Positions 1-64,000 of a stretch of DNA of 64,000 bases are shown one piece after another. Origin of the DNA: Psychromonas ingrahamii 37 (GTDB lineage Bacteria; Pseudomonadota; Gammaproteobacteria; Enterobacterales; Psychromonadaceae); NCBI RefSeq assembly GCF_000015285.1, contig NC_008709.1, positions 3,224,001 to 3,288,000 of the forward strand, read 5' to 3'. The position numbers and the translations under genes were made by a program. Numbering within the stretch: position 1 is the first letter of the stretch; each line of letters opens with the position of its first letter. The notes beneath the pieces are model-generated. The model was not told where the DNA came from. It made no database searches and saw only the letters and a program-made list of their open reading frames with translations.

Positions 1-89
1 TTTTCTTTAATCAAACAGAGGTATGCACCGCTGTAATGAATATTAGCGTATCACTATCAACAGATAATGATACGCACGGTAAACAGCTA

Positions 90-749
90 TTAAGCGAAAC
101 GTTGTTGCCCAGGTAAGGTAACCAGTTTGTGTTCAAGTACTTTTAACAAAACACCGTAAGCGGGTAAAAACAGCCCTAAACTCACCAGCAATTTAAACGC
201 ATAATCGACAGTAGCTATCTCTGGCCAGTTATTTGCCATAAACAGATCATTTGAGGCATAAAATGCTAATCCAAAAAAGACAGCAGTATCAAGTAAATTA
301 CCAATAACCGTTGAACAGGCAGGTGCAACCCACCAAGAGCGTGTTCTACGTAATTGTGCAAAGATGGTTATATCCATTAACTGGCCAACAAAATAGGCTG
401 CAAAACTAGCAAATGCAATACGCAATACAAAAGTATTTAATTCGGCCAACGCACCAAAACCTTTGAATCCACCCTGGTGAAAGATAACGCCGATGACATA
501 GGAAATAATTAACGCGGGTAGCATCGCTTTAAGAATTATTTTCCGCGCTGCTTCCTGACCAAAAATTCTGACCGTTAAGTCGGTAGCAAGATACACAAAC
601 GGGAAACTGAATGCACCCCAGGTAGTATGCAAACCAAAGATTGTAAATGGCAACTGCACGAGGTAATTACTGGCACTAATAATTAAAATATGGAAGCTAA
701 CCAGTACGACAAGCGCACGGCGAATTTGAACAGCAGTTAGTGATAACAT
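90..749 (-). CDS. yhhQ: Queuosine precursor transporter YhhQ (VUT family)
   Basis: 219-residue integral membrane protein of the YhhQ/VUT family (COG1738), which imports the queuosine precursors preQ0/preQ1 across the inner membrane for tRNA modification. The sequence shows about six hydrophobic segments with the family pattern: an N-terminal helix, the YLATDLTVRIFG stretch near residues 53-64, and a FVGQLMDITIF segment near 119-129. Length is normal for the family. The ATG at 747-749 is preceded by AAAAAGG at good spacing. That ribosome site lies at the end of a preQ1-I-like structure, which fits feedback control by the transported product. Transcribed divergently from recX. Confidence 0.9.
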   Translation of the reverse strand: MLSLTAVQIRRALVVLVSFHILIISASNYLVQLPFTIFGLHTTWGAFSFPFVYLATDLTVRIFGQEAARKIILKAMLPALIISYVIGVIFHQGGFKGFGALAELNTFVLRIAFASFAAYFVGQLMDITIFAQLRRTRSWWVAPACSTVIGNLLDTAVFFGLAFYASNDLFMANNWPEIATVDYAFKLLVSLGLFLPAYGVLLKVLEHKLVTLPGQQRFA

Positions 750-756
750 GGTTTTA

Positions 757-799
757 CCTTTTTATTGTTTAAATGAACTTGCGGGGTGAGGGAACCCGC
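757..799 (-). promoter_or_regulatory. Candidate preQ1-I riboswitch in the yhhQ leader
   Basis: On the minus strand a GCGGG/CCCGC stem (781-799) encloses a loop starting UUCCC. A single C lies directly before the 3' arm, as in known preQ1-I aptamers where that C reads the ligand. An A-rich tail follows, ending AAAAAGG at 757-763. The tail GG can pair with the CC of the loop, forming the pseudoknot and hiding the Shine-Dalgarno. The linker between stem and tail is longer than in the Bacillus and Thermoanaerobacter examples, so the assignment is tentative. Gene context (a preQ1 transporter) supports it. Confidence 0.6.
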
Positions 800-874
800 T
801 ATTAAATTGTTTTAATTTTGTTAGTGAATAAAGCGATGTTTATTCACACCGATGGAACCCTAATCGGGCGGCAT

Positions 875-902
875 ATTATAAAGATGTTTTAACTTAGAGC
901 AA
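875..902 (-). promoter_or_regulatory. Candidate sigma-70 promoter for yhhQ
   Basis: On the minus strand a perfect -10 box TATAAT (875-880) is preceded after 16 nt by TTGCTC (897-902). This places the start of transcription about 120 nt upstream of the yhhQ start codon, leaving room for the leader structure. Recognised by eye only. Confidence 0.45.
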
Positions 903-1017
903 GGATAAACCCACATTCACATAAATATTCCTCGGTGTCTTTTCTGAAAAGAGAACTTGAGAACTCCGACTTTCCCGCTATCATAGACAATGCTCATTCA
1001 TCTGCAAACAGGAAAAC

Positions 1018-1680
1018 ATGTCATTTAATAACCCGATAAAACCGGCAAAAGATATTGACGGAGTACGCAGATCTGCCTTTTGGCATTTAGGGCGGCGTGA
1101 CCACAGTGAAAAAGAGCTGCGTGAAAAAATTGCGCGTAAAACTGACAATCAGCAATGGATTGATACGGTGATAAGCGAATGTTTTGAGTATGGTTATTTA
1201 GATGATGCGCGCTTTGTAGATAATTTTATTCGCTCCTCACAAAATAAAGGCTTTGGAAGCACGCGCATTAAACGTGATTTACAGCGTAAAGGCATCGACG
1301 TAAGTCACCTTGATCAGGTGTTTGAAGATGATCCCCATGATTATATCCCCGATGCCCTCACCCTGCTGTCACTAAAATATAAGCAGCGTATTGCCAACCA
1401 ATACTTAAAACAAAAGGCGATGCTTTTCCTGCAAAGCAAGGGCCATCATTTCGATGATATATTCAAGGCAATCGATCAACATAATGAAGCATATCCTGTT
1501 GATGATTGTGATTATTTGAGTGAGGCAGTGGTACTGTTATCACGTAAATTTAAAACAGCCATTATCGAACGCAAGCTGCATGATAAGGCAATGCGCTTGT
1601 TAATCTCAAGAGGAAATTCGTTTAACAATGCGCTCGATGCAATCAAAGCCTTTAATGATGATATGGATAAAGAAGAATAA
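1018..1680 (+). CDS. recX: Regulatory protein RecX
   Basis: 220-residue RecX-family protein, which binds RecA filaments and limits recombination activity. Three-helix RecX repeats are visible: SAFWHLGRRDHSEKELREKI (about residues 19-38), the conserved GYLDDARFVDNFI block near 59-71 and a KGFGSTRIKRDLQRKGI block near 77-93, followed by a longer degenerate C-terminal repeat region. It is somewhat longer than E. coli RecX (166 residues). It is not next to recA here; radA follows after a repeat-filled spacer. The start ATG has a weak AGGAA upstream. Confidence 0.85.
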   Translation: MSFNNPIKPAKDIDGVRRSAFWHLGRRDHSEKELREKIARKTDNQQWIDTVISECFEYGYLDDARFVDNFIRSSQNKGFGSTRIKRDLQRKGIDVSHLDQVFEDDPHDYIPDALTLLSLKYKQRIANQYLKQKAMLFLQSKGHHFDDIFKAIDQHNEAYPVDDCDYLSEAVVLLSRKFKTAIIERKLHDKAMRLLISRGNSFNNALDAIKAFNDDMDKEE

Positions 1681-1795
1681 ATATTCAGCTTTGAGCCTTC
1701 GAGCGGCGAGTAACGGCTGACGGCTGACGGCTATCAGCTGACGGCTATCGGCTTGGAGCCTTACAGCTTTAAACCCTTTCAGTATTAACGAATTT
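1681..1795. repeat. Spacer of short degenerate repeats (AAGGCT/CGGCTGACGG type)
   Basis: The recX-radA spacer is built of short imperfect repeats: several copies of CGGCTGACGG / CGGCTATCGGCT and TTGGAGCCTT/TTGAGCCTTCGAG. The same low-complexity family fills many other spacers in this window. No coding capacity is convincing here. Confidence 0.7.
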
Positions 1796-1813
1796 TTCAA
1801 TGGATTATAAATA

Positions 1814-3226
1814 ATGGCGAAAGCAAAAACAAAAATCGCATATGTCTGCAGTGACTGTGGTGCGAATTACCAAAAATGGCAAGGCCAATGCGGCGAATGT
1901 AAAGCATGGAATACCATTACAGAATTCAGAGAAGCATCGAGTACAACAAAATCTGTGAATGCGGCTGTCACTCGGAATAAAAATGCGGGTTACACGGGCG
2001 CGTTAAGCAATGGTGTACAACGAATTTCGGGCGTGCAGATTGAAAATGCAACACGGGTCTCAACCGGACTTTCAGAATTGGATCGCGTTTTGGGCGGGGG
2101 CATTACCCTCGGCTCAGTGGTCCTTATCAGTGGCGATCCGGGTTCAGGTAAAACAACCTTACTTACCAAGGTAGCAGAAGTCATGTCACAGAGCATGTCA
2201 ACACTCTATGTCACCGCAGAAGAAAGCCTTAGCCAATGGGCTAAACGCGGTATTGAACGCTTAAAACTCAATTTTAACGAAGATAATTTTTTATTATCGG
2301 ACACCGACTGCATTGAAGATATCGTCGATCAGTGTCTGGAAAATAATGTTCGTTTTTTGATTGCCGATTCAATTCAAGCTTTTGAATCAAATCAGGCGGA
2401 AGGCACCGCAGGTGGGGTCACTCAGGTAAAAATTTGTGCCAAAATTTTAAACCGATTATGTAAACAACATGGTATTACGTTAATTCTTGTCGGTCAGGTA
2501 AATAAAAACTCGCAAATGGCCGGACCACAAACCTTAAAACACATTATTGATACTGCTATCCACATCGAAGTCAATGATGCATCGGTGCGTATATTACGCG
2601 CCGATAAAAACCGTTTTGGAGATACTGAACAGGTCGGTATTTTTCAGATGACAGAAAAGGGCATGTTTTCGGTTGATAACCCAAGTCGTCTTTTCCTCTC
2701 AGGCAGCGAAGAACATTTCGAAGGATCAGCTATCTCGGTGATTAAAGATGGCGCCCGCAATTTACTGATTGAAATACAAGCTCTGGCCACCGAAGTTGAA
2801 GGCGAAAAATCTATTCGTAACTGTATTGGTATTTCCTACAGTCGTTTATCCTTAATCACCGCAGTATTAAAAAAACACGGCGGTATTCGTACCTATTATG
2901 ATATTAATATTAGTTTAGTTGGCGGTCTTAAAATGTCCGATTCAGAAACCTCAACGGATATGGCGGTGATGGCCGCATTATTAAGCTCAATTAATTCCAA
3001 ACCTGTCCCTCAAGATTCGGTATTTATTGGGGAGATAGCCCTGACCGGTGAAATACGTCAAATACCGCAAATTGTGCCGCGTGTACGCGAAGCCTTGAGC
3101 CACGGTAAAAAACAGATCTATATTCCCGCAGTGGCTTATCATAAATCGATGCAACAGTTTGTCAAAAAAGGACAATCCATTCATCCACTTAAAAATATTA
3201 AAGAATTAATTGAAGCATTAAGTTAA
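1814..3226 (+). CDS. radA: DNA repair protein RadA (Sms), branch-migration ATPase
   Basis: 470-residue RadA, a hexameric RecA-like motor that extends recombination intermediates. Visible parts in order: a C4 zinc finger (C12, C15, C26, C29), Walker A GDPGSGKT at 107-114, the RadA-specific KNRFG motif around residues 261-265, and a C-terminal Lon-protease-like domain (about 300-465) containing VGGLKMSDSETSTDMAV. Length matches the family. The start ATG follows the repeat spacer after recX. Confidence 0.95.
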   Translation: MAKAKTKIAYVCSDCGANYQKWQGQCGECKAWNTITEFREASSTTKSVNAAVTRNKNAGYTGALSNGVQRISGVQIENATRVSTGLSELDRVLGGGITLGSVVLISGDPGSGKTTLLTKVAEVMSQSMSTLYVTAEESLSQWAKRGIERLKLNFNEDNFLLSDTDCIEDIVDQCLENNVRFLIADSIQAFESNQAEGTAGGVTQVKICAKILNRLCKQHGITLILVGQVNKNSQMAGPQTLKHIIDTAIHIEVNDASVRILRADKNRFGDTEQVGIFQMTEKGMFSVDNPSRLFLSGSEEHFEGSAISVIKDGARNLLIEIQALATEVEGEKSIRNCIGISYSRLSLITAVLKKHGGIRTYYDINISLVGGLKMSDSETSTDMAVMAALLSSINSKPVPQDSVFIGEIALTGEIRQIPQIVPRVREALSHGKKQIYIPAVAYHKSMQQFVKKGQSIHPLKNIKELIEALS

Positions 3227-3231
3227 AGCGT

Positions 3232-3305
3232 TAAGGACAAAAGGCGTGAAGGCTGTAAAGCTATAAGGCTCGAAGCTAAAAGACTCGAAGCTAAAAGCTT
3301 TTTTA
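3232..3305. repeat. AAGGCT/CTCGAAGCTAAAAG repeat spacer
   Basis: Between radA and tRNA-Leu lie imperfect direct repeats of the form AAGGC(G/T)...CTCGAAGCTAAAAG. It belongs to the dispersed low-complexity family seen throughout the window. Confidence 0.65.
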
Positions 3306-3329
3306 ACCGTATATATGTCAAAATTTGGA

Positions 3330-3355
3330 TATAATCTTCTTTAATTAACTATAAT
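3330..3355 (+). promoter_or_regulatory. Candidate -10 region for tRNA-Leu
   Basis: Two TATAAT-like boxes (3330-3335 and 3350-3355) lie 25-50 nt upstream of the tRNA. The second would start transcription close to 3362. No clear -35 box is seen, so this is tentative. Confidence 0.35.
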
Positions 3356-3379
3356 AAAAGAGCATGATTATATTCGTTT

Positions 3380-3466
3380 GCAGATGTGGTGGAATTGGTA
3401 GACACGCTAGCTTCAGGTGCTAGTGGCCTAAAGGTCGTGGGAGTTCAAGTCTCCTCATCTGCACCA
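3380..3466 (+). tRNA. tRNA-Leu (anticodon CAG)
   Basis: 87 nt including encoded CCA. The acceptor arms GCAGATG (3380-3386) and CATCTGC (3456-3462) pair perfectly, with discriminator A and CCA at 3464-3466. The anticodon arm CTAGC-TTCAGGT-GCTAG gives CAG at 3414-3416. The long variable arm and GGTTGG-like D loop (GGAATTGGTAGAC) are typical of class II tRNA-Leu. The T loop reads GTTCAAGTC. Confidence 0.97.
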
Positions 3467-3474
3467 GTTATAAA

Positions 3475-3615
3475 AAGCCTTAAATTAACGCTTTAAGGCT
3501 AGAAGCTAAAAGGCTTTAAGGCATTCCAGCTTTCTAGCTTTCTAGCTTCGAGTGATGGCTATCAGCTTTCGGTTATCGGACGATGGCTGACAACTGACGG
3601 CTGACGGCTTTCCAG
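3475..3615. repeat. Repeat spacer with hairpin after tRNA-Leu
   Basis: It begins with the inverted repeat AGCCTTAA...TTAAGGCT (about 3477-3503), which could end the tRNA transcript although no U run follows. It then continues into AGCTTTCTAGCTT and CGGCTGACGGCT low-complexity repeats like those at 1681-1795. Confidence 0.6.
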
Positions 3616-3617
3616 CC

Positions 3618-3896
3618 TTATTCTTTAGGCCAATCGCCCATCGGAAAGGGCTTAAATTCACTGTTATAGGTTAGGTATAACATTACCTGATACTCATAAA
3701 CACTCAGGCTTTTGCCAAAATTCAGCAGGTTGTTATTCTTTTCAGCGGTAAACAGTATAACTAAAAACTGAAATCCCACTACCACTACAGTGACGAATTT
3801 AGTCACCCCCATAAAAAATATAAAAATAAGCATAAATAAACCACGTAACCATACGCTGCGATTTTTATAGTGTTGTTGTTCATTTTCATCGTTCAT
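3618..3896 (-). CDS. DUF4389 domain membrane protein
   Basis: 92-residue small inner-membrane protein of the DUF4389 family; function unknown. It has a hydrophilic N-terminus (NDENEQQHYKNRSVWLRG), two closely spaced hydrophobic stretches (FMLIFIFFMGVTKFVTVVVVG and a following FLVIL segment) and a soluble tail ending in FPMGDWPKE, typical of the family. I chose the ATG at 3894-3896 because AAGGA lies 7 nt upstream. A TTG two codons earlier is possible. Confidence 0.75.
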   Translation of the reverse strand: MNDENEQQHYKNRSVWLRGLFMLIFIFFMGVTKFVTVVVVGFQFLVILFTAEKNNNLLNFGKSLSVYEYQVMLYLTYNSEFKPFPMGDWPKE

Positions 3897-4017
3897 AATC
3901 AATTCCTTTTACGCAATACGATCACCATTTCAGTTTGAAATTTTTTAGTTAAAACCTAAAAATAGCAGCTACTGCTTAACAAGTTAACACACAATTGACA
4001 AATAAGTTAACCCAAAA

Positions 4018-4779
4018 TTATGCACTCAGATACTGATCCCAGGCTTGCTGATACATTTGTTGTGATTCATTCCTAAGCTTGTAAATAGAAGCTTGCTCTA
4101 TTTCATTTAGCCCTCGGTTTTCGCTAAGTTGTAAGCGTTGCATTTTTTGAATAAGTTCATAATTATCATGCTCTTTTCCATTTTTAATAACAGAAAAGGC
4201 TTCCAGGTGTAATTGGACTTCCGCAACAATTCCGCTCTCGGGTAAGCGCACCAGCAAACTCAGATCTCTGTAACCTGACGGATTTGGGGTTACAAAGCGA
4301 TTTTTGATACGCAAAATTTGCGTATTTTTCTCTAATAATTCAAACGCGTTTATCAGTCCGGGGATATCTTGTGCAACCATTGAGGTACGTGCCAGATCTG
4401 TTATTTTTTCACTATGACCCGTATATTTTGCGGCAACTTTATCCCGAGCACGTTGTTTAGATTTCACACCTGATGAGTAGATATAGGTATTACTTTGCTG
4501 CGCAATTTTCTGAGTAACGGTTTCTAATTCGGTTTGGCCTGAGATTGCTTTTTGGTAGAGTTGGTTAAAATCATTGTGCGGCTGTTTAATATTAATTGCC
4601 TGATATTCTGTGATACCAAAAAGACCGGCAAGGTTGCGAGGTTGTGTACTTTTACGATTGGGTTGAGAAAACGATAAGAGTTTACTGGCATTAATACCCT
4701 GATGCTGTTTTTCCGGTGCCACATCCACCGGAGAAGACATCACCAATAAGACAAAAAGGGTCTGGAATAATTTATTCAT
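4018..4779 (-). CDS. RelA/SpoT-fold protein, RelV-like small alarmone synthetase
   Basis: 253 residues with a single RelA/SpoT nucleotidyltransferase-type domain and no hydrolase, TGS or ACT domains, as in Vibrio RelV. By eye the synthetase landmarks are K106/K108 in VKSKQRARDK, D128 and R131 in ITDLARTSM, the SGYRDLSL motif at 168-175, and E187 in AEVQLHL. The N-terminus (about residues 1-20, MNKLFQTLFVLLVMSSPVDV) resembles a Sec signal peptide or membrane anchor, which is odd for an enzyme using cytoplasmic ATP and GDP. GGGAG lies at good spacing before the ATG. Activity as (p)ppGpp synthetase is inferred; a divergent secreted RelA-fold enzyme is the alternative. Confidence 0.7.
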   Translation of the reverse strand: MNKLFQTLFVLLVMSSPVDVAPEKQHQGINASKLLSFSQPNRKSTQPRNLAGLFGITEYQAINIKQPHNDFNQLYQKAISGQTELETVTQKIAQQSNTYIYSSGVKSKQRARDKVAAKYTGHSEKITDLARTSMVAQDIPGLINAFELLEKNTQILRIKNRFVTPNPSGYRDLSLLVRLPESGIVAEVQLHLEAFSVIKNGKEHDNYELIQKMQRLQLSENRGLNEIEQASIYKLRNESQQMYQQAWDQYLSA

Positions 4780-5265
4780 TAATACTCCCGATTAAAAACC
4801 TTGAAGGCAGATTATTCCGGCTTCAATATTAGAGATGGTCACTGAAAATATCAGCTTCAAGTGCAGAAGCCTAAAAAATTGCTTATTTTTCAACGCTAAG
4901 TATAAAAGTGTGTGGCACTTCACATTAGGGCATAGTGATGGTTAATCAGAAGTCATCACCATGATAAGACGCTTAATATTGAAAGCCGTTTTTGGAAGTG
5001 CGGCCTATACCGCATTAATTAGGTTTGCAGATTGCTATAAAGTTCATTTTAAAAATAGTATGGAGAAAAAAGCAAAGAGGAATAGTTTAAGGTAAAGAGG
5101 CAGCCGATAAATTGACTCAGCGCTCCTAAAAAAAGGTTTATTTATGAAACGTTACATCAATATAATTTGTAATCTATTTCAGGAAGTGCGACTTCAGGCG
5201 CAGTGGTACACACTTAAAAAATAGAACAACAGATCAATGAACTTTATAGATCTGTTGTTCGCAGT
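4780..5265. other. Gene-poor stretch
   Basis: About 485 nt between the RelA-fold gene and trxC. A 44-residue open frame at 4961-5095 (+) starts with ATG but has no convincing ribosome site or family. Nothing else is supported. Confidence 0.5.
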
Positions 5266-5700
5266 TTATTTATTTAATGTTTCCGCTACCCATTCTTTAA
5301 ATTGTGACTTTGGTAATGCGCCATTTAAACTGTCAATTAAGCGCCCTTTTCTGAACATCATTAAGGTTGGAATACTACGAATTTTGTACTGTGCAGCAAT
5401 CTCTTGCTGCGCTTCTGTATCTACTTTAACAAAGCGTAATTTATCTTTTTCTTCCATGGCAACTTGTTCAAAAACAGGTGCAAAATTAATACAGGGGCTG
5501 CACCAGGGAGCCCAAAAATCAATAACAACAGGCTTTTCACTATTGATTAATTCGGCTAAATTATTGCTGCTTCCCTCTATTGGTTTTCCTTCCAATAATG
5601 GTTGCTTGCAGCTACCGCAGGTAGGAGAAACTTCGATTTTCTCAATGGGTAAACGGTTCATCGCTTGACAAAATGGGCATCGGCTGACAATTGAATTCAT
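5266..5700 (-). CDS. trxC: Thioredoxin 2 (TrxC)
   Basis: 144-residue cytoplasmic thioredoxin of the TrxC type: an N-terminal zinc-binding domain with two CxxC pairs (C8/C11 and C28/C31) followed by a thioredoxin fold. The redox site reads WCSPC (C67, C70), whereas E. coli TrxC has WCGPC. The Gly-to-Ser change may alter redox potential. The SIPTLMMF motif with the cis-Pro is present. AAGGA precedes the ATG. Confidence 0.9.
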   Translation of the reverse strand: MNSIVSRCPFCQAMNRLPIEKIEVSPTCGSCKQPLLEGKPIEGSSNNLAELINSEKPVVIDFWAPWCSPCINFAPVFEQVAMEEKDKLRFVKVDTEAQQEIAAQYKIRSIPTLMMFRKGRLIDSLNGALPKSQFKEWVAETLNK

Positions 5701-6266
5701 TGATACGTTCCTTTAGTTTTAAAACTACCTATTCTAATAACAAAAAAGTACGATTAACAGTTGATAGCGCTAATTAATTATCTAAAATATCACACAGAAT
5801 AATTGCTAGCAGATCAATATCATATACAAGCTTTGATCCGCGATTTACAGGGCGCTCAGGCTATCGGAAATGTCTTATAACAACCCTACTTAAGCAGATG
5901 CCTTATTTAGGCACAGAAAAGCAGAGCATTGATGGCAGTACTTACTGTTCTAATTGCACAAAATTATATGGGGAAATATATAGAGTAATCTTAAGCCGCT
6001 TTAGCTGCATACAAAGTGGTGCATAACAGGATCTTATAAATCAAATCTTACAAATTTATTAAACCACTGCAAACTTAATTTTATCTTTGCAGGGCATTTA
6101 TTTTAACTTGCCTCAATGAACAGAAATCAAGTACTACCAAGCAGGCAAATATCTTGCTGCAAATACATTGTTTAAGAGGCGTTCAATAATAGTTAATTGA
6201 CAGCAAATACAACGTCCGCTTTTAATTCAAAATAAAGCAAAAAACCAACGCCGGTTAAGTGCTGAC
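5701..6266. other. Gene-poor stretch with a short unassigned open frame
   Basis: No recognisable gene. An open frame without a start codon at 5811-6026 (+, 71 codons) encodes a Cys-containing sequence (SIDGSTYCSNCTKLYGE) that I cannot assign. It may be a decayed gene fragment. The rest is AT-rich spacer. Confidence 0.35.
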
Positions 6267-6458
6267 TTAACTCAGTGAGTGGTGTTTAAGGTAAAATTTA
6301 TGGTCTTTATCATCAATATAAATATCCACCTGATCATCCTGATTTTCTTGCTGTGGTTGAATCACAGTCGACGCCCTTAACTTCGAGATTACCGCATCAA
6401 AATAAAGTTCCTCTAATGCTTGATCCCTTAATTGTAGGCTTTCTATAAAGTCATACAT
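6267..6458 (-). CDS. Small acidic hypothetical protein
   Basis: 63 residues, unrecognised. It is predicted soluble, with an N-terminal helix (MYDFIESLQLRDQALEELYF) and an acidic C-terminal half (DDQVDIYIDDKDHKFYLKHH). The strong Shine-Dalgarno AAGGGAGGGAG just upstream of the ATG supports real translation. Its neighbours (trxC, pirin) give no functional hint. Confidence 0.55.
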   Translation of the reverse strand: MYDFIESLQLRDQALEELYFDAVISKLRASTVIQPQQENQDDQVDIYIDDKDHKFYLKHHSLS

Positions 6459-7071
6459 AACAACTCCCTCCCTTTATGACCCCCTGCTATTAATGCTGGC
6501 TTAGGTCAGAAATATTGGCGTGTTTTAGTCAGGATCCCGACAGCCAAGATCAGGCAGATGTTTAACTTTAACTAATCCACGCGGCTCTTACGATAATATT
6601 AATCTGTTTAATATTAATAGCAAACGAATTAGTGCAGTGATTAGGTATGACGCAGAGAAAATAAGCTTGTTGATGAATAACAAAAAAAGCCGATTCTATA
6701 TAAGTCATACCAAACGCGTTAAATTTATGATCAATGGCCTTAAAGTCAAAATTTACACTTGCAAAGCAGTCAGAATAATTTTAAATCCTAAGTATGATCA
6801 TTTAATTAATCGTTTGGTATCATTTCCCATAAGATGGGCTAAGGCTCAATCTATTTGCTACAAAAAAAATATCTTATGACATGTTTTAGAACGATAAATA
6901 TCCAAAGGAAAGAGCTCGTTTCAGCTCATATTCGTTGTGCGCGACATATTCTTGATACATATAGTTTAACCACATTTGATTGGTGTGGATAAGCGTAAAA
7001 TAGTTCGAGCAATGGAACAGAATATTAAGCTGATCGCTATTATCACGAATTTAAAGCAAAAATTTTATATA
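6459..7071. other. AT-rich spacer with a MITE-like element
   Basis: No convincing gene. Open frames here lack ribosome sites and biased codon use. A 114-bp element with terminal inverted repeats sits at 6707-6820 (separate entry). Confidence 0.5.
6707..6820. repeat. MITE-like element with ATACCAAACG ends
   Basis: Begins ATACCAAACG and ends CGTTTGGTAT. Inside the ends the arms continue to match: a TTAAATTTATGATCA arm against TGATCATTTAATTAAT. The structure and the ATACCAA/TTGGTAT tips resemble the longer elements at 14521-14680 and 61137-61297. No coding capacity, so a non-autonomous transposable element is the likely identity. Confidence 0.55.
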
Positions 7072-8091
7072 TTATCTTACCTCTTTATTACCCTGTCCAT
7101 CATTCGAAAAACGACCAGTTTTTTGAGGATTGACAGGTGCAGAACTCGGCCATGGCCAGCCGCCAAAATTTGTTTTACGGTAGTCTGCAAAGGTTTTGTA
7201 TATCTCATCTGTAGTATTCATCACAAAAGGCCCATGTTGGACAACGGGCTCATTAATTGGACGCCCCTGTAATAACAAAATTTCAACTACAGTGTTACTG
7301 CTGTTTGACAATGTCACTTTTTTATCCGAAATTAAATCAACACGGTGATTAACAGGGATAAGCTCGCCATCAATTTTCAGCCCCGCTCCAGCATAAAAAT
7401 ACAAGCAACGATTTAAATCACTTGATCCAGCCGGTAGCGCCCAGATTGCATTAGCCGCCATTTTTATGGTCCAAATAGAAACTTCATTATCAGGATCTGC
7501 AGCCCATGAAGCGTTAGTTGGAGGTAATGCTTTTATCTTCCCATACTGTCCGGCAATCAGATCTATTTGAGTCAGACGTTGATCATCATCAAAATAAGAA
7601 ATAATGGGAATATCTTCATGCCAAAGCATTTTATATTCAGGATCAACAAACTTATTTTTTCGGGGTAAATTTAACCAAACTTGAAATAATTCAGTTGGGT
7701 TTTCTTTTTCGGTGTGGACAAGCGGAAACATTTCAGAATGTTGCACGCCCTTTCCAGCTGTCATCCATTGTGTATCACCGTTGCCAAAACGTCCGTATCC
7801 GCCTAATGAATCAAAATGATCAATAAAACCACGACGCCCCACGGTTACCGTTTCAAATCCTCGATGAGGATGGACAGGAAAACCTGGTACAGTGGATCCG
7901 TGATACATGCTAAAGCCTGATTTTCCGCTAAAATCATTGCCCAGTTCACGTCCCTGCAATGGTAAAGATGGCCCCATTTTTCCATCTCCTTTGGGGTAAT
8001 TATCAAGATGATGAACACAAAATAAGAAGGGATCTAAGGTTTGCCACGGTGTGGTTAACTTAAGTGTTTTAATAATTGCTGTTGATGCCAT
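7072..8091 (-). CDS. Pirin family protein
   Basis: 339-residue bicupin of the pirin family, a non-haem iron protein group with quercetinase-like or regulatory members. The N-terminal cupin carries the metal-site motif HPHRGFETVT (about residues 80-89) and, further on, the GKGVQHSEM segment supplying the remaining His and Glu ligands. I start at the ATG at 8089-8091 because GAGG lies 6 nt upstream. An in-frame ATG 57 nt earlier has no such site. The gene stands alone between two spacers. Confidence 0.85.
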   Translation of the reverse strand: MASTAIIKTLKLTTPWQTLDPFLFCVHHLDNYPKGDGKMGPSLPLQGRELGNDFSGKSGFSMYHGSTVPGFPVHPHRGFETVTVGRRGFIDHFDSLGGYGRFGNGDTQWMTAGKGVQHSEMFPLVHTEKENPTELFQVWLNLPRKNKFVDPEYKMLWHEDIPIISYFDDDQRLTQIDLIAGQYGKIKALPPTNASWAADPDNEVSIWTIKMAANAIWALPAGSSDLNRCLYFYAGAGLKIDGELIPVNHRVDLISDKKVTLSNSSNTVVEILLLQGRPINEPVVQHGPFVMNTTDEIYKTFADYRKTNFGGWPWPSSAPVNPQKTGRFSNDGQGNKEVR

Positions 8092-8243
8092 AAATACCTC
8101 AATCCACGAAAAGAATACTAAATGTAACAGGATGAAAACAGAGGGCAAAGAATTATTAATGAAATAAGTCCATTTTCAAAAGGGATAATACCAAAAGAGA
8201 TTAAATCGACATGACAAGTTAATTAATAGAATTTTACTATGTT

Positions 8244-8307
8244 CTCGGTAGGGTGCGCTCCACACACCACAGGCAGCAACAATCGGTGTGTGGACGCACC
8301 CTACGAG
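8244..8307. repeat. GTAGGGTGCG long hairpin (REP/MITE-like)
   Basis: Inverted arms CTCGGTAGGGTGCG.TCCACACACC (8244-8268) and GGTGTGTGG.ACGCACCCTACGAG (8285-8307) pair almost perfectly with two single-base bulges around a 16-nt loop. GTAGGGTGCG palindromes are a recurring dispersed repeat type in bacteria. Confidence 0.7.
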
Positions 8308-8627
8308 CTTAAGGTTTTTTGTCAAAGCGCAATATATATACCGTTTTAACACATAAGAGAAATTAGGCTGGTACCGGTATTAAACGCAGATCTGTTTTTT
8401 GCACTGAATAATGGTGGTCAAATGAAAGTGTCGGGCATGCAAATAGATTAACTTTTTAGATCAATATCACTTTATTAACTGTCTACCTGCGGATAATATT
8501 ATAAAGCAATGTGATGGTGTTTTTCTTAGGGGATAACATCGTTCTATTTTAAGTAGTGTGGTTCTATTTTAAATAAAATAGGCAGTCGTTTGATTGCACT
8601 AAGCGCACATAAGTGTCATCTTTAGAT

Positions 8628-8669
8628 AATTTAAAGGTGCTGAAAAATTATTTTCAGCACCTTTAAATT
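8628..8669. terminator. Perfect 19-bp inverted repeat, probable terminator
   Basis: Arms AATTTAAAGGTGCTGAAAA (8628-8646) and its exact reverse complement (8651-8669) enclose a 4-nt loop. It lies about 85 nt downstream of the proB-like gene on the minus strand. A stem of this quality with AT-rich tips could terminate in both directions; no long U run follows. Confidence 0.55.
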
Positions 8670-8754
8670 AAGATCTGATCAATTTATAAGTTGGTTACGA
8701 AAAAAACCGGTTAGCAGTGGTTATTTTTCCGTAACAGACTTAAGTCAAAAGCTA

Positions 8755-9633
8755 TTAGCTCTCTTTTTTGATTGCGTTTTCAGCTGACTTTTTGCTCGCG
8801 CTTTCAGACGACTTTTTAGCCTCCTCTTCAGGCAGAAAGAGAGTACCCAAAGTGTGTTTATTTTCCAACAAAAATGACTCTGCGGCGCTTAGATCAAAAC
8901 CGTTACACAGAAGCATTTTTCTTCCATGTCTTATAAGAAAGTTAGCTGCCTTAAGTTTTGTAACAATGCCTCCGGTGGCAAAACTGTTATTAGGAGTCGA
9001 CTCATCAAGTAGCGCTTGCTCAGGTATCTTGCTCATGGTTTTAAAGATTTTTGCATCTTGATATTCGTGCGGATTTTTATCAAAATATCCGTCAATATCG
9101 CTCAAAATAACCAGAATTTCAGCATTGGTTGCATGAGCCACAACAGCGGATAGCTGGTCATTGTCGCCAAACTGCTGTTCTGGTGTTGAGGTAATATCGT
9201 TTTCATTGACGATTGGCAGGATATCGTGTGTCAGATGAGCATCGATTATTTCCTGAAACATCTTAGTCCGTTTTCTTGAGTCAAAATCATCTTCTGTAAG
9301 CAGGATCTGCGCAGTGTCGATATCATAGATATCAAATTTCTTTTTATAGGCCGTCATTAAAATAGGCTGACCTGCCGCTGCAAGTGCCTTCTTGCCAATC
9401 TGTTTACTTTTGTCAAGCTTTAGAGTCGAGTACCCTGCCGCGACCGCACCGGAAGTCACAAGAATGACGTCGTAGGTTTTTCTTAGTCCAGAGATCATAG
9501 ATACCAAGTTAAGCATGCGCTCCTTGGCAATGTTATTATTATCTGTCAATACTGCACTGCCGACTTTAATCACTACACGTTTTGTATTATTTTTTGTCTT
9601 TGGCTTTGTATTAGTATTAGTATTTGTATTCAT
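8755..9633 (-). CDS. proB: Glutamate 5-kinase (amino acid kinase domain, no PUA)
   Basis: 292-residue amino-acid-kinase-fold enzyme phosphorylating glutamate in proline synthesis. Seen: VVIKVGSAVLT (about 20-30), TSGAVAAG (about 60-67), NENDITSTPEQQFGDNDQLSA (the DNDxLSA family signature, about 142-162) and FATGGIVTKLKAA (about 217-229). The C-terminal PUA domain of E. coli ProB (367 residues) is missing, replaced by a Lys/Ser/Ala-rich tail. The N-terminus is a NTNTNTNTK run encoded by a small tandem repeat. proA is not adjacent. AAAGGA precedes the ATG. Confidence 0.8.
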   Translation of the reverse strand: MNTNTNTNTKPKTKNNTKRVVIKVGSAVLTDNNNIAKERMLNLVSMISGLRKTYDVILVTSGAVAAGYSTLKLDKSKQIGKKALAAAGQPILMTAYKKKFDIYDIDTAQILLTEDDFDSRKRTKMFQEIIDAHLTHDILPIVNENDITSTPEQQFGDNDQLSAVVAHATNAEILVILSDIDGYFDKNPHEYQDAKIFKTMSKIPEQALLDESTPNNSFATGGIVTKLKAANFLIRHGRKMLLCNGFDLSAAESFLLENKHTLGTLFLPEEEAKKSSESASKKSAENAIKKES

Positions 9634-9660
9634 GTTCGTCTGTTTTCCTTTGAAGTTATT

Positions 9661-9796
9661 TGCTAATCGGTTATGTGCTAATCGGTTACGTTCTAATCGG
9701 TTATATGCTAATCGGTTACGTTCTAATCGGTTACGTTCTAATCGGTTATTTCCCTCTAAAGTTATTTTCTAATCGCTTATCTTCTAATCTGTTGTG
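9661..9796. repeat. 15-bp tandem repeat upstream of proB-like gene
   Basis: Six near-identical 15-bp units of the form T(G/T)CTAATCGGTTA(T/C)(G/A) run from 9661 to 9750. A diverged unit and two further copies (TTCTAATCGCTTATC, TTCTAATCTGTTGTG) reach 9796. The array lies 28 nt upstream of the kinase start codon, in the promoter/leader region. Confidence 0.9.
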
Positions 9797-10216
9797 CAGT
9801 TCATTAAACAGCCTTATTTCCCGTCGCATTCGGGTGATTATCTAAATAAGCCTGTGAGCACTTCCGCAAACGCTTCGTTTGTAAAACGAAGGTGGATGTT
9901 AGCCCGAAACTAACCCAAACATGGGCAACGAGAGCAAGTGCACCAGAGTTCAGAATGGTATAAAGCAGTCGTGGTTAACGGAGGTAAAGGTCAGGAAAAT
10001 CGTACCATAGTTAACCACAAAACCTTATGATAAAACCTGACCATGGCAACTAGCTTAACACAAATACCTGCGTAAAACTGCCTTACATTCCAGTGAATTA
10101 GCTATAGGATGTTATTCAGCCAATAAAAAAATACAATATCCCAATCTCAAAAATGGTTTTTTACAGCACAATAAACCCATATTTGGAGCGCTCTTTTTAA
10201 GCGCTTAACACACTGC
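9797..10216. other. Non-coding stretch with interleaved inverted repeats
   Basis: No gene seen. A hairpin CTTCGTTT-GTA-AAACGAAG lies at 9873-9891. GTGGTTAAC (9971-9979) pairs with GTTAACCAC (10010-10018), while GGTCAGG (9989-9995) pairs with CCTGACC (10036-10042). The two dyads interlock, as in a pseudoknot. A structured RNA or a remnant of a mobile intron/element is possible; no known family is recognised. Confidence 0.4.
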
Positions 10217-10765
10217 TTACCCATTTTGCAGAGTGCCCTGTTTGACTGTGTTGGCGGCATCGATGCAAAGCAAATATTCAATAATTGCAATGGCAAACTC
10301 GGCCGCTGTTCCCGGTCCGCGACTGGTGAGTATATTGCCGTCCAGAACAACGGATTCAGTACTGAAATCCCCCCCCGTAATTTTATTTTCAAAACCAGGA
10401 TAACAGGTAAATTGTCGCCCATCGAGCAGGCCGGTCTTCCCCAACACGAGAGCAGGTGCAGCGCAGATAGCCGCCAGCAATTTATTGCTTTTATTCATTT
10501 TACGAATTAATGCGATAAGTGCTTCCGATTGAGCAAGGTTTCATGAACCGGGCATTCCTCCCGGTAAAATAATCCCGTCTAAATCATCACCCAGCGCATC
10601 AAGGGTAGTATCCGCCAGAATAACAACATTATGGCTACCAGTAACACTTAACTCACCAAGACTTGTGAGGACAACCTCTATTCCCGCCCTTCTAAGAAAA
10701 TCAACAGGCGTGATAGCTTCCACTTCTTCAAATCCATCGGCTAATAATACAGCTACTTTTTTCAT
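10217..10765 (-). pseudogene. DJ-1/YajL-like protein with an in-frame TGA
   Basis: Encodes a DJ-1/PfpI (YajL-type) protein of about 182 residues: MKKVAVLLADGFEEVEA at the start and AAICAAPALVLG with the nucleophilic-elbow Cys further on. An in-frame TGA (10541-10543) follows LPGGMPGS, in a region where family members continue PGS-x-NL. The reading frame is otherwise intact across the stop (NLAQSEALIALIRK follows). The stop is not at the catalytic Cys, so selenocysteine is unlikely. A recent nonsense mutation, sequencing error or readthrough remain open. A CGGAG ribosome site precedes the ATG at 10763-10765. Confidence 0.8.
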
Positions 10766-10813
10766 ATTCGCTCCGCTGTAAAATAAAAAGGGAAATCCAA
10801 TATCGGCTGACAT

Positions 10814-11140
10814 TTAATATTAGGCCTTAGCAATATTTTGGCACTCCATCGCATTACTATAAAATTGACAGGAATAAACGTTCTAATACATTTAACCTTA
10901 GCAGCAGAGACCTGTGTCTATGTCTTGTATGTGCGCCATGTTTAACCACGAAATAATATTTTATGTTTTACCACTAAATAAGACCCATTGCATCATTTAT
11001 ATACGAGTAAAATTTTTGCCACATACTCAACAGTAAAATCTGCAATCAGGTTGCTTTTACTGGGAATTATACTTCGCAAATAACAGTAATTGTTATAACA
11101 TCTGCCACCAAAATATTTCACCTTAAACTACTGGGTAATT
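10814..11140. other. Spacer, nothing recognised
   Basis: AT-rich spacer between divergently transcribed genes. It presumably contains their promoters, but I cannot single out convincing boxes. Confidence 0.4.
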
Positions 11141-11893
11141 ATGTCATCTCCGTCCACCAATGCTTTATACACCGACCTGTCTGGCTATTACGATTTAATG
11201 TGCGCTGAAATTAACTACCAGGCTCAAAGCGACCATGTTCGTAGACTCCACCAAATTTTTGGTAATAAAGGACAAAATCACCTTGATTTAGCCTGTGGAA
11301 CAGGGCCGCATGTTCGTCATTTTTTGGATTTTGGCTACCAAAGTAGCGGCCTGGATATTAATCAGCCGATGTTGCTACAGGCAAAAGAACGCTGCCCTGA
11401 AGCACAATTTACATTAAAAGACATGTGCAGATTTAGCGTTGAGCAACCGCTGGATCTGATCACCTGCTTTTTATATTCCATCCATTACAGTGATGGCATT
11501 GAAAAACTGAAAGAATGTATTAACAGTGTGTATAACGCACTAAATACAAAGGGTGTTTTTTGCTTTAATGTTGTCGATAAAAATAAAATAGAGAATAATT
11601 CATTGGTCAGACATACGGCTGAATATGACAATAGTCACTTTGTTTTCAGCTCTGGTTGGTATTACGCCGGCTCCGGCGAGAAACAATCACTGAAACTGAA
11701 CATTGAAAAAACCACACAAGATGAGACACAATTATGGCAGGACGAACATCCTATGGTCGCGTTAAGTTTTCATGAATTAGAAAAATTGCTGCAGCCCTAT
11801 TTTGAAGTGCATATTTTTGAGCATGATTATGAAAAAATCATGCTTTGGGATAATGTCTCTGGCAACGCTATATTTACCTGTGTGAAAATTTAA
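11141..11893 (+). CDS. Class I SAM-dependent methyltransferase
   Basis: 250 residues with a Rossmann methyltransferase fold. Motif I is LDLACGTGPHVRHF (about residues 48-61), an acidic residue ends beta-2 (SGLDINQPML), and a motif IV-like LDLITCFLYSIHY follows. Substrate unknown; the fold group includes small-molecule methyltransferases. The downstream spacer carries three copies of AAAGCG(T/C)CACTA. No operon partners. Confidence 0.8.
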   Translation: MSSPSTNALYTDLSGYYDLMCAEINYQAQSDHVRRLHQIFGNKGQNHLDLACGTGPHVRHFLDFGYQSSGLDINQPMLLQAKERCPEAQFTLKDMCRFSVEQPLDLITCFLYSIHYSDGIEKLKECINSVYNALNTKGVFCFNVVDKNKIENNSLVRHTAEYDNSHFVFSSGWYYAGSGEKQSLKLNIEKTTQDETQLWQDEHPMVALSFHELEKLLQPYFEVHIFEHDYEKIMLWDNVSGNAIFTCVKI

Positions 11894-12064
11894 AGCGTCA
11901 CTATTTAAAGCGCCACTAATTAAAGCACCACTACGAGATACTGCTGATTCCAAGAAGATCACTGCTTGAATAAAAATTGATGGATTCACCACCAAAGAAT
12001 CAGAATGACGGGCAGACAACATTTTTTACTGTCAAAAAAAAATGGCTATCCAAACTTTTTATTA

Positions 12065-12102
12065 CCATTTCGATATTTAACCAGAGTCAAATATCGAAAT
12101 GG
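12065..12102. repeat. Perfect inverted repeat overlapping a stop codon
   Basis: Arms CCATTTCGATATTT (12065-12078) and AAATATCGAAATGG (12089-12102) form a 14-bp stem with a 10-nt loop. The right arm encodes the last residues (HFDI) of the minus-strand J-domain protein and the stop codon sits at the loop edge. No U run follows on either strand. Confidence 0.7.
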
Positions 12103-13265
12103 CCATTCAGCAGCGCTTCTAAGGATCCGCAATTCGCAAAGGGAGATGCATGACGCATATCATAACGATCGGACAAAATTTTATTTAGCGGCTTCATTGT
12201 TCTGGTTGTGGTGATTGTATTTTTCAAGGATGACTGGCTGGCTAATAATGCCTTCAGGTGCTCTTCCTTCTTGGTTTCGATTATTTTTTTACTCCGCCCG
12301 CCTAACTTTTGCCAAATCATGGACTCGATTGAATCCGGGTACTGCAGCTCGCGATACTCTCGATCAATCCGGGCTGACTTTTCAGATAAAAGGATTAAGA
12401 GTTCAGCAGTGACGTCATCATCTAAATTAAGATCATTATTTGGCACATATTCTTGAAACATGGTGATAATAGTAAACGCATCTTGATCTTTTTTAGCCTG
12501 GACAAGCTGTCCCATTAACTCACTTTTTTGTGCCTTTAATAGGGGATCTTGTTCTTTATCGGGATGCAGACGGCTGGCGAGCATTTTGTAACATTTTTTT
12601 AGCTGACTGGCATTAAACAGATCGGTTAATTTTTTATGCTGCTTGTCCTGTGAATCAGTGTACCCCTGAAAGTGCTCACTGTGATCAAACTCCTCTTGAA
12701 AGGAATCCGCCTCTGATTCCTTTTTATCTTCTTTTAAAAAAGAAGAAAAATGCTGATGAAACAACGCTGGATCACGCAAAAAATCGATTAATTCCGCGTC
12801 ACTAAAATCATCACCACAAGCGAACATTTCATCAATTAAAGCGCGCATTTCCTGTATCTTCTCAGCATCAAACTGATCATCTTCATCTATTTCTTTCTCA
12901 ACACCAAATAGCGCTTCATGGTATTCTTCATCTAAGACAGCACTTAAGCCTTCTGGGCAAAAAGGGTGATTTTTTAAGGTCTCAATATTCGATTCTATCC
13001 AAGCCAATAACTCTTCCCGTTGCCATTGAGTAAATGACTTTCTCGCCATAAATGAGATAAGGTGCCTTGCTTCCTCTGCAAGCAGCTCACACATTTGCTC
13101 TTCTGCAGGCAAAATTTCAGATTGAAAACTGCTGTATAATATTGCTATTTTTTTCTGAAAAGCGGTATTACGCTTCTGTTTTTTTTCAATTTCAGCCCAT
13201 TTTTCACTAAATTTAGTCTTTTCTGGTGAATATTGTTTTGCGGGTTGCTTTATTTTTTTTAACAT
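12087..13265 (-). CDS. J-domain-containing protein
   Basis: 392-residue, highly charged, largely helical protein. A J-domain-like core lies near residues 218-250: LFNASQLKKCYKMLASRLHPDKEQDP with the diagnostic HPD. This suggests a DnaK co-chaperone, partner unknown. The N-terminal 200 residues are acidic and unrecognised. Proteins of this layout occur in marine gammaproteobacteria without known function. The ribosome site is weak. A perfect hairpin overlaps the end of the gene. Confidence 0.7.
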   Translation of the reverse strand: MLKKIKQPAKQYSPEKTKFSEKWAEIEKKQKRNTAFQKKIAILYSSFQSEILPAEEQMCELLAEEARHLISFMARKSFTQWQREELLAWIESNIETLKNHPFCPEGLSAVLDEEYHEALFGVEKEIDEDDQFDAEKIQEMRALIDEMFACGDDFSDAELIDFLRDPALFHQHFSSFLKEDKKESEADSFQEEFDHSEHFQGYTDSQDKQHKKLTDLFNASQLKKCYKMLASRLHPDKEQDPLLKAQKSELMGQLVQAKKDQDAFTIITMFQEYVPNNDLNLDDDVTAELLILLSEKSARIDREYRELQYPDSIESMIWQKLGGRSKKIIETKKEEHLKALLASQSSLKNTITTTRTMKPLNKILSDRYDMRHASPFANCGSLEALLNGHFDI

Positions 13266-13616
13266 AAGGGTTTTCTCTTAAATTGAAAAGGATAACTTAA
13301 TAACATGATAATACCGATAATCACTCGCTTAGAAAACATTCATTGCCCCCCTTTTTGCTAAATATTCAAAAAGTTTAATCTTGTGACGAGCACCGTTCTT
13401 GGTCAAGCTCCCAGAATATGTTGACCTTTTGCATTCAACTCATGTTCAATTTAACAGCGTCCTGAGCAAGACAAGTAGCGCGCTTTGTAGGCCTTAAAAC
13501 AACAAACAAAATAAATACCAAAACCTAATATCAAAACCTAATATCAAAAAATCAGTTTATTAATAAAAGGATTGGTTTTCCTCAAATAGTGCACCTTAAA
13601 TAATACATATAACGTT
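13266..13616. other. Spacer, nothing recognised
   Basis: About 350 nt without a convincing gene or structured element. A short direct repeat (AAACCTAATATCAAAA twice, near 13521-13549) is the only feature noted. Confidence 0.4.
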
Positions 13617-14207
13617 CTAATGACTTGCCTCTAAAACCCCCAGTACCTCTTGCATAGACTGGCGGTACTGGTCTTCATTGGAATTGCGAAATAGCAGTAA
13701 ATCATCGATAACCTCCGGGTTATCAATGCTCTGTGGAATAGAAAAATCAACACCTTTAATATACTCATCCCAATGTTCCAATTTCCAGGTATCTCTAGAT
13801 GAATTTCTCTTAATCATACGGTTTTTAATAACATCGATATCTGTCATAACCCATACCACGGTCAGGCGCACATTTTTTTCCACCAGCTTACTTTTCAAGT
13901 TATCGATATAAACTGTATCTCTTATTTCTCGAGTGAAAGGCGCGTTAATTAACACTATGTCATCATATTCCAAAGCTTCCATAGCCAGCGCTAAAACTGC
14001 AGCATATTCGTAGTTGCGAATATGCTCTTCAAAAAAATCGGAGCTCCGATTTTCTTGCTCGTTAGCAACCTTAAAAATCTGATGGGATAACACAATAAGG
14101 GTATCTTTATCCAGATAAACAACATGCTTAAGCCCTTTAGCCAACTGTTTCGAAATATAGGTTTTACCACTCGCAGGGGGTGATGTGACAAGAATCAGTC
14201 TTTTCAT
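13617..14207 (-). CDS. P-loop kinase/ATPase of the AAA_33 (zeta-toxin-like) group
   Basis: 196 residues with an N-terminal Walker A SPPASGKTYISK (about 9-20) after LILVT, and an acidic YLDKDTL (Walker-B-like/substrate Asp) near 31-37. A later MIKRNSSRD segment supplies lid arginines. The fold matches small-molecule kinases of the AAA_33 family; substrate unknown. No antitoxin-like partner is adjacent, so toxin function is not suggested. AAGGAATAATA precedes the ATG. Confidence 0.75.
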   Translation of the reverse strand: MKRLILVTSPPASGKTYISKQLAKGLKHVVYLDKDTLIVLSHQIFKVANEQENRSSDFFEEHIRNYEYAAVLALAMEALEYDDIVLINAPFTREIRDTVYIDNLKSKLVEKNVRLTVVWVMTDIDVIKNRMIKRNSSRDTWKLEHWDEYIKGVDFSIPQSIDNPEVIDDLLLFRNSNEDQYRQSMQEVLGVLEASH

Positions 14208-14520
14208 TATTATTCCTTATTTAACAATCACGGTTTAATATCTTCTTAAAATCAGGCCAGTTATAACGTTGACCCTGCTCTGCTATTTATACTGTGTATG
14301 TAAAATAGAGTTGTATAAATTGGCTAAACTTCAACTATTATTTGGTAGTCCAAAGTGATTTCTAAATCCTAGCAGTTTTCATTTTAATTGCGCTCACCAC
14401 GTTTGCAATTTGAGCGACCGTTTTTTTATACACTGCCATATTAATTTCAACAGTGCAGCTCAGCTCCTTTTATTCAACGGGATACGATGAGAAATCTAAC
14501 TGCAGCTTGATTGGTTTGTA

Positions 14521-14680
14521 ATACCAAATACATTAATTTTCTGTACATTTATACGGGTTAAAACACATGCTAGTTTCATGATTTATTTTATAATTAAAAC
14601 AAATAGTTACTGCAATAAACACCTCGCTTTTATGCGTTTTCCGGCGCCTAAACAGATCACTTAATTAATCGAATTGGTAT
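14521..14680 (-). repeat. MITE-like dispersed element, copy 1
   Basis: 160 bp beginning ATACCAAATACATTAAT and ending GAATTGGTAT. Read on the minus strand it matches the element at 61137-61297 (CACTTAATTAAT/CTAATTAGGTGATC left part, the GGCGC box, TTATGCGTTTT/AAAATGCATGAA, GCTAGCATGTGTTTTAACC, and the right tip). Inverted ends, fixed length and several copies point to a non-autonomous transposon. Confidence 0.7.
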
Positions 14681-14687
14681 AAAAAAA

Positions 14688-14733
14688 TGCCTTTTATTTT
14701 AGCAACTGGGATGGACATAATCGAAGAAGTACA
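14688..14733. repeat. Left flanking direct repeat of the PEP-CTERM operon
   Basis: Starts TGCCTTTTATTTTAGCAAC and continues through GGACATAATCGAAGAAGTAC. It matches 17421-17467 in the same orientation with few mismatches. The two copies bracket the collar/PEP-CTERM operon. Confidence 0.65.
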
Positions 14734-15122
14734 AATATTAATCGCGAAAATATCACTGTACTGATGAATTCTCCATTGACGACAATAGAAATAAAAAATA
14801 CTTTTAGTGATTTTTTTCTACACACAGATACTCAGCACTAATAACCCGCTGTACTGGGGTTATTCAAAAGAATAATGTTTCTTCAGAGACTGATTGAATT
14901 TAATACGGATTATTAATAAAATACGCAAGATATCTCGATAGTTACAAGCGTTTATAGATGATCAAAATTTGCCAAATCAAGGTTAATAATCAGTAATTAA
15001 TGGGTAACGTTTTTAACAGCCGCCTGACTATTTATGCGTATGCCAACTGTCTCACAACAGAAGGCATAAAGTGATCTTGGTTTTTTAGCGACAACATTAG
15101 GGCTCAAGTACCTTAATTTGGC

Positions 15123-15722
15123 TCAGTTTCTTGATGGGAAGATCCCTTCCAGTGCGATTATGCAGTTTAAAGTTAAGCTGGGGGCAACATTGTCATGTGA
15201 TTGTCTCCCACCAGCGTTTGCCAATGCTGTTATATCCATATCGACATCGGGCAGCATGGCATTATAAATGCGACTACGCCTAAGTGTTGCCGGTGTACCG
15301 TCCTGTGGCAGAGTGCTATTAGCACTACTTGAACTTCCCTTTAAAAGATGGTTATGGCTTGCTAACTCAGCCGGACTCAATACCACTCTTTCCTCCCCTG
15401 CTTTTTGTCCAATCGCTCTATTTGATAAACCCGCTCCCCGGCCTTTATGTATCATAACGCGAGAGCGAAGTTCAGGCAGTGCAAAAGTAGTTATGCCGTC
15501 ACCACCATATATGGTACCTATCAATGCAAAAAGTGCTGTATTATGAGCAATAGGTAGAAGCTGTCCATCACAAAAAGCCCAGTCTCGAGGCGCAAAATTA
15601 AAACCAACCCATTTGATTTCGCCCAATAAAGGTTGGATGGCATCTGTTGTTGCATAAGATACCAGCGGATAAGAACATACCCCCATAAGTACGGCTAAAT
15701 AACGGATAAATAAATAATTCAT
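15123..15722 (-). CDS. Exported phage-tail-collar-domain protein (second copy)
   Basis: 199 residues with a signal peptide (MNYLFIRYLAVLMGVCSYPLVSYA, cleavage near 24-25) and a tail-collar domain: LLGEIKWVGFNFAPRDWAFC, then CDGQLLPIAHNTALFALIGT and YGGDGITTFALPELRSRV. This is the fold of microcystin-dependent protein MdpB and phage short-tail collars. About 13 nt downstream of its paralogue, hence cotranscribed and likely a duplication. The C-terminal half is unique Ser/Asn-rich sequence with conserved C in LNCIIAL. Function unknown, probably extracellular adhesin or matrix component. Confidence 0.8.
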   Translation of the reverse strand: MNYLFIRYLAVLMGVCSYPLVSYATTDAIQPLLGEIKWVGFNFAPRDWAFCDGQLLPIAHNTALFALIGTIYGGDGITTFALPELRSRVMIHKGRGAGLSNRAIGQKAGEERVVLSPAELASHNHLLKGSSSSANSTLPQDGTPATLRRSRIYNAMLPDVDMDITALANAGGRQSHDNVAPSLTLNCIIALEGIFPSRN

Positions 15723-15735
15723 AAATAAGCCCCCT

Positions 15736-16323
15736 CTAATTTCTCGACGGATATATGCCGACTAACGCAATGATGCAATGCAATGTTGTGTACGGCTGCA
15801 TATTATTATGTGCTAAGTTTCCACCCGTATAACTGATATTATCTGCTGACATATCAATATCAGCATCATCAGCATAAAGTTGTGTTCTTGAAGGGCTGGC
15901 TAGTACATTCTCCTCAGGGCTTGTACTCGAAGGTGAACCGCTGCTGGCTTGTTGTCTGTGAGTATGACTTGGAATTTGGGATGTCTGTAATGTGACTTGT
16001 TCTTCTCCCCATTTGTCGCCAAGCCTTCTATTTGTTAAACCCGGTCCCTGACCTTCGTGTATCATGACCCTGCCGCGTGCGTCCGGCAATGCAAAAGTAG
16101 TTCTGCCGTCACCACCATAGACAGTACCTAGTAATGAAAAAAGTGCGTTATGTTGAGTAATAGGTAAAAGCTGTCCATCACAGGAAGCCCAGCCTCGTGG
16201 TGCAAAGTTATAAGGCACCCAAGCAATTTCGCCTAAAAACGGTTCTGCAAAAGACGGTGAGGTGCTTAAAAGGCTTGTAGCAACAGCTAAGCCTAATGTG
16301 AGTTTTCTAATCAATGGCTTCAT
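15736..16323 (-). CDS. Exported phage-tail-collar-domain protein (first copy)
   Basis: 195 residues, paralogue of the next gene: signal peptide (MKPLIRKLTLGLAVATSLLS...SFA), FLGEIAWVPYNFAPRGWASC, CDGQLLPITQHNALFSLLGT, YGGDGRTTFALPDARGRV and the ending LHCIIALVGIYPSRN. I start at the ATG at 16321-16323 because AGGAG lies 8 nt upstream; a longer frame upstream lacks this. It lies 68 nt after the PEP-CTERM gene on the same strand. Confidence 0.8.
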   Translation of the reverse strand: MKPLIRKLTLGLAVATSLLSTSPSFAEPFLGEIAWVPYNFAPRGWASCDGQLLPITQHNALFSLLGTVYGGDGRTTFALPDARGRVMIHEGQGPGLTNRRLGDKWGEEQVTLQTSQIPSHTHRQQASSGSPSSTSPEENVLASPSRTQLYADDADIDMSADNISYTGGNLAHNNMQPYTTLHCIIALVGIYPSRN

Positions 16324-16391
16324 TATTATCTCCTGTAACACGGTTAGAATTATCTCGCCGAGCAAGTCCGGCAAGGGGTTAGTAATAATGT

Positions 16392-17063
16392 TTATTTAGT
16401 TTTAAAAATCTGTTTCTTAAAATAAAAGCCAGCAACAGCCATCAACATTAACAGCCCCGTGCCGGGCTCAGGTACCGCCGTCGAATTTGCTATGGTGATA
16501 TCATCCACATTGAAAGCAAATGACTCATTTATGCTGCTTAACACGACACTGGTAAAGGCATCTAAAGGGTTATTCGTGGATAAGCCAATAAAATATGCTT
16601 CTCCGTCTGTCAGGTAGGTATCAATATTTCCGCTCAGCTCAACAATCAGGCCATTATTGGTTGTTAAAGTTACATCACCATCAAAAATAAAATCTGCACT
16701 ATGAATAAATAGCCCAATCGCAGTCTGCGCAGCGGCAAAGCTCATCGTAAAACTGTCTCCTCCAATAAAGGAGCCGTCACCACTGTCGACACCTAAATAA
16801 TTAGCTGGCGATGTAGTATCAAATAAATCATCTGCAAAAAGATTCATTCCAAAAATTGAATAGTTAAAAGTGATGCCGTCAATGGCACTGCCGTCAGTGA
16901 TCAGAGTGCCCGCCGCCAGCGAATCAAAATCAACGGTATTTGAAGAGAGACTGGCGATGTCTGTATTGAAATCCGCTTCATTGTCATACTTGATTAAAGT
17001 TGCCTGAATTTGAAATGAAACTAAAGAGATGAGTAAAACCAAGCTGTTAAAAAGTATTTTCAT
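16392..17063 (-). CDS. PEP-CTERM sorting domain protein
   Basis: 223-residue exported protein: signal peptide (about 1-21), a beta-rich body lacking recognisable enzyme motifs, and a C-terminal PEP-CTERM tag (VPEPGTGLLMLM, hydrophobic helix, then KKQIFKTK). Such proteins are cut by an exosortase and placed on the cell surface or into exopolysaccharide matrix. No exosortase is in the window. It is the first gene of the operon with the two collar proteins, suggesting they act together outside the cell. GGGG precedes the ATG. Confidence 0.88.
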   Translation of the reverse strand: MKILFNSLVLLISLVSFQIQATLIKYDNEADFNTDIASLSSNTVDFDSLAAGTLITDGSAIDGITFNYSIFGMNLFADDLFDTTSPANYLGVDSGDGSFIGGDSFTMSFAAAQTAIGLFIHSADFIFDGDVTLTTNNGLIVELSGNIDTYLTDGEAYFIGLSTNNPLDAFTSVVLSSINESFAFNVDDITIANSTAVPEPGTGLLMLMAVAGFYFKKQIFKTK

Positions 17064-17118
17064 AAATAAACCCCGCTAGATAATGTTGAAAGATGTAGGT
17101 TGAGCATAAATCACATGA

Positions 17119-17134
17119 TGCATAATCTATGCCG
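17119..17134 (-). promoter_or_regulatory. Candidate sigma-54 promoter of the PEP-CTERM operon
   Basis: On the minus strand CGGCATAGATTATGCA has GG and GC ten nucleotides apart and matches the TGGCAC-N5-TTGCA form at most core positions. It lies about 56 nt before the PEP-CTERM start codon. sigma-54 use is known for PEP-CTERM regulons under PrsK/PrsR, which makes this plausible. Confidence 0.5.
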
Positions 17135-17186
17135 CACCATAAAATCATATACTTAATGATATTTAGCTGGGGTTATAATGTATAAA

Positions 17187-17203
17187 TGTAAAATATATCG
17201 ACA
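17187..17203. promoter_or_regulatory. Candidate enhancer site 1 (TGTAAAATATATCGACA)
   Basis: 17-bp motif found again at 17380-17396 with two differences. It lies about 55 bp upstream of the candidate sigma-54 promoter, a normal place for an activator site. The TGTAAA...CGACA pattern resembles what I recall for PEP-CTERM (PrsR) regulatory sites; not verified. Confidence 0.45.
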
Positions 17204-17379
17204 GTCAGTAGCAGCTTTCTCATTGTATTAACTTAGTAAAAACGCTGGTATGTAACACCGTCGATAATGCTTAAAAAAAATGGATAGTCAGAAAGAATGC
17301 GGGGAACATCCAATATTTTTATGCTTAACCATAAAAATAAAATACTTACTGGCGTTTACCGAAGTTCATAATGTAGGGG

Positions 17380-17396
17380 TGTAAAATAAACCGACA
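17380..17396. promoter_or_regulatory. Candidate enhancer site 2 (TGTAAAATAAACCGACA)
   Basis: Second copy of the motif at 17187-17203 (15 of 17 identical), in the same orientation, 193 bp further upstream. Confidence 0.4.
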
Positions 17397-17420
17397 CGTT
17401 CATTTTTATATATAACAAGA

Positions 17421-17467
17421 TGCTTTTATTTTAGCGGCAGGGATTGGACATAATCGAATAAGTGCAA
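17421..17467. repeat. Right flanking direct repeat of the PEP-CTERM operon
   Basis: TGCTTTTATTTTAGCGGC through GGACATAATCGAATAAGTGC, matching 14688-14733 in the same orientation. Together they bracket the operon and may mark an acquired cassette. Confidence 0.65.
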
Positions 17468-17562
17468 TGGGTTCAATTGAATAGCTCATAGCACAAGGCA
17501 GTCGTCGGGGGGAAAGCGCGTAGGAGTGTCAACTTGTTGATGATTATCTCATTATTGTCTAA

Positions 17563-17595
17563 GGCATAAAAAAGCCCGGTCTACTGACCGGGCTT
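17563..17595 (-). terminator. Rho-independent terminator after phoD
   Basis: On the minus strand AAGCCCGGTC-AGTA-GACCGGGCTT is followed by TTTTTTAT. A GC-rich 10-bp stem plus U run about 90 nt past the phoD stop codon is a textbook terminator. Confidence 0.85.
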
Positions 17596-17681
17596 GTAAC
17601 AAGATTTTATTTTATTTATAAAAATTATATACGAACTGAATTAACTGTTATGCAGATAATTCAGTGGTAATTTCACCCTAA

Positions 17682-19275
17682 TTATTTATTTTCCTCTGCG
17701 GACAATACTTTACTAAATACCACATCACCTTCCATATCTTTTAGCTGAACGGTCATTTTGTTAGTCTGTTTATCGATAAATGCTTCACCGAAAAACTGTA
17801 AGCCTGCATAGGGAGACAAGTTCGCCTGCCCTGCCGATGGCGCTTTGCTGAAAACAACCTCCGGTCCAAAGGTACCATCCGTGCTGTTCGGACCAAATGA
17901 ACCCGCATTTAACGGACCGGCAATGAATTCCCAAAAGGGTGTAAAGTCATCACTGGCAGCATTTTCCGGATCGTAATAATGAGCTGCGGCGTAATGCACG
18001 TCGGCCGTTAACCAGACGATATTGTCAACCTGCTTATGCTTGATAAAACTGAGCAGGCGGGCAATTTCCAATTCACGTCCGGCGGCAGGACCATCATTAC
18101 CATTAGCGACGGCTTCCCAACGCTGTGGCGGGTTGTGTGCGTAATCATCACTGATATTTAAACCCAGCGGCATATCAGAGGAAATAACTTTCCAGACAGC
18201 ATCTGAATTTTTTAATGCCTGCTGCAACCAGGCTAATTGCTTTTCGCCTAAAAAGGCAGTTTCCAAACCTTCTGCAGTCTGCAGGTTATTCGTATTGGGT
18301 CCGCGATAGCTGCGCATATCCAGCACAAACACATCTAATAAATCACCAAATGACAGTTTGCGATAAATACGTTCCGGCTCCGATGCATCATGAGGACGTA
18401 ATGGCGCATATTCATGAAATGCCTGGGTTGAACGAGCGACCAGCAGCGGAATATCTTTTACCGTATAACGATCATCAGCACTCAGGTCTTTTGAATCTGA
18501 CCAGTTATTAGCAACTTCATGATCATCCCATTGCCAGATTTGCGGCACTTCAGAATTAAAACGGCGCAGATTATCATCAAGCAGATTGTACTTGTAACGA
18601 CCACGGAATTCGTTCAATGTTTCAGCGACTTTGCTGACTTCCGGGGTTACGATGTTGGTCCATACTTGACCATTTTCAGCAACCACACTTTCCTTGATCG
18701 GGCCATCTGCATAAATGCTGTCACCACTTTGAATATAAAATTGTGGCTCAACCTGACGCATTGTTTCAAATATTTTCATGCCGCCAAAATCTTCGTTAAT
18801 TCCCCATCCCTGACCGGCAGTATCACCACCCCAAACAAAATGAATATCATCCTGCTTGCCAACCGTATAAAATGCCCGGTAACCGCTTCACTTTTGTTGT
18901 TATCGTTAGTCAAGTCTTCAAACCAGACGCTTCACTTTTGTTGTTATCGTTAGTCAAGTCTTCAAACCAGACTCTGACATAAATGTCCTTACCCTCCGGT
19001 AAATTTATTAAATCCTGTTTTGCAGTATAATCGGATTCCGGTGTGGCATAAGGACCTCTGATTTTAATCGCATTACTGAAATCACTCTCCAGAGAGTATT
19101 CAACCATCATTCGAGAAGGTTGATCAGCACGGCTCCATATGACCGCGCGACCATCGGTCACATCACCAATCTGAATGCCCTGTTCCATAACGGGTGCGGC
19201 ATTGGCAACATTAAGCGCCAGAGAAATGGCAGACACGGGCAGTAAATATCTTAAGTATTTTTTTCCAGTAAACAT
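17682..19275 (-). pseudogene. phoD: PhoD-type alkaline phosphatase, disrupted
   Basis: Would encode an exported phosphatase/phosphodiesterase of about 515 residues. The 5' part (18910-19275) gives a signal peptide (MFTGKKYLRYLLPVSAISLALNVANA) and the PhoD N-terminal domain. The 3' part continues with FVWGGDTAGQGWG, then QSGDSIYADGP, WDDHEVANNW and WLTADVHYAAAH metallophosphatase motifs. The halves are out of frame. A 44-bp perfect tandem duplication (18885-18972) introduces a stop after SEASGLKT. Removing one copy still leaves a frame mismatch, best explained by one missing T in the TTTT run near 18867. So there appear to be two lesions, or one plus a sequencing error. Confidence 0.85.
18885..18972. 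repeat. 44-bp perfect tandem duplication inside phoD
   Basis: Two identical 44-bp units, 18885-18928 and 18929-18972, each beginning GCTTCACTTTTGTTGTTATC. 44 is not a multiple of three, so the duplication shifts the phoD frame. Confidence 0.95.
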
Positions 19276-19457
19276 AGTTGACTCCTGAGTGCTTGAATAA
19301 GTCCATTAGTTAACCCCTTATTTATGACATGTTAATGAAGTTTAAGTGAAGTATTTATAATAACCGGAAGGGTATTAGGAAAGCAGGATCGGGCAAAATC
19401 CTGTTAAAGGCACAAAATAACAGACAATTATTTTAGTCATAAAAAGTTTGCGGATCA

Positions 19458-19512
19458 TCAAATAACGCTCAAATAACGCTCAAATAACACTCAAATAACA
19501 CTCAACTAACAG
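19458..19512. repeat. 11-bp tandem repeat (TCAAATAACRC x5)
   Basis: Five contiguous 11-bp units: TCAAATAACGC twice, TCAAATAACAC twice, and a diverged TCAACTAACAG. It lies in the spacer between the phoD start and the Gre-like gene. Confidence 0.9.
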
Positions 19513-19605
19513 CGGTTAACTGGCGTTACAAGAAAAACAGGAGTCGTGTTAACAAATTAATTTCACGCTGCTCCCCTGTTCCGTTTCGGTCTGTTTTTTA
19601 TGCTG

Positions 19606-20088
19606 TCAATAAATCTCAGCTATCTCATACTCGATCACTTTATTGCCGATAAATAGACTGATTTCATCACCGACGCTCCGGTCCTTGATTGCCGCTCCAA
19701 GTGGAGAGCCGGGGGTGACCACAACAATGTCTTTTTCTGCAAACTGCACTTTTAAACCACCCGCTGATGGGCCATAAAAAACATATTTTTCGTTATCATC
19801 CAGATCATGCAGCAATACCAACGCCCCTAAACAGACCGATAATTTCAAGGATGCGGCGCTAATATTCAACTGTTGAAAAGCGATCAGATCCTGTGCACAC
19901 TCGGCCACTCGCTGCGCTTGACCTTGGGCTAAATATGATGCCTCTAATGCTAACGTATCGTATTTATTTTCTGCGACATTCTCATTATTAGTGGCCGTAT
20001 TATAAGCACGTTCTGCCGCCTTAACAGCCCCTTGATAGGTGGCTTCTAATGCAAGAATCAGTTGGTTATGTACCTGTTTTTTATTCAT
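19606..20088 (-). CDS. GreA/GreB-family elongation-factor-like protein
   Basis: 160 residues. The C-terminal half matches the GreA/GreB FKBP-like domain (VVTPGSPLGAAIKDRSVGDEISL, about 124-146). The N-terminal half is helical (LEATYQGAVKAAERAYNTATNNENVAENKYDTL...) and fits the coiled coil that enters the RNA polymerase secondary channel. Typical GreA has acidic residues at the coil tip (D41/E44); here ENVAENKYDT provides acidic candidates. It is shorter and diverged, so a polymerase-binding Gre-like factor rather than GreA itself. No obvious ribosome site. Confidence 0.7.
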   Translation of the reverse strand: MNKKQVHNQLILALEATYQGAVKAAERAYNTATNNENVAENKYDTLALEASYLAQGQAQRVAECAQDLIAFQQLNISAASLKLSVCLGALVLLHDLDDNEKYVFYGPSAGGLKVQFAEKDIVVVTPGSPLGAAIKDRSVGDEISLFIGNKVIEYEIAEIY

Positions 20089-20285
20089 ATTTAATATCGT
20101 TTATCTGCCGTGAATGTCTTAAGGGTAGGAGCTTAAAGAGCAATCTCGTTAAAGTAAAGTCAGCAGAAAATAATGCCTTATTTTAGTAAAATCAGGCGAT
20201 AAGTCATCGATGTTTTTTTCAATGCAATATCACTGTCATATAGAGTGGGTAAATTGATAACAAATTAATCGAATGAAGTGCTTAT

Positions 20286-21995
20286 ATGTTATCTGTAGAT
20301 AAATTGGTTGATGAAAATTACCCAAGGTTAAAACCTAAATCCTGGCTAAGTAATACTATTAAGGCCCTTTTAAGACGTCTATTACATGAACGCGCATTTT
20401 TGCAGTTTTCTGAAGATTACCCCCACCTTAAAGGTTTTGATTTTGTCGAGCAAAGCTTAGAGAGTTTTAAATTTACTTACTCATTACAGTCTAACGAGAT
20501 CGAGCGGATCCCTAAAACGGGCCGTGTTGTTATTATCGCTAACCACCCTATCGGTTCACTTGATGGATTGGCTTTATTAAATATGGTGGGTAAAATCAGA
20601 CCTGACGTTAAAGTGATGGCGAACCAGCTGCTTTATAACGTAAAACCCATACAATCCCTGTTACTGCCCGTCAATAACATGTCAGGAAACACCGATAGAC
20701 ATCAGCTAAAAGCGTTAACTCAATACCTTAAAGCCGAAGGCGCTATTATTGTTTTTCCTTCTGGAGAGGTGTCCAGAATGAAAGTAAATGGCATACAAGA
20801 TCCGCAATGGCATAGCGGTTTTTTAAAGTTAGCGCTCAATACCAAATCTCCCATTATTCCGATTCATATTGACGGAAAAAATTCAGCGCTATTTTATGGT
20901 GCATCGATGATCTATAAACCTTTATCAACTTTACTGCTGGTTAGTGAAATGTTTAAACAAAAGTGCAGCTCAATCAAAATTCGAATAGGAGAAGCCATAC
21001 CCTATTCAAATTACTCTGATATGAAGCTGTCACTGCCCTGCAAAGTTAAATTATTTAACCGGCATTTGTACAGTTTGCCTAAAAACAAAACAGGTATTTT
21101 TAAAACAGAAACCGCCATTGCTCATCCCGTCGATCGGCAAATATTAGCCAAGGCGTTAAAGTCCTGTGAATTGTTAGGCACAACACCTGATAACAAAAAA
21201 ATTATGTTGTTTGAAGGCCCATTAGATTCGCCCATTATGCGTGAGATTGGGAGACTTCGAGAATATACTTTTAGAGCGGTAGGCGAAGGTTCGGGTTATA
21301 AACGCGATATTGATCCCTACGATAGCCATTACCAACACCTGATCCTATGGGATAGTGAAGATTTGGAAATAGCAGGTGCATATCGCCTTGCCGATACTAA
21401 ACATATTATTGATAAGCATGGATTATCAGGGCTTTATTGCAGCAGCTTGTTTATTTTTAATGACAGTATGAATGAGTATCTTGAGCACGGTTTAGAGTTA
21501 GGGCGTGCCTTTGTGCAACCTAAATACTGGGGAAAACGCTCTTTGGACTATTTATGGCATGGGATTGGCGCCTATCTGACGCGCTATCCACATTGCCGTT
21601 ACTTGTTTGGCCCGGTCTCAATCAGCAATGAGATGCCTCAATTGGCTAAAGATCTGATGATCTATTTTTATCAAATGCATTTTCATAAAAAAACCTTAGC
21701 GACATCTCATCATCCATATCAATTTTCAGATTTAGCGCCATTAGTCAGTGCATTTAAGGGAGAGTGTTACGAAGGTGATTTTCGAACCCTTAAAGATCTG
21801 CTCAGCAATATAGGCTGCTCAGTGCCCACTTTGTACAAACAATACTCTGAATTAACCGATCCCGGGGGTGTACACTTTTTAGACTTTGGCGTAGATCCAG
21901 ACTTTCATTCTTGCGTTGATGGTCTGGTATTAATAGACAGCAGAATGATCAAAGCGCATAAACGTAAACGTTATATGCCTGACTTATCTCAATAA
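20286..21995 (+). CDS. OlsF-like bifunctional acyltransferase (lysophospholipid acyltransferase + GNAT-like)
   Basis: 569 residues. The N-terminal half is a PlsC-type acyltransferase with IIANHPIGSLDG (about 83-94) and FPSGEVSRM (about 158-166). The C-terminal half (about 300-560) is a hemolysin/OlsB-like acyl transferase domain: IGRLREYTFRAVGEGSG, DPYDSHYQHLILWD, IAGAYRLA and ELGRAFVQPKYW. This order matches OlsF, which makes ornithine lipids by N- and O-acylation in one protein, a membrane lipid strategy useful when phosphate is scarce. Assignment rests on architecture. Confidence 0.75.
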   Translation: MLSVDKLVDENYPRLKPKSWLSNTIKALLRRLLHERAFLQFSEDYPHLKGFDFVEQSLESFKFTYSLQSNEIERIPKTGRVVIIANHPIGSLDGLALLNMVGKIRPDVKVMANQLLYNVKPIQSLLLPVNNMSGNTDRHQLKALTQYLKAEGAIIVFPSGEVSRMKVNGIQDPQWHSGFLKLALNTKSPIIPIHIDGKNSALFYGASMIYKPLSTLLLVSEMFKQKCSSIKIRIGEAIPYSNYSDMKLSLPCKVKLFNRHLYSLPKNKTGIFKTETAIAHPVDRQILAKALKSCELLGTTPDNKKIMLFEGPLDSPIMREIGRLREYTFRAVGEGSGYKRDIDPYDSHYQHLILWDSEDLEIAGAYRLADTKHIIDKHGLSGLYCSSLFIFNDSMNEYLEHGLELGRAFVQPKYWGKRSLDYLWHGIGAYLTRYPHCRYLFGPVSISNEMPQLAKDLMIYFYQMHFHKKTLATSHHPYQFSDLAPLVSAFKGECYEGDFRTLKDLLSNIGCSVPTLYKQYSELTDPGGVHFLDFGVDPDFHSCVDGLVLIDSRMIKAHKRKRYMPDLSQ

Positions 21996-22192
21996 ACAGC
22001 AATATCGGTTTTCTTTGATATAGGCAACAATTATTCTGCCCCTTTAGTGCAAAATAATATCAGGCCGCCCTCGCGGTAAGGATCTGCAAAACAGATAGCC
22101 AAGTACTCTGCATAAATTTCCTGGCGCTCTTGAGCTGTTTACTCAATCAAGGCGCTCTTTAAAATCAGAAAACTGTCGAGTGAGTACTTAGC

Positions 22193-22224
22193 TTATTAGT
22201 TTATTAGTTTATTAGTTTATTGGC
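22193..22224. repeat. 8-bp tandem repeat TTATTAGT x4
   Basis: Three exact TTATTAGT units followed by TTATTGGC, in the promoter region of the ridA-like gene. Confidence 0.85.
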
Positions 22225-22283
22225 TTATGCTCCAAGTTGTTTATAATGCCTGCCACTATAGACACCCACAATCAAGGATTAGC

Positions 22284-22634
22284 ATGATAGAGCGTAAAGA
22301 AACAAAACAGCGTATGAGCAGAATAGTAAAAAACAACGGCACAATTTACCTGTGCGGCCAAGTCGGTGCAGATGCAACTAAAGACATTACCGAGCAAACC
22401 CAAACAATGTTAGACAAAGTAGATGCACTACTTTTGGATGCAGGCAGTGACCGTGAACATATGCTAACAGCCACCATTTATGTTAAGGATATGGCTGAAC
22501 ATTTCGCCCCTATGAATGCTGTCTGGGATGCATGGCTTCCAGAGGGATGTGCACCGGCAAGAGCCTGCGTACAAGCTAGCATGGCCCGTGAAGCACTACT
22601 AGTTGAAATTTCGGTGATAGCCGCAGAAAAATAA
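22284..22634 (+). CDS. RidA-family protein (YjgF/YER057c/UK114)
   Basis: 116 residues, small trimeric RidA-family fold; members hydrolyse reactive enamine/imine intermediates. Seen: [28 protein letters not shown] and [13 protein letters not shown] (the conserved Arg in PARACV is the catalytic-site Arg), ending [10 protein letters not shown] start at the ATG at 22284 because AAGGATTAGC lies just before it; an upstream in-frame ATG at 22227 lacks support. The subgroup is not RidA proper (it lacks the usual archetypal N-terminus). Confidence 0.85.
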
Positions 22635-22635
22635 T

Positions 22636-22790
22636 TTAGACATTTAGACATTTAGGCTGAAAGCTGAAGGCAGGGAAGCAGGAAGGCTAGAGAGCTAGAT
22701 GGCTAGAAGGCTAGAAGACCGACGCTCAAAGCTCGAGACTCGAAGCCCAACACTCGATGCTCGAAGCCCGACGCTCGACACTGGAATACA
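22636..22790. repeat. AAGGCTAGAAGG / CTCGAAGCCCGACG repeat block
   Basis: Dense block of imperfect repeats: (ACATTTAG)x2, GGCTAGAAGGCTAGAAG, then several CTCGAAGCCC(G/A)ACG(C) units. One of the best examples of the dispersed spacer family in this window. Confidence 0.85.
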
Positions 22791-22830
22791 AAACGACCAC
22801 TTGGCTCGATTATTTTAAGGAAAGAGATAT

Positions 22831-23727
22831 ATGAGTCAACGTGACTTGCTTATAGCGTTATCAGTGATGGCTATTTGGGGATTAAATTTTTCTGTTATTA
22901 AGCTTGGTGTTGGCGAAGCCGATCCGGTACTTGTTACTGCGCTGCGTTTTACATTTGCCACTATCCCTGCAATATTTTTTGTTAAACGTCCCAATGTAAA
23001 ATGGACTTATTTACTCAGTTACGGTTTGGTTTTTACGATTGGCGTTTGGGGCATGGCGACATGGTCAATGGATGCTGGTCTGTCTGCAGGTATGGCTTCT
23101 GTGCTATTGCAGTTGAATGTATTCATTGCTGTTATTCTCGGTTATCTGTTCCTTAACGAACCCCTGTCGCGAGCAAAAATGAGTGGCGGTGTACTGGCCA
23201 TTTGTGGCTTAGCACTCAGTTTATCGGTAACAGATGGGACCGTAAGCTTAGCGGGTGTGTTACTTATTTTACTCGCTGCATTATGTTGGAGTATTGCCAG
23301 TATCATCATCAAAAAGGCTGCGACAAAAGAGGTTTTTGCATTTACTGTTTGGGCAATGCTTTATGCGCTTTTGCCGCTGTATATACTTGCTTTTTATCAC
23401 AGTGGTGCAGAACAATTTCAACACACCCTACAAACTTGGAATAGTTCGCTGGCATTTTCTGTTTTGTTTCAAGCTTATCCAGTGACTTTATTGGGCTATT
23501 GGATTTGGAATAGAATTTTGTCTACACACCCGTTATCAACGGTCGCCCCCCTTACTCTATTAGTACCTATATTTGGCTTATTGGGCGCGTTTCTGTTCTA
23601 TCAAGAACAAGTTGAGAGCACTAAAATCATCGCCTGTTTACTGATTATTTCAGGCTTAATGGTCGGCTTAATCCGCCCTGAAGTATGGTCAACCCTTCGC
23701 CTTCAAGTTAATGTCTTACGCAGATAA
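22831..23727 (+). CDS. EamA-family (DMT superfamily) transporter
   Basis: 298-residue inner-membrane protein with about ten hydrophobic helices in two EamA repeats; the first opens with LIALSVMAIWGLNFSVIKLG and the second with LLILLAALCWSIASIIIKKA. Similar to E. coli EamA, an exporter of cysteine pathway metabolites, but substrate cannot be told from sequence. AAGGA precedes the ATG. Confidence 0.85.
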   Translation: MSQRDLLIALSVMAIWGLNFSVIKLGVGEADPVLVTALRFTFATIPAIFFVKRPNVKWTYLLSYGLVFTIGVWGMATWSMDAGLSAGMASVLLQLNVFIAVILGYLFLNEPLSRAKMSGGVLAICGLALSLSVTDGTVSLAGVLLILLAALCWSIASIIIKKAATKEVFAFTVWAMLYALLPLYILAFYHSGAEQFQHTLQTWNSSLAFSVLFQAYPVTLLGYWIWNRILSTHPLSTVAPLTLLVPIFGLLGAFLFYQEQVESTKIIACLLIISGLMVGLIRPEVWSTLRLQVNVLRR

Positions 23728-23769
23728 AAAACTATCACAACAAAGAGCAAGTCTTGCGTTTTGCCTTTT

Positions 23770-24046
23770 ATACCCCTTCCCCTCATTAGGTGATCTATTT
23801 AGGCGTCGGAAAAATGCATAAAAGCAAGACACTGATGACTGTAACTAGATAAGTGATTCTAATGACACAAAATAGTAGAAAACTATTTTGAACAGCTTCA
23901 GCTGGCCACAATTCAGCGGGCCACAAAGTGTTGAATAACAGGACGTTAGAATCAAAAAATAGCAAAGACTAAAACGTCGTTTTATGCCTCGCTAGCATTT
24001 ATTTTAACCCGCATAAATAAACAGAAAATCAGTAGATTTACTATTA
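23770..24046 (+). repeat. MITE-like element, enlarged degenerate copy
   Basis: The left end (ATACCCC...CTCATTAGGTGATCTATTTAGGCG, AAAAATGCATAAAAGCAAG) and right end (GCTAGCAT, TTTTAACC(C)GCATAAATAAACAGAAAATC, GATTTACTATTA) match the element at 61137-61297. The centre carries about 115 bp of extra sequence including CAGCTGGCCACAATTCAGCGGGCCAC. A decayed copy with an insertion. Confidence 0.6.
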
Positions 24047-24178
24047 TATACTGGCTCTCAAAATTCCCTATCAGCCTAAGCCGTATCAAATTACGCGTAA
24101 AAAATTAACATAAGTTAATGCTTCTTGGTTTCATAGTTGCTACATTCCTTTGCTATATTGAACGCTTAGGACAGATAA

Positions 24179-24631
24179 ATGATCTCTTGGTTACTACTTC
24201 CTTTTAATAAACTTTCGACCACGCAGCTTTATGGACTGATCAAGTTAAGAGTGGATGTTTTTGTCGTTGAACAGAACTGCCCATACCCTGAACTGGACGG
24301 CAAAGATAACCTTGATGAGGTGCGTCATCTGCTTGGAATCAGTAAAGGTGAAATTGTTGCCTGTGCCCGATTGCTTCCTGCTGGAGTAACTTATGAGAAT
24401 GTCAGCATAGGCCGTATTGCGACTAAAGAAACCGCGCGCGGCAATGGCCTCGGTCATCAATTGCTTGACAAAGCATTAAAGCAGAGTGAAAACCTCTGGC
24501 CGGGACAAACCATTGATATCGGAGCACAGCAACACCTGCAGCTTTTTTATCAAGGTCATGGCTTTAAACCTATCTCTGCAATGTATTTAGAAGACGGCAT
24601 CCCGCATATTGATATGCGTTTAACTAAATAG
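24179..24631 (+). CDS. elaA: GNAT acetyltransferase ElaA
   Basis: 150-residue GNAT-fold acetyltransferase of the ElaA family. Diagnostic LYGLIKLRVDVFVVEQNCPYPELDGKD (about 18-44), ACARLLPAG, and the acetyl-CoA loop SIGRIATKETARGNGLGHQLL (about 76-96) are present. Length and motifs match E. coli ElaA; substrate unknown. An AGGACAGATAA ribosome site precedes the ATG. Confidence 0.9.
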   Translation: MISWLLLPFNKLSTTQLYGLIKLRVDVFVVEQNCPYPELDGKDNLDEVRHLLGISKGEIVACARLLPAGVTYENVSIGRIATKETARGNGLGHQLLDKALKQSENLWPGQTIDIGAQQHLQLFYQGHGFKPISAMYLEDGIPHIDMRLTK

Positions 24632-24639
24632 GGAAGGGA

Positions 24640-24735
24640 AAAGCCCAAAGGCTAGATGCTAAAGGGCTGGAAGGCAAAGGGCGCCTTAAAGCCTGAAAGC
24701 TCTAAGACCCACAGCTCGCTACTCGAAGCCCTCAG
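24640..24735. repeat. AAGGCTAGATGCTAAAGGGCTGGAAGG repeat spacer
   Basis: Spacer of the dispersed family between convergent elaA and the MFS gene, with AAGGCT, GGAAGGCAAAGG and CTCGAAGCCC units. Confidence 0.65.
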
Positions 24736-24737
24736 GT

Positions 24738-25907
24738 CTAAACCTCTCTCTTTTTTGCATAAACTAAAAGCACTATTCCTGTAAAAACTATTAATGCGGT
24801 TAAATACAAAGTCGTGTCATAATTTCCAAAATATTCAATCAGGGTGACGCTATAAAGAGGGCCAGTTACCTGCCCTACACCATAAGTTGCCGTCATCGCG
24901 CCCATTAGCACAACCGGATTTTTGCCCGCTAGCTGACCGCCAAGATTCATAAATAGAGCAACAAGCCCTATAAAAGTCCCCCCGTATAAAACACCACTGA
25001 GCAAGTTTAAATACATATTATTACTCAATGCCGGAATAAGAATACCGACCAGCTGAATAGACATCGCAACAATGATAATATTTATACTGCCATAATTATG
25101 CGCTAACCTCATCCATATTATAGAAGAGGGAATGCCTGCAATGCCGACTAAGAGCCATCCCAAACTGCCATAACCATCAAGCCCTTCAAGGGAGTTTATA
25201 ATATCAGGCAAAAATGTTCCCTGAATAACAAAACCGACACCCTCGGTAAAATAAGCAAAAAGAAGCAGTACGACATAAGGAGAAAAAATTGACATCGAAA
25301 GTTTATGTTTTACAGCCTCTTGCTTAAGTTCTTTGTCAAAAGAGAGAATATACATAGAGTAAAAAGAGATAATAAAAGCGAATAGGCTAAGCACCAGCCA
25401 GGCATCACTCCAGGTTCCGTTCTGCAGCACATAACGGCTTATTAAATCATTTACAACTATTGCAACGCCGATACCGCTGAAATGAATCCCCATTGCTTTG
25501 GTTTTATCTTCAAAATTTAGCTTTACCATTACAATGGCTGTGCCGACTATAATAAGCATGGCCGAACCAAATCCTGCAATCACTCTTGATATTAGCCACA
25601 AGGTTTCATTTACCGTTGTCGCTAAAACGAAAGTAGTCAACACACTCAGCACCATGCCAATTCTAAAGTATTTTACTTTTGTATTAATATCCTTTATAAA
25701 AACAGAAAAAACAGCGCCCGCGAGATAACCTGCAAAGTTTAAGGAGGCCAAGATACCCGCATAGGTAAGGGTTAAAAAATCATCCAACATAAAAGGTAAC
25801 AGAGATGTAAATGCAAATCTGGCAACACCTAGCCCAACAACAATGGTTAATATTCCAGCAAAAAGAATGGCGATATTATTATTTCTATCTAGAAGCGTTT
25901 TTCTCAA
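24738..25907 (-). CDS. YbfB/YjiJ-family MFS transporter
   Basis: 389-residue major facilitator with about 12 hydrophobic helices. The N-terminal GLGVARFAFTSLLPFML is characteristic of the YbfB/YjiJ branch, and SLNFAGYLAGAVFSVFIKDI, VIAGFGSAM and MGIHFSGIGVAIV follow. Substrate unknown. Translation seems to begin at TTG (25905-25907) with AAGG upstream. Unlinked to its neighbours. Confidence 0.85.
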   Translation of the reverse strand: MRKTLLDRNNNIAILFAGILTIVVGLGVARFAFTSLLPFMLDDFLTLTYAGILASLNFAGYLAGAVFSVFIKDINTKVKYFRIGMVLSVLTTFVLATTVNETLWLISRVIAGFGSAMLIIVGTAIVMVKLNFEDKTKAMGIHFSGIGVAIVVNDLISRYVLQNGTWSDAWLVLSLFAFIISFYSMYILSFDKELKQEAVKHKLSMSIFSPYVVLLLFAYFTEGVGFVIQGTFLPDIINSLEGLDGYGSLGWLLVGIAGIPSSIIWMRLAHNYGSINIIIVAMSIQLVGILIPALSNNMYLNLLSGVLYGGTFIGLVALFMNLGGQLAGKNPVVLMGAMTATYGVGQVTGPLYSVTLIEYFGNYDTTLYLTALIVFTGIVLLVYAKKREV

Positions 25908-25944
25908 TTATTTATCAACCTTATCATCTCTAAAAAATTCTTAT

Positions 25945-26025
25945 TTCCGCTCGACACTCAAAGCCCGAAAGTAAAAGGCTGGAAGCTAGAAAGCTCGAAG
26001 CCGTCAGCCGATAGCCGAAACTTGC
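25945..26025. repeat. CTCGAAGC/CAGCCGATAGCCG repeat spacer
   Basis: Dispersed-family spacer (CGCTCGACACTCAAAGCCCG, AAGGCTGGAAGCTAGAAAGC, CAGCCGATAGCCG) downstream of the ammonium transporter fusion. Confidence 0.6.
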
Positions 26026-26028
26026 CTT

Positions 26029-29000
26029 TTACACCAGCGTGCTTACTCGCTGCAGTAGTTTTTCAATAACCTGCGCGGAATTTGGTTTATGGAAGAAGTA
26101 ACCCTGGTAGGTATCACAACCATGCGCCACCAGAAAATCAAGTTGCTCCTGTGTTTCGACCCCCTCAGCAACCGTTGTTAGCTCCAGATTGATAGCCAGA
26201 TTAATGATCGTTGCGCATATTTCCCCGTCTTCTAATGAGATTGCACAGTCATCAACAAATGATTTATCAATTTTAAGCACATCAATAGGCAGACGTTTTA
26301 GATAGCTTAGAGAAGAGTAACCCGTTCCAAAATCATCTATCGATATTTTAATGCCTAATGATTTGAGATCAGACATTACCTCGATACAGCGATCGACATC
26401 GGTTAACAGTACCCCTTCTGTTATTTCAATTTCAATCGCAGTACCCTCTATATCAAAACGGGTCAATAGTTCAGAGATGTAGGGAACAAGCGTACCGGAA
26501 ACAAGATGTTTGCCCGTAATATTTATCGCTACGGTAACGTCTTCATATCCACTATCCAGCCAACGGCGGATCTGCTCAAGCACCGTTAATATGGCAAATT
26601 CACTCAGCTCAATAATCAAGTTAGACTCTTCCGCCAGTGGGATAAAATCAGCCGGTGATATCAACCCTTCTTGCGGATGCTGCCAGCGCATTAAAGCTTC
26701 CAGACCGACCAGTTGATTATCAGCCGTCACTTTAGGCTGATAGACCATAAAGAACTGATCTTTCGCCGCAATACCTTTGCGCATATCCTGCTCATGATCA
26801 AAATCACGGGCAGCCTGATGGCCCATCTCCGCTTTAAATATTTGGTAGTTATCCCGGCCGCCCTGTTTTGCTGAGTACATGGCAAGATCAGCCTGCTGCA
26901 CTAATTGTTCGGCGGTGGTAATACCCGGTTGGACGGTGGCGATACCAATACTGGTCGGTATGCTGATCACCCGCCCTTCTAACGCTAAGGGCTGACGCAT
27001 AACCTTCAATATTTCAGTCGCTTTACTGTCTACAAACGCTTGGTTAACCGCTTCAGTGAACAAAATAACAAACTCGTCGCCCCCCCATCTTGCGATAATA
27101 TCAGTGTTGCGGGTAACGCTAATTAGCCGTGTTGCTACTTCACAGAGCAGCTCATCACCGGCCTTATGCCCTAATGTGTCATTAATCTTTTTAAATCTAT
27201 CCAAATCCAGAAAAAACATAACCACATCTCGATCGCTATCGGCACTGCGATTAATCGCTGTTGTTAACGAATCCATCAGGTAGGTACGGTTATATAAACC
27301 GGTTAAGGGGTCGCTATAGGCCAATAGTTTTAGTTTTCCCTGCAGTTTTAATTGCCGCGTTACATCACGTATATGCAGGGTAAATTCATTTTGTATCTCA
27401 CTACCAAAACTTGCCCCGGTAATAGTGATTTCGGCAGGGAATTCAGACTGTAAGTGGCGATTCAAGGTAAGTGAATTGCGGTGATCACGCACTAAACCTT
27501 GCGCAGATAAAAATTTATAGGCTAAGTTTTTCCACACGGCGGCTTGATCGGATTCTAATATAAACAAGTCGATAAAATTCTTATTAATAACCATACTTTT
27601 TGAATAGCCAAAGGTACGTTCGGCGGCCGGATTAAATTCGATAATCGCGCCCTCTAAATCAATGCTGACAATGCTGTCCATTGACGAATCTAGAATGGCG
27701 CTTTTTCTCTTTTCACTGGACTTATATTTATTAATCGCGCTATCACGATTTGAAATTTCGCTATCTACCCGCTTGATAACTTTATTGTATTGACTGGCAA
27801 TTTGTCCCACTTCAGTAAAAGGTTCAACGGTTACCGGTTGTGAAAATTTGCCCTCTGACTCCTGTTTATTCATTGCACCAAGCAGGTCGATTAATTCTGT
27901 TGACGCGCGATGTTCGGAGATATTCATGCCCAGCAGTTCATTCTCAGCACTGACTCTGAGTGGAAAAAAGCGGTTAACCAGCAATAATAGTAAAAAACTG
28001 AGCCCGAAACTGTATGCAGAAATAACCAAAACCCCGATAAGTTGCACAAATAGCTGCTCGCTTCGGGTCAGATCCGTCCCTAACACACTTAAATCGGCAA
28101 ACAGTGCGACGGCTAAGGTTCCCCAAATGCCGGCAAATAGATGGACAGGAACAACCCCCAGGGCATCATCTATTTTAAGTTTAGCAATCCATAACCTGCC
28201 AAAATATAAAATGATACCTGCAATCATGCCAATCAACATAGCCGCTTTAGGTGTCACCGCGTGACAGCCCGCAGTAATTGCAACTAGCCCCGCGATAATA
28301 CCGTTCAGAATAGTGCCGACATCGACATAGCGTTTGTGCCAATAGTGACATAACGATGCGACAAAACCACCTCCCACAGCCGCTAAACAGGTATTAAGCA
28401 GGATCAGAGGCACCTGATTATTCATCACTAAGGTGCTGCCACCATTAAATCCGAACCAGCCTAACCAGATTAAAAGAGTGCCAAGCAACGACATCGGTAA
28501 ATTACTGCCACTCGGTAAGGCGTGCTGGGAATCAAAACGTCCAATTCTGGGCCCAATCACTATTATCGCCGCTAGTGCAACCCAACCGCCAACCGAATGG
28601 ACAACGGTGGATCCCGCAAAATCGATAAAACCTAATTGCTCTAACCATCCTTGATTAGCAGCTTGATAGTTAGACGCCCAGGCCCAATGCCCCGCTACCG
28701 GATAGATAAATGCGCTCAGTATGGCAGCAATAGACAGGTAGCCCATAAAGGACATACGCTCTGCAACCGCACCCGATACCAACGTTGCAGCGGTGCCGCA
28801 AAACATCATTTGAAATAAAAAGAAGCTGATTTGGTAGGCCGATTGCTGTTCACCAACAAAAAAAAGGTCCGTACCCAGTACCCCACCCAGTGAATCACCA
28901 AACATTAAAGCAAAGCCAAATACCCAATAAATAAGCACTGCAATAATAAAATCAGAAATGTTTTTTGCCGCCACGTTGATGCTATTTTTGCTGCGGATTT

Positions 29001-29079
29001 GACCACTTTCGAGACACAAAAATCCCGCTTGCATAAAAAACACTAAAATGGATGCAATAAGAAGCCATGAGTAGTCCAT
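26029..29079 (-). CDS. Ammonium transporter fused to PAS-GGDEF-EAL
   Basis: 1,016 residues. Residues 1-400 are an Amt/AmtB channel (LESGQIRSKNSINVAAKNISDF; pore histidines in STVVHSVGGW and VVPVHLFAGIWG; 11 helices). A linker and helix (about 400-455) lead to a PAS domain (about 456-575). The GGDEF domain follows (RWGGDEFVILF near 663-673, with a RNTD I-site five residues before), then an EAL domain (GLEALMRWQHP near 790-800; DDFGTGYSSLSYLKRLPIDVLKID). Both c-di-GMP motifs are intact, so it could make or break c-di-GMP. The channel probably senses or passes ammonium and tunes the output domains. ATG with AAGGA. Confidence 0.92.
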   Translation of the reverse strand: MDYSWLLIASILVFFMQAGFLCLESGQIRSKNSINVAAKNISDFIIAVLIYWVFGFALMFGDSLGGVLGTDLFFVGEQQSAYQISFFLFQMMFCGTAATLVSGAVAERMSFMGYLSIAAILSAFIYPVAGHWAWASNYQAANQGWLEQLGFIDFAGSTVVHSVGGWVALAAIIVIGPRIGRFDSQHALPSGSNLPMSLLGTLLIWLGWFGFNGGSTLVMNNQVPLILLNTCLAAVGGGFVASLCHYWHKRYVDVGTILNGIIAGLVAITAGCHAVTPKAAMLIGMIAGIILYFGRLWIAKLKIDDALGVVPVHLFAGIWGTLAVALFADLSVLGTDLTRSEQLFVQLIGVLVISAYSFGLSFLLLLLVNRFFPLRVSAENELLGMNISEHRASTELIDLLGAMNKQESEGKFSQPVTVEPFTEVGQIASQYNKVIKRVDSEISNRDSAINKYKSSEKRKSAILDSSMDSIVSIDLEGAIIEFNPAAERTFGYSKSMVINKNFIDLFILESDQAAVWKNLAYKFLSAQGLVRDHRNSLTLNRHLQSEFPAEITITGASFGSEIQNEFTLHIRDVTRQLKLQGKLKLLAYSDPLTGLYNRTYLMDSLTTAINRSADSDRDVVMFFLDLDRFKKINDTLGHKAGDELLCEVATRLISVTRNTDIIARWGGDEFVILFTEAVNQAFVDSKATEILKVMRQPLALEGRVISIPTSIGIATVQPGITTAEQLVQQADLAMYSAKQGGRDNYQIFKAEMGHQAARDFDHEQDMRKGIAAKDQFFMVYQPKVTADNQLVGLEALMRWQHPQEGLISPADFIPLAEESNLIIELSEFAILTVLEQIRRWLDSGYEDVTVAINITGKHLVSGTLVPYISELLTRFDIEGTAIEIEITEGVLLTDVDRCIEVMSDLKSLGIKISIDDFGTGYSSLSYLKRLPIDVLKIDKSFVDDCAISLEDGEICATIINLAINLELTTVAEGVETQEQLDFLVAHGCDTYQGYFFHKPNSAQVIEKLLQRVSTLV

Positions 29080-29288
29080 TATTTTTCCTTGGTATCAGTC
29101 ATCCTGGATGATATTTATCAGAGGGTTGTATGTGCTTGCTATTATACTTATGCGCATCAATAGCTACCTGATAGTAAGTGAATGAATGATCATATCAAGC
29201 ATTGCTTTCTAGAACCTTACCACTAAAAAGGCCTAAACTGCACAATAAGGTTGCTTGAACTTAAGAATAACAAAAGGCGGGAAAACAA
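28814..29288. repeat. Left copy of a split direct duplication bounding the island
   Basis: 28814-28895 (inside the 5' end of the Amt fusion gene) and 29177-29288 (its upstream region) are repeated in the same orientation at 43741-43927, where the 288 bp between two AGTGAAT heptamers are missing. Confidence 0.85.
29141..29146 (-). promoter_or_regulatory. Candidate -10 box of the amt-GGDEF-EAL gene
   Basis: TATAAT on the minus strand 62 nt upstream of the start codon, in AAGTATAATAG. No good -35 box at the right distance. The segment is deleted in the partial copy at 43.8 kb. Confidence 0.35.
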
Positions 29289-29364
29289 AAGGAAAGGCTT
29301 GAAGGCTTGAAAACAAAAAGTAAAAGGCTTGAAGCCCGACGCTCGAAGGTGACAAAGCTTAAAC

Positions 29365-29640
29365 AAAGTAATCGATTATCATGGCGGTATTACCAAACGA
29401 GAAAACTGTCAATTAAGAACCTTGTTTATTCATGGGGCAAGATCATTAATGAACTGGTGCCACAAATATAACGACCGGTTTAACCTGTGGATCCAATCAT
29501 TAATGGAGACCAAACCCGCTTCAAAAGTGATTGTCGCATTAGCCAATAAATTAGCCCGAATGACGTGGGCAGTATTGGCAGAAAATAAAGATTTTAAAAT
29601 GCCCGGTTATGTTACTTCGATTCAAATAATAAGTGCATAA
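29365..29640 (+). pseudogene. IS110-family transposase, 3' fragment
   Basis: An open frame without its 5' part encodes HGGITKRENCQLRTLFIHGARS...NDRFNLWIQSLMETKPASKVIVALANKLARMTWAVL. This is the C-terminal Transposase_20 region of IS110-family transposases. Most of the gene (the DEDD domain) is missing, and the right side runs into the IS30 end at 29619, which supplies the final codons and stop. Confidence 0.75.
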
Positions 29641-30707
29641 CTTGAATAGGTAGAAAAAACGGTCAGCTGACTATATGCTAATCGCTTTTTCTCCGGCAAG
29701 AGATGCAACAATGAAAACATATAACCAACTGACCTACGAACAACGATGCCAGATTTATGCCTTAAAGAAAACAGGTTTGAGTCAAAATAAAATAGCAAAG
29801 CAACTAAGTGTTAGCCAATCAACGATTAGCAGGGAGTTGTCCCGTAATACAGGTAAGCGTGGTTATCGTATTCAGCAAGCTCAAATATCATCAGATAAGC
29901 GTCGATTAGCCGCTTGTAAAGCCATTAAAATGACAACAAGTCTCATTGAGTTAATTGACTCCAGAATTAAAGAAAAATGGAGTCCAGAGCAGATATCAGG
30001 CAGGCTTAGAGAGCAACAAAGCATCAATATTAGCCATGAAACCATTTATCAGCATGTTTGGTCAGATAAAAAAAGTGGCGGTAACTTATTCAAAAAATTA
30101 CGTAGGAAAGGAAAAATTTACCAAACACGCAATAAAGATAAGCAAGCAGGTAGAGGGTTTATAAAGAACCGCATAAGTATTGATGAGCGCCCACAAGTTG
30201 TTGATGATAAAAGCAGAATGGGTGATTGGGAAATCGACCTGGTTATTGGCAAAGGACACAGTGGCGCGTTGGTCACTATTGTAGAGCGGAAAACTAGCTT
30301 TACGGTGTCGACACGTGTAGATGACAAATCAGCGAAAACAGTCACAGCAGCGACCATTGCTTTGTTAAAACCGTTTGAAGATTCCGTAATAACGATCACT
30401 GCGGATAATGGTAAAGAATTTGCTTATCATGAAGAAATGACTGAGAGTTTGAAATGTGATGTGTATTTTGCAGATCCTTATTGTTCGTGGCAACGAGGAT
30501 TGAATGAAAACACCAATGGTCTATTACGACAATATTGGCAGAAATCAACAGACTTCAAAAAAGTATCGCAATCAGAAGTTCAAGATGTAATAGTCAAACT
30601 CAATGATAGACCAAGAAAAAAAATAAATTACAAAACGCCAGCCAAATTAATGGCTGAACATAGAGTGGCTATAGCCGCTTAGTGGTTATGCACTTCAAAG
30701 TTGAATC
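29619..30707 (+). mobile_element. IS30-family insertion sequence
   Basis: About 1.09 kb with terminal inverted repeats of 23 bp: left GATTCAA-N5-AAGTGCATAAC (29619-29641) and the reverse complement at 30685-30707, 19 of 23 positions matching. It encloses one transposase gene and has inserted into an IS110 remnant. Target duplication not identified with confidence. Confidence 0.8.
29711..30682 (+). CDS. IS30-family transposase
   Basis: 323 residues from the ATG at 29711. The N-terminal helix-turn-helix reads YNQLTYEQRCQIYALKKTGL then SQNKIAKQLSVSQSTISREL. The DDE core is GDWEIDLVIGK (first Asp), ITADNGKEF (second Asp) and LNENTNGLLRQYW (Glu). Length and motifs are complete, so the element may be active. 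A longer frame from 29675 has no better start. Confidence 0.92.
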   Translation: MKTYNQLTYEQRCQIYALKKTGLSQNKIAKQLSVSQSTISRELSRNTGKRGYRIQQAQISSDKRRLAACKAIKMTTSLIELIDSRIKEKWSPEQISGRLREQQSINISHETIYQHVWSDKKSGGNLFKKLRRKGKIYQTRNKDKQAGRGFIKNRISIDERPQVVDDKSRMGDWEIDLVIGKGHSGALVTIVERKTSFTVSTRVDDKSAKTVTAATIALLKPFEDSVITITADNGKEFAYHEEMTESLKCDVYFADPYCSWQRGLNENTNGLLRQYWQKSTDFKKVSQSEVQDVIVKLNDRPRKKINYKTPAKLMAEHRVAIAA

Positions 30708-30989
30708 TGCCTTATTTAAACCGATTGATTTTTAAAAAAAGGAGCCGGCCCAAGTGGCGTAATAGCAAATATGAATTAAAATGGTTTAGCTCTGGTGAAA
30801 CCTGTTCATGGACATCGGCCGTTACAGGCCAATTGGGTGCAAAGGACATTGGAGCGCTTGAATCTCATTAAGGCTCGGCCAAGGAGGATCATGAAAGAAG
30901 CCGGATATATGTAGATAGCAGTTTATTTCACGGCATTACCGTAAGGATTACGAGACAGAGTATTTTAACGATTTATTTAATTCAATTAT
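30708..30989. other. Spacer after IS30, unassigned
   Basis: About 280 nt rich in short dyads (CATCGGCCGTTACAGGCCAATTG). It may be the remainder of the IS110 element or another mobile-element remnant. No gene recognised. Confidence 0.35.
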
Positions 30990-31013
30990 TTGACAGATGT
31001 GGAGCGTCCATAT

Positions 31014-31247
31014 ATGTCCACAATTACTATGATAAAGACACTAAATTTATTTTATAGTCGCCTTTTTTCCTATTGGTTAGTAAGCCTAACCGTTGGTTTA
31101 GTTTTAGGAATCACTGACTGGATTATTCCAATAATTGGCGCTTATGGGTTTTGGGTAAGATTTATCACAGGCTTAACTACAGCGGCAATTTTACTTGATT
31201 GGTGGTTAAATATAATTCAAAAACGTGTGGCGAATAAATATATATAA
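31014..31247 (+). CDS. Small two-helix membrane protein, unknown
   Basis: 77 residues from ATG 31014, with a possible extra 8 residues if the upstream start at 30990 is used. Two hydrophobic stretches (SYWLVSLTVGLVLGITDWII and a second around ITGLTTAAILLDWWLN) and a basic end (QKRVANKYI). Unrecognised. It sits between the IS30 element and a tRNA pseudogene, so probably island cargo. Confidence 0.5.
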   Translation: MSTITMIKTLNLFYSRLFSYWLVSLTVGLVLGITDWIIPIIGAYGFWVRFITGLTTAAILLDWWLNIIQKRVANKYI

Positions 31248-31402
31248 GCAGCATAATAGAATATTTTATTAGCTTCTTGCTTTAAAAAAAGTAACTGAAC
31301 TTAATTTATGCCAGTTTAAGCAAAAGCACTTGCAAGCAAGACAGTTGAAAGCTAACATAGCTCAGTTGAATAATTCAAAGAATTATAAGTATAAATTCAA
31401 TT

Positions 31403-31480
31403 GTGCTCGCTTAGTTCAGTTGGTTAGAATACTTGCATGACATTAAGGTCTCACAAGGTTCAAGTCCCACAGCGGCACCA
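31403..31480 (+). pseudogene. tRNA pseudogene, tRNA-Val(GAC)-like
   Basis: Contains a clear D-arm (TTAGTTCAGTTGGTTAGAAT), a GAC-like anticodon loop (ATGACAT), a T-loop-like GGTTCAAGTCC and an encoded CCA. The acceptor stem pairs (GC.CGCT with AGCGGC) only if one T is skipped. The anticodon and T stems are broken, so it is unlikely to be functional. Such remnants often mark integration sites. Confidence 0.65.
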
Positions 31481-31739
31481 TATTAAACCCCCTAAAAGAA
31501 CCCGAAAAGCCTTTATTAATAATATGTTCGGTTTTTTATGCCTAAGGCTATTTTGTAGCAATATTTGAAAACTACACTTTTTGATAGTACTGCTAGTAGT
31601 ACCAGATCAAAATACAAGTAAGCGATACTACTAAAGTGACTAGAGACGTTAACCCCTTTACTAGTTAAATTAAGGGTACCCTTAAATCACATTCAGTTTT
31701 ATTTTGTTCAATATCAGATAAGGTTGTAAAGGCAGTGAA
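31481..31739. other. Spacer before the nucleotidyltransferase
   Basis: AT-rich, with the weak dyad AACCCGAA...TTCGGTTTTTT at about 31499-31538 that could act as a terminator for the upstream side. No gene. Confidence 0.35.
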
Positions 31740-32882
31740 GTGAATTATAACAAGAATATCAGCATTGAATTACAGACAGTAGCTTGGCTTAGCCTGCCTC
31801 AATTATCTATTGATGAAGTGTATGCTACGGCTTCCTTATTAAAAAAAGTAAATTTTGATCGCTTACAAACATTAATAATTCAGCATCGCACTCATCCCTG
31901 TATATACAATAATATCCGTCAACATTTTATTGAACAAGTGCCTTCTAAATTATTATTTTATTTAAAAAATCAGTATGTTAAAAACAAAAAAAGAAACACT
32001 ACACAACTAGGAATTTACGCTGAGTTAAACTATTTATTTCATGAAGAAAATATTCCAATACATTTTTTTAAAGGTTTATCCCTTTCTAAACTAATCTACT
32101 GTGATATTGCACTTAGAAATAATAATGATATCGACGTCCTAATTTCAAAATCTGACCTAGGCCAAGCCAATAGCATACTAAATAGTATGGGGTTCTACGC
32201 TCATGAGTTTGAGGCTTTAGATGATGAATGGCGAAATGAATATTTCAAAGTACATAAAGATATAGGTTATACCAATCAAGAAGGGCTATTAATAGAACTT
32301 CATCTCGAACTATCCATCCCTATCATCGATGAAATAAGTATTTATCAAAACAAACTCCAATATCGAGATAAGCTATTCCAAACAGATTTATCTGTTGATG
32401 AGTTGTTTTATCTCTGCTGGCACGGTTCACATACTCTATTCCATCGTTTAAAATGGTTAGTCGACATTAAGATTTATAGTGAACAGCTTGAAAATAATAT
32501 TGATGATAGCAGCTACTTCTCTGATAACAGTTGTCGCATTATTGTTTGCAGTTTGTACCTACTGGCAACGATCTATAAAAAGCCTCTGCCAGATAAAGCC
32601 AGTCTTTTTTATAAAAAAGACTGGCTTTGCCGAATGATGATTAAAACCTGTTTACAGGGACTAGACAATCCTGCTTATGTTAATTCAGGAACTTTTGCCA
32701 TTAAGCGCCATCTATTCGAAATTTTCGCCTTTAAAAGCTCTAAATACAAATTGGCCATGCTGTTATGTAAGTTGCACCCCTCTATTTTAGATTATTCAAG
32801 TGTTAATTCTTTATCGCCTAGATGGTTGTTCCTAATCTATCCTCTACGTCCATTTTTAGCCTTTAAACGTAAATTTTTATAA
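31740..32882 (+). CDS. NTP_transf_5-type nucleotidyltransferase
   Basis: 380 residues of the uncharacterised nucleotidyltransferase family (PF14907 type). The core is FFKGLSLSKLIYCD followed by LRNNNDIDVLI (D130 and D132 as metal-binding DxD), then a long helical C-terminus with YLCWHGSHTLFHRLKWLVDI. Relatives occur in lasso peptide clusters of the paeninodin type and in polysaccharide clusters. It starts at GTG 31740. Four nt before the Wzz-like gene and convergent with the lasso operon, so a role in either pathway is possible. Confidence 0.75.
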   Translation: MNYNKNISIELQTVAWLSLPQLSIDEVYATASLLKKVNFDRLQTLIIQHRTHPCIYNNIRQHFIEQVPSKLLFYLKNQYVKNKKRNTTQLGIYAELNYLFHEENIPIHFFKGLSLSKLIYCDIALRNNNDIDVLISKSDLGQANSILNSMGFYAHEFEALDDEWRNEYFKVHKDIGYTNQEGLLIELHLELSIPIIDEISIYQNKLQYRDKLFQTDLSVDELFYLCWHGSHTLFHRLKWLVDIKIYSEQLENNIDDSSYFSDNSCRIIVCSLYLLATIYKKPLPDKASLFYKKDWLCRMMIKTCLQGLDNPAYVNSGTFAIKRHLFEIFAFKSSKYKLAMLLCKLHPSILDYSSVNSLSPRWLFLIYPLRPFLAFKRKFL

Positions 32883-32885
32883 ATT

Positions 32886-33767
32886 ATGAAAATAACGCTA
32901 AGTTTTAAACTAATACGGATGGATTGGCTTAAGTTGCTATTGATACCTCTACTTTTGAGTGTTTTAGCTGTTTTTATAACAAATTTCTATCCTAAATACG
33001 AAGCTATGGCCACTATCTATCCTGTAGTCGACAGTGTCGGTGATTTAAATAAATCTGCTTTAAAAAAAATGGAAAGGAACGCTCGACGTTTAATGAAATC
33101 AATGTATCGACAAAAAAAAAGCAATAGCATAATCGCTGTTCATGAAAAGTTCGCTCGGCTAAAAAGCATACAACTAACCAAACAGTTTATTATAAAATAC
33201 GACCTGAAAAAGTTATTATTTGAAGATAAGTGGGATACCGAAAATCAACGTTGGCGTAATTCTAAGAATAAAGGTGAGCCATCTTTGGCAAAGGCAGCTA
33301 AAAATCTTAATAAACGTTTTAAAATAAAGTACACAAAAAAAAATAATTTAATTAATATTAAACTAGTTTGGAAAGATCCAGTTATTGCAGCACAGATAGT
33401 AAATGATTATATTTACTTTGCTAATAGCTATATTGCCGATGAGTTAAAGCGTATACAGCTAGATGAACTGTATAATTTGCAACGATTGATTATTGATAAC
33501 CGTTATATATATATACAACAAGAGTTAATTACACAGTACGAGGCGAAGCTGACATCAATGTATAGTTCTTTGTCTCGACAATTTAAAGTATTATCACCTG
33601 CCTACATAGCAGAAGAGCCTATATTTAAGTTCAGTCCTATTTTAATTGCTTTAGTGTTTCTACTTTCTGTATTTTGCGTGTTTTTATTTATACTTTTAGG
33701 TAAAGAATCAAACAAAAAATCTGAAATACAGTTTCCATTATCACTTGAGGCAACAGAAACGCCTTAA
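32886..33767 (+). CDS. Wzz/PCP-like chain-length determinant protein
   Basis: 293 residues with the Wzz layout: a membrane helix near the N-terminus (WLKLLLIPLLLSVLAVFITNF, about 14-34), a long helical periplasmic region rich in Lys/Arg, and a second helix near 250-273 (ILIALVFLLSVFCVFLFILL) followed by a short tail. No kinase domain. Such proteins set polysaccharide chain length, but no polymerase or glycosyltransferase is adjacent. Four nt after the nucleotidyltransferase gene. Confidence 0.65.
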   Translation: MKITLSFKLIRMDWLKLLLIPLLLSVLAVFITNFYPKYEAMATIYPVVDSVGDLNKSALKKMERNARRLMKSMYRQKKSNSIIAVHEKFARLKSIQLTKQFIIKYDLKKLLFEDKWDTENQRWRNSKNKGEPSLAKAAKNLNKRFKIKYTKKNNLINIKLVWKDPVIAAQIVNDYIYFANSYIADELKRIQLDELYNLQRLIIDNRYIYIQQELITQYEAKLTSMYSSLSRQFKVLSPAYIAEEPIFKFSPILIALVFLLSVFCVFLFILLGKESNKKSEIQFPLSLEATETP

Positions 33768-33935
33768 AATCATTAAAAAATAAACTATCTTAAAAGACTA
33801 AAATCAATTTAATTACCATTACTACAATTGATAACAACGTAAAACAAGTTTTGATAAATCAATCTATTTGTCACCAATTTAACATTATACGCTTGGATTA
33901 ACCCGAACCAATAACTTAGGTAAATAGAAAAAATA

Positions 33936-35123
33936 ATGGTAAGACTAATCAAAAAGATCTCCAGTCGGCTTAAACGTAAGTATATTTTTTCCCCTTTACC
34001 TTTATGTGTGCTTTTTCCAAATGCAGCTTGGCATCATAAAGCCTGCTGTTTTCGTTATTTCCCTCATTACACTTTTGTGATTAGTTTTTCATTACAAATA
34101 TTTTTAACCCTTATTTGGCCCTTACGATTATTATTCCAAGCCGTTTTTTGTTTTAAAAGATTTGGTAGGAAGGCAAGAGAGTTTTCGTCAAGACAGCCGT
34201 GGGGAATATTTATTGAGTCTATTTTCTATGGTTTATGGTTAGCGATGCCACCGAGACAATATTATCGCTATCAAATGTTTTCACATAAATACCCAGCCAA
34301 AAATTGGCTTTTAGATCATCAGATATTTGCCTTATTACCTTATATAAACAAACACATCGGTGATGAGCGGATCGCTAACAAAGCTAAATTTAACGTATTT
34401 TTCCAAGAGCAAGGCCTATCAACCCCCAAAACACTCTATTCAACAGAGTTAGTTAATCTATTAAGTTGGCCAGCATTCGTAATTAAAAGAAAACAAGGTA
34501 GTGGCGGTGAGGGATTTCAAGTCTGCACAAAAGTCGATAACACTTGGCGCTTAGAAGAGCATATAAAACACAATGAAACCGTAATAACACAACTAAGTAA
34601 TGTTAAATTATTACAGCATATAAAAAATCAAGAAAATAATAATATTTTTCAAGAGAAATTAGTTAATCATTCTAGTTTTAAGTTTGTTGATGCAAAGCAA
34701 TTAATTACTTTAAAGCTGATTAGTGTCAAACAAGATGATAAAAAAAACATGTATTGCAGGAATTTTATTTATTCCAAAGCAGCAAAAACTCAATAAGAAT
34801 AATGCTTTTATCGCTAATGTTAATATAAAAACGGGGGAGATAGGCTTACTTTTCAACCATAAGCCTTTACAACAAGTTGTTGAGTATTATCCAAAACCCA
34901 TTAAAGAGTAATAAATAATATTGTACCTATATTTAATGAAGCTAAACAACTTGCCACAAGTTGTCATGAACACTATTCAAAAAAATTACTAGCATTCGAT
35001 TTAGCCATAACAGCGTACCAAGTATTTTTATTAGAAATTAATTTAGTATTTGATATCGCTGGTCATCAAATAACTCAGCAAAAACTTACAAATATATTTT
35101 CAAACGTTACGAACCGACTTTAG
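33936..35123 (+). pseudogene. Sugar-transfer-associated ATP-grasp protein, two frameshifts
   Basis: First frame 33936-34796: helical N-terminus and the ATP-grasp N-lobe (WPAFVIKRKQGSGGEGFQV). At the A8 run 34740-34747 homology shifts to +1, giving GILFIPKQQKLNKNNAFIANVNIKTGEIGLL up to 34911. A second shift near 34905-34912 restores NIVPIFNEAKQLATSCHEHYS and the catalytic end LAITAYQVFLLEINLVFDI, stopping at 35121-35123. The intact protein would be about 390 residues (PF14397-like). One extra A and one further indel explain it. The end overlaps the convergent lasso precursor. Confidence 0.8.
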
Positions 35124-35271
35124 AAGAAGCAAGTTCATCACTGCTAACGCTTCCTCCTTGGGTCTGACTTACATCTAACTTGCTTAGGCTAGGCACTTGC
35201 CATTCAGCTTTATTTTCTACCAAAGTATTATTTTTAGAATTACTCACTGTTTTTTCTATCTTATCTGACAT
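35107..35271 (-). CDS. Lasso peptide precursor (A protein)
   Basis: 54 residues. The leader (1-38) contains the RRE recognition element W24-Q-V-P27-S-L29-S-K-L32-D and has Thr at position -2 (T37-Q38), the hallmark of lasso leaders. The predicted core is GGSVSSDELASSKVGS (39-54): Gly1 as macrolactam donor and Glu8 (or Asp7) as acceptor, with an 8- or 7-residue tail and a C-terminal Ser. AAGGAAATAATT precedes the ATG. It lies 26 nt after the cyclase gene, last in the operon. The core lacks large aromatic plugs, so threading is not guaranteed. Confidence 0.85.
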   Translation of the reverse strand: MSDKIEKTVSNSKNNTLVENKAEWQVPSLSKLDVSQTQGGSVSSDELASSKVGS

Positions 35272-35297
35272 AATTATTTCCTTTTAGGTTTTTTTAA

Positions 35298-37217
35298 TTA
35301 ACTTTCATTATCTCGTGATAATTTATTAAGCTGCAAAGCAACTAATCTAAATAATGTTTTATTTTTAATATCATCGCGCTTTGCCAAATTTTCCTGCAAT
35401 GATAATATCAATTGCTCAATAATATCGCTATCAATATATTGACAAAGTAATTTATTATTTGCCGTTGTCATTAAACGACGAATAATAATGTCTTGATCAT
35501 ACATAATACGCAACCTTGATGTAGGCACAGTTGCACCTGATTTATCATGTCGTAAGCGAATATCATCAGGTAATATATCTTGAGTAGCTTTCCTGATCAT
35601 ATTACGTTTAATACCATTGTGTACTTTTATATGTGCGGGTAAAGCTAGACAAAACTGCAACAAACGAACATCTAATAACGGATACCGGTAATCAACACCG
35701 TAACTTGCGGCACCAACAGCTGAATCTTCAAGGCGATATAATACATGCGCTGACTCTATTACTTTTAGCTCTTGCTGTTTTACCGTACCAGAGGTATCGC
35801 GTGTTGGGTGTTCAAAATATCTATCTGGATAGCCCTTTTTTTTTGCAAACATATCATTAATGCCACAGGATTTTTGAAGTATTTTCCAGTCAGAAATAAA
35901 AAAATTAAACTTTCGATATGAAAAATATGTGCGTTGTATTGCTCCTAAACAAAACTTTAATCTTTTAAGAGGATTACACGTAAAATACTTAGCTTGTCGC
36001 CATAACGTTTGCCATTGCTTTTTTTGTACTAATTCAATATCCCAACCATTACCTTGTGATGTCACTAATTGATCGCCACCAAAACCAGATAATAAGCTAC
36101 GGTAACCTTGCCCTTGCATAGCGCCAAATAACTCTTTACCAAACTGTGATAAATCACTACGACATGGTCCTGCATGAACACAATCTGAATATATTAATTC
36201 ATCTATGATACCAACTTCTTCACTATGAATAGCATGGCCCTGTATATTAGGATAAAGACTAAGCAGTAAATCAATATACTCTCCTTCATCTTTAAAAGGA
36301 AAAACGTTACCTTGATACTGTTTCGCTAAGCGATGTGAGTATGCATGAATATTTTTCTTATTTGAGTTTGGTGGTAAATGGTCATTTAATAGTATTGCAG
36401 CAATTGATGCTATAGAGGTTGAATCTAAACCACCACTTAATTCTGACGCTATTTCGCCATAGCAACGTAAACGACACTTCACCGCTTCAAACAATAAACA
36501 CTTAAATTCAGCAATATATTCATCGTCCGTTTTTTCAGTTAACGTGTGTGTAATATCCAAACGCCAGTATTGTTGATAATGAACTTTTTGATCTATTAAC
36601 TGTAAACAAGATGCTGGCGGAAATGAGTTAATCTCCTGATAAAAACTACTATGATGTTCTACTTTTGTAATAGTAATATAATCAGCTAACCACTGTTCGT
36701 TGATGGTTTTATCTATATAAGGTAACGCTACTAATGCCGGCTTATTGGAAGCAAAAGCAATAAAGTCATTGGTTTCAGTAATAAAAAGTGGGCGGACACC
36801 TAAATGATCACGGGCAATCAATAATTGATATTTTTCAGGTTGATAAATAACAAAGACGAAATCCCCTAGCAAATGCTGGCAAAGTTTATCTTGATATTGC
36901 TTATAAGCTGATAAAACGAGCATTTCATCGCTTAATTCGGGTGATATTTTCACGCCCAATTTATTGGCTAATGCCTCTCTATTATCTAATCGGCCATCAA
37001 ATAACAAATAAAATTTATCCAATTGGTTAATGGGTTTCGCATATTGCGCTTCGGGGGTATTAAGCCGTTGTTGACAGGAAAATATAGCTTGGGCGAACTC
37101 AATGCTACCACTAACATCATAAGGAAAAGGTTTACTGGCTTGTTGCATTAAGCCCAACCATTCCGGCTGAATAGTTACATCATTATGTTTAGCAATTACA
37201 CCTAATAACGTACTCAT
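35298..37217 (-). CDS. Lasso cyclase, asparagine-synthetase-like (C protein)
   Basis: 639 residues: an N-terminal Ntn-type glutaminase-like domain (1-220) without the catalytic Cys2 (it starts MSTLLG), then an AsnB domain with the PPi-loop SGGLDST (about 265-271) that adenylates the ring acceptor. Other landmarks are YRYPLLDVRLLQF and RHDKSGATVPTSRL. Absence of Cys2 fits lasso cyclases, which do not use glutamine. The start codon abuts the stop of the sulfotransferase gene, implying translational coupling. Confidence 0.85.
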   Translation of the reverse strand: MSTLLGVIAKHNDVTIQPEWLGLMQQASKPFPYDVSGSIEFAQAIFSCQQRLNTPEAQYAKPINQLDKFYLLFDGRLDNREALANKLGVKISPELSDEMLVLSAYKQYQDKLCQHLLGDFVFVIYQPEKYQLLIARDHLGVRPLFITETNDFIAFASNKPALVALPYIDKTINEQWLADYITITKVEHHSSFYQEINSFPPASCLQLIDQKVHYQQYWRLDITHTLTEKTDDEYIAEFKCLLFEAVKCRLRCYGEIASELSGGLDSTSIASIAAILLNDHLPPNSNKKNIHAYSHRLAKQYQGNVFPFKDEGEYIDLLLSLYPNIQGHAIHSEEVGIIDELIYSDCVHAGPCRSDLSQFGKELFGAMQGQGYRSLLSGFGGDQLVTSQGNGWDIELVQKKQWQTLWRQAKYFTCNPLKRLKFCLGAIQRTYFSYRKFNFFISDWKILQKSCGINDMFAKKKGYPDRYFEHPTRDTSGTVKQQELKVIESAHVLYRLEDSAVGAASYGVDYRYPLLDVRLLQFCLALPAHIKVHNGIKRNMIRKATQDILPDDIRLRHDKSGATVPTSRLRIMYDQDIIIRRLMTTANNKLLCQYIDSDIIEQLILSLQENLAKRDDIKNKTLFRLVALQLNKLSRDNES

Positions 37218-38177
37218 TTAATCAATCTCTGTGCGTGTGGTTAACATAGCTTTATTAAACTCTTGATATTTTATGAATAGGTAATTGATTAATTTATAGT
37301 TATTTTGCAAAAAAACATCAACAGTTTCACTTTTAACTTGAATATATTTTTGACTTTTCCATTGCCCTTTTTTTGATGACCAAGTTTGCTGCCATTGACT
37401 ATTTAAATCTTCTTGTACCTCTGAGGGTTTAAAAAAATTAATGATATCACTAAAATTATTAGCTAAATCGCTATACTCGCATAAAAAGCTTTGCTGACAA
37501 AAATGTGTTTGCATTACAGCTAATGACGATAAATAAATACGGCTGGCTTCAGTAGTGTATTCGTGGTGATGCTCAACTAATTCTTTAGGGAGAGTTGCCA
37601 GCTTTTTACGCCAAATCGGGTTTTTAATATATGACGTTGGCTTTCGTGTTAGCGATTCAATTACCGCACTTGGCTCTCTATATAAAAACAATACCTTAAG
37701 TTGAGGGAAATCGTGCTTAATTCTTTGTAAATAAAAAATAGTGCCACTAGTAAACTTGATAATAAGTTGTTTACTTTGATGACAGGCCCAATGATTCCAT
37801 AACTTTAATGACTCTTTCGCCACTAAACTTCCCAGCTGCTCAGGAATAATGCTGTGTTCTTTATAGATAGCGCCTAAAAAACCAGGTTCACCTAACACCA
37901 AAAATTGTTTGCTGGCTTTTAAATTTTGACATAATAAAGTAGAGCCACAACGAGACACATGAAAAATACTACCAATAGACGTTAATTGATAAGTATTACT
38001 TTTTAACGTTGCTAACCAAGCGTTTAATTCTAAAATTTTATCCGGCTGACCACCATTTATATCATTAATGGTGTCACGAAAAAATCCATAGCTTAAATCT
38101 AATTTATTTGCATCAATGAAATGCACTAAAATAAACGGGCCTGCTTGCACAAACTTAAAAGGAACGAAAAAACTCAC
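37218..38177 (-). CDS. Sulfotransferase-like protein
   Basis: 319 residues. The 5'-phosphosulfate-binding loop FHVSRCGSTLL lies at 72-82, and a 3'-phosphate-binding-like VLFLYREPSAVIESLTRKP segment lies around 170-188. This is the layout of PAPS-dependent sulfotransferases. It probably starts at GTG (38175-38177) with AGG upstream. Lying inside the lasso operon, 9 nt after the oxygenase, it may sulfate the peptide, although members of this fold may also have other roles. Confidence 0.7.
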   Translation of the reverse strand: MSFFVPFKFVQAGPFILVHFIDANKLDLSYGFFRDTINDINGGQPDKILELNAWLATLKSNTYQLTSIGSIFHVSRCGSTLLCQNLKASKQFLVLGEPGFLGAIYKEHSIIPEQLGSLVAKESLKLWNHWACHQSKQLIIKFTSGTIFYLQRIKHDFPQLKVLFLYREPSAVIESLTRKPTSYIKNPIWRKKLATLPKELVEHHHEYTTEASRIYLSSLAVMQTHFCQQSFLCEYSDLANNFSDIINFFKPSEVQEDLNSQWQQTWSSKKGQWKSQKYIQVKSETVDVFLQNNYKLINYLFIKYQEFNKAMLTTRTEID

Positions 38178-38186
38178 TATAAATAC

Positions 38187-39086
38187 CTACTCAAAACGAA
38201 TATGGCCAGCAACAGCCATACGCCCATTAGAAAATTGATTATCCGCTAACAACGTTGGTGTTACCGCATGATAAAAACAGCTTGGAAATGCTACAAAACG
38301 ATTATTGATAGGTTCTATTTTTGTAAACTTATGCGTGTAATACTCTTGTTGTTGAATGTTGCTATCAAAAGCCAGTAGTTCACCACCTTTAAATGCTTTA
38401 GGCACTTGATGATAATAATAAAGCCAAGAAATCACGCGTTTAGTATCGCCAAACATTGCTTTATTATCAGCATGTGGCTGAAAAAACCCCCCATTTAAAT
38501 GATTCGTTAATTTAATTTCACTTTTAGCGTAATTAAAATCAGGAATATTTAATAATGTTTTGAAGTGATTAAGATTATTCCCTACAAAGTCAAGAAAGTG
38601 TGCTTTAAATTCCCCAAGCTCAAAAGAAACATGAGTTAAACGTTTATCCGGAACGTAATACGGATTATCTGAACCTACATTCGCCATGCGAAATTTATTT
38701 TCATTCTCAAGCGTATGAGATAATAAATCAGATAAGAAAGCGGGTGATAGAAAATCATCAATCACTACGAGAGGAGTATTTGAGAAGTTATTCGGTTTAA
38801 TTTCATCTACATTAAAGTATTTAGTAACGGAAGATAGTTTTTGAGCTGCTTTAATCATGTCATCACTAATAAAGTGACCAGATAAGCTAGCAAGCTTTTG
38901 CTGAGTAGCAAACGCTTCATTAAGCAATCCTGCTTTTTTTAAAAGTTCTAATTGTAATCTTAACAAATCAAGATCGTTAGGCACTTTACTGAGCTTTACT
39001 TCTAATCCAGCTAATAACCCTAAGTTGAGTTGAGAACTACTTAACTGTGATAGCTTTTGATAGGTATTTTTAGTTGCTTCTTCCAT
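38187..39086 (-). CDS. 2OG-Fe(II) oxygenase (prolyl-4-hydroxylase type)
   Basis: 299 residues. A helical N-terminal part (1-90), then a double-stranded beta-helix domain with iron ligands H205 and D207 (FFQPHADNK), H273 (FYHAVTP) and the 2-oxoglutarate Arg R289 (SNGRMAVAGH). Complete catalytic set. In the lasso operon, the natural guess is hydroxylation of a core residue (for example beta-hydroxylation of Asp7), but the site is not determinable from sequence. Confidence 0.8.
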   Translation of the reverse strand: MEEATKNTYQKLSQLSSSQLNLGLLAGLEVKLSKVPNDLDLLRLQLELLKKAGLLNEAFATQQKLASLSGHFISDDMIKAAQKLSSVTKYFNVDEIKPNNFSNTPLVVIDDFLSPAFLSDLLSHTLENENKFRMANVGSDNPYYVPDKRLTHVSFELGEFKAHFLDFVGNNLNHFKTLLNIPDFNYAKSEIKLTNHLNGGFFQPHADNKAMFGDTKRVISWLYYYHQVPKAFKGGELLAFDSNIQQQEYYTHKFTKIEPINNRFVAFPSCFYHAVTPTLLADNQFSNGRMAVAGHIRFE

Positions 39087-39103
39087 TACTTGCTATACAA
39101 CCA

Positions 39104-39391
39104 CTAAGTTATTTTTATCAAGCTTTCTTGCTTTAATGTGTTTAAAAATGCCAACGTTTGTTGCTGACAATCTTCTAACTCAACTTCAAATTGTGCTAAC
39201 AATTTTTCAACAATAATAAAAACCGGTTGAGCTTCACTAATTACTGACCAAATAGCTGAAGCTTGAGCATTTAAATTAATATAGTCACCACTGGTAATTG
39301 ACATTAGTACCATTTCATTATCAACAGTACAGTCAAGTACATTTTCAGCACGAGATATAACAGAGTTTAACGTTAAAATATTATTATTCAT
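39104..39391 (-). CDS. PqqD-like RRE protein (lasso B1)
   Basis: 95 residues. The PqqD/RRE fold is visible as beta strands VLMSITSGDYINLNAQASAIWSVI followed by helices with LLAQFEVELEDCQQQTLAFLNTL. It corresponds to the stand-alone B1 of split-B lasso systems and binds the precursor leader. Seventeen nt upstream of the oxygenase start, 35 nt after the kinase stop. Confidence 0.8.
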   Translation of the reverse strand: MNNNILTLNSVISRAENVLDCTVDNEMVLMSITSGDYINLNAQASAIWSVISEAQPVFIIVEKLLAQFEVELEDCQQQTLAFLNTLKQESLIKIT

Positions 39392-39426
39392 TTATTACCA
39401 CTATTCAGTTATTAATTTATTATTAG

Positions 39427-40317
39427 CTAAGTAAGTTGCTGAATAATTAATTCCGCTACTTGTTTTAAGCTGTTAGTTAATTGAGGCCTCGTTATTTGCG
39501 TAACAGGTACTAAATCAACTAAAGCTGCGCATGCTTGAAAGTTACCCTGTGCTTGTTCTAAAGTAAAATATTTTTTTCGGTAACTATGTATTTTTAATAC
39601 ACCCAGCTGCTCAAATACCGTTAATGAATTAATTTTTGCCAATTCAATATCACTTAGCTGGAGGTTAATAATATGTGTTATTTTTTTTGGCCTATTACAA
39701 AAATTGTTATTAATTGGAATACGGTACTTATCAAGCTCATCACGAACACGGTGAAAATTTTTGTATTCAATAGAAAGCTTTTCAGCCGCATCTTGCCATA
39801 ACTTACTTTGTGGGTAAGCTGGTGTAACAAAAGCATCCCCATCAAGAAAGTCTATTACCGCTAAATCATCACTGAGTAATTGAAAGCCTTGCTGAATTAA
39901 TGCATTCGCCGTTGTTGATTTTCCTGCGCCTGATTGACCACATAATAAAATAGTATGGTCACACTTTGTAAAAGCACTTGCATGTAATGTTAAACGTTGA
40001 CGCTGATGCTGGATAGCACCTAAAGCACTTCCTAATAAAAATAGCTTAATAATATCTAAGGAGGTGTTTTCTTCTGGCTCTATTGTTATGGTTTCGCCAT
40101 TCTCTATTAAATATTTTCCAGCATCGGGTATTTTCAGTAAAACTTGATTTTTATTAACTTGCCATTTTAATTTTTGTTTTTCGATAATCGATAAATCATT
40201 TGCTATATGGCCATAATCAATAACAACATCTGCTTGCTGAGGTATCGCTTCAATTAATTCACTACAGACAAAAGGTGTAGAAATAACAAGATCAAAAATA
40301 CGGTAATAATGAATCAT
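39427..40317 (-). CDS. HprK-like serine kinase of lasso clusters (K)
   Basis: 296 residues related to the C-terminal kinase domain of HPr kinase. H112 in LTLHASAF, Walker A GQSGAGKST (127-135) and DD at 150-151 (LLSDDLAVID) are present. Stand-alone copies in lasso clusters (paeninodin PadeK) phosphorylate the C-terminal Ser of the precursor; here the precursor does end in Ser. HprK phosphorylase activity and the HPr substrate itself are not implied. Confidence 0.8.
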   Translation of the reverse strand: MIHYYRIFDLVISTPFVCSELIEAIPQQADVVIDYGHIANDLSIIEKQKLKWQVNKNQVLLKIPDAGKYLIENGETITIEPEENTSLDIIKLFLLGSALGAIQHQRQRLTLHASAFTKCDHTILLCGQSGAGKSTTANALIQQGFQLLSDDLAVIDFLDGDAFVTPAYPQSKLWQDAAEKLSIEYKNFHRVRDELDKYRIPINNNFCNRPKKITHIINLQLSDIELAKINSLTVFEQLGVLKIHSYRKKYFTLEQAQGNFQACAALVDLVPVTQITRPQLTNSLKQVAELIIQQLT

Positions 40318-40331
40318 AATTGAAAACCAGC

Positions 40332-42026
40332 TTATAAATGCAATGTATGGTCAGCACAGGCTTGTGTTGACTCTCGATGAGCAATAATAATCATGGTAGT
40401 TTGCCCTTTTAGTGCCCTTAAGGCTTGTTGAATTTTTTTCTCATTCTCAAGATCTAATGCACTTGTTGCTTCATCTAATATTAACAGTTTTGGATTTGTC
40501 AACAATGCTCTCGCTAGTGCTAATCTTTGCCTTTCACCGCCAGATAATCGAACACCACGATCGCCAATAATACTATCTAAACCCAGCGGCAAATTTTCAA
40601 CAAAATCTTTTGCTGCAGCAAGTTCAAGCTTTTTCCATATTTCAGTATCAGAAAAAACACCACTACTTACCCAAGATAAATTAGCTCGAATGGTATCATT
40701 AAATAAATAAACATCTTGAGTTATATAGGCTATATTTTTGCGCCAAGCTTTACAGTTATCCCCACTTAATGTTTGTTCATCAATTTGAATACTACCTTTT
40801 TGTGGTAGTAATAAACCCGTAATAATATCAGCTAACGTGGTTTTACCTCGGCCTGACTGAGCAACAAAAGCCCAAGTTTCATTTTTATTAATAATAAGGT
40901 CCAGATTTACAATAATATTTTCGATTTTATCAGGGTAATGAAAACTAACTTTTTTTAGTTGAATTTTATTTTCAAATGCCATATCGCTCACCAACGAAAT
41001 AGCAGTACTCTCTTGCGCTTTAATACATGCATTAAACATTTGTTCAATATCATTAAAGGCTGGCACTTTATGTATGAGTCTTTGATAATTACTTTGAATA
41101 GCAATAACCTGCGGTAGCAATCTACTGTAAAGTAATAACAACGCAAATAAAGCACTTACTTCTATTAGTTGAGAACCAAAATAAAAAAACACACTAAAAG
41201 AAATCACGGTAATAATTAAATACAGCCATTGAGTTAATGCATTTACCGTAGCAACTTCTATTTGTTGTTGTTCTAATTGACTGCTTGTGAAAGATAATTT
41301 GTCACTATAATTAGATTCTACGCCATAGCTCTTGATCATTTTCAAGCTTGCTAACTGCTCGTTAACCATTTGAAATATTTGTTTGTAATTCACTAACTCA
41401 AGCTTTCCTGAGTTAAAAAGCTTTTTATTAAAAGGTAATAAAGCAAGGTAGATAATCGTCGTAAATAGGAATACCGAAATAGTTAACTCCCAAGAAACAA
41501 AGAGTGCAAAGAAAAAAAGTATACCCACTAAAATAAATTGACTTAATAAGTTCATAATCAAACTTGCCGATTGCCCCATAGCTTGCACTTGCATTGTCAA
41601 TGTATGAATAAAGTCAGTCATTTTGTGCTGAATAATAAATTCCCATTTAGCATTCAATAACGAATGGTATAAACCACTTCTTAAATGTCTAATATAACCA
41701 TGCTGTAATCGTACCGTTAGGCGTGATAATTGAAATTTTATTGTTGCAATAATACTGACTATCACAACATAGCTCACCAAAACATTAATCAGATTTAGTT
41801 CAATCGTTAATGTATTAAAAGCCTGCTCAAGATATAAAATAATTGCATTAGTTGATGATGCCTCACCATAAATCCCCAATACCTCCAATAATGGAATGAT
41901 CAATAAGATTCCTATTCCACTAGAAATACCTTGTACAACCATTAAAACTAAAGCAATGCATTGTAGTTTAGGCGCGAAAAACCAATATTGTTTAAAAAGG
42001 GATAAAAGGATGGAAAATTGAGTCAT
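40332..42026 (-). CDS. ABC exporter for lasso peptide (D)
   Basis: 564 residues with a six-helix membrane domain (about 15-300) and a nucleotide-binding domain: Walker A-type AQSGRGKTT (first Gly replaced by Ala), Q-loop TQDVYLFNDTI, signature LSGGERQRLALARALL and Walker B LLILDEATSALD. It resembles lasso McjD exporters and the multidrug family. One nt after B2, so coupled to it. It likely exports the mature lasso peptide and gives self-protection. Confidence 0.85.
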   Translation of the reverse strand: MTQFSILLSLFKQYWFFAPKLQCIALVLMVVQGISSGIGILLIIPLLEVLGIYGEASSTNAIILYLEQAFNTLTIELNLINVLVSYVVIVSIIATIKFQLSRLTVRLQHGYIRHLRSGLYHSLLNAKWEFIIQHKMTDFIHTLTMQVQAMGQSASLIMNLLSQFILVGILFFFALFVSWELTISVFLFTTIIYLALLPFNKKLFNSGKLELVNYKQIFQMVNEQLASLKMIKSYGVESNYSDKLSFTSSQLEQQQIEVATVNALTQWLYLIITVISFSVFFYFGSQLIEVSALFALLLLYSRLLPQVIAIQSNYQRLIHKVPAFNDIEQMFNACIKAQESTAISLVSDMAFENKIQLKKVSFHYPDKIENIIVNLDLIINKNETWAFVAQSGRGKTTLADIITGLLLPQKGSIQIDEQTLSGDNCKAWRKNIAYITQDVYLFNDTIRANLSWVSSGVFSDTEIWKKLELAAAKDFVENLPLGLDSIIGDRGVRLSGGERQRLALARALLTNPKLLILDEATSALDLENEKKIQQALRALKGQTTMIIIAHRESTQACADHTLHL

Positions 42027-42027
42027 G

Positions 42028-42504
42028 TTAATGGTTAATTAATGGGGAAATATAAGTATTGATAATAGTAAATTTTTTATGGCCTTTGGCTCCGGTTATT
42101 ATTTTATCACCAACAAGGCTCCATGCATGTGCTTTTAATAGCTCTTTGGAATCATTTTGCTTTAAAACCCCCAAATAAATAACATATGGTATCTGATAAT
42201 AACGATATAACGATGCGGCCAACATAGCTTGAATTAAGCACTTAGATTCCCATGGGGAATACCTTTCAACTAATCGGGTGATTTGACCTATTTCAGGTAA
42301 GTAGTGTAATTGATTGTCCTTAATTACACTACAGCATTGTAAATTCGAAAATTGCTTACCTAAAATGGAAGATAATAAATGAAATGGGAGAAATAAAAGG
42401 CAAAACCGAAGTAAACCACTATAAAGAAGTAAAATTAAAAACCAACACTTTTGTCGTGAAGATAAAGTACAAAATGTTGAAAATTTATTTTTAATGGAAA
42501 ACAT
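42028..42504 (-). CDS. Lasso leader peptidase, transglutaminase-like (B2)
   Basis: 158 residues with N-terminal hydrophobic stretch (20-48) and a transglutaminase-like catalytic C89 (SPWESKCLIQAML), H126 (KAHAWSLVGD) and acidic D133. This is the B2 protease that removes the leader once B1 presents it. First gene of the operon, about 180 nt upstream of the IS982 remnant on the opposite strand. Confidence 0.85.
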   Translation of the reverse strand: MFSIKNKFSTFCTLSSRQKCWFLILLLYSGLLRFCLLFLPFHLLSSILGKQFSNLQCCSVIKDNQLHYLPEIGQITRLVERYSPWESKCLIQAMLAASLYRYYQIPYVIYLGVLKQNDSKELLKAHAWSLVGDKIITGAKGHKKFTIINTYISPLINH

Positions 42505-42543
42505 AAAAAGACTCTGAATAAGATTAACTTAGTGACCAAGATG

Positions 42544-42557
42544 ATTATCATGATAAT
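42544..42557. promoter_or_regulatory. Perfect palindrome ATTATCATGATAAT before the lasso operon
   Basis: A 14-bp perfect dyad, 40 nt upstream of the B2 start codon. It could be an operator controlling the cluster. It shares GATAAT hexamers with Fur sites but in a different arrangement. Confidence 0.4.
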
Positions 42558-42686
42558 TGAATAGTGCGTCTAGTTATTTTTAATATATTAACGCCATGCG
42601 CAACTTTTAAAATGAGAAAAATATTGAAAAGGCATGATCTAACCTTATTTTGTTATCGCCAAACAACAAATAAAGCGAATAAGATC

Positions 42687-43230
42687 ATGCCATTAAAAGA
42701 GTTTATCATTTGGGTTTATTGTTGGATATATGAAAATGTTGCCAAATTTCTCGGAAATGAAAAATTAAGAAGTAGAGGTTTTAAGCCTGCCTTAAGTGAT
42801 ATTGAAGTTATTACGATGAAAATTGAGGGAGAATTTCTTTCACATGATACGGACAAGGCTATTTGGACGTATTTTAAAACACACTAATTATCATTATTTC
42901 CGAAGCTTACTTCCCGTTCAAGTTTTACTAAGCAAGCGTCAAATATTTGGCATGTACAACAGTTGCTTCAGGGCAAATTAAATGAGCAAGTAGCATGAAT
43001 ACTCAATGTTTTATTGTCGATGCTTTTCCTATGAGCACAGCTCATTTTAAAGTAGAAAATAAAAATAATAACTTTAAAGGTGAGGCTGGTTATGGGTTCT
43101 ACGCAAGTAAATCAGAAACTTATATGGATTTAAAGGGCATTTACTTGTTGATGATGCTGGCAATATTGCGAGTTTCACACTAACCAGAAGCATCTGGGAA
43201 TTAAAGAGAGCCGGTTTGGGAATTAGTTAA
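42687..43230 (+). pseudogene. IS982-family transposase remnant
   Basis: Fragments in several frames read LKEFIIWVYCW...LGNEKLRSRGFKPALSDIEVITMKIEGEFL, then DAFPMSTAHFKVENK, and finally VDDAGNIASFTLTRSIWELKRAGLGIS. This is the IS982 order. Total length (544 bp) is well below a full transposase gene of about 870 bp, so there are deletions and frameshifts. Confidence 0.75.
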
Positions 43231-43309
43231 AAATCAACAACCACCTACCAAAGTGGGTGGGTTAGCGTTTATGGACTGAGGTCCGGATACGAGTCAAAGA
43301 CCCGTTTTT

Positions 43310-43620
43310 TTACTGCTCAGTTCTAAAATTATCATCGACTTTTGGCTCAAAATGATGGGCTAAATACTCTTTAATCATTTCTTCAGTAACATCTCCAGAT
43401 ATGACACAAAAATATCCTCTAGACCAAAAATGACGTCCCCAGTATCGCTTTTTAAGTCGGGGGAACTTTCATGATGATCTCCCCTTCACCCTTCTCATTA
43501 TTTCACTTGGTGCCATATTAGGAGGGGCTGAAACCAAAAAATGAACATGATCTTTGCTAATGACTCCTTGTAAAACTTGATACCTATATTTAGTAACAAA
43601 AAAAATAATACTGAATCTTA
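43310..43620 (-). pseudogene. IS200/IS605-family TnpA remnant
   Basis: Minus-strand reading gives FVTKYRYQVLQG, then KDHVHFLVSAPPNMAPSEIMRRVKGEI, FWSRGYFCVISGDVTEEMIKEYLAHHF and FRTEQ-stop. That is the Y1 transposase of IS200/IS605 with the HUH motif as HVH and an internal deletion plus frameshift. Dead copy. Confidence 0.75.
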
Positions 43621-43740
43621 AAAACCGTATGGCTACCATATCGATAATCCATTCCCATCTCCCTTAACCGAATACCTATTAAAATATTATAGCTAAAGCT
43701 GACCGACTAAAGCCGATGGTTTTAACCTTTTCAGGTGACG

Positions 43741-43927
43741 AATAAAAAGAAGCTGATTTGGTAGGCCAATTGCTGTTCACCAACAAAAAAAGGTCCGTAC
43801 CCAGCACCCCATCCAGTGAATTAATGATCATATCAAGCATTGCTTTCTAGAACCTTACCACTAAAAAGGCCTAAACTGCACAATAAGGTTGCTTGAACTT
43901 GAGAATAACAAAAGGCGGGAGAACAAA
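43741..43927. repeat. Right copy of the split direct duplication bounding the island
   Basis: 43741-43821 matches 28814-28895 and 43816-43927 matches 29177-29288, in the same orientation with about a dozen differences. The join is at the heptamer AGTGAAT present at both ends of the missing 288 bp. Confidence 0.85.
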
Positions 43928-43945
43928 AGCTGGAAGGTAAAAGGA

Positions 43946-44929
43946 TTAATATTTCAAACCAATAACCTCTCTAACGCGGTCTAACGTTTCTATCAGGTTT
44001 CGGCTAAAATTAAAGGTCATAATATCACTTTCAGTTTTTTGTTGACGTAACAGCCCATTAAAATGAGTTATTTCATGGTTATAGCCCTGTGTTTTGCAGT
44101 CAAAATTTCTGTTTTCCTGGGTTGTACCATTAATTAGAGTGACCGTTGACGGGCTATGAAAATCGCGGTTAATTTTAATAGTGCCCTGCTCGCAATGGAA
44201 CAGCGCTTCACCGGGTGTCGCTTCCAACAATGTCGATTTTAATAATGCGGTCGAGCCATTGTTATAGTTAAATGTCATGGCGCAGGAGGAATCTGCCCCG
44301 TTATCAAAAAAGGTCGCATCAGCTGTTATGCTATCCGGCACGCCAAGTGTCGAAAGTGCCGCAAATATTGGGTAGATACCGATATCTAAAAGACTGCCTC
44401 CGCCCAGTGATTTGTTAAACAGCCGGGATTGACCGTCGAATTCTTTTATAAAACCAAAATCTGCTTCTATTTTAAGGAGCTTGCCATAGGTTTGGTTATT
44501 TAACGCGGTTAATACAAACTGATAATGCGGCAGAAAATAGGTCCAAAGCGCTTCCATCAACAACACATTATTTTTTTGTGCAACGGCAATCATGCTGTTC
44601 ACTTGTTCAGCATTCATAGCCAAAGGTTTTTCGCATAACACCGCGATCCCCTTATCTAAACATAAGAGTGCATGTTTTTTATGCTCTGAATGGGGGGTTG
44701 CTATATAAACAGCATCAATATTTGCGTCATTGACTAAAGCTTCGTAGCTTCCATAGGCTTTAGTTGCCTGATGCTTTTGCGCAAAGGCTCGCGCTTTTTG
44801 CTCGGTTCTTGAGGCGACGGCATATAACTCTGCGCCCTTAACCGTTAATAAATCACGCGCGAATGTATCGGCTATATTACCTAAGCCGATAATTCCCCAG
44901 CGAATATTCCTATTTTTCAGTGAGTTCAT
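43946..44929 (-). CDS. Gfo/Idh/MocA-family oxidoreductase
   Basis: 327 residues. N-terminal NAD(P)-binding Rossmann start IRWGIIGLGNIADTFARDL, CEKPLAMNAEQV with the conserved EKP lysine (about 101-103), and a C-terminal beta domain containing GGGSLLDIGIYPI. Members act on sugars and inositols; here the substrate is unknown. Seventeen nt after the aldo/keto reductase gene and presumably cotranscribed with it. Confidence 0.85.
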   Translation of the reverse strand: MNSLKNRNIRWGIIGLGNIADTFARDLLTVKGAELYAVASRTEQKARAFAQKHQATKAYGSYEALVNDANIDAVYIATPHSEHKKHALLCLDKGIAVLCEKPLAMNAEQVNSMIAVAQKNNVLLMEALWTYFLPHYQFVLTALNNQTYGKLLKIEADFGFIKEFDGQSRLFNKSLGGGSLLDIGIYPIFAALSTLGVPDSITADATFFDNGADSSCAMTFNYNNGSTALLKSTLLEATPGEALFHCEQGTIKINRDFHSPSTVTLINGTTQENRNFDCKTQGYNHEITHFNGLLRQQKTESDIMTFNFSRNLIETLDRVREVIGLKY

Positions 44930-44946
44930 TTATTGCTGCCTAAAAT

Positions 44947-45882
44947 TTACCAGCCTAAAGGCGCTGATTTAACCTGGATTTTATAATACTCTTTCAGTTT
45001 TTCCTGCAGTTCCGGAGAGATTGTTTTTTGAGACGCGGCGATATTATCAGCCAACTGCTGCTCATTTTTTATCCCGGGGATCACTGTAGAAACTTCAGAT
45101 TGTGCAAGAATAAATGACAGCGCAGCCTCATGAAGTCTCATCTCAGAGCCGATTATGTTAAGCAGCTCCTGCTGCAGCGCAAAACGGCGCTCAATATCAT
45201 CATTAGACCAGCGCGAGCGTATATCATTAAAGCGACTTTTATCTGTAAACTTACCCGTTAACCAGCCCGAGTCGAGCGGCACTTTTACGACTATGCCATA
45301 GTCTTTTTCAGCGGCTTCTTTAAACGCATCACCCGTGTCTTGAAAGTTGATATTATAAAGCGGCATAACGATATTACTGGGGGTTGTTGTCACCAGTTTA
45401 TGGATACTTTGATAATCATCCAGCGAGGCACCAAAGCTAAGTATTTTACCTTCCTGTACTAATTCCTGAAACACCTTATAAACGGGATGTTCACCATCAC
45501 AGAATTCAATAACAGGACTGTGCAGCAGCACTGAATCAATATAATCGGTTTTTAAAGTAGTCAATGTGTTTTCGACGGTTTTTTTCAGGGTTTTATGATC
45601 AAAATTTTGACCCTCAGGGTTGTGCCCGAACTTAGTGTTTATGACAACATCAGCGCGTTTACCCACCAGTGCTTTGCCTAAATATTCCATCGAGGCGCCC
45701 AGGCCATAGTTAGGCGCAGTATCAAAAAAGTTAATGCCCTGATCGATGGCAGCATGAACAAGGCGAATAGGATCCTGGTTTAAATCTCCCCATTCATTTT
45801 TATTAGCATTACCTAACTGCCATGCGCCAAACCCCAGCTCCGAGACCCTTTTTCCAGTTTTTCCATATTTTCTTTGTTTCAT
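44947..45882 (-). CDS. Aldo/keto reductase (second)
   Basis: 311-residue TIM-barrel AKR. The catalytic tetrad is visible as D/Y in FFDTAPNYG, K in INTKFGH and H in VLLHSP. The group includes L-galactose or threo-aldose dehydrogenases; substrate undetermined. First gene of a short operon with the Gfo/Idh/MocA gene. GTGGA precedes the ATG. Confidence 0.85.
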   Translation of the reverse strand: MKQRKYGKTGKRVSELGFGAWQLGNANKNEWGDLNQDPIRLVHAAIDQGINFFDTAPNYGLGASMEYLGKALVGKRADVVINTKFGHNPEGQNFDHKTLKKTVENTLTTLKTDYIDSVLLHSPVIEFCDGEHPVYKVFQELVQEGKILSFGASLDDYQSIHKLVTTTPSNIVMPLYNINFQDTGDAFKEAAEKDYGIVVKVPLDSGWLTGKFTDKSRFNDIRSRWSNDDIERRFALQQELLNIIGSEMRLHEAALSFILAQSEVSTVIPGIKNEQQLADNIAASQKTISPELQEKLKEYYKIQVKSAPLGW

Positions 45883-46014
45883 ATCTTATCCACTTAGTTA
45901 CTTTATCCAGTCAATCGATTTTAGAACGATTAAACATCCTTTATAATTTACCTTAATTGCCTGTTTTACAAGCGTTTTACGCTGATTTGAGCGTTTAGCT
46001 AATAAAAGTAGCGG

Positions 46015-46995
46015 TTAAATATCACCACGAACATGTTCTCTGACCTGCGAGTAATAGAAGTCGGATAATGACTCGTGTAAGGATTTTGATAAAGGTGCCA
46101 TGCCGGCAACGCTGGCATTCAGCTGAACTTGCTGCGCGCTGCTTGCGCCGCTAATAACGCTGGTGACTTGAGGTTGGTCGACCAGCCAACGTAACGCTAA
46201 TTGTGCTAATGGAATATCAGCAGGCAGCAAGCCTTTAAGCTTATTAACTAATTCAATGGCTTTAGGATAGGGTAAACCGGAGAAGGTTTCACCAACATTA
46301 AAGAACGCGCCGTCTTTATTGAAGTTACGGTGATCGCTTTTACTAAATTCAGTGTCCAAAGTAAATTTTCCGCTTAATAAACCACTGGCCAGTGGTAAGC
46401 GCGCAATAATCCCCACATCAGCCGCTGCCGCTTGTGGTAATAATTTTTCAACGGCATCCTGGCGGAATATGTTAAAGATTATCTGTAATGAAGTTAACCC
46501 CGGCTTATCCAGACACATTAACCCTTCTTTAATATTTTCAACACTCGCGCCGTAATGCCTAATTAACCCCTGCGAGCGAAAGTCTTCCAGCGCTTGCCAT
46601 ACGGCATCACCTTGTAACACGGCAGGGGGAATGCAATGCAGCTGTACTAAATCTAGACAATTTACCTGTAAACGTGCGAGTGACTCTTCAATACTGCGCT
46701 GCATATTTTCAGCAGTATATTTATCCGGGTAAAGGGATCCATCACGACCAAGCTTAGTGACAATAGTGCGTGGCTTGGGATGTGCATGTTGCCAAGCCCC
46801 TATTTTCTTTTCACTTTCTCCACCGCCATAGACATCAGCAGTATCCCAAAATGTGATCCCTGCACTATCGGCCGCACTTAAAATTTGCTCGCTATTCTCA
46901 ACACCGGCAGGACCAAAATCCCCCCCTAACTGCCAACAGCCTAAACCAATGACCGATCCAGACAGTCCGCTTTTACCTAATTTACGTTGTTCCAT
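46015..46995 (-). CDS. Aldo/keto reductase (first)
   Basis: 326 residues from the ATG at 46993-46995 (AGGTGG upstream; a GTG nine nt earlier is possible). The tetrad is D/Y in FWDTADVYG, K in IVTKLG and H in VQLHCI. A paralogue of the following AKR in the same strand and near a divergent LysR regulator, which suggests regulation by it. Confidence 0.85.
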   Translation of the reverse strand: MEQRKLGKSGLSGSVIGLGCWQLGGDFGPAGVENSEQILSAADSAGITFWDTADVYGGGESEKKIGAWQHAHPKPRTIVTKLGRDGSLYPDKYTAENMQRSIEESLARLQVNCLDLVQLHCIPPAVLQGDAVWQALEDFRSQGLIRHYGASVENIKEGLMCLDKPGLTSLQIIFNIFRQDAVEKLLPQAAAADVGIIARLPLASGLLSGKFTLDTEFSKSDHRNFNKDGAFFNVGETFSGLPYPKAIELVNKLKGLLPADIPLAQLALRWLVDQPQVTSVISGASSAQQVQLNASVAGMAPLSKSLHESLSDFYYSQVREHVRGDI

Positions 46996-47059
46996 TATTG
47001 CCACCTATTATCAATTATTGACGACCAAGAAATAACTTCAAAACATTAACACTAATCTA

Positions 47060-47071
47060 ATCGCATTCGAT
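47060..47071. promoter_or_regulatory. Dyad ATCGCATTCGAT between divergent LysR and AKR genes
   Basis: Dyad ATCG-CATT-CGAT in the 180-nt divergent region, containing a T-N11-A-like layout (TAATCGCATTCGATGCTA). A candidate LysR-type binding site, by eye only. Confidence 0.35.
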
Positions 47072-47176
47072 GCTAATCACTATTGTAATAAATCGCGCAA
47101 TGTTTATCATCAGCTATACAATCAACTCACTGTTTAATTTTATTTAACAATTAAAACTAAGAATAGAAGATAATTT

Positions 47177-48058
47177 ATGTTAAAACCTGAGATATTGGCA
47201 TTTTTAGCGGTGGTCAAAACGGGCAGTTTTACCCGTGCAGCAGAGCAGACAAAAACATCAAAATCCCGCGTATCACAACAAGTATCGAGCTTAGAGAAAA
47301 CCCTCGGGATCACTCTGTTACATAGATCAACCCGTAAAATACGACTAACAGATGCGGGTGACGCTTATTACAGCGAATGCTCCCGAGCCGCCGCTATTTT
47401 AGAACAAGCCAGAAAAAACCTTAATGAGCGGCAAGACCAGGTAGCCGGGCTGATTCGGCTCAATTCAGTCGGCGGTTTATTCTCAGAAAAGATGCTTGCG
47501 CCTGCTGTTATTGCTTTTATGAAACAATACCCACAAGTTGAAATACAACTCGATTTTAGCAGTGCACAAGTTGATGTTATTGCTGAAAGCGTTGACTTAG
47601 TAGTACGGATGGGACAATTAAATAATTCATCGCTTATTGCGCGTAAGTTAATGGAGATAAAAACCGATGTCGTGGCCAGCCCTGCGTTTATCAAAAAACA
47701 GGGAAAACCCAATCACCCGCAACAATTATCCCAGTTCAATTGTTTATGCGGCAGCATACGAAAATGGCACTTCCAGCATAAAGGTTTAGAAAAAGCGCAG
47801 GATGTCACAGTAACAGGCTCACTCTCCTCGGCCAACGGTCATATCTTATCGATGGCAGCTATTGAAGGGTTAGGAATAGTGCGTTTAAACGAACTTTACA
47901 CTCACCAATATCTGCAAACCGGCCAATTAATACCCGTCTTTGAACAATGGCATATCCCGGCGGTTCCGGTCTCGCTTATTTACCCCAAGGTGCGTTATAA
48001 AACCAAACGCATCCAAGTATTTGTCGATTTTCTGATCGATTGGTTTGAGAATAAATAA
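47177..48058 (+). CDS. LysR-family transcriptional regulator
   Basis: 293 residues. N-terminal winged helix-turn-helix (FLAVVKTGSFTRAAEQTKTSKSRVSQQVSSLE, about 8-39, then LHRSTRKIRLT) and an effector-binding domain. Divergent from the aldo/keto reductase gene, the usual target arrangement for this family. Its inducer is unknown. Confidence 0.9.
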   Translation: MLKPEILAFLAVVKTGSFTRAAEQTKTSKSRVSQQVSSLEKTLGITLLHRSTRKIRLTDAGDAYYSECSRAAAILEQARKNLNERQDQVAGLIRLNSVGGLFSEKMLAPAVIAFMKQYPQVEIQLDFSSAQVDVIAESVDLVVRMGQLNNSSLIARKLMEIKTDVVASPAFIKKQGKPNHPQQLSQFNCLCGSIRKWHFQHKGLEKAQDVTVTGSLSSANGHILSMAAIEGLGIVRLNELYTHQYLQTGQLIPVFEQWHIPAVPVSLIYPKVRYKTKRIQVFVDFLIDWFENK

Positions 48059-48094
48059 GGATAATAGCAACGGAATACAGTCCAAACATGATCT

Positions 48095-48255
48095 CAGGCG
48101 AAAAGGCTTGAAGGCTCGATGCTCGAAACTAGAAAACTCGAAGCTCAACACCCGAAGCTGGAAGGAAAACCCGCCCATCATTTCTGAGTTGTTTTATCGG
48201 GAAGTGACAAAAGATTAAATAGCAAAAGGCTAGAAGGTGAAAAGGCTTAAAAGAA
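48095..48255. repeat. AAGGCTCGATGCTCGAAACT repeat block with decayed REP
   Basis: Repeat block with AAGGCTTGAAGGCTCGATGCTCGAA units and a decayed TCATTTCTGAGTTGTTTTATCGGGAA element. Confidence 0.65.
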
Positions 48256-48451
48256 TTTATGGATGCCCTCGACTTGTATGGAGAATGTACAAGAAAAGGC
48301 ACAAAAAGCAGCTACTATTATTTAGTAGAACAACATAAATCGTTCCCCCTTTGGAAACAGGTACAAAGCCCCTGCCGAATCCGGCAGTAATAAACGACAA
48401 GGTCGGTAGATAGCCAATTTCGCTAAATTATTAACGGTAAGGGAAGAGAAT

Positions 48452-51151
48452 TTGGACAAGCATGCGCAACAACAGGAATCGGGCGGGGCAACGTTTTACA
48501 GCACGGCGGCAGAAGATGTGCTGGAGCAGTTGGACGTCAATTCCACACAGGGACTTTGTCAGGAGGAAGTTCAGAAAAGACAGCAACAATATGGCCCAAA
48601 TGAACTTCAAGAAGAAACAACACCCAGTCCATACCATATTCTGCTCAATCAGTTCAAAAGTATTGTCATTCTAATCCTGATAACGGCAGCAGCGGTAGCT
48701 TTCATCACGGCCCGCTGGCCGGAAGCAATGGCACTGGTCGCCGTAACGCTGATCAATACCGCGATCGGCTTTTTCTCAGAATATAAAGCTGTTCGATCAA
48801 TGGAGGCACTAAGGCATTTCGGACAGCATAGAGTGTCCGTCCGTCGACAAGGTGAGAAACAAGAAATAGCAGCATCTGAACTTGTTCCCGGGGATATCGT
48901 TCTTCTCGGTAATGAAAATCTGGTTCCGGCAGATCTGCGGCTGTTGAACAAGAAAGGAGCCCGAGTTAATGAATCGGCTTTAACCGGTGAATCGATGCCG
49001 GTCAATAAATCGCCGGACAGCATTGATGCTAAAGCAGTCCTACATGAACGAAGCTGCATGCTCTACAAGGGAACGAGCATAATTGAGGGAGAGGAGGTGG
49101 AAGGAGTCGTTACCGCAATAGGGATATCAACTGAAATAGGTCGTATTTCCCAACTGACGGCGGCGGCGAAAAAAAAGGCTCCCCCGCTGCAGAAACGGCT
49201 CGATCAACTGGGCAAGCGTCTAGCCTGGATAACCCTTGCTATTGCCGTAATTATTGGTGCAGCAGGGCTGGCAGTTGGTCGTGATGCGGTGCTCATGATT
49301 GAGACGGCTATTGCTCTGGGTATTGCTGCCATTCCCGAGGGCCTGCCGATAGTTGCGACCATCGCCCTGGCTCGCGGCATGTGGTTGATGGCCAAACATA
49401 ATGCCTTGGTTAACCGATTAGCAGCAGTGGAAACCCTTGGCGCTACTTCGGTTATTTTAACCGACAAAACCGGAACGCTTACCGAGAATAAGATGGCTGT
49501 CACGGAGCTGGTTACCCCGCTCGAATCGATGAGTCTGGATGAACAATCTAAAAAACCAGTCGATCAACATAAAAAAAATAAAAAACTTTCAATCCTGCGG
49601 CTGCTAAAGATAGGCGCTCTGTGCTCTAATGCCCGTCCGGATGAAGAGGGAGGTTATAGCGGTGATCCGACAGAGATAGCGCTTCTGGACGCGGCGGTAC
49701 AACAAGGTGTGCAGTTGGTCGAAGAACGGGAAGAAGTACACAAAGTCTCCTTTGATTCCGAAACAATGATGATGGCAACCTTTCATCAAACTGAAGATAA
49801 AGAAAACGATGAAACACCTTATTATGTTGCGGTAAAAGGTGCTCCGGAACAAGTGCTGCAGGCATGCAGCCATATTTTGACCGAAAACGGCTCTGCCCCT
49901 CTGTCGGATGAGCAGCACAGAGAGTGGAAAAAACGGGTCGACGACCTTGCGGCCAAAGGTCTGCGTCTATTGGCGTTTGCCGACAAAGAGGTCGCAGAAA
50001 TTTCTGAAAATCCCTATAAAAATTTGTGCTTCGTTGGACTGGCTGCCATGGAAGATCCCCCACGTACCGATGTCCGGGAGGCGATAGAGCAATGTCAGGC
50101 CGCTGGTATTCGAGTAGTGATGGTGACCGGGGACAGAGCCGACACAGGAAGCGCCATCGGCCAGAAGGTCGGACTAAACATTGACGGGATGGCGTTTCAT
50201 GGTAAGGAACTGGGCGACCTCGAAAATTTTTCAGAAAAAAAACGCAAAAAGATTCAGGATGCCAGCGTATTTGCAAGGGTGACACCAGAACAGAAATTTA
50301 ATTTGGTCAAATTATATCAGGAGAGCGGCCAGATAATTGCCATGACAGGGGATGGAGTCAATGATGCCCCGGCGCTGAAACAAGCCGATATCGGTATTGC
50401 CATGGGAAAACGGGGTACAGATGCGGCAAAACAGGTTGCCGATATGGTACTGCGTGACGACAAATTTTCAACTATTGTTGCGGCAGTTCGGGAAGGCCGG
50501 ATCATTTTTGCCAATATCCGTAAATCGGTTATTTTCATGCTCTGCACCAATATTGCCGAAGTGCTGGCTGTAGCGCTGGCATCTTTGGCACAGTTGCCAA
50601 TCCCTCTGAATCCTTTACAGATTCTTTATCTTAATGTTTTAACAGATGTTTTTCCTGCGCTTGCCCTTGGTTTGGGCCTAGGGAGCAGTGATGTTATGAA
50701 ACGGTTACCACGGGAACCCAATGAGGCGGTCCTGACTTCTCATCACTGGCGTTCAATCGGTCTTTGGAGTCTAATTATCGGTGCCACTGTCCTTACAGCA
50801 CTGACCATTGCGCTCTTCTTTTTTGGTTTTGACGAAAAGCGGGCTGTGACCATCTCTTTTCTGACACTTGCCTTTGCTAAACTCTGGTTTGTCCTCAATC
50901 TTCGTGATCGCGGCACACCGGTTCTGGTCAACGATGTCACTACCAACCAATGGATTTGGCTATCCTGGGCTATTTGTATCGCTCTTCTACTGCTAGCCGT
51001 CTACTGGACACCGCTTTCAGCCCTCCTGCAAACAGCTTCACCGGGAGTCAAAGGATGGAGTCTTATTCTGGGATTAAGTCTTGTGCCTGTCGCACTTGGG
51101 GCCATTGTGCCCGGGATACGTTTTTATTCCTCCAAACCAAGAAAAAAATGA
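48452..51151 (+). CDS. P2A-type cation-translocating ATPase (Ca2+-ATPase-like)
   Basis: 899 residues. TGES (178-181) in the actuator domain, phosphorylation site DKTGTLTENKM (D338), MVTGDRADTG and the hinge MTGDGVNDAPALK are intact. M4 has PEGLP, M5 NIAEV and M6 LNVLTD, which match Ca2+ site II and part of site I of SERCA-type pumps. The start is TTG at 48452 with GGGAAGAGAA upstream. The gene looks markedly GC-richer than its neighbours, suggesting recent transfer. It probably expels Ca2+ or a related divalent cation. Confidence 0.88.
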   Translation: MDKHAQQQESGGATFYSTAAEDVLEQLDVNSTQGLCQEEVQKRQQQYGPNELQEETTPSPYHILLNQFKSIVILILITAAAVAFITARWPEAMALVAVTLINTAIGFFSEYKAVRSMEALRHFGQHRVSVRRQGEKQEIAASELVPGDIVLLGNENLVPADLRLLNKKGARVNESALTGESMPVNKSPDSIDAKAVLHERSCMLYKGTSIIEGEEVEGVVTAIGISTEIGRISQLTAAAKKKAPPLQKRLDQLGKRLAWITLAIAVIIGAAGLAVGRDAVLMIETAIALGIAAIPEGLPIVATIALARGMWLMAKHNALVNRLAAVETLGATSVILTDKTGTLTENKMAVTELVTPLESMSLDEQSKKPVDQHKKNKKLSILRLLKIGALCSNARPDEEGGYSGDPTEIALLDAAVQQGVQLVEEREEVHKVSFDSETMMMATFHQTEDKENDETPYYVAVKGAPEQVLQACSHILTENGSAPLSDEQHREWKKRVDDLAAKGLRLLAFADKEVAEISENPYKNLCFVGLAAMEDPPRTDVREAIEQCQAAGIRVVMVTGDRADTGSAIGQKVGLNIDGMAFHGKELGDLENFSEKKRKKIQDASVFARVTPEQKFNLVKLYQESGQIIAMTGDGVNDAPALKQADIGIAMGKRGTDAAKQVADMVLRDDKFSTIVAAVREGRIIFANIRKSVIFMLCTNIAEVLAVALASLAQLPIPLNPLQILYLNVLTDVFPALALGLGLGSSDVMKRLPREPNEAVLTSHHWRSIGLWSLIIGATVLTALTIALFFFGFDEKRAVTISFLTLAFAKLWFVLNLRDRGTPVLVNDVTTNQWIWLSWAICIALLLLAVYWTPLSALLQTASPGVKGWSLILGLSLVPVALGAIVPGIRFYSSKPRKK

Positions 51152-51183
51152 CTTTTGATGAGGCAGAAAATACTTAAATTCAG

Positions 51184-51873
51184 TTACGAATCCACACATC
51201 GAGAAGAAAGACTACTTTTGACAAAGCTTCTAAAGATATTTCTATGCTCCTTTAAATAAAGAAGATATTCAGGATGCCACTGAACGCCTAACAAAAAGGG
51301 ATAATCTTTTTTTTCTATCGCTTCTATTATTGTGTCATCTGTTGCAGAAACCTTTAAATTTTCACCGACCTCTTTTATAGCTTGATTATGTATGCTGTTT
51401 GCAACAATTTCCTTGTGTTGAACTATTGTAAAAAGTTTTGAAAATATTTTTACAACTACCTTTTTTATGGGAAAAATAGAATTTTTATGTATTATATACT
51501 CATCAATATCTAATATCGTAGGATACAAACTTCCCTTAAAATAAATATTTATAAGTTGAGCTCCTCTACAAATACCTAAAATAGGTATCTTTTTTTTGTA
51601 AGCTTTATCTATCATTTCAAGTTCAAAACAATCTCTTTTCTTATCTAGCGAAGTATTATGGGCATCTTTTTCGCCACCATACAGTATAGGATCTATGTCA
51701 TTTCCCCCACTTAAAAGTAATGCATCAAGTTCGTCAAAATCTATATTATCCAAAGAAGGTCTTAGGCTAATCCATTTCGCTTTTTGCATGTATAAATTCA
51801 ACCTGATAAAAATATAAGCAAAAATATTACCCTTATCAGGAAGACATATTCCAACTAATGGCTTTTTATCCAT
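51184..51873 (-). CDS. Class I glutamine-amidotransferase-like (peptidase C26 / GGH type) protein
   Basis: 229 residues from the ATG at 51871-51873 (AGGATGG upstream; a TTG 21 nt earlier is possible). ALLLSGGNDIDP, the nucleophile elbow GICRGAQL and the catalytic His in GVQWHPEYL are complete. It is related to gamma-glutamyl-GABA hydrolase PuuD. It overlaps the amidoligase gene, so the two are translated together and may form and break gamma-glutamyl or similar amide bonds. Confidence 0.82.
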   Translation of the reverse strand: MDKKPLVGICLPDKGNIFAYIFIRLNLYMQKAKWISLRPSLDNIDFDELDALLLSGGNDIDPILYGGEKDAHNTSLDKKRDCFELEMIDKAYKKKIPILGICRGAQLINIYFKGSLYPTILDIDEYIIHKNSIFPIKKVVVKIFSKLFTIVQHKEIVANSIHNQAIKEVGENLKVSATDDTIIEAIEKKDYPFLLGVQWHPEYLLYLKEHRNIFRSFVKSSLSSRCVDS

Positions 51874-52853
51874 TTTTCCATCCTGCTCTGCCAATTTTTA
51901 AAATTTAAAAAATTATTTAAATAGTTCAAATACTCTTTGGATAAATCTTTTAAAGCGTTTTTATCATTTGCCAGCTTCTCAACCCATACCCATCTATTCC
52001 ATTCATCTGAGACTTTCCAAGCACTATCTCCTACCATAGAATTTGATAACCTATAATGAAATGCTGGACGTGGTTTTATCTTTTCATCGGGTAGCTTCTC
52101 CATTACTCTTTTTTTATCTATAAATGCAAACATAGGAAGTAAATCCAATGAACGGTTTCTTGTGGGGTTGTATTGAATGTAATCCTCAATAAGTTCATTG
52201 ATGTTTGGTTTATAGGTTTCATCCAAAATATGAATGATATAATCCGTTTTAAAATTATCGATATAAGGGGTTATTTTTCTCGCTAAATCAATATCAGCAT
52301 CTTGCGTTATATAATCCTGTAAAATCATATAAGCCTGTATGTATGATAATAAACTTTCAACTTCCAAAGAGACTGCTTCAATATTTATATGCAATCCAAA
52401 CGCATTATAAAATCTTTCTTTTGTTCCAAACGCTTTATTTTGATAGAGTTTTTTCACAATACTGTTAATTATTTCCATGTCATCTAAAGGCAAAGGGGGA
52501 GTGCTTATCTCATAGGGCACTATATCTTGTGATAAGGAGCCGATAATATCTTCTACTTTATTAATGCTATTTTCATCAATATCTATACTGACCTGTTTAA
52601 AAAAGTCCTTTAAACTATTTTTCAATTTTTGCTTTGTTAACAGCTCAAAATCAAGCTCTAAGGTGAATTCCCCATATTTTGAGTTTAATTTATATAAAAA
52701 TTTGTTTTTCTTTTTGATTTCAAAATCAAAGCCTTGTTGTAATATTTGAAGTATATTTTCAATCTCTATATTTGAAAATTCTAATTCAAAACCCACCTTT
52801 CTTGTCTCATTTTTCTCATTTTTTATTTTTAAGGGCATAATAAAATTATTCAT
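51855..52853 (-). CDS. Amidoligase-family protein (GCS/GS-like carboxylate-amine ligase)
   Basis: 332 residues of the putative amidoligase family (PF12224 type): KVGFELEFSN near the start, then ISTPPLPLDD, FYNAFGLHINIEAVSLE and RPAFHYRLSNSMVGDSAWKVSDEW. The fold resembles glutamine-synthetase-type COOH-NH2 ligases. Pairs of this family with a class I amidotransferase-like enzyme are known from comparative genomics and are thought to modify peptides or small amines; substrate unknown. Very AT-rich. GGGGGA precedes the ATG. Confidence 0.8.
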   Translation of the reverse strand: MNNFIMPLKIKNEKNETRKVGFELEFSNIEIENILQILQQGFDFEIKKKNKFLYKLNSKYGEFTLELDFELLTKQKLKNSLKDFFKQVSIDIDENSINKVEDIIGSLSQDIVPYEISTPPLPLDDMEIINSIVKKLYQNKAFGTKERFYNAFGLHINIEAVSLEVESLLSYIQAYMILQDYITQDADIDLARKITPYIDNFKTDYIIHILDETYKPNINELIEDYIQYNPTRNRSLDLLPMFAFIDKKRVMEKLPDEKIKPRPAFHYRLSNSMVGDSAWKVSDEWNRWVWVEKLANDKNALKDLSKEYLNYLNNFLNFKNWQSRMEKWIKSH

Positions 52854-53178
52854 AGCAGTCCCCCAAACTCATTAAAGATTCCTATAAAAATATAGGACAG
52901 CCAATTCTTTTTTGAAATTCTCTGTTCATAAAAAACTCACATTATTGCCCAATATGCGTAAGTGTTTGTACGATTACAGTAGAACAAATTTTTTATTGTA
53001 ATTGAGTTGAGTTGAGATATAGAGTTTTGAAGAGATTAAAAACTTAGCCTGGGATAAGTATCATTGATTTTCTGGTAAACAAAAAGATAGAACACCCACA
53101 TTTTTTTACTTTAATAAAAAAGAGATGGGTGTTCCAACTTTTGAGTTATTATTAAATTAAACAGCATAAGGAAACATC
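52854..53178. other. AT-rich spacer
   Basis: About 325 nt with no gene. A partial copy of the 53-63 kb dispersed repeat (GGACAGCCAATTCTTTTTT) lies at 52895-52913. Confidence 0.4.
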
Positions 53179-53667
53179 ATGAATTTTGACATTAATATTG
53201 AGGATATTCGCAAACCTTTACCGATTTTTAGCAAAGAAGAAGCCATTCTCAAAGCACGCCTGGCGGAAGATGCCTGGAACAATCAAGACCCCACAAAAAT
53301 TGCCACAGCCTACAGCCTTGATAGTCGTTGGCGAAATCGCGACAGCTTTTTAGTCGGCAGGGCTGAAATTGTAGTCTTTCTTACCGCCAAATGGAAAAAG
53401 GAACAGGATTACCGATTGATCAAGGAGTTATGGGCTTATGAAGGAAACCGGATTGCTGTACGCTTTGTATACGAATGGCATGATGATAAGGGAAACTGGT
53501 TTCGCTCCCATGGTAACGAAAACTGGCAATTCAACGACCAAGGTTTGATGACTGAGCGCCATGCCAGTATTAACGATCAGGCTATCAGTGAAGTGGAACG
53601 CAAATTTCGTTGGCCTGCCGGAAGACGACCTGATAATCATCCCGGATTAACAGAATTGGGTTTGTAA
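53179..53667 (+). CDS. DUF1348 (NTF2-like) protein
   Basis: 162 residues with a small alpha+beta NTF2-like fold, DUF1348 type: [69 protein letters not shown] and a [20 protein letters not shown] end. All hallmarks of the family; function unknown. AAGGAAACATC precedes the ATG, and its own terminator follows. Confidence 0.85.
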
Positions 53668-53684
53668 TCAAAACAAAATAGCGA

Positions 53685-53715
53685 ATGCAGATAGTTTTAT
53701 CTGCATCCCTTTTTT
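53685..53715 (+). terminator. Rho-independent terminator after the DUF1348 gene
   Basis: ATGCAGATA-GTTT-TATCTGCAT (53685-53706) followed by CCC and a T run at 53710-53715. Confidence 0.8.
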
Positions 53716-53976
53716 ACGATGTAGGAAAAAGGCAAGACTTGAACTCATGCCCCAATGCCCCCAATACAGTGTGTAATCAATAATATTATTGTCTCAAAAG
53801 GAGTAAAGCATGCGCTATTTACTTGTGTGTGCACCTTCTTGTTTGTTGGTGAGACGTTGAATCAGCCAATAATCTACACCATCCATCCTAGATGGCGCTC
53901 CAGATAGCTGTTTTTCGATTTTATAAGATCGTTAGCAGCCTGTTCTGCGAGTACCACTTTACTAAGGAGAAGATAA

Positions 53977-54612
53977 ATGAAAAAAACACTAATTATAGGC
54001 GCAAGCGGACAAATCGGTAAAATGACGACAAAGCAACTGTTAGCCGATGGTAAAACAGTAATAGCCTTAGTGCGTGATAAAAGTAAATTGGCTGATATTA
54101 GCTGCGATAAACTGCACATAGTTGAGGGGGATTTGGAGAATGACTTCAGCCAGGCATTTGCAGATTGCGATCAGGTCATATTCAGTGCCGGCTCCGGTGG
54201 CAAAACAGGCGATGATAAAACCATGCTTATTGATTTATGGGCCGCATGTAAAGCCGTAGATTACGCAAAATTGGCTAATGTTTCACATTTTGTTATGGTC
54301 AGCTCTATTGGCGCTGACGACCCTTCCCAAGGTACAGAAATCATGAAGCCTTACATGGTTGCCAAACATATGGCCGATGAACACTTGATAGGCAGTGGGC
54401 TAAATTACACCATATTTAGACCTGGCTTATTAACCGATAATAACGCCACAGGTAAAGTGAAAACCATCAGGCCCAGCAACAAAGAAGATATGACCATTAA
54501 TCGAGAAGATGTCGCCAGCGTACTGACCTATACAGTAGGTAAATCTGAGCTAGGTGGGAAAATATTTGAATTATTTAACGGCGAAAAAACCCTCGCTGAT
54601 ATATTAAATTAA
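53977..54612 (+). CDS. NAD(P)-binding SDR-like oxidoreductase (YwnB/NmrA type)
   Basis: 211 residues. Rossmann start TLIIGASGQIGKMTTKQLL (about 4-22), ALVRDKSKL, VEGDL, FSAGSGGKTGDD, HFVMVSSIGADDP and NYTIFRPGLLTD. This is an atypical SDR that binds NADP, probably a reductase or regulator. AAGGAGAAGATAA precedes the ATG. Followed by a strong terminator. Confidence 0.85.
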   Translation: MKKTLIIGASGQIGKMTTKQLLADGKTVIALVRDKSKLADISCDKLHIVEGDLENDFSQAFADCDQVIFSAGSGGKTGDDKTMLIDLWAACKAVDYAKLANVSHFVMVSSIGADDPSQGTEIMKPYMVAKHMADEHLIGSGLNYTIFRPGLLTDNNATGKVKTIRPSNKEDMTINREDVASVLTYTVGKSELGGKIFELFNGEKTLADILN

Positions 54613-54669
54613 TCCATTAAATGGGTAGACATTTTCCTTAACGAGTCCAAGAAACAAAAAAACATCAAG

Positions 54670-54693
54670 GCCAGTATAGTACTGGCTTTTTTT
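54670..54693 (+). terminator. Rho-independent terminator after SDR gene
   Basis: GCCAGTA-TAG-TACTGGC followed by TTTTTTT; ends the plus-strand transcript. Confidence 0.9.
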
Positions 54694-55096
54694 ATTTGAG
54701 ATTATATCGGCTTTAAAAAAGCATCACGTTCGACCGTTAAGTGCTCAAGAATCCCTTTTTGATTTACGTTAGGTTAGATATCAAAAAACAACCTAGACTC
54801 TACCGTTTGAGCTAAACCTCGTGCAAGTTGCAGATATTTTCTCAATTCCTCCTGTTCAGCAGATAATATTTCCCATTTAATTTCACTTTCTAAGGAAAGC
54901 CCCATATTTGCCCCCGTAAACAGCTCACTTTGCGTAAGCCCCGTTAAAGGTGTAATTGTTGCGACATGCTCTTTAAGATCGCGTGCAACAGGATTTTGAA
55001 ACTTTTTAGTGTATTTGAAAATCTTTTGCGTCCACTATTTTTGCTTAGTAACGAGTCGCCATTTTGCTTGATCCTCTGGGCTTATTAGTGAAATAA

Positions 55097-55154
55097 CAAA
55101 AGGCTCAACAGCCAATCCTTTTTTAAAAGCTTTTTTACGATTTAGGAAAAAGGC
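55097..55154. repeat. Roughly 65-bp dispersed repeat, copy (CAGCCAATCC...ACGATTTAGG)
   Basis: Begins AAAAGGCTCAACAGCCAATCC, then TTTTTTAAAAGCTTTTTTACG and ATTTAGGAAAAAGG. Matches copies at 57681, 59436, 62837 and 62926. Confidence 0.75.
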
Positions 55155-55280
55155 GGTTGGAAGGCTCGAAGGTTCAAAGCTGGAAGCTGGAGGCTGGAAG
55201 GCAAACCCGCCCCCCACCCCGTCGTTCCCGAATTGTTTTGTCGGGAATCTCGAAACTCGAAGCTTAAAGCTCGAAACGCA
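55155..55280. repeat. AAGGCTCGAAGG / TCGGGAAT repeat block
   Basis: Composite of GGAAGGCTCGAAGG units, a CCCGTCGTTCCCGAATTGTTTTGTCGGGAAT element and a CTCGAAACTCGAAGC tail. The same composite order recurs at 56945-57110. Confidence 0.75.
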
Positions 55281-55592
55281 CTCGCATATATAAAAAGCCA
55301 CTGTTTTCTTGATCTAGGTCTGTTGCATAGCTCTGGATAGAGTTTATTCTGGCCATACTTAAATGAAAACTAAATAAAAGGCAGAGTAAAAGACAGGATA
55401 TCCATTTATTGAAACAGCAAAAAAGCATTAAGTTCCTCAATAAAACACCTTAAAGATCAGGGTGAAAACAGTTACCCGTTGGCAATAAAATTATTTATTC
55501 AGTCACTATTGACGCTGAAATAGATTTTCCGATCAGCATTAACGAGATAGATAGCGATCTATGAGTGTCCACACAATTTTATAGGAGGTAAT

Positions 55593-56945
55593 ATGACAAC
55601 AGCCGGGAGTGGCATTCAAGCCGTTGATTTAGCGGTTAAACCATTTGGTTGGTTATTATTAACAGTATTTATCGTAGGCTATTACTTTATCGCTGCAGAA
55701 GAAAAGTACCATATAAACAAAGCTAAGCCGGCATTGTTTACCGGTACATTTATGTTTATGTTGCTAGGTGGTTATTACGCCGTTAATGGACTTGATTTTT
55801 CAGCCTTTGACACCGAAATAGCACACTTGATACTGGAAATTGCAGAGATTTTCTTCTTCTTATTTGTCGCAATGACCTTTATTGAAGCGCTTATTGAGAG
55901 AAATGTTTTTGATGCTTTAAAAGAAAAGTTACTCAAAGCGGGATATAACTATAAAAAACTCTTCTGGGTCACCGGATTTTTAGCCTTTTTTATCTCTCCC
56001 GTTGCAGATAATTTAACCACCGCGCTTATTCTTTCGACCGTCCTTATTACAATAGAAAAAGACAACAAAGCTTTCTTAATTCCTGCTGCAATCAATATAG
56101 TCGTCGCGGCAAATGCGGGGGGTGCCTGGTCGCCATTTGGTGATATTACAACACTGATGGCATGGTCTGCAGGTAAGGGAGGATTTATTGATTTCTTATT
56201 TTTATTTCCTGCGGCTGTCACTGGTTGGGGTGTTACCGCTTTTCTACTTTCTCGTTTTGTGCCGAAAGGATCTCCTCGACAAATTGAAAAGGCAGAGCCC
56301 GTTCGTATCCACAAGGGAGGTAAAGTTATTATAGGCTTAGGTATATTTACCATTGCTTCAGCCGTTTTAGGGAAGCAACTTATGCACTTACCGCCTATGT
56401 GGGGCATGTTATTTGGTCTTTCGCTTTTACAGCTTTATGCATACACACTTAAAAAATATCATGACAATGATATTCAGATTTATAAATCTGTTTCAAAAGT
56501 TGAAAATGACACACTGCTGTTTTTCTTCGGTATATTAGCCGCCGTAGGGGCACTGCACTTTGCAGGTTTCTTAGGTCATGCCGTTAAGTTATATACCATG
56601 TTTGATCCAATGTATGTCAATATGGGTGTCGGTTTCTTATCGGCAATTGTTGATAATGTGCCGGTTATGTCTGCCGTTTTAAAAGCATCTCCAGATATTC
56701 CTTTAGCGCAGTGGATGCTGGTTACTTTAACTGCCGGTGTTGGTGGTAGCATGATTTCTTTTGGCTCTGCTGCAGGTGTTGGTGTGATGGGTAAACTTAA
56801 AGGTGTATATACTTTTGGTGCGCACTTAAAATACTCATGGACGATAGTTATCGGCTACTTTGCAGCCGTTGCTGTTTGGTATACTCAATATGAAGTTTTA
56901 GGCTTTTATATTAAACCCGCAGTTCAAGCAGTTACTGGACAGTAA
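55593..56945 (+). CDS. nhaD: Sodium:proton antiporter NhaD
   Basis: 450-residue inner-membrane Na+/H+ antiporter of the NhaD family, common in marine and halophilic bacteria. Hydrophobic helices throughout, with FFISPVADNLTTALILSTVL (about 131-150), NAGGAWSPFGDITTLMAW (about 173-190), GFLSAIVDNVPVMSAVL (about 349-365) and AGVGGSMISFGSAAGVGVMG, all NhaD/ArsB-type motifs with buried Asp and Thr/Ser. ATAGGAGG precedes the ATG. It keeps Na+ low in the cytoplasm. Confidence 0.92.
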   Translation: MTTAGSGIQAVDLAVKPFGWLLLTVFIVGYYFIAAEEKYHINKAKPALFTGTFMFMLLGGYYAVNGLDFSAFDTEIAHLILEIAEIFFFLFVAMTFIEALIERNVFDALKEKLLKAGYNYKKLFWVTGFLAFFISPVADNLTTALILSTVLITIEKDNKAFLIPAAINIVVAANAGGAWSPFGDITTLMAWSAGKGGFIDFLFLFPAAVTGWGVTAFLLSRFVPKGSPRQIEKAEPVRIHKGGKVIIGLGIFTIASAVLGKQLMHLPPMWGMLFGLSLLQLYAYTLKKYHDNDIQIYKSVSKVENDTLLFFFGILAAVGALHFAGFLGHAVKLYTMFDPMYVNMGVGFLSAIVDNVPVMSAVLKASPDIPLAQWMLVTLTAGVGGSMISFGSAAGVGVMGKLKGVYTFGAHLKYSWTIVIGYFAAVAVWYTQYEVLGFYIKPAVQAVTGQ

Positions 56946-57110
56946 AAGGCTGGAAAGTGAAAAGGCTTGAAGGCTCGAAGCTCAACGCCGGAAGCTCTAA
57001 GGCAAACCCGCCCAACCACCCTGTCATTCACGAGTTGTCTTATCGGGAATCTCAAAGCTCTAAACTTGAAGCTCAAAACGCGAAACTCAAAGCCCGCAGC
57101 TCGAAACAGG
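56946..57110. repeat. Composite repeat block
   Basis: AAAGGCTGGAAAGTG, AAGGCTCGAAGC, AAACCCGCCCAACCACCC, CTGTCATTCACGAGTTGTC and TCGGGAATCTCAAAGC, then (CTCAAARC) units. Same composite as 55155-55280 and 62690-62797. Confidence 0.75.
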
Positions 57111-57144
57111 GTTATTATCACAGCCTACTTTAAAGGAGATAACA

Positions 57145-57630
57145 ATGAGTAATATATCCATACGTCCCGCAATAATTAATGATTGCCAAACAATTTTGCA
57201 TTTCATCACCGAACTGGCTATTTACGAAAATGCTGAACATGAAGTATTAGCCACAGAGCAAAGCATTAAACAGAGTATCTTTTCTGAAAAAAGTCATGTC
57301 AACGCACTGATTTGTGAACACCAAGGCGTGCCGATCGGTATTGCTATCTACTTTTATAACTACTCGACTTGGCTTGCCAAGTCAGGCCTTTACTTAGAAG
57401 ATCTCTACATATCTCAGGCGTTTCGTGGACAAGGGGCAGGTAAAAAATTATTACAGCATTTAGCAAAAATCGCCATTGATAATCATTGTGGCCGTTTTGA
57501 ATGGAGTTGTTTGGATTGGAACAAACCTTCCCGTGACTTTTATGAAATGGTTGGCGCGGTAGCCCAATCAGAATGGGTTGGTTATCGCTTAAGCGGAGAA
57601 GCTCTTTCTGACTTTGCTAAACAGTCATAA
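57145..57630 (+). CDS. GNAT acetyltransferase, SSAT/thialysine-acetyltransferase-like
   Basis: 161 residues. ISIRPAIINDCQTILHFITELAIYENAEHEV, GIAIYFYNYSTWLAKSGLYLEDLYI and RGQGAGKKLLQHLAKIA (acetyl-CoA loop), then FEWSCLDWNKPSRDFYEMVGA. This is close to spermidine/spermine N1-acetyltransferase-2 (thialysine type). Substrate probably a small amine. AAAGGAGATAAC precedes the ATG. Confidence 0.85.
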   Translation: MSNISIRPAIINDCQTILHFITELAIYENAEHEVLATEQSIKQSIFSEKSHVNALICEHQGVPIGIAIYFYNYSTWLAKSGLYLEDLYISQAFRGQGAGKKLLQHLAKIAIDNHCGRFEWSCLDWNKPSRDFYEMVGAVAQSEWVGYRLSGEALSDFAKQS

Positions 57631-57680
57631 GTCGCGTTATTCCCAACTCACCTTTAATAACAGTGGGCTGACTTTAGAGT

Positions 57681-57751
57681 AAAAGGCTGAACAGCCAATC
57701 CTTTTTTTAAAAGATTTTTTACAATTTAGGCAAAAGGCAAGACTTGAACCC
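57681..57751. repeat. Roughly 65-bp dispersed repeat, copy ending GACTTGAACCC
   Basis: AAAAGGCTGAACAGCCAATCC, T7AAAAGATTTTTTACAATTT, AGGCAAAAGGCAAGACTTGAACCC. The most complete copy; its end is identical to the reverse complement of a tRNA T arm (GGTTCAAGTC). Confidence 0.8.
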
Positions 57752-57761
57752 AGAGCTCTTG

Positions 57762-59108
57762 CTAGCCCTTATCTTCCGCTGCGCACAATGCTGACTGAGC
57801 TTTCAGCGTTTCACGCACCTCCGACAAACGCTTTTTGAGCCGCGCGCTATCATGGCTGGATTTGATGCAGCGATTGGCCAGTTCGGCAATGCACTGCAGC
57901 TGTTCGTTGAGTGCTCGTAAGTGACTGTCTCTGAACGTCAGGCTGCCGATGCTATCAAAAGCGCTAAGGATACGCGCCAGTATGGCAACATTCACTTCAG
58001 CGTTAGCTCGAATCTGATCGAAGGACTCGGCCAATAGCCCCTCAAAGCTCGGAACGATCGCTATCACACGCAGCGTTTCTCCCTCGTAACGTTGCACGGG
58101 CGGGAATTGTCTACCGGCCAGCCGAGCCAGAATCGCAGCCAGATAGTCCACGCACATAACCGCCGTTGAGGTGTCATTGATTCCGGGAGAAAGTGCCTTG
58201 ATGGCTATATCCACAATTTGCCTGATACCGAAAGCTGGATCCTGCTCAACGAGGCGATTTCGGCCAATACTGTAAGCACCATTAAGTGCATCAATTATCT
58301 TCTGGTCTGGCGGGTAGGTCAGGGCGAGTGATACTAGCGCCGTATCTTGCACAACGAACGCGCCGATGCCGTGCTCCATACGCACTATGGTCCTGCTGTC
58401 CTCCGCCAGTTGCAGCAGCGCATCATAATCCACACTTTGAATGTAACCACTCACGGCTACCGGCACTGGATACCAGACCCTCTCATCCAGTGACTCGAGC
58501 ACCTGATTCCGGCTTTCGTATTCATCGGGCTCATGATCCAGTTTTTTTGGCAGCAGCCGATCGATAGAAACGTAGGTATCCTGAGCGACGGAGGCGATGA
58601 TGTTGGATGCCTGGATCGACGAGGCAATGTGATGAATAAAAAAAATGAGGACGGCAATGCCGCCAAGTGCCAGAAGAAAGGCGAAAAACACCGCCACACT
58701 GGGCACGAATGGCGCATCGACAGTGCGAATAGTGTGCATCACGATCAAACAATAGACGAAAATTCCGGCAAAGGTTCCCAACGTAACCTGCGTGACACGG
58801 CTGCGCATAAAGTTGCGCAAGACGCGTGAGGAGTACTGGCTAGAAGCCAGCGTCAGTGCCAGCAGGGTCATGGAGAACGTGATGCCCATAACCGTCATCA
58901 TCGAACCAGCGAGCGTGGACAACATTTCGCGTGCGCCTTCCGCCCCGACTCCAAATATCTGCGGCCACTGGCCCAGCCATCGGTCGCTCCCGGCGCGGTC
59001 TATTCTGATCAACGCTATCGCGTAAATAATGCTGCTCAGAACGATCAGAAAAGGCAAAAACCAGAAACTCGATCGCAGATCACCCCAAAACCGTATTAAC
59101 TTATTCAT
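57762..59108 (-). CDS. DUF2254 domain membrane protein
   Basis: 448 residues of the DUF2254 family: about four N-terminal helices (18-160), with MTVMGITFSMTLLALTLASSQYSSRVLRNFM, and a soluble C-terminus with VSGYIQSVDYDALLQLA and GIRQIVDIAIKALSPGINDTSTAVMCVDYL. Function unknown. It appears clearly GC-richer than the surrounding genes and uses different codons, suggesting recent acquisition. GGGGGTGG precedes the ATG. Confidence 0.85.
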   Translation of the reverse strand: MNKLIRFWGDLRSSFWFLPFLIVLSSIIYAIALIRIDRAGSDRWLGQWPQIFGVGAEGAREMLSTLAGSMMTVMGITFSMTLLALTLASSQYSSRVLRNFMRSRVTQVTLGTFAGIFVYCLIVMHTIRTVDAPFVPSVAVFFAFLLALGGIAVLIFFIHHIASSIQASNIIASVAQDTYVSIDRLLPKKLDHEPDEYESRNQVLESLDERVWYPVPVAVSGYIQSVDYDALLQLAEDSRTIVRMEHGIGAFVVQDTALVSLALTYPPDQKIIDALNGAYSIGRNRLVEQDPAFGIRQIVDIAIKALSPGINDTSTAVMCVDYLAAILARLAGRQFPPVQRYEGETLRVIAIVPSFEGLLAESFDQIRANAEVNVAILARILSAFDSIGSLTFRDSHLRALNEQLQCIAELANRCIKSSHDSARLKKRLSEVRETLKAQSALCAAEDKG

Positions 59109-59575
59109 GTTTCCACCCCCGGTTTAGAATCTCCAGTATGACTCCACCGTATTTTTCGATATAGGCCTTATTGTCGAGCAGCCTGTCATGCAACAACTTT
59201 TAGCATAAGGTGATGCACCAGATTCGACACCCAGTCGATGACATCACCGACCTTTTTAATTATTTTTAATTATTTTTAAGCGGGAAGATTTTACTCGCTT
59301 AAATATTTTTCAGGTTGACTCTATTGCTAGATGCTATTGAGCGACACTTTCTTAACTAGAATAATTATAAATAACAAAATAATAGCGCCGACGGTTGCTG
59401 TAATTATAGAGCCTATAATCACAAAAGGCGGGACAAAAGCCTGAACAGCCAATCCTTTTTTTAAAAGATTTTTTACGATTGAGGCAAAAGGAAAAACTTA
59501 CCTCTTTCCCTGTGGTTTGGGGAAAAGGCAAGACGCGATCCAATCGCTTAGAAATACCAACTGATGCTTGATCAA
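59109..59575. other. Spacer with one dispersed repeat copy
   Basis: No gene. Contains ATTTTTAATTATTTTTAA repeats (near 59262-59279) and the 65-bp repeat copy 59436-59500. Confidence 0.5.
59436..59500. repeat. Roughly 65-bp dispersed repeat, copy
   Basis: AAGCCTGAACAGCCAATCC, then T7AAAAGATTTTTTACGATT and GAGGCAAAAGGAAAAACTT. Confidence 0.7.
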
Positions 59576-59995
59576 CTAAAGTTCATTAATGATGCCTATA
59601 AGTCGATCATCCCATTGTTCTTCTCTCACTGTACTTGATTTATTTAAAAAATCTTTATGCCTTAAAAGTTGTAATTTAATAGCCCTATGCCATTTTTCCT
59701 CACTGACATTAATTTCAATAATTTGTTCGAAAGAAAAGAGCATCATAGAAACAAACCAGCAGTACTTTGAATAATCTAAATTATTTGTACCACTCGGTTG
59801 AACAAGCCCTTTCGCAAATTTTGAGTTTTCAAAACAAAGCGTTAAATATTGCTGATAAATGTTGTTAGCAGCAGCCCTTCGGGCCTCTTCTCGCCCAACA
59901 TGCACTTGAACATAGGCAATTTTAACAACAAAAATTGCAACAATTAGAGCGACAAATGGCAACCATCTTTCCCAAATTGATAAATCTAATAACAT
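59576..59995 (-). CDS. Membrane-anchored hypothetical protein
   Basis: 139 residues. One N-terminal helix (ERWLPFVALIVAIFVVKIAYVQV, about 8-30) and a helical cytoplasmic domain containing GREEARRAAANNIYQQYLTLCFENSKFAKGL and EQIIEINVSEEKWHRAIKLQLLRHKDFL. Unrecognised. AAGGAATTTTAA lies immediately before the ATG. The spacer upstream contains TTACTTAGG(A/G)TGTA(G/A)T repeats. Confidence 0.55.
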   Translation of the reverse strand: MLLDLSIWERWLPFVALIVAIFVVKIAYVQVHVGREEARRAAANNIYQQYLTLCFENSKFAKGLVQPSGTNNLDYSKYCWFVSMMLFSFEQIIEINVSEEKWHRAIKLQLLRHKDFLNKSSTVREEQWDDRLIGIINEL

Positions 59996-60446
59996 TTAAA
60001 ATTCCTTAATTACTTAGGATGTAGTTACTTAAGATGTAATTACTTAGGGTGTAATGACTTAGAGTGCAATAACTTTCGACTAGAATTTACACTCTATCAG
60101 CATTAATTACCTTTATTAATAAGTCAGTTAGTCAGTAGCGAATTGATTTCTTTTTACCTTGTTTCCTCATTTAGGTCATCTTTTTTTACTGCTGAATATT
60201 TTGTAACCTTCAGATACTGGTTTAAATATATCATTATTATCTTGCCACCTTTCTTTTCTTCTCTTCCATTAAAAGGACAGAGACTAATACCAATTCCATC
60301 AATTAAATGAGCAAATATTGCGTAGAAAAGGGTTGCTCCATTACAAAAATTTAAACACTAAAATAACTTATTTTAACCCACAAAATTGATTAGTTATTTA
60401 TCAAATTTGGTGTAATCTGATTGTACTTCAAAGGAGAATACAACAA
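59996..60446. other. Spacer with short tandem repeats and MITE tip
   Basis: (AATTACTTAGG(A/G)TGTA) imperfect units at 60007-60068 and an isolated ATACCAATTCCATCAATTAAATGAGC tip at about 60288. No gene seen. Confidence 0.5.
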
Positions 60447-60674
60447 ATGGCTAAAAATAAAAAAGTGGTAAAAGCAGCAGCGCTGAGCCCAAAAGCAGTA
60501 ACAATACAAAAACAGGCAGACCTTGCAAGAGGTACGATCAACCACTCAGCATTGGGTGCACTGGTCACAAGCAAAGTTTTTTGCATGAGAGTCGTAAAAG
60601 CGAAAAAAGGAAAAGGATCATTTGATCGTAAAGCAAAGCACTCAGGAAAAGAGTGTTATCAAATAGCGGCTTAA
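60447..60674 (+). CDS. arfA: Alternative ribosome-rescue factor ArfA
   Basis: 75 residues. It matches ArfA by GTINHSALGALVTSKVFCMRVVK followed by AKKGKGSFDRKAKHSGKE, the conserved KKGKGSxxRKxKH segment that occupies the empty mRNA channel. ArfA recruits RF2 to stalled ribosomes when tmRNA is insufficient. A hairpin (60649-60705) spans the last codons and the stop, as expected if ArfA is normally made from a truncated or RNase-III-cut message. AAAGGAG precedes the ATG. Confidence 0.85.
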   Translation: MAKNKKVVKAAALSPKAVTIQKQADLARGTINHSALGALVTSKVFCMRVVKAKKGKGSFDRKAKHSGKECYQIAA

Positions 60675-60705
60675 TCTCCCAGTTATTATTTGATAGCTCT
60701 TTTTT
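60649..60705 (+). terminator. Hairpin spanning the arfA stop codon, with U run
   Basis: TATCAAATA (60657-60665, inside the coding region) pairs with TATTTGATA (60687-60695), and GAG (60651-60653) extends the stem with CTC (60697-60699), followed by T6 at 60700-60705. The stop TAA (60672-60674) sits in the loop, so cleavage in the 5' arm would remove it. Confidence 0.75.
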
Positions 60706-60734
60706 AAATGATTTTTGAGTGCAGAAGCAAAAGG

Positions 60735-60790
60735 TGGATTAAAGGCTAGAAGGCGAAAGGCTAGAAGGCTAGAAGGAAAACCCGCCCCCA
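60735..60790. repeat. AAGGCTAGAAGG repeat spacer
   Basis: GGCTAGAAGGCGAAAGGCTAGAAGGCTAGAAGG followed by AAAACCCGCCCCCACC; same family as elsewhere. Confidence 0.65.
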
Positions 60791-60857
60791 CCAGCGGTTA
60801 AACAACTTGAGATTCACAATCAAAATAGAAAGTGTGTGGCTGTCCGGCATTTAACTG

Positions 60858-61127
60858 TTACTTTGAACTAGTCTTTTTTGAGGTTTTTTCCTGTTTTTTT
60901 TGTTGGCTGTTAGCTTCACGTTTTACCAACAAAAAAGTTAAATACATTTTTGTTGGCAAAGAAAAAACAAAACCGAATGCAATAAAACTGGCACTAATGA
61001 TAATTCCATTTGCTCCCAAAGAATCAATAAATTCACTGTAGTTGTGAAGATATATACCTGTTAGCAACAATACTAAGCCAAGAGAAATGGATAACTTTAA
61101 TAAAAATATTTGTTTCTTTTCTGACAT
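60858..61127 (-). CDS. Small membrane protein, unknown
   Basis: 89 residues. Two hydrophobic helices (about 9-27 LKLSISLGLVLLLTGIYLH and 40-60 NGIIISASFIAFGFVFSLP) and a Lys/Ser-rich C-terminus. No family recognised. No clear ribosome site, so moderate confidence. It stands alone between arfA and the aldolase. Confidence 0.5.
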   Translation of the reverse strand: MSEKKQIFLLKLSISLGLVLLLTGIYLHNYSEFIDSLGANGIIISASFIAFGFVFSLPTKMYLTFLLVKREANSQQKKQEKTSKKTSSK

Positions 61128-61136
61128 AAACGTTTT

Positions 61137-61297
61137 ATACCAATTCCACTAATTAGGTGATCTATTTAGGCGCTGTAAAAATGCATGAAAGCAAGGCATT
61201 AATTGAAGTAACTAGTTGTTCTAATTATAAGATTAATAACGAAGCTAGCATGTGTTTTAACCAGCATAAATGAGCAGAAAATTAATGGATTTGGTAT
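61137..61297 (+). repeat. MITE-like element, reference copy
   Basis: 161 bp. Starts ATACCAATTCCACTAATTAGG, contains TTTAGGCGC, AAAAATGCATGAAAGCAAGG, GCTAGCATGTGTTTTAACC and ends GGATTTGGTAT. The ends are inverted repeats and no coding capacity is present. Confidence 0.75.
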
Positions 61298-61667
61298 TAT
61301 TACCCTTTTGATCGTTATCCCTTGCACATATATCCGTTAAGCAATATTTTGGATTTAGCTACCGACAAAAATAATGTAACACAACTGCTAAAAAATTCAG
61401 TGACTGGCGGCATTAAAGCGCCTGAAATATAAAAAAATACAGGGCCGCCAACTCTTCTTCTAAAAGCTTTTTACGATTTATGTAAATGAAAAGACTTGTT
61501 CCCAGATCTCTGCAGACTTTACCGACAGGATTCCCTTTGCAATATGAATTTGACGAAAATTTAAATTTCATCTCCAAATATTATTTGGGCAATGAAAAAT
61601 TCGTAAAATGAAAAGATAATGAAGTTGCAAAGCAAGCTAAGCTTAATGGCAATTATCCTAAAAAAAG
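61298..61667. other. Spacer
   Basis: Contains a diverged copy of the 65-bp repeat (61444-61500). No gene recognised. Confidence 0.4.
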
Positions 61668-61676
61668 GTGAAGACG

Positions 61677-62576
61677 ATGAACAAAGAACAATTTGAAAAA
61701 ATGCACAGTGGAAAAGGCTTTGTTGCAGCACTTGATCAAAGCGGAGGCAGTACACCCAAAGCGTTAGCAAAATATGGGTTAGGTGAAGATGCCTATAAAG
61801 ATTCACAAGAGATGTTTAAATTAGTCCATGAGATGCGAGTCAGAATAATTAAAGCGCCCGCTTTTAATAGTGAAAATATTCTCGCGTCAATCTTATTTGA
61901 AGTCACTATGGATAGTAAAATTGATGGGCTTTATAGCGGAGATTATTTATGGGAGAAAAAGGGAATTATCCCACTATTAAAAGTAGATAAAGGCCTATTG
62001 GAAAAAGAGAATGGTGTTCAGTTAATGAAAAATATCGACAACCTTCCTTCTCTATTAGATAAAGCAGTGGATAGGCATATTTTTGGAACAAAAATGCGTT
62101 CGCTTATACTAGAAGCCAATGAAACTGGAATAGTTGAGGTTGTAAAACAGCAATTTGAAATCGCTAAAAAAATCATTGCCAGGGGATTAGTGCCCATCCT
62201 TGAGCCAGAAGTTGACATCAATGCTAACGAAAAAGAAAAATGTGAAAAGATATTGCACGACGCATTGAAAGCACAGATAGAAAAACTGTCTAAAGATGAG
62301 TTTATTATGCTAAAGCTGACCATTCCCAACAAGGCTGATTTATATTTAGACCTTACAAAATATAATTGTGTCATTAGAGTCTTAGCGCTTTCAGGTGGTT
62401 ATGCCCAAGACGAGGCCAACAAATTATTGGCAAAAAACCACAACATGATAGCCAGTTTTTCTCGTGCTTTATCTCAAGGGTTGAGTGCCAATCAAAGTGA
62501 CGCCAATTTTAATCAAACCATTCAAAAGTCGATTCAGAATATTTACGCCGCATCAATTAAGAAAGAAAGTAAGTAA
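61677..62576 (+). CDS. Class I fructose-bisphosphate aldolase
   Basis: 299 residues of the small class I FBA family (Staphylococcus fda type). FVAALDQSGGSTPKAL (near 16-31) binds substrate. VRIIKAPAF, PLLKVDKGL and LVPILEPEVDI supply conserved barrel residues. The Schiff-base Lys lies in FIMLKLTIP near 208. I start at the ATG at 61677, with AGG eight nt upstream; an in-frame GTG at 61668 is also possible. Catalyses reversible aldol cleavage of fructose-1,6-bisphosphate. Confidence 0.85.
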   Translation: MNKEQFEKMHSGKGFVAALDQSGGSTPKALAKYGLGEDAYKDSQEMFKLVHEMRVRIIKAPAFNSENILASILFEVTMDSKIDGLYSGDYLWEKKGIIPLLKVDKGLLEKENGVQLMKNIDNLPSLLDKAVDRHIFGTKMRSLILEANETGIVEVVKQQFEIAKKIIARGLVPILEPEVDINANEKEKCEKILHDALKAQIEKLSKDEFIMLKLTIPNKADLYLDLTKYNCVIRVLALSGGYAQDEANKLLAKNHNMIASFSRALSQGLSANQSDANFNQTIQKSIQNIYAASIKKESK

Positions 62577-62601
62577 ATAGTTAACGTAAAATAGCCGAAT
62601 A

Positions 62602-62633
62602 CAACAACTCCAATTTATGAGCAGGGGTTGTTG
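62602..62633 (+). terminator. Hairpin after aldolase gene
   Basis: CAACAACTCC and GGGGTTGTTG form a stem (one mismatch-free run) around a loop; there is no U run. A possible weak terminator or mRNA-stabilising hairpin. Confidence 0.4.
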
Positions 62634-62750
62634 CATCGTTCAAGACAATGCTGCTTTATAGCCCCCATTTCCCAGATCCGGAGAAAAGGCTGGAAGGCTA
62701 AAGGCTAAAGGCTAAAGGCTAAAGGCTTTAGCGCTGGAAGGGAAACTCGC

Positions 62751-62797
62751 CTCCACCCGTCATTCCCGAAGTGTTTTATCGGGAATGACGGGTGGAG
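62751..62797. repeat. Perfect 19-bp inverted repeat (CCCGTCATTCCCGA element)
   Basis: CTCCACCCGTCATTCCCGA (62751-62769) and its exact reverse complement (62779-62797) enclose AGTGTTTTA. Decayed versions lie at 48170-48205, 55218-55252 and 57020-57055, always next to AAGGCT-type repeats. Just upstream (62696-62727) there are four copies of AAGGCTA. Confidence 0.85.
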
Positions 62798-62836
62798 TGG
62801 CACTATAAAAAATACAATTATTAATAGCCAAAGTAA

Positions 62837-62906
62837 CAAAAGGCTGAAGAGCCAATCCTTTTTTAAAAGCTTTTTTTACGATTTATGCAAAAGGAAAAAC
62901 TTGGCC
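62837..62906. repeat. Roughly 65-bp dispersed repeat, copy
   Basis: AAAAGGCTGAAGAGCCAATCC, TTTTTTAAAAGCTTTTTTTACG, ATTTATGCAAAAGGAAAAACTTGG. Confidence 0.75.
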
Positions 62907-62925
62907 CATGCCTACGGTCACTGAT

Positions 62926-63003
62926 TAAAAAAGGCTGGACAGCCAATCCTTTTTTAAAAGCTTTGTTACGATTTAGACAAAAGGAAAGCCTTGAACCTAG
63001 GAC
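62926..63003. repeat. Roughly 65-bp dispersed repeat, copy adjacent to the previous
   Basis: AAAAAAGGCTGGACAGCCAATCC, TTTTTTAAAAGCTTTGTTACG, ATTTAGACAAAAGGAAAGCCTTGAACCTAGG. In tandem with the previous copy after a 20-bp gap. Confidence 0.75.
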
Positions 63004-63015
63004 CCTGTTCTGTGA

Positions 63016-64000
63016 TTATTTTTCTAGTACGGTAACAAATTCTCCAACAATTCGCATATTCTCACAATCATCTTCATGAAGGACAATATCCTTAAATCGT
63101 GACTCTGTGGAATTCGGCTTCAGTAAAATAACCGAATGTTCCCACTCACCATCATCAGTAGCTCTTTTTTCACTAGCATATGTTTTAATCGTAAATGATG
63201 AATTATAGTCATCGTCATTTTTACCATAATTTTCAACGAGAACAATTTTACCATTTCGTGAACCACCGAGGGATTCCTTGAATATACAAATAGAGTTATT
63301 TTTAATTCTACGGTTCATAGACTCACCAACAACCCTACAAGCGAAATATTTTTTATCTGCAGAGTACTGTAAAGGCACCTCAAGATCTGTAAAATCTTTG
63401 TTTTCTTGCATCTCACTAAAAGAGCCTGCCGCAGCATAAAAGTCATAAAATGGTATAAGGTTCCCTTCTTTATCGTTTGTAACTTTTTCAAAAATAGTAG
63501 GTGCTACCTCTTTAATAATTGGAGTGGTCTCTGCTTCGACTAAGCCCTTTGAAGTGAAATTATTAGTAATATCTAAAGAGCTATTTACTCTTTCTAAAAT
63601 CTCGTCTTGTTTTTCACCTATTAGATACCTATAAAGTGATTCCTGGACAGTATTTTGTAATTTGAATTTCATATGAACTACTGGTACTTCTTTATTCTTG
63701 TCATTGAATTTATATTCTTGAATTAATGATCCTCTAACAATATCAACATTACCCATGAAATAAAAATCAGCACCTTCGTCATTACTTTTTTGAATGAATA
63801 ATGATATTTTCAGACCAGAGCTGTTCGCATCACGAATTGCCATGACGTCTTTACTATCAAGTCTTCTTCCTGCTTTAGATTCCCACGCAAATTCTTCTTG
63901 GTTAATAAAATGATCGTTATATTGAGTAGTTAGAGAAATATCATATTCTTTTCTGTATGTAACAAAAAGAGGAGCTTCATTACGATGGATTTTGTAACCG
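63016..64000 (-). CDS. DUF3427-type protein with C-terminal S24 peptidase-like domain (partial)
   Basis: 3' end of a gene that runs off the right edge; 327 codons visible and open to base 64000. The visible N-terminal part (APLFVTYRK, QYNDHFINQEEFAWESKAGRR, GLKISLFIQKS, DFYFMGNVDI, VHMKFKLQNTVQE) matches the DUF3427 region found C-terminal to helicases and PLD-type nucleases. The last 120 residues look like a LexA/S24 fold: FACRVVGESMNRRI gives the catalytic Ser, TIKTYAS the Lys, and GEF the C-terminal end. Helicase or nuclease parts, if present, are beyond the window. Confidence 0.65.
   Translation of the reverse strand, partial: GYKIHRNEAPLFVTYRKEYDISLTTQYNDHFINQEEFAWESKAGRRLDSKDVMAIRDANSSGLKISLFIQKSNDEGADFYFMGNVDIVRGSLIQEYKFNDKNKEVPVVHMKFKLQNTVQESLYRYLIGEKQDEILERVNSSLDITNNFTSKGLVEAETTPIIKEVAPTIFEKVTNDKEGNLIPFYDFYAAAGSFSEMQENKDFTDLEVPLQYSADKKYFACRVVGESMNRRIKNNSICIFKESLGGSRNGKIVLVENYGKNDDDYNSSFTIKTYASEKRATDDGEWEHSVILLKPNSTESRFKDIVLHEDDCENMRIVGEFVTVLEK

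Follow-up and report, generated by a model that had tools for sequence, protein, structure and literature searches.

Lasso peptide gene clusters are well known. In the available parts of the cited papers, the modifications described for lasso peptides include phosphorylation, hydroxylation, methylation, acetylation and glycosylation, among others (PMC8498205, PMC9266682, PMC10368454, PMC13381572), and examples with several modifications exist. PadeK, ThcoK and SyanK phosphorylate the C-terminal Ser (PMC8498205, PMC9266682); BsfK (PMC10368454) and LppK (PMC13381572) phosphorylate Ser3. Hydroxylation by CanE, a 2OG enzyme of a lasso pathway, takes place on the linear precursor and is aided by B1 (PMC9266682). 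A sulfotransferase gene is mentioned once, as putative, in the portions of the lasso literature at hand (PMC8498205), and no sulfated lasso peptide appears in titles and abstract openings of the open-licence PMC literature, among the matches listed. Here, we describe a lasso operon in which an HprK-like kinase, a 2OG-Fe(II) oxygenase and a sulfotransferase-fold protein lie together. It is located in a 64,000-nucleotide stretch of Psychromonas ingrahamii 37, hereafter the window. The host is probably a marine, cold-adapted bacterium.

Results

The first-pass annotation had placed eight minus-strand reading frames between 42504 and 35107. All eight are present as described, with no internal stops, in the following order:

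42028..42504, minus strand: B2, lasso leader peptidase (transglutaminase-like); PF13471, 87 bits, 1e-24
40332..42026, minus strand: D, ABC exporter (membrane and ATPase domains); PF00664 and PF00005 over cut-off
39427..40317, minus strand: HprK-like tailoring kinase; PF07475, 32.5 bits, cut-off 33.3; TIGR04352, 48.5, cut-off 200
39104..39391, minus strand: B1, PqqD-type leader-binding protein (RRE); PF05402, 57.3 bits, cut-off 23.4
38187..39086, minus strand: 2OG-Fe(II) oxygenase, prolyl-4-hydroxylase-like; PF13640, 45.5 bits, cut-off 27
37218..38177, minus strand: protein of sulfotransferase fold (ST), start codon GTG; PF13469, 21.5 bits, cut-off 27
35298..37217, minus strand: C, AsnB-type macrolactam synthetase; PF00733, 97.7 bits, cut-off 21
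35107..35271, minus strand: A, lasso precursor, 54 aa; NF033524 paeninodin family, 21.9 bits, cut-off 27

Consistent with the tight packing claimed for this operon (0-35 nt), the gaps from B2 to the precursor gene, the last in the operon, are 1, 14, 35, 17, 9, 0 and 26 nt. None of the eight genes is broken. The domain assignments were upheld by matches to PF13471, PF00005/PF00664, PF05402, PF13640 and PF00733, with PF07475 just under its cut-off; kinase and ST both score under Pfam cut-offs. Among curated lasso models (NCBIfam), B2 exceeds the cut-off of NF033537 lasso_biosyn_B2 (65 bits, cut-off 33), while C, B1 and the precursor match lasso models below theirs. The top NCBIfam match of C is the lasso cyclase NF033535 (330 bits, under the cut-off of 525), and B1 scores 72.7 bits with the narrower lasso PqqD model NF033536, under its cut-off of 80. 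HMM searches place B1, B2 and C with lasso families. With the families as claimed and all frames open, the earlier interpretation as a lasso cluster is supported: the eight genes are an intact split-B lasso peptide gene set.

Sequence motifs agree with these assignments. B2 carries Cys89 and His126, which are kept in 10/10 true B2 proteins of an 11-row alignment; the eleventh row comes from locus L071, which has no B2, and is a PqqD sequence extended out of frame, so it was left out. The exporter contains AQSGRGKT and LSGGERQ. C carries a visible SGGLDS loop and, as previously claimed, lacks Cys2, residue 2 being Ser. Its best plasmid match by E-value, in Halopiger, lies beside a PqqD gene and a gene annotated as lasso B2; the precursor search of plasmids gave no match, nor did a phmmer search of PDB sequences with B2. 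Within the genus, B2 scores over cut-off in 1/24 genomes, the window's own, with one weak match in addition. A scan for promoters and terminators gave no more than shuffled sequence did. An AAGGA resembling a ribosome-binding site precedes the precursor ATG.

The precursor leader ends in ...WQVPSLSKLDVSQTQ, and comparison with related precursors suggests a core of GGSVSSDELASSKVGS with a Gly1-Glu8 ring. The window precursor has the leader motif WQVPSL (W..P.L), T(-2), G1, D7/E8 and a C-terminal Ser, thus showing the lasso layout of a YxxPxL-like motif, T(-2), residue 1 and an acid at 7-9. Trp replaces the Tyr of the leader motif in 20/20 precursors gathered. The search pattern required an acid in about core positions 6-9, and the precursors were picked from its output by eye; only the position of the acid is therefore informative. 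In 11 of the 20, a Thr that we equate with T(-2) stands eleven residues past the Pro of the leader; Asp/Glu follows at core 8 in nine of them and at core 9 in two (L054, L100). In the window the Thr is at Pro+10, with D7 and E8. Because its NF033524 score is under cut-off, we did not file the window precursor as a paeninodin-family member.

The C-terminal Ser of the proposed core suggests a suitable site for the kinase. This residue is found in 18/20 precursors, including those from L067, L094 and L115, the three ST loci that have no HprK match, and is replaced in two kinase-locus precursors, L032 (Gly) and L071b (Val). It therefore does not track the kinase, and its value as proof of kinase action is weakened by the kinase-free loci.

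As for the tailoring enzymes, an AlphaFold model of the kinase (pLDDT 88.5) matches HprK/P 1kkl (E 3e-6), and H112, K133, D150 and D151 are present; the window thus has the paeninodin-type features of an HprK-like kinase and a C-terminal Ser. The oxygenase matches PDB 6t8m, a prolyl 4-hydroxylase, at 1e-7. Its H205, H273 and R289 are invariant among four sequences, and D207 lies in an HxD motif common to L070 and L117, so that HxD...H...R is complete. In ST, HxxRCGST and R167 are invariant and S175 nearly so in 51 sequences; we take these to be PAPS-site residues. The predicted ST model (pLDDT 86.9) is nearest to tyrosylprotein sulfotransferases (E 1e-5), with a TM of only about 0.4, pointing to a sulfotransferase fold whose nearest structural matches are protein-sulfating enzymes. 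A phmmer search of PDB sequences with ST gave no match, and genome contigs scanned with the ST protein alone gave no relative.

The combination of kinase, oxygenase and sulfotransferase had been called unusual, and it is: 0/54 B2-selected loci have all three, as scored with oxygenase profiles of one to three seeds, which can miss members. The 54 comprise 40 places of the G530 family (about every third in the list) and 14 others, which are all places in their list except the window's own; all were counted, B2 profile match or not, and locus profiles were built from trimmed seeds and cover aligned domains only. The kinase is near B2 in 18/54. Eleven high-scoring loci failed a strict kinase motif; of their 12 kinase domains, 10 have a glycine/lysine P-loop at its expected position or, in two of them, right after the matched segment, and in the L173 domain no P-loop was seen. 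Selecting by ST instead gave 20 loci with ST and C, 18 of them distinct (L066/L070 are the same place, as are L054/L139). The combination, though rare, is not unique: kinase, ST, cyclase and an oxygenase occur together in six distinct ST-selected loci, counting the window. The five relatives (L032, L069, L070, L071, L072) belong to Aerophototrophica, Sphingomonas, Azospirillum (two) and Tistrella. Of the six, just two, the window and L072, additionally have B2 and an ABC exporter within the stretch examined. L117 has 2OG, B2, B1 and ST.

Two of these comparisons bear on how oxygenase and ST relate. In the proposed L072 core, AGGRVVADADPNRAS, Ser15 is the one residue with a hydroxyl, yet the locus has a kinase as well as ST; this fits sulfation of a hydroxyl made by the oxygenase. 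Conversely, 2OG genes of the window type lie near B2 without ST in L173 and L206, and the two enzymes therefore need not act together.

Three plus-strand genes flank the operon:

31740..32882, plus strand: NTP_transf_5 nucleotidyltransferase, convergent with the operon; PF14907, 172.7 bits
32886..33767, plus strand: membrane protein, weakly chain-length-determinant-like; TIGR03017, 14.8 bits
33936..34911, plus strand: ATP-grasp (ATPgrasp_ST) gene; PF14397, 34.4 bits for 33936-34793

NTP_transf_5 occurs within 7 kb of B2 in 8/18 HprK-bearing loci against 2/36 other lasso loci (Fisher p 0.001), and with the stricter kinase motif in 4/8 against 6/46 (p 0.03). The nucleotidyltransferase gene shares the low-G+C stretch of the operon and is probably an extra tailoring enzyme belonging to the cluster. 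Membership is doubtful for the membrane protein, which has no Pfam match, and for the ATP-grasp gene, which is apparently broken near its 3' end, a second ORF continuing in another frame (34723-34911). The cluster stretch is low in G+C (0.326 vs 0.402) and transposase genes adjoin it; the operon was probably acquired horizontally. Neither the probable nucleotidyltransferase partner nor the low-G+C setting had been remarked on in the first-pass annotation. Membership of a pair of Collar genes in the cluster is not supported, as they lie 19 kb away and outside the low-G+C stretch.

Discussion

We consider it likely that the operon, which was probably gained by horizontal transfer, directs the synthesis and export of a tailored lasso peptide. 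Judging from homology, B1 would bind the precursor leader through the W..P.L motif. While the precursor is still linear, the kinase would phosphorylate a Ser, most likely the C-terminal Ser16, the oxygenase would hydroxylate a core residue, and ST may transfer sulfate from PAPS to a core hydroxyl, either that of a Ser or one made by the oxygenase, so that the peptide could be phosphorylated, hydroxylated and sulfated. B2 would then cleave after TQ. C, using ATP, would activate the side chain of Glu8 and link it to Gly1, so that an 8-residue ring would enclose the tail, and the modified product would be exported by the ABC protein. The nucleotidyltransferase encoded close by may build further on the phosphate. 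A more tentative and less probable reading is a hydroxylase-sulfotransferase relay on the lasso, in which the hydroxyl made by the oxygenase would be sulfated beside a phosphorylated, perhaps further substituted Ser, and which would be shared with scattered alphaproteobacterial relatives.

The precursor itself leaves some room for a different kinase site. Ser3, within the ring, is present in the window core and in L032 and is the residue targeted by BsfK and LppK, thus raising the possibility that the kinase acts there and the rest proceeds as proposed. However, of the six other precursors with an acid at 8 from kinase loci, four (L069, L070a, L071a, L072) have Gly3 and end in Ser; the remaining two, L071b (Glu3) and L032 (Ser3), do not have Ser as last residue. 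We find Ser3 the unlikely site. The conserved C-terminal Ser could instead be shared by ST and kinase, becoming sulfated where ST is alone and perhaps carrying a mixed sulfo-phospho group elsewhere. The ST loci without an HprK match keep this Ser, and in the L072 core it is the sole hydroxyl. Yet the available text of the lasso tailoring literature holds no precedent for such sharing, and in proteobacteria such kinases can polyphosphorylate the C-terminal Ser by themselves (PMC8498205, PMC9266682). We consider joint use of the residue improbable.

It is also rather unlikely that ST, the oxygenase or both share the operon but have a target other than the lasso precursor, for instance a small molecule, a surface glycan or a Collar protein. 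Among 80 ST-selected loci, Collar genes are within 8 kb in 34 and C in 12, and Eleftheria terrae has a 2OG gene with a sulfotransferase gene immediately after it, in a place where no lasso cluster is visible. On the other hand, the two window genes are enclosed by B1 on one side and C on the other, leaving gaps of 17, 9 and 0 nt; C lies no more than 10 kb from ST at the 18 distinct loci noted above, window included; and the window Collar pair is distant. Collar is near B2 in 5/54 B2-selected loci, with an HprK match in all five. A broader doubt concerns activity. The last position of the precursor gene, a promoter scan not above chance, several lasso models below cut-off, the low-G+C stretch with transposase genes around it and the near-confinement of B2 to one genome of the genus would all suit a silent cluster, or one making an unthreaded or otherwise different RiPP. 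Eight open frames, the AAGGA before the precursor and the retained key residues argue against this, and we give it little probability. A tailored, exported lasso peptide thus remains our preferred reading. If its product is sulfated, that would apparently be a new lasso modification, directly testable with a compact operon and one short precursor, and, if true, would show how one B1 serves several enzymes on one linear precursor.

Compared with described systems, as far as the available text of the sources goes, the window shares split B1/B2, C, D, an HprK-like kinase and a C-terminal Ser with the paeninodin type (PadeK/ThcoK; SyanK of Sphingobium yanoikuyae; PsmK/PsmN), and a nucleotidyltransferase partner with pseudomycoidin (PsmK/PsmN) (PMC8498205, PMC9266682). 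Unlike that type, it carries a 2OG oxygenase as well as a sulfotransferase, its precursor gene is last and its NF033524 score is 21.9 vs 27. The canucin cluster (CanE) likewise has an Fe/2OG enzyme, separate B1 and B2 and the precursor as likely substrate; however, the text at hand mentions no kinase or sulfotransferase for it, and the hydroxylated residue is a C-terminal Asp, absent in the window (PMC9266682). Firmicutes lasso clusters (Zhu et al. 2016, cited in PMC8498205) also have a putative sulfotransferase gene, but at the cluster start; the passage citing them gives no product or activity, and the likeness is putative. Another close system is L072 of Aerophototrophica crusticola MIMtkB3, which shares ABC, B1, B2, ST, HprK, C and an oxygenase, as well as a core with a C-terminal Ser and an acid at 8 (Asp8). 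It differs in its JmjC-type oxygenase, in the three Collar genes that follow and in a precursor encoded on the opposite strand to C.

An intact split-B lasso operon

35107-42504, minus strand, eight-gene operon: B2, ABC exporter, HprK-like kinase, B1, 2OG-Fe(II) oxygenase, sulfotransferase-fold protein (ST), C and precursor

The first-pass annotation described eight packed minus-strand genes with gaps of 0-35 nt, forming a complete split-B lasso cluster, and both statements hold. All eight genes were found on one strand with open frames, separated by 1, 14, 35, 17, 9, 0 and 26 nt, and were placed using Pfam and NCBIfam. B2 matches PF13471 and NF033537 (65 bits, cut-off 33), B1 is a PqqD protein (PF05402), the oxygenase is of the 2OG-Fe(II) type (PF13640), and one gene encodes the ABC exporter. 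C is AsnB-type (PF00733); its best NCBIfam match is the lasso cyclase NF033535 at 330, below the cut-off of 525. The kinase (PF07475, 32.5 bits, cut-off 33.3), ST (weak PF13469 match, 21.5, cut-off 27) and precursor (paeninodin family model, 21.9, cut-off 27) also score under threshold. It is very unlikely that A, B1, B2 and C would be packed in such a way by chance. The cluster is a real, intact and complete split-B lasso cluster of known kind.

A structural model of the kinase (15 sequences, pLDDT 88.5) has HprK/P structures as its top match (E 3e-6), and H112, K133, D150 and D151 are retained. Cys89 and His126, two of the three triad residues of B2, are retained, likewise in nine other true B2 proteins aligned, and the oxygenase, which matches a prolyl 4-hydroxylase structure, retains H205, D207, H273 and R289. 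The ST model (51 sequences, pLDDT 86.9) best matches tyrosylprotein sulfotransferases (E 1e-5, TM about 0.4), with other sulfotransferases intermixed with nucleotide kinases at lower ranks. Searched against the PDB, an ST-family profile finds two chains, weakly (0.006 and 0.018), the first being 2zq5, titled sulfotransferase STF1. HxxRCGST and R167 are invariant in the ST alignment (51 sequences), and S175 is nearly so.

Genomic setting

29675-30682, transposase with HTH_38 and rve domains
31740-32882, plus strand, NTP_transf_5 protein (PF14907, 172.7 bits), convergent with the operon
33936-34911, plus strand, ATP-grasp gene (PF14397), frame broken near the 3' end and continuing in another frame
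43469-43639, IS200-like Y1_Tnp fragment

G+C measured in 2-kb steps is 0.316-0.354 across 30-44 kb and 0.338-0.477 in the rest of the window, which holds two further low steps (52-54 and 60-62 kb); it is 0.326 for 31740-42504 against 0.402 for the window outside 29600-43950. The lasso B2 family is above cut-off in 1 of 24 genus genomes, its own, with one more match below cut-off, and ST is present in 1 of 148 relatives, namely its own genome. The simplest reading is that the operon was acquired recently.

In the B2-selected sample of 54 lasso loci, 8 of the 18 with an HprK match have an NTP_transf_5 gene no more than 7 kb from B2, versus 2 of the 36 without (Fisher p 0.001, kinship ignored). 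With a stricter kinase motif the counts are 4/8 versus 6/46 (p 0.03). PsmN, the nucleotidyltransferase of pseudomycoidin, is presumably a PF14907 member. The next two plus-strand genes, one for a weakly chain-length-determinant-like protein and then the broken ATP-grasp gene, look more like surface polysaccharide genes.

15123-15722 and 15736-16374, minus strand, pair of phage tail Collar-domain genes (PF07484), 19 kb from the operon

Collar genes, often paired or tripled, adjoin ST-family members in 34 of 80 ST-selected loci, and occur near kinase-bearing lasso clusters in 5/18 B2-selected loci with an HprK match versus 0/36 without. Loci with Collar genes include L050, L054, L072, L095, L100, L105, L118, L123, L128, L158, L160, L178 and L211. 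Elsewhere on the minus strand, two adjacent ORFs at 17682-19275 resemble two parts of one PhoD-like phosphatase, possibly a broken gene, and in an overlapping pair at 51184-52853 one ORF resembles a hydrolase of the class I amidotransferase type and the other an amidoligase.

Precursor and proposed tailoring

To find precursors, the surroundings of C, B1 or B2 in 22 sources were scanned with a regular expression, and 20 candidates were retained by eye. All 20 contain W..P, and 11 carry a Thr at Pro+11, read as T(-2). Among these 11, an acid stands at core position 8 in nine (L032, L067, L069, L070a, L071a, L071b, L072, L094 and L115) and at position 9 in two (L054 and L100). The window precursor has its Thr at Pro+10, followed by D7 and E8. 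Because of this arrangement and the acid position in relatives, we propose a Gly1-Glu8 ring, with a Gly1-Asp7 ring as a possible alternative.

In this family B1, B2 and C are known to build the lasso, and we infer the same for this cluster. PMC8498205, PMC9266682 and PMC10368454 describe tailoring of the linear precursor by the kinases PadeK and SyanK and the 2OG hydroxylase CanE, with B1 helping tailoring by CanE and the kinase BsfK. Tailoring here would most likely also act on the linear precursor, as with PadeK, SyanK and CanE. The kinase target would most likely be Ser16. Eighteen of the 20 precursors end in Ser; the two that do not (L032 and L071b) come from kinase loci, and three ST loci lacking an HprK match (L067, L094 and L115) all have the C-terminal Ser. 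Alternatively the kinase may modify Ser3, for which BsfK and LppK offer precedent (PMC10368454 and PMC13381572).

Since the window core contains six Ser, no Tyr and no Thr, the ST would be limited to sulfating a Ser or a hydroxyl made by the oxygenase. The proposed core of L072 (Aerophototrophica crusticola MIMtkB3), a locus with kinase and ST, has a single hydroxyl residue, and would thus favour either an oxygenase-made hydroxyl or a Ser shared by both enzymes. On an Eleftheria terrae plasmid (L154), a 2OG-Fe(II) oxygenase gene is followed 14 nt on by a sulfotransferase gene, so such pairs exist elsewhere; no lasso gene is annotated in the 12.6-kb stretch covered. In two loci, L173 and L206, a 2OG gene sits close to B2 with no member of this ST family.

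A rare set of tailoring enzymes

The ST-selected set comprised 80 loci from one search plus those from other searches. ST lies within 10 kb of C in 20 of these loci, 18 of them distinct with the window counted. HprK is found in 14 of the 18, and six of these 14 also have an oxygenase match: the window (2OG), L070 (2OG and JmjC), and L032, L069, L071 and L072 (JmjC). JmjC was assigned by PF08007 in the L066/L070 protein and by our own profile in the others. Rebuilt clean profiles return the same six loci. Within the stretches covered, B2 and an ABC exporter are present in only two of the six, the window and L072, some stretches being short (L069 11 kb, L032 12 kb). L117, a 5.6-kb contig, carries 2OG, B2, B1 and ST, and L067, which gives no kinase match, combines C, ST and B1 with a different type of 2OG.

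In the 21 kb of L071 (Sphingomonas sp. R647), C, HprK and B1 each occur twice and two precursor-like ORFs neighbour each other, suggesting a double cluster; the stretch gives no profile match to B2. The Halopiger xanaduensis plasmid pHALXA01 (L155) groups an ABC transporter gene with genes for PqqD, an annotated lasso B2, an AsnB-type protein and a nucleotidyltransferase, likely a haloarchaeal lasso cluster. Among plasmid matches to the window's C, the AsnB-type gene of L155 ranks first by E-value (28% over 79%).

Lasso B2 is frequent in the presumed sphingomonad family sampled (107/249 genomes) and sparse in the window's class (14/350). In the B2-selected sample, HprK lies near B2 in 13 of 40 sphingomonad and 5 of 14 gammaproteobacterial loci. 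Of the 54, one carries the window's ST family and two match the 2OG profile; HprK accompanies any sulfotransferase match in 5 and an oxygenase in 1. Kinase, oxygenase and sulfotransferase together occur in none of the 54, which bears out the earlier remark that the combination is unusual. Neither a cluster with all three enzymes nor a sulfated lasso peptide was found among the matches listed from open-licence PMC full text, a weak absence given that scope. PMC8498205 notes a putative sulfotransferase gene in Firmicutes lasso clusters, and the rare tailoring set found here makes a sulfated lasso product testable.
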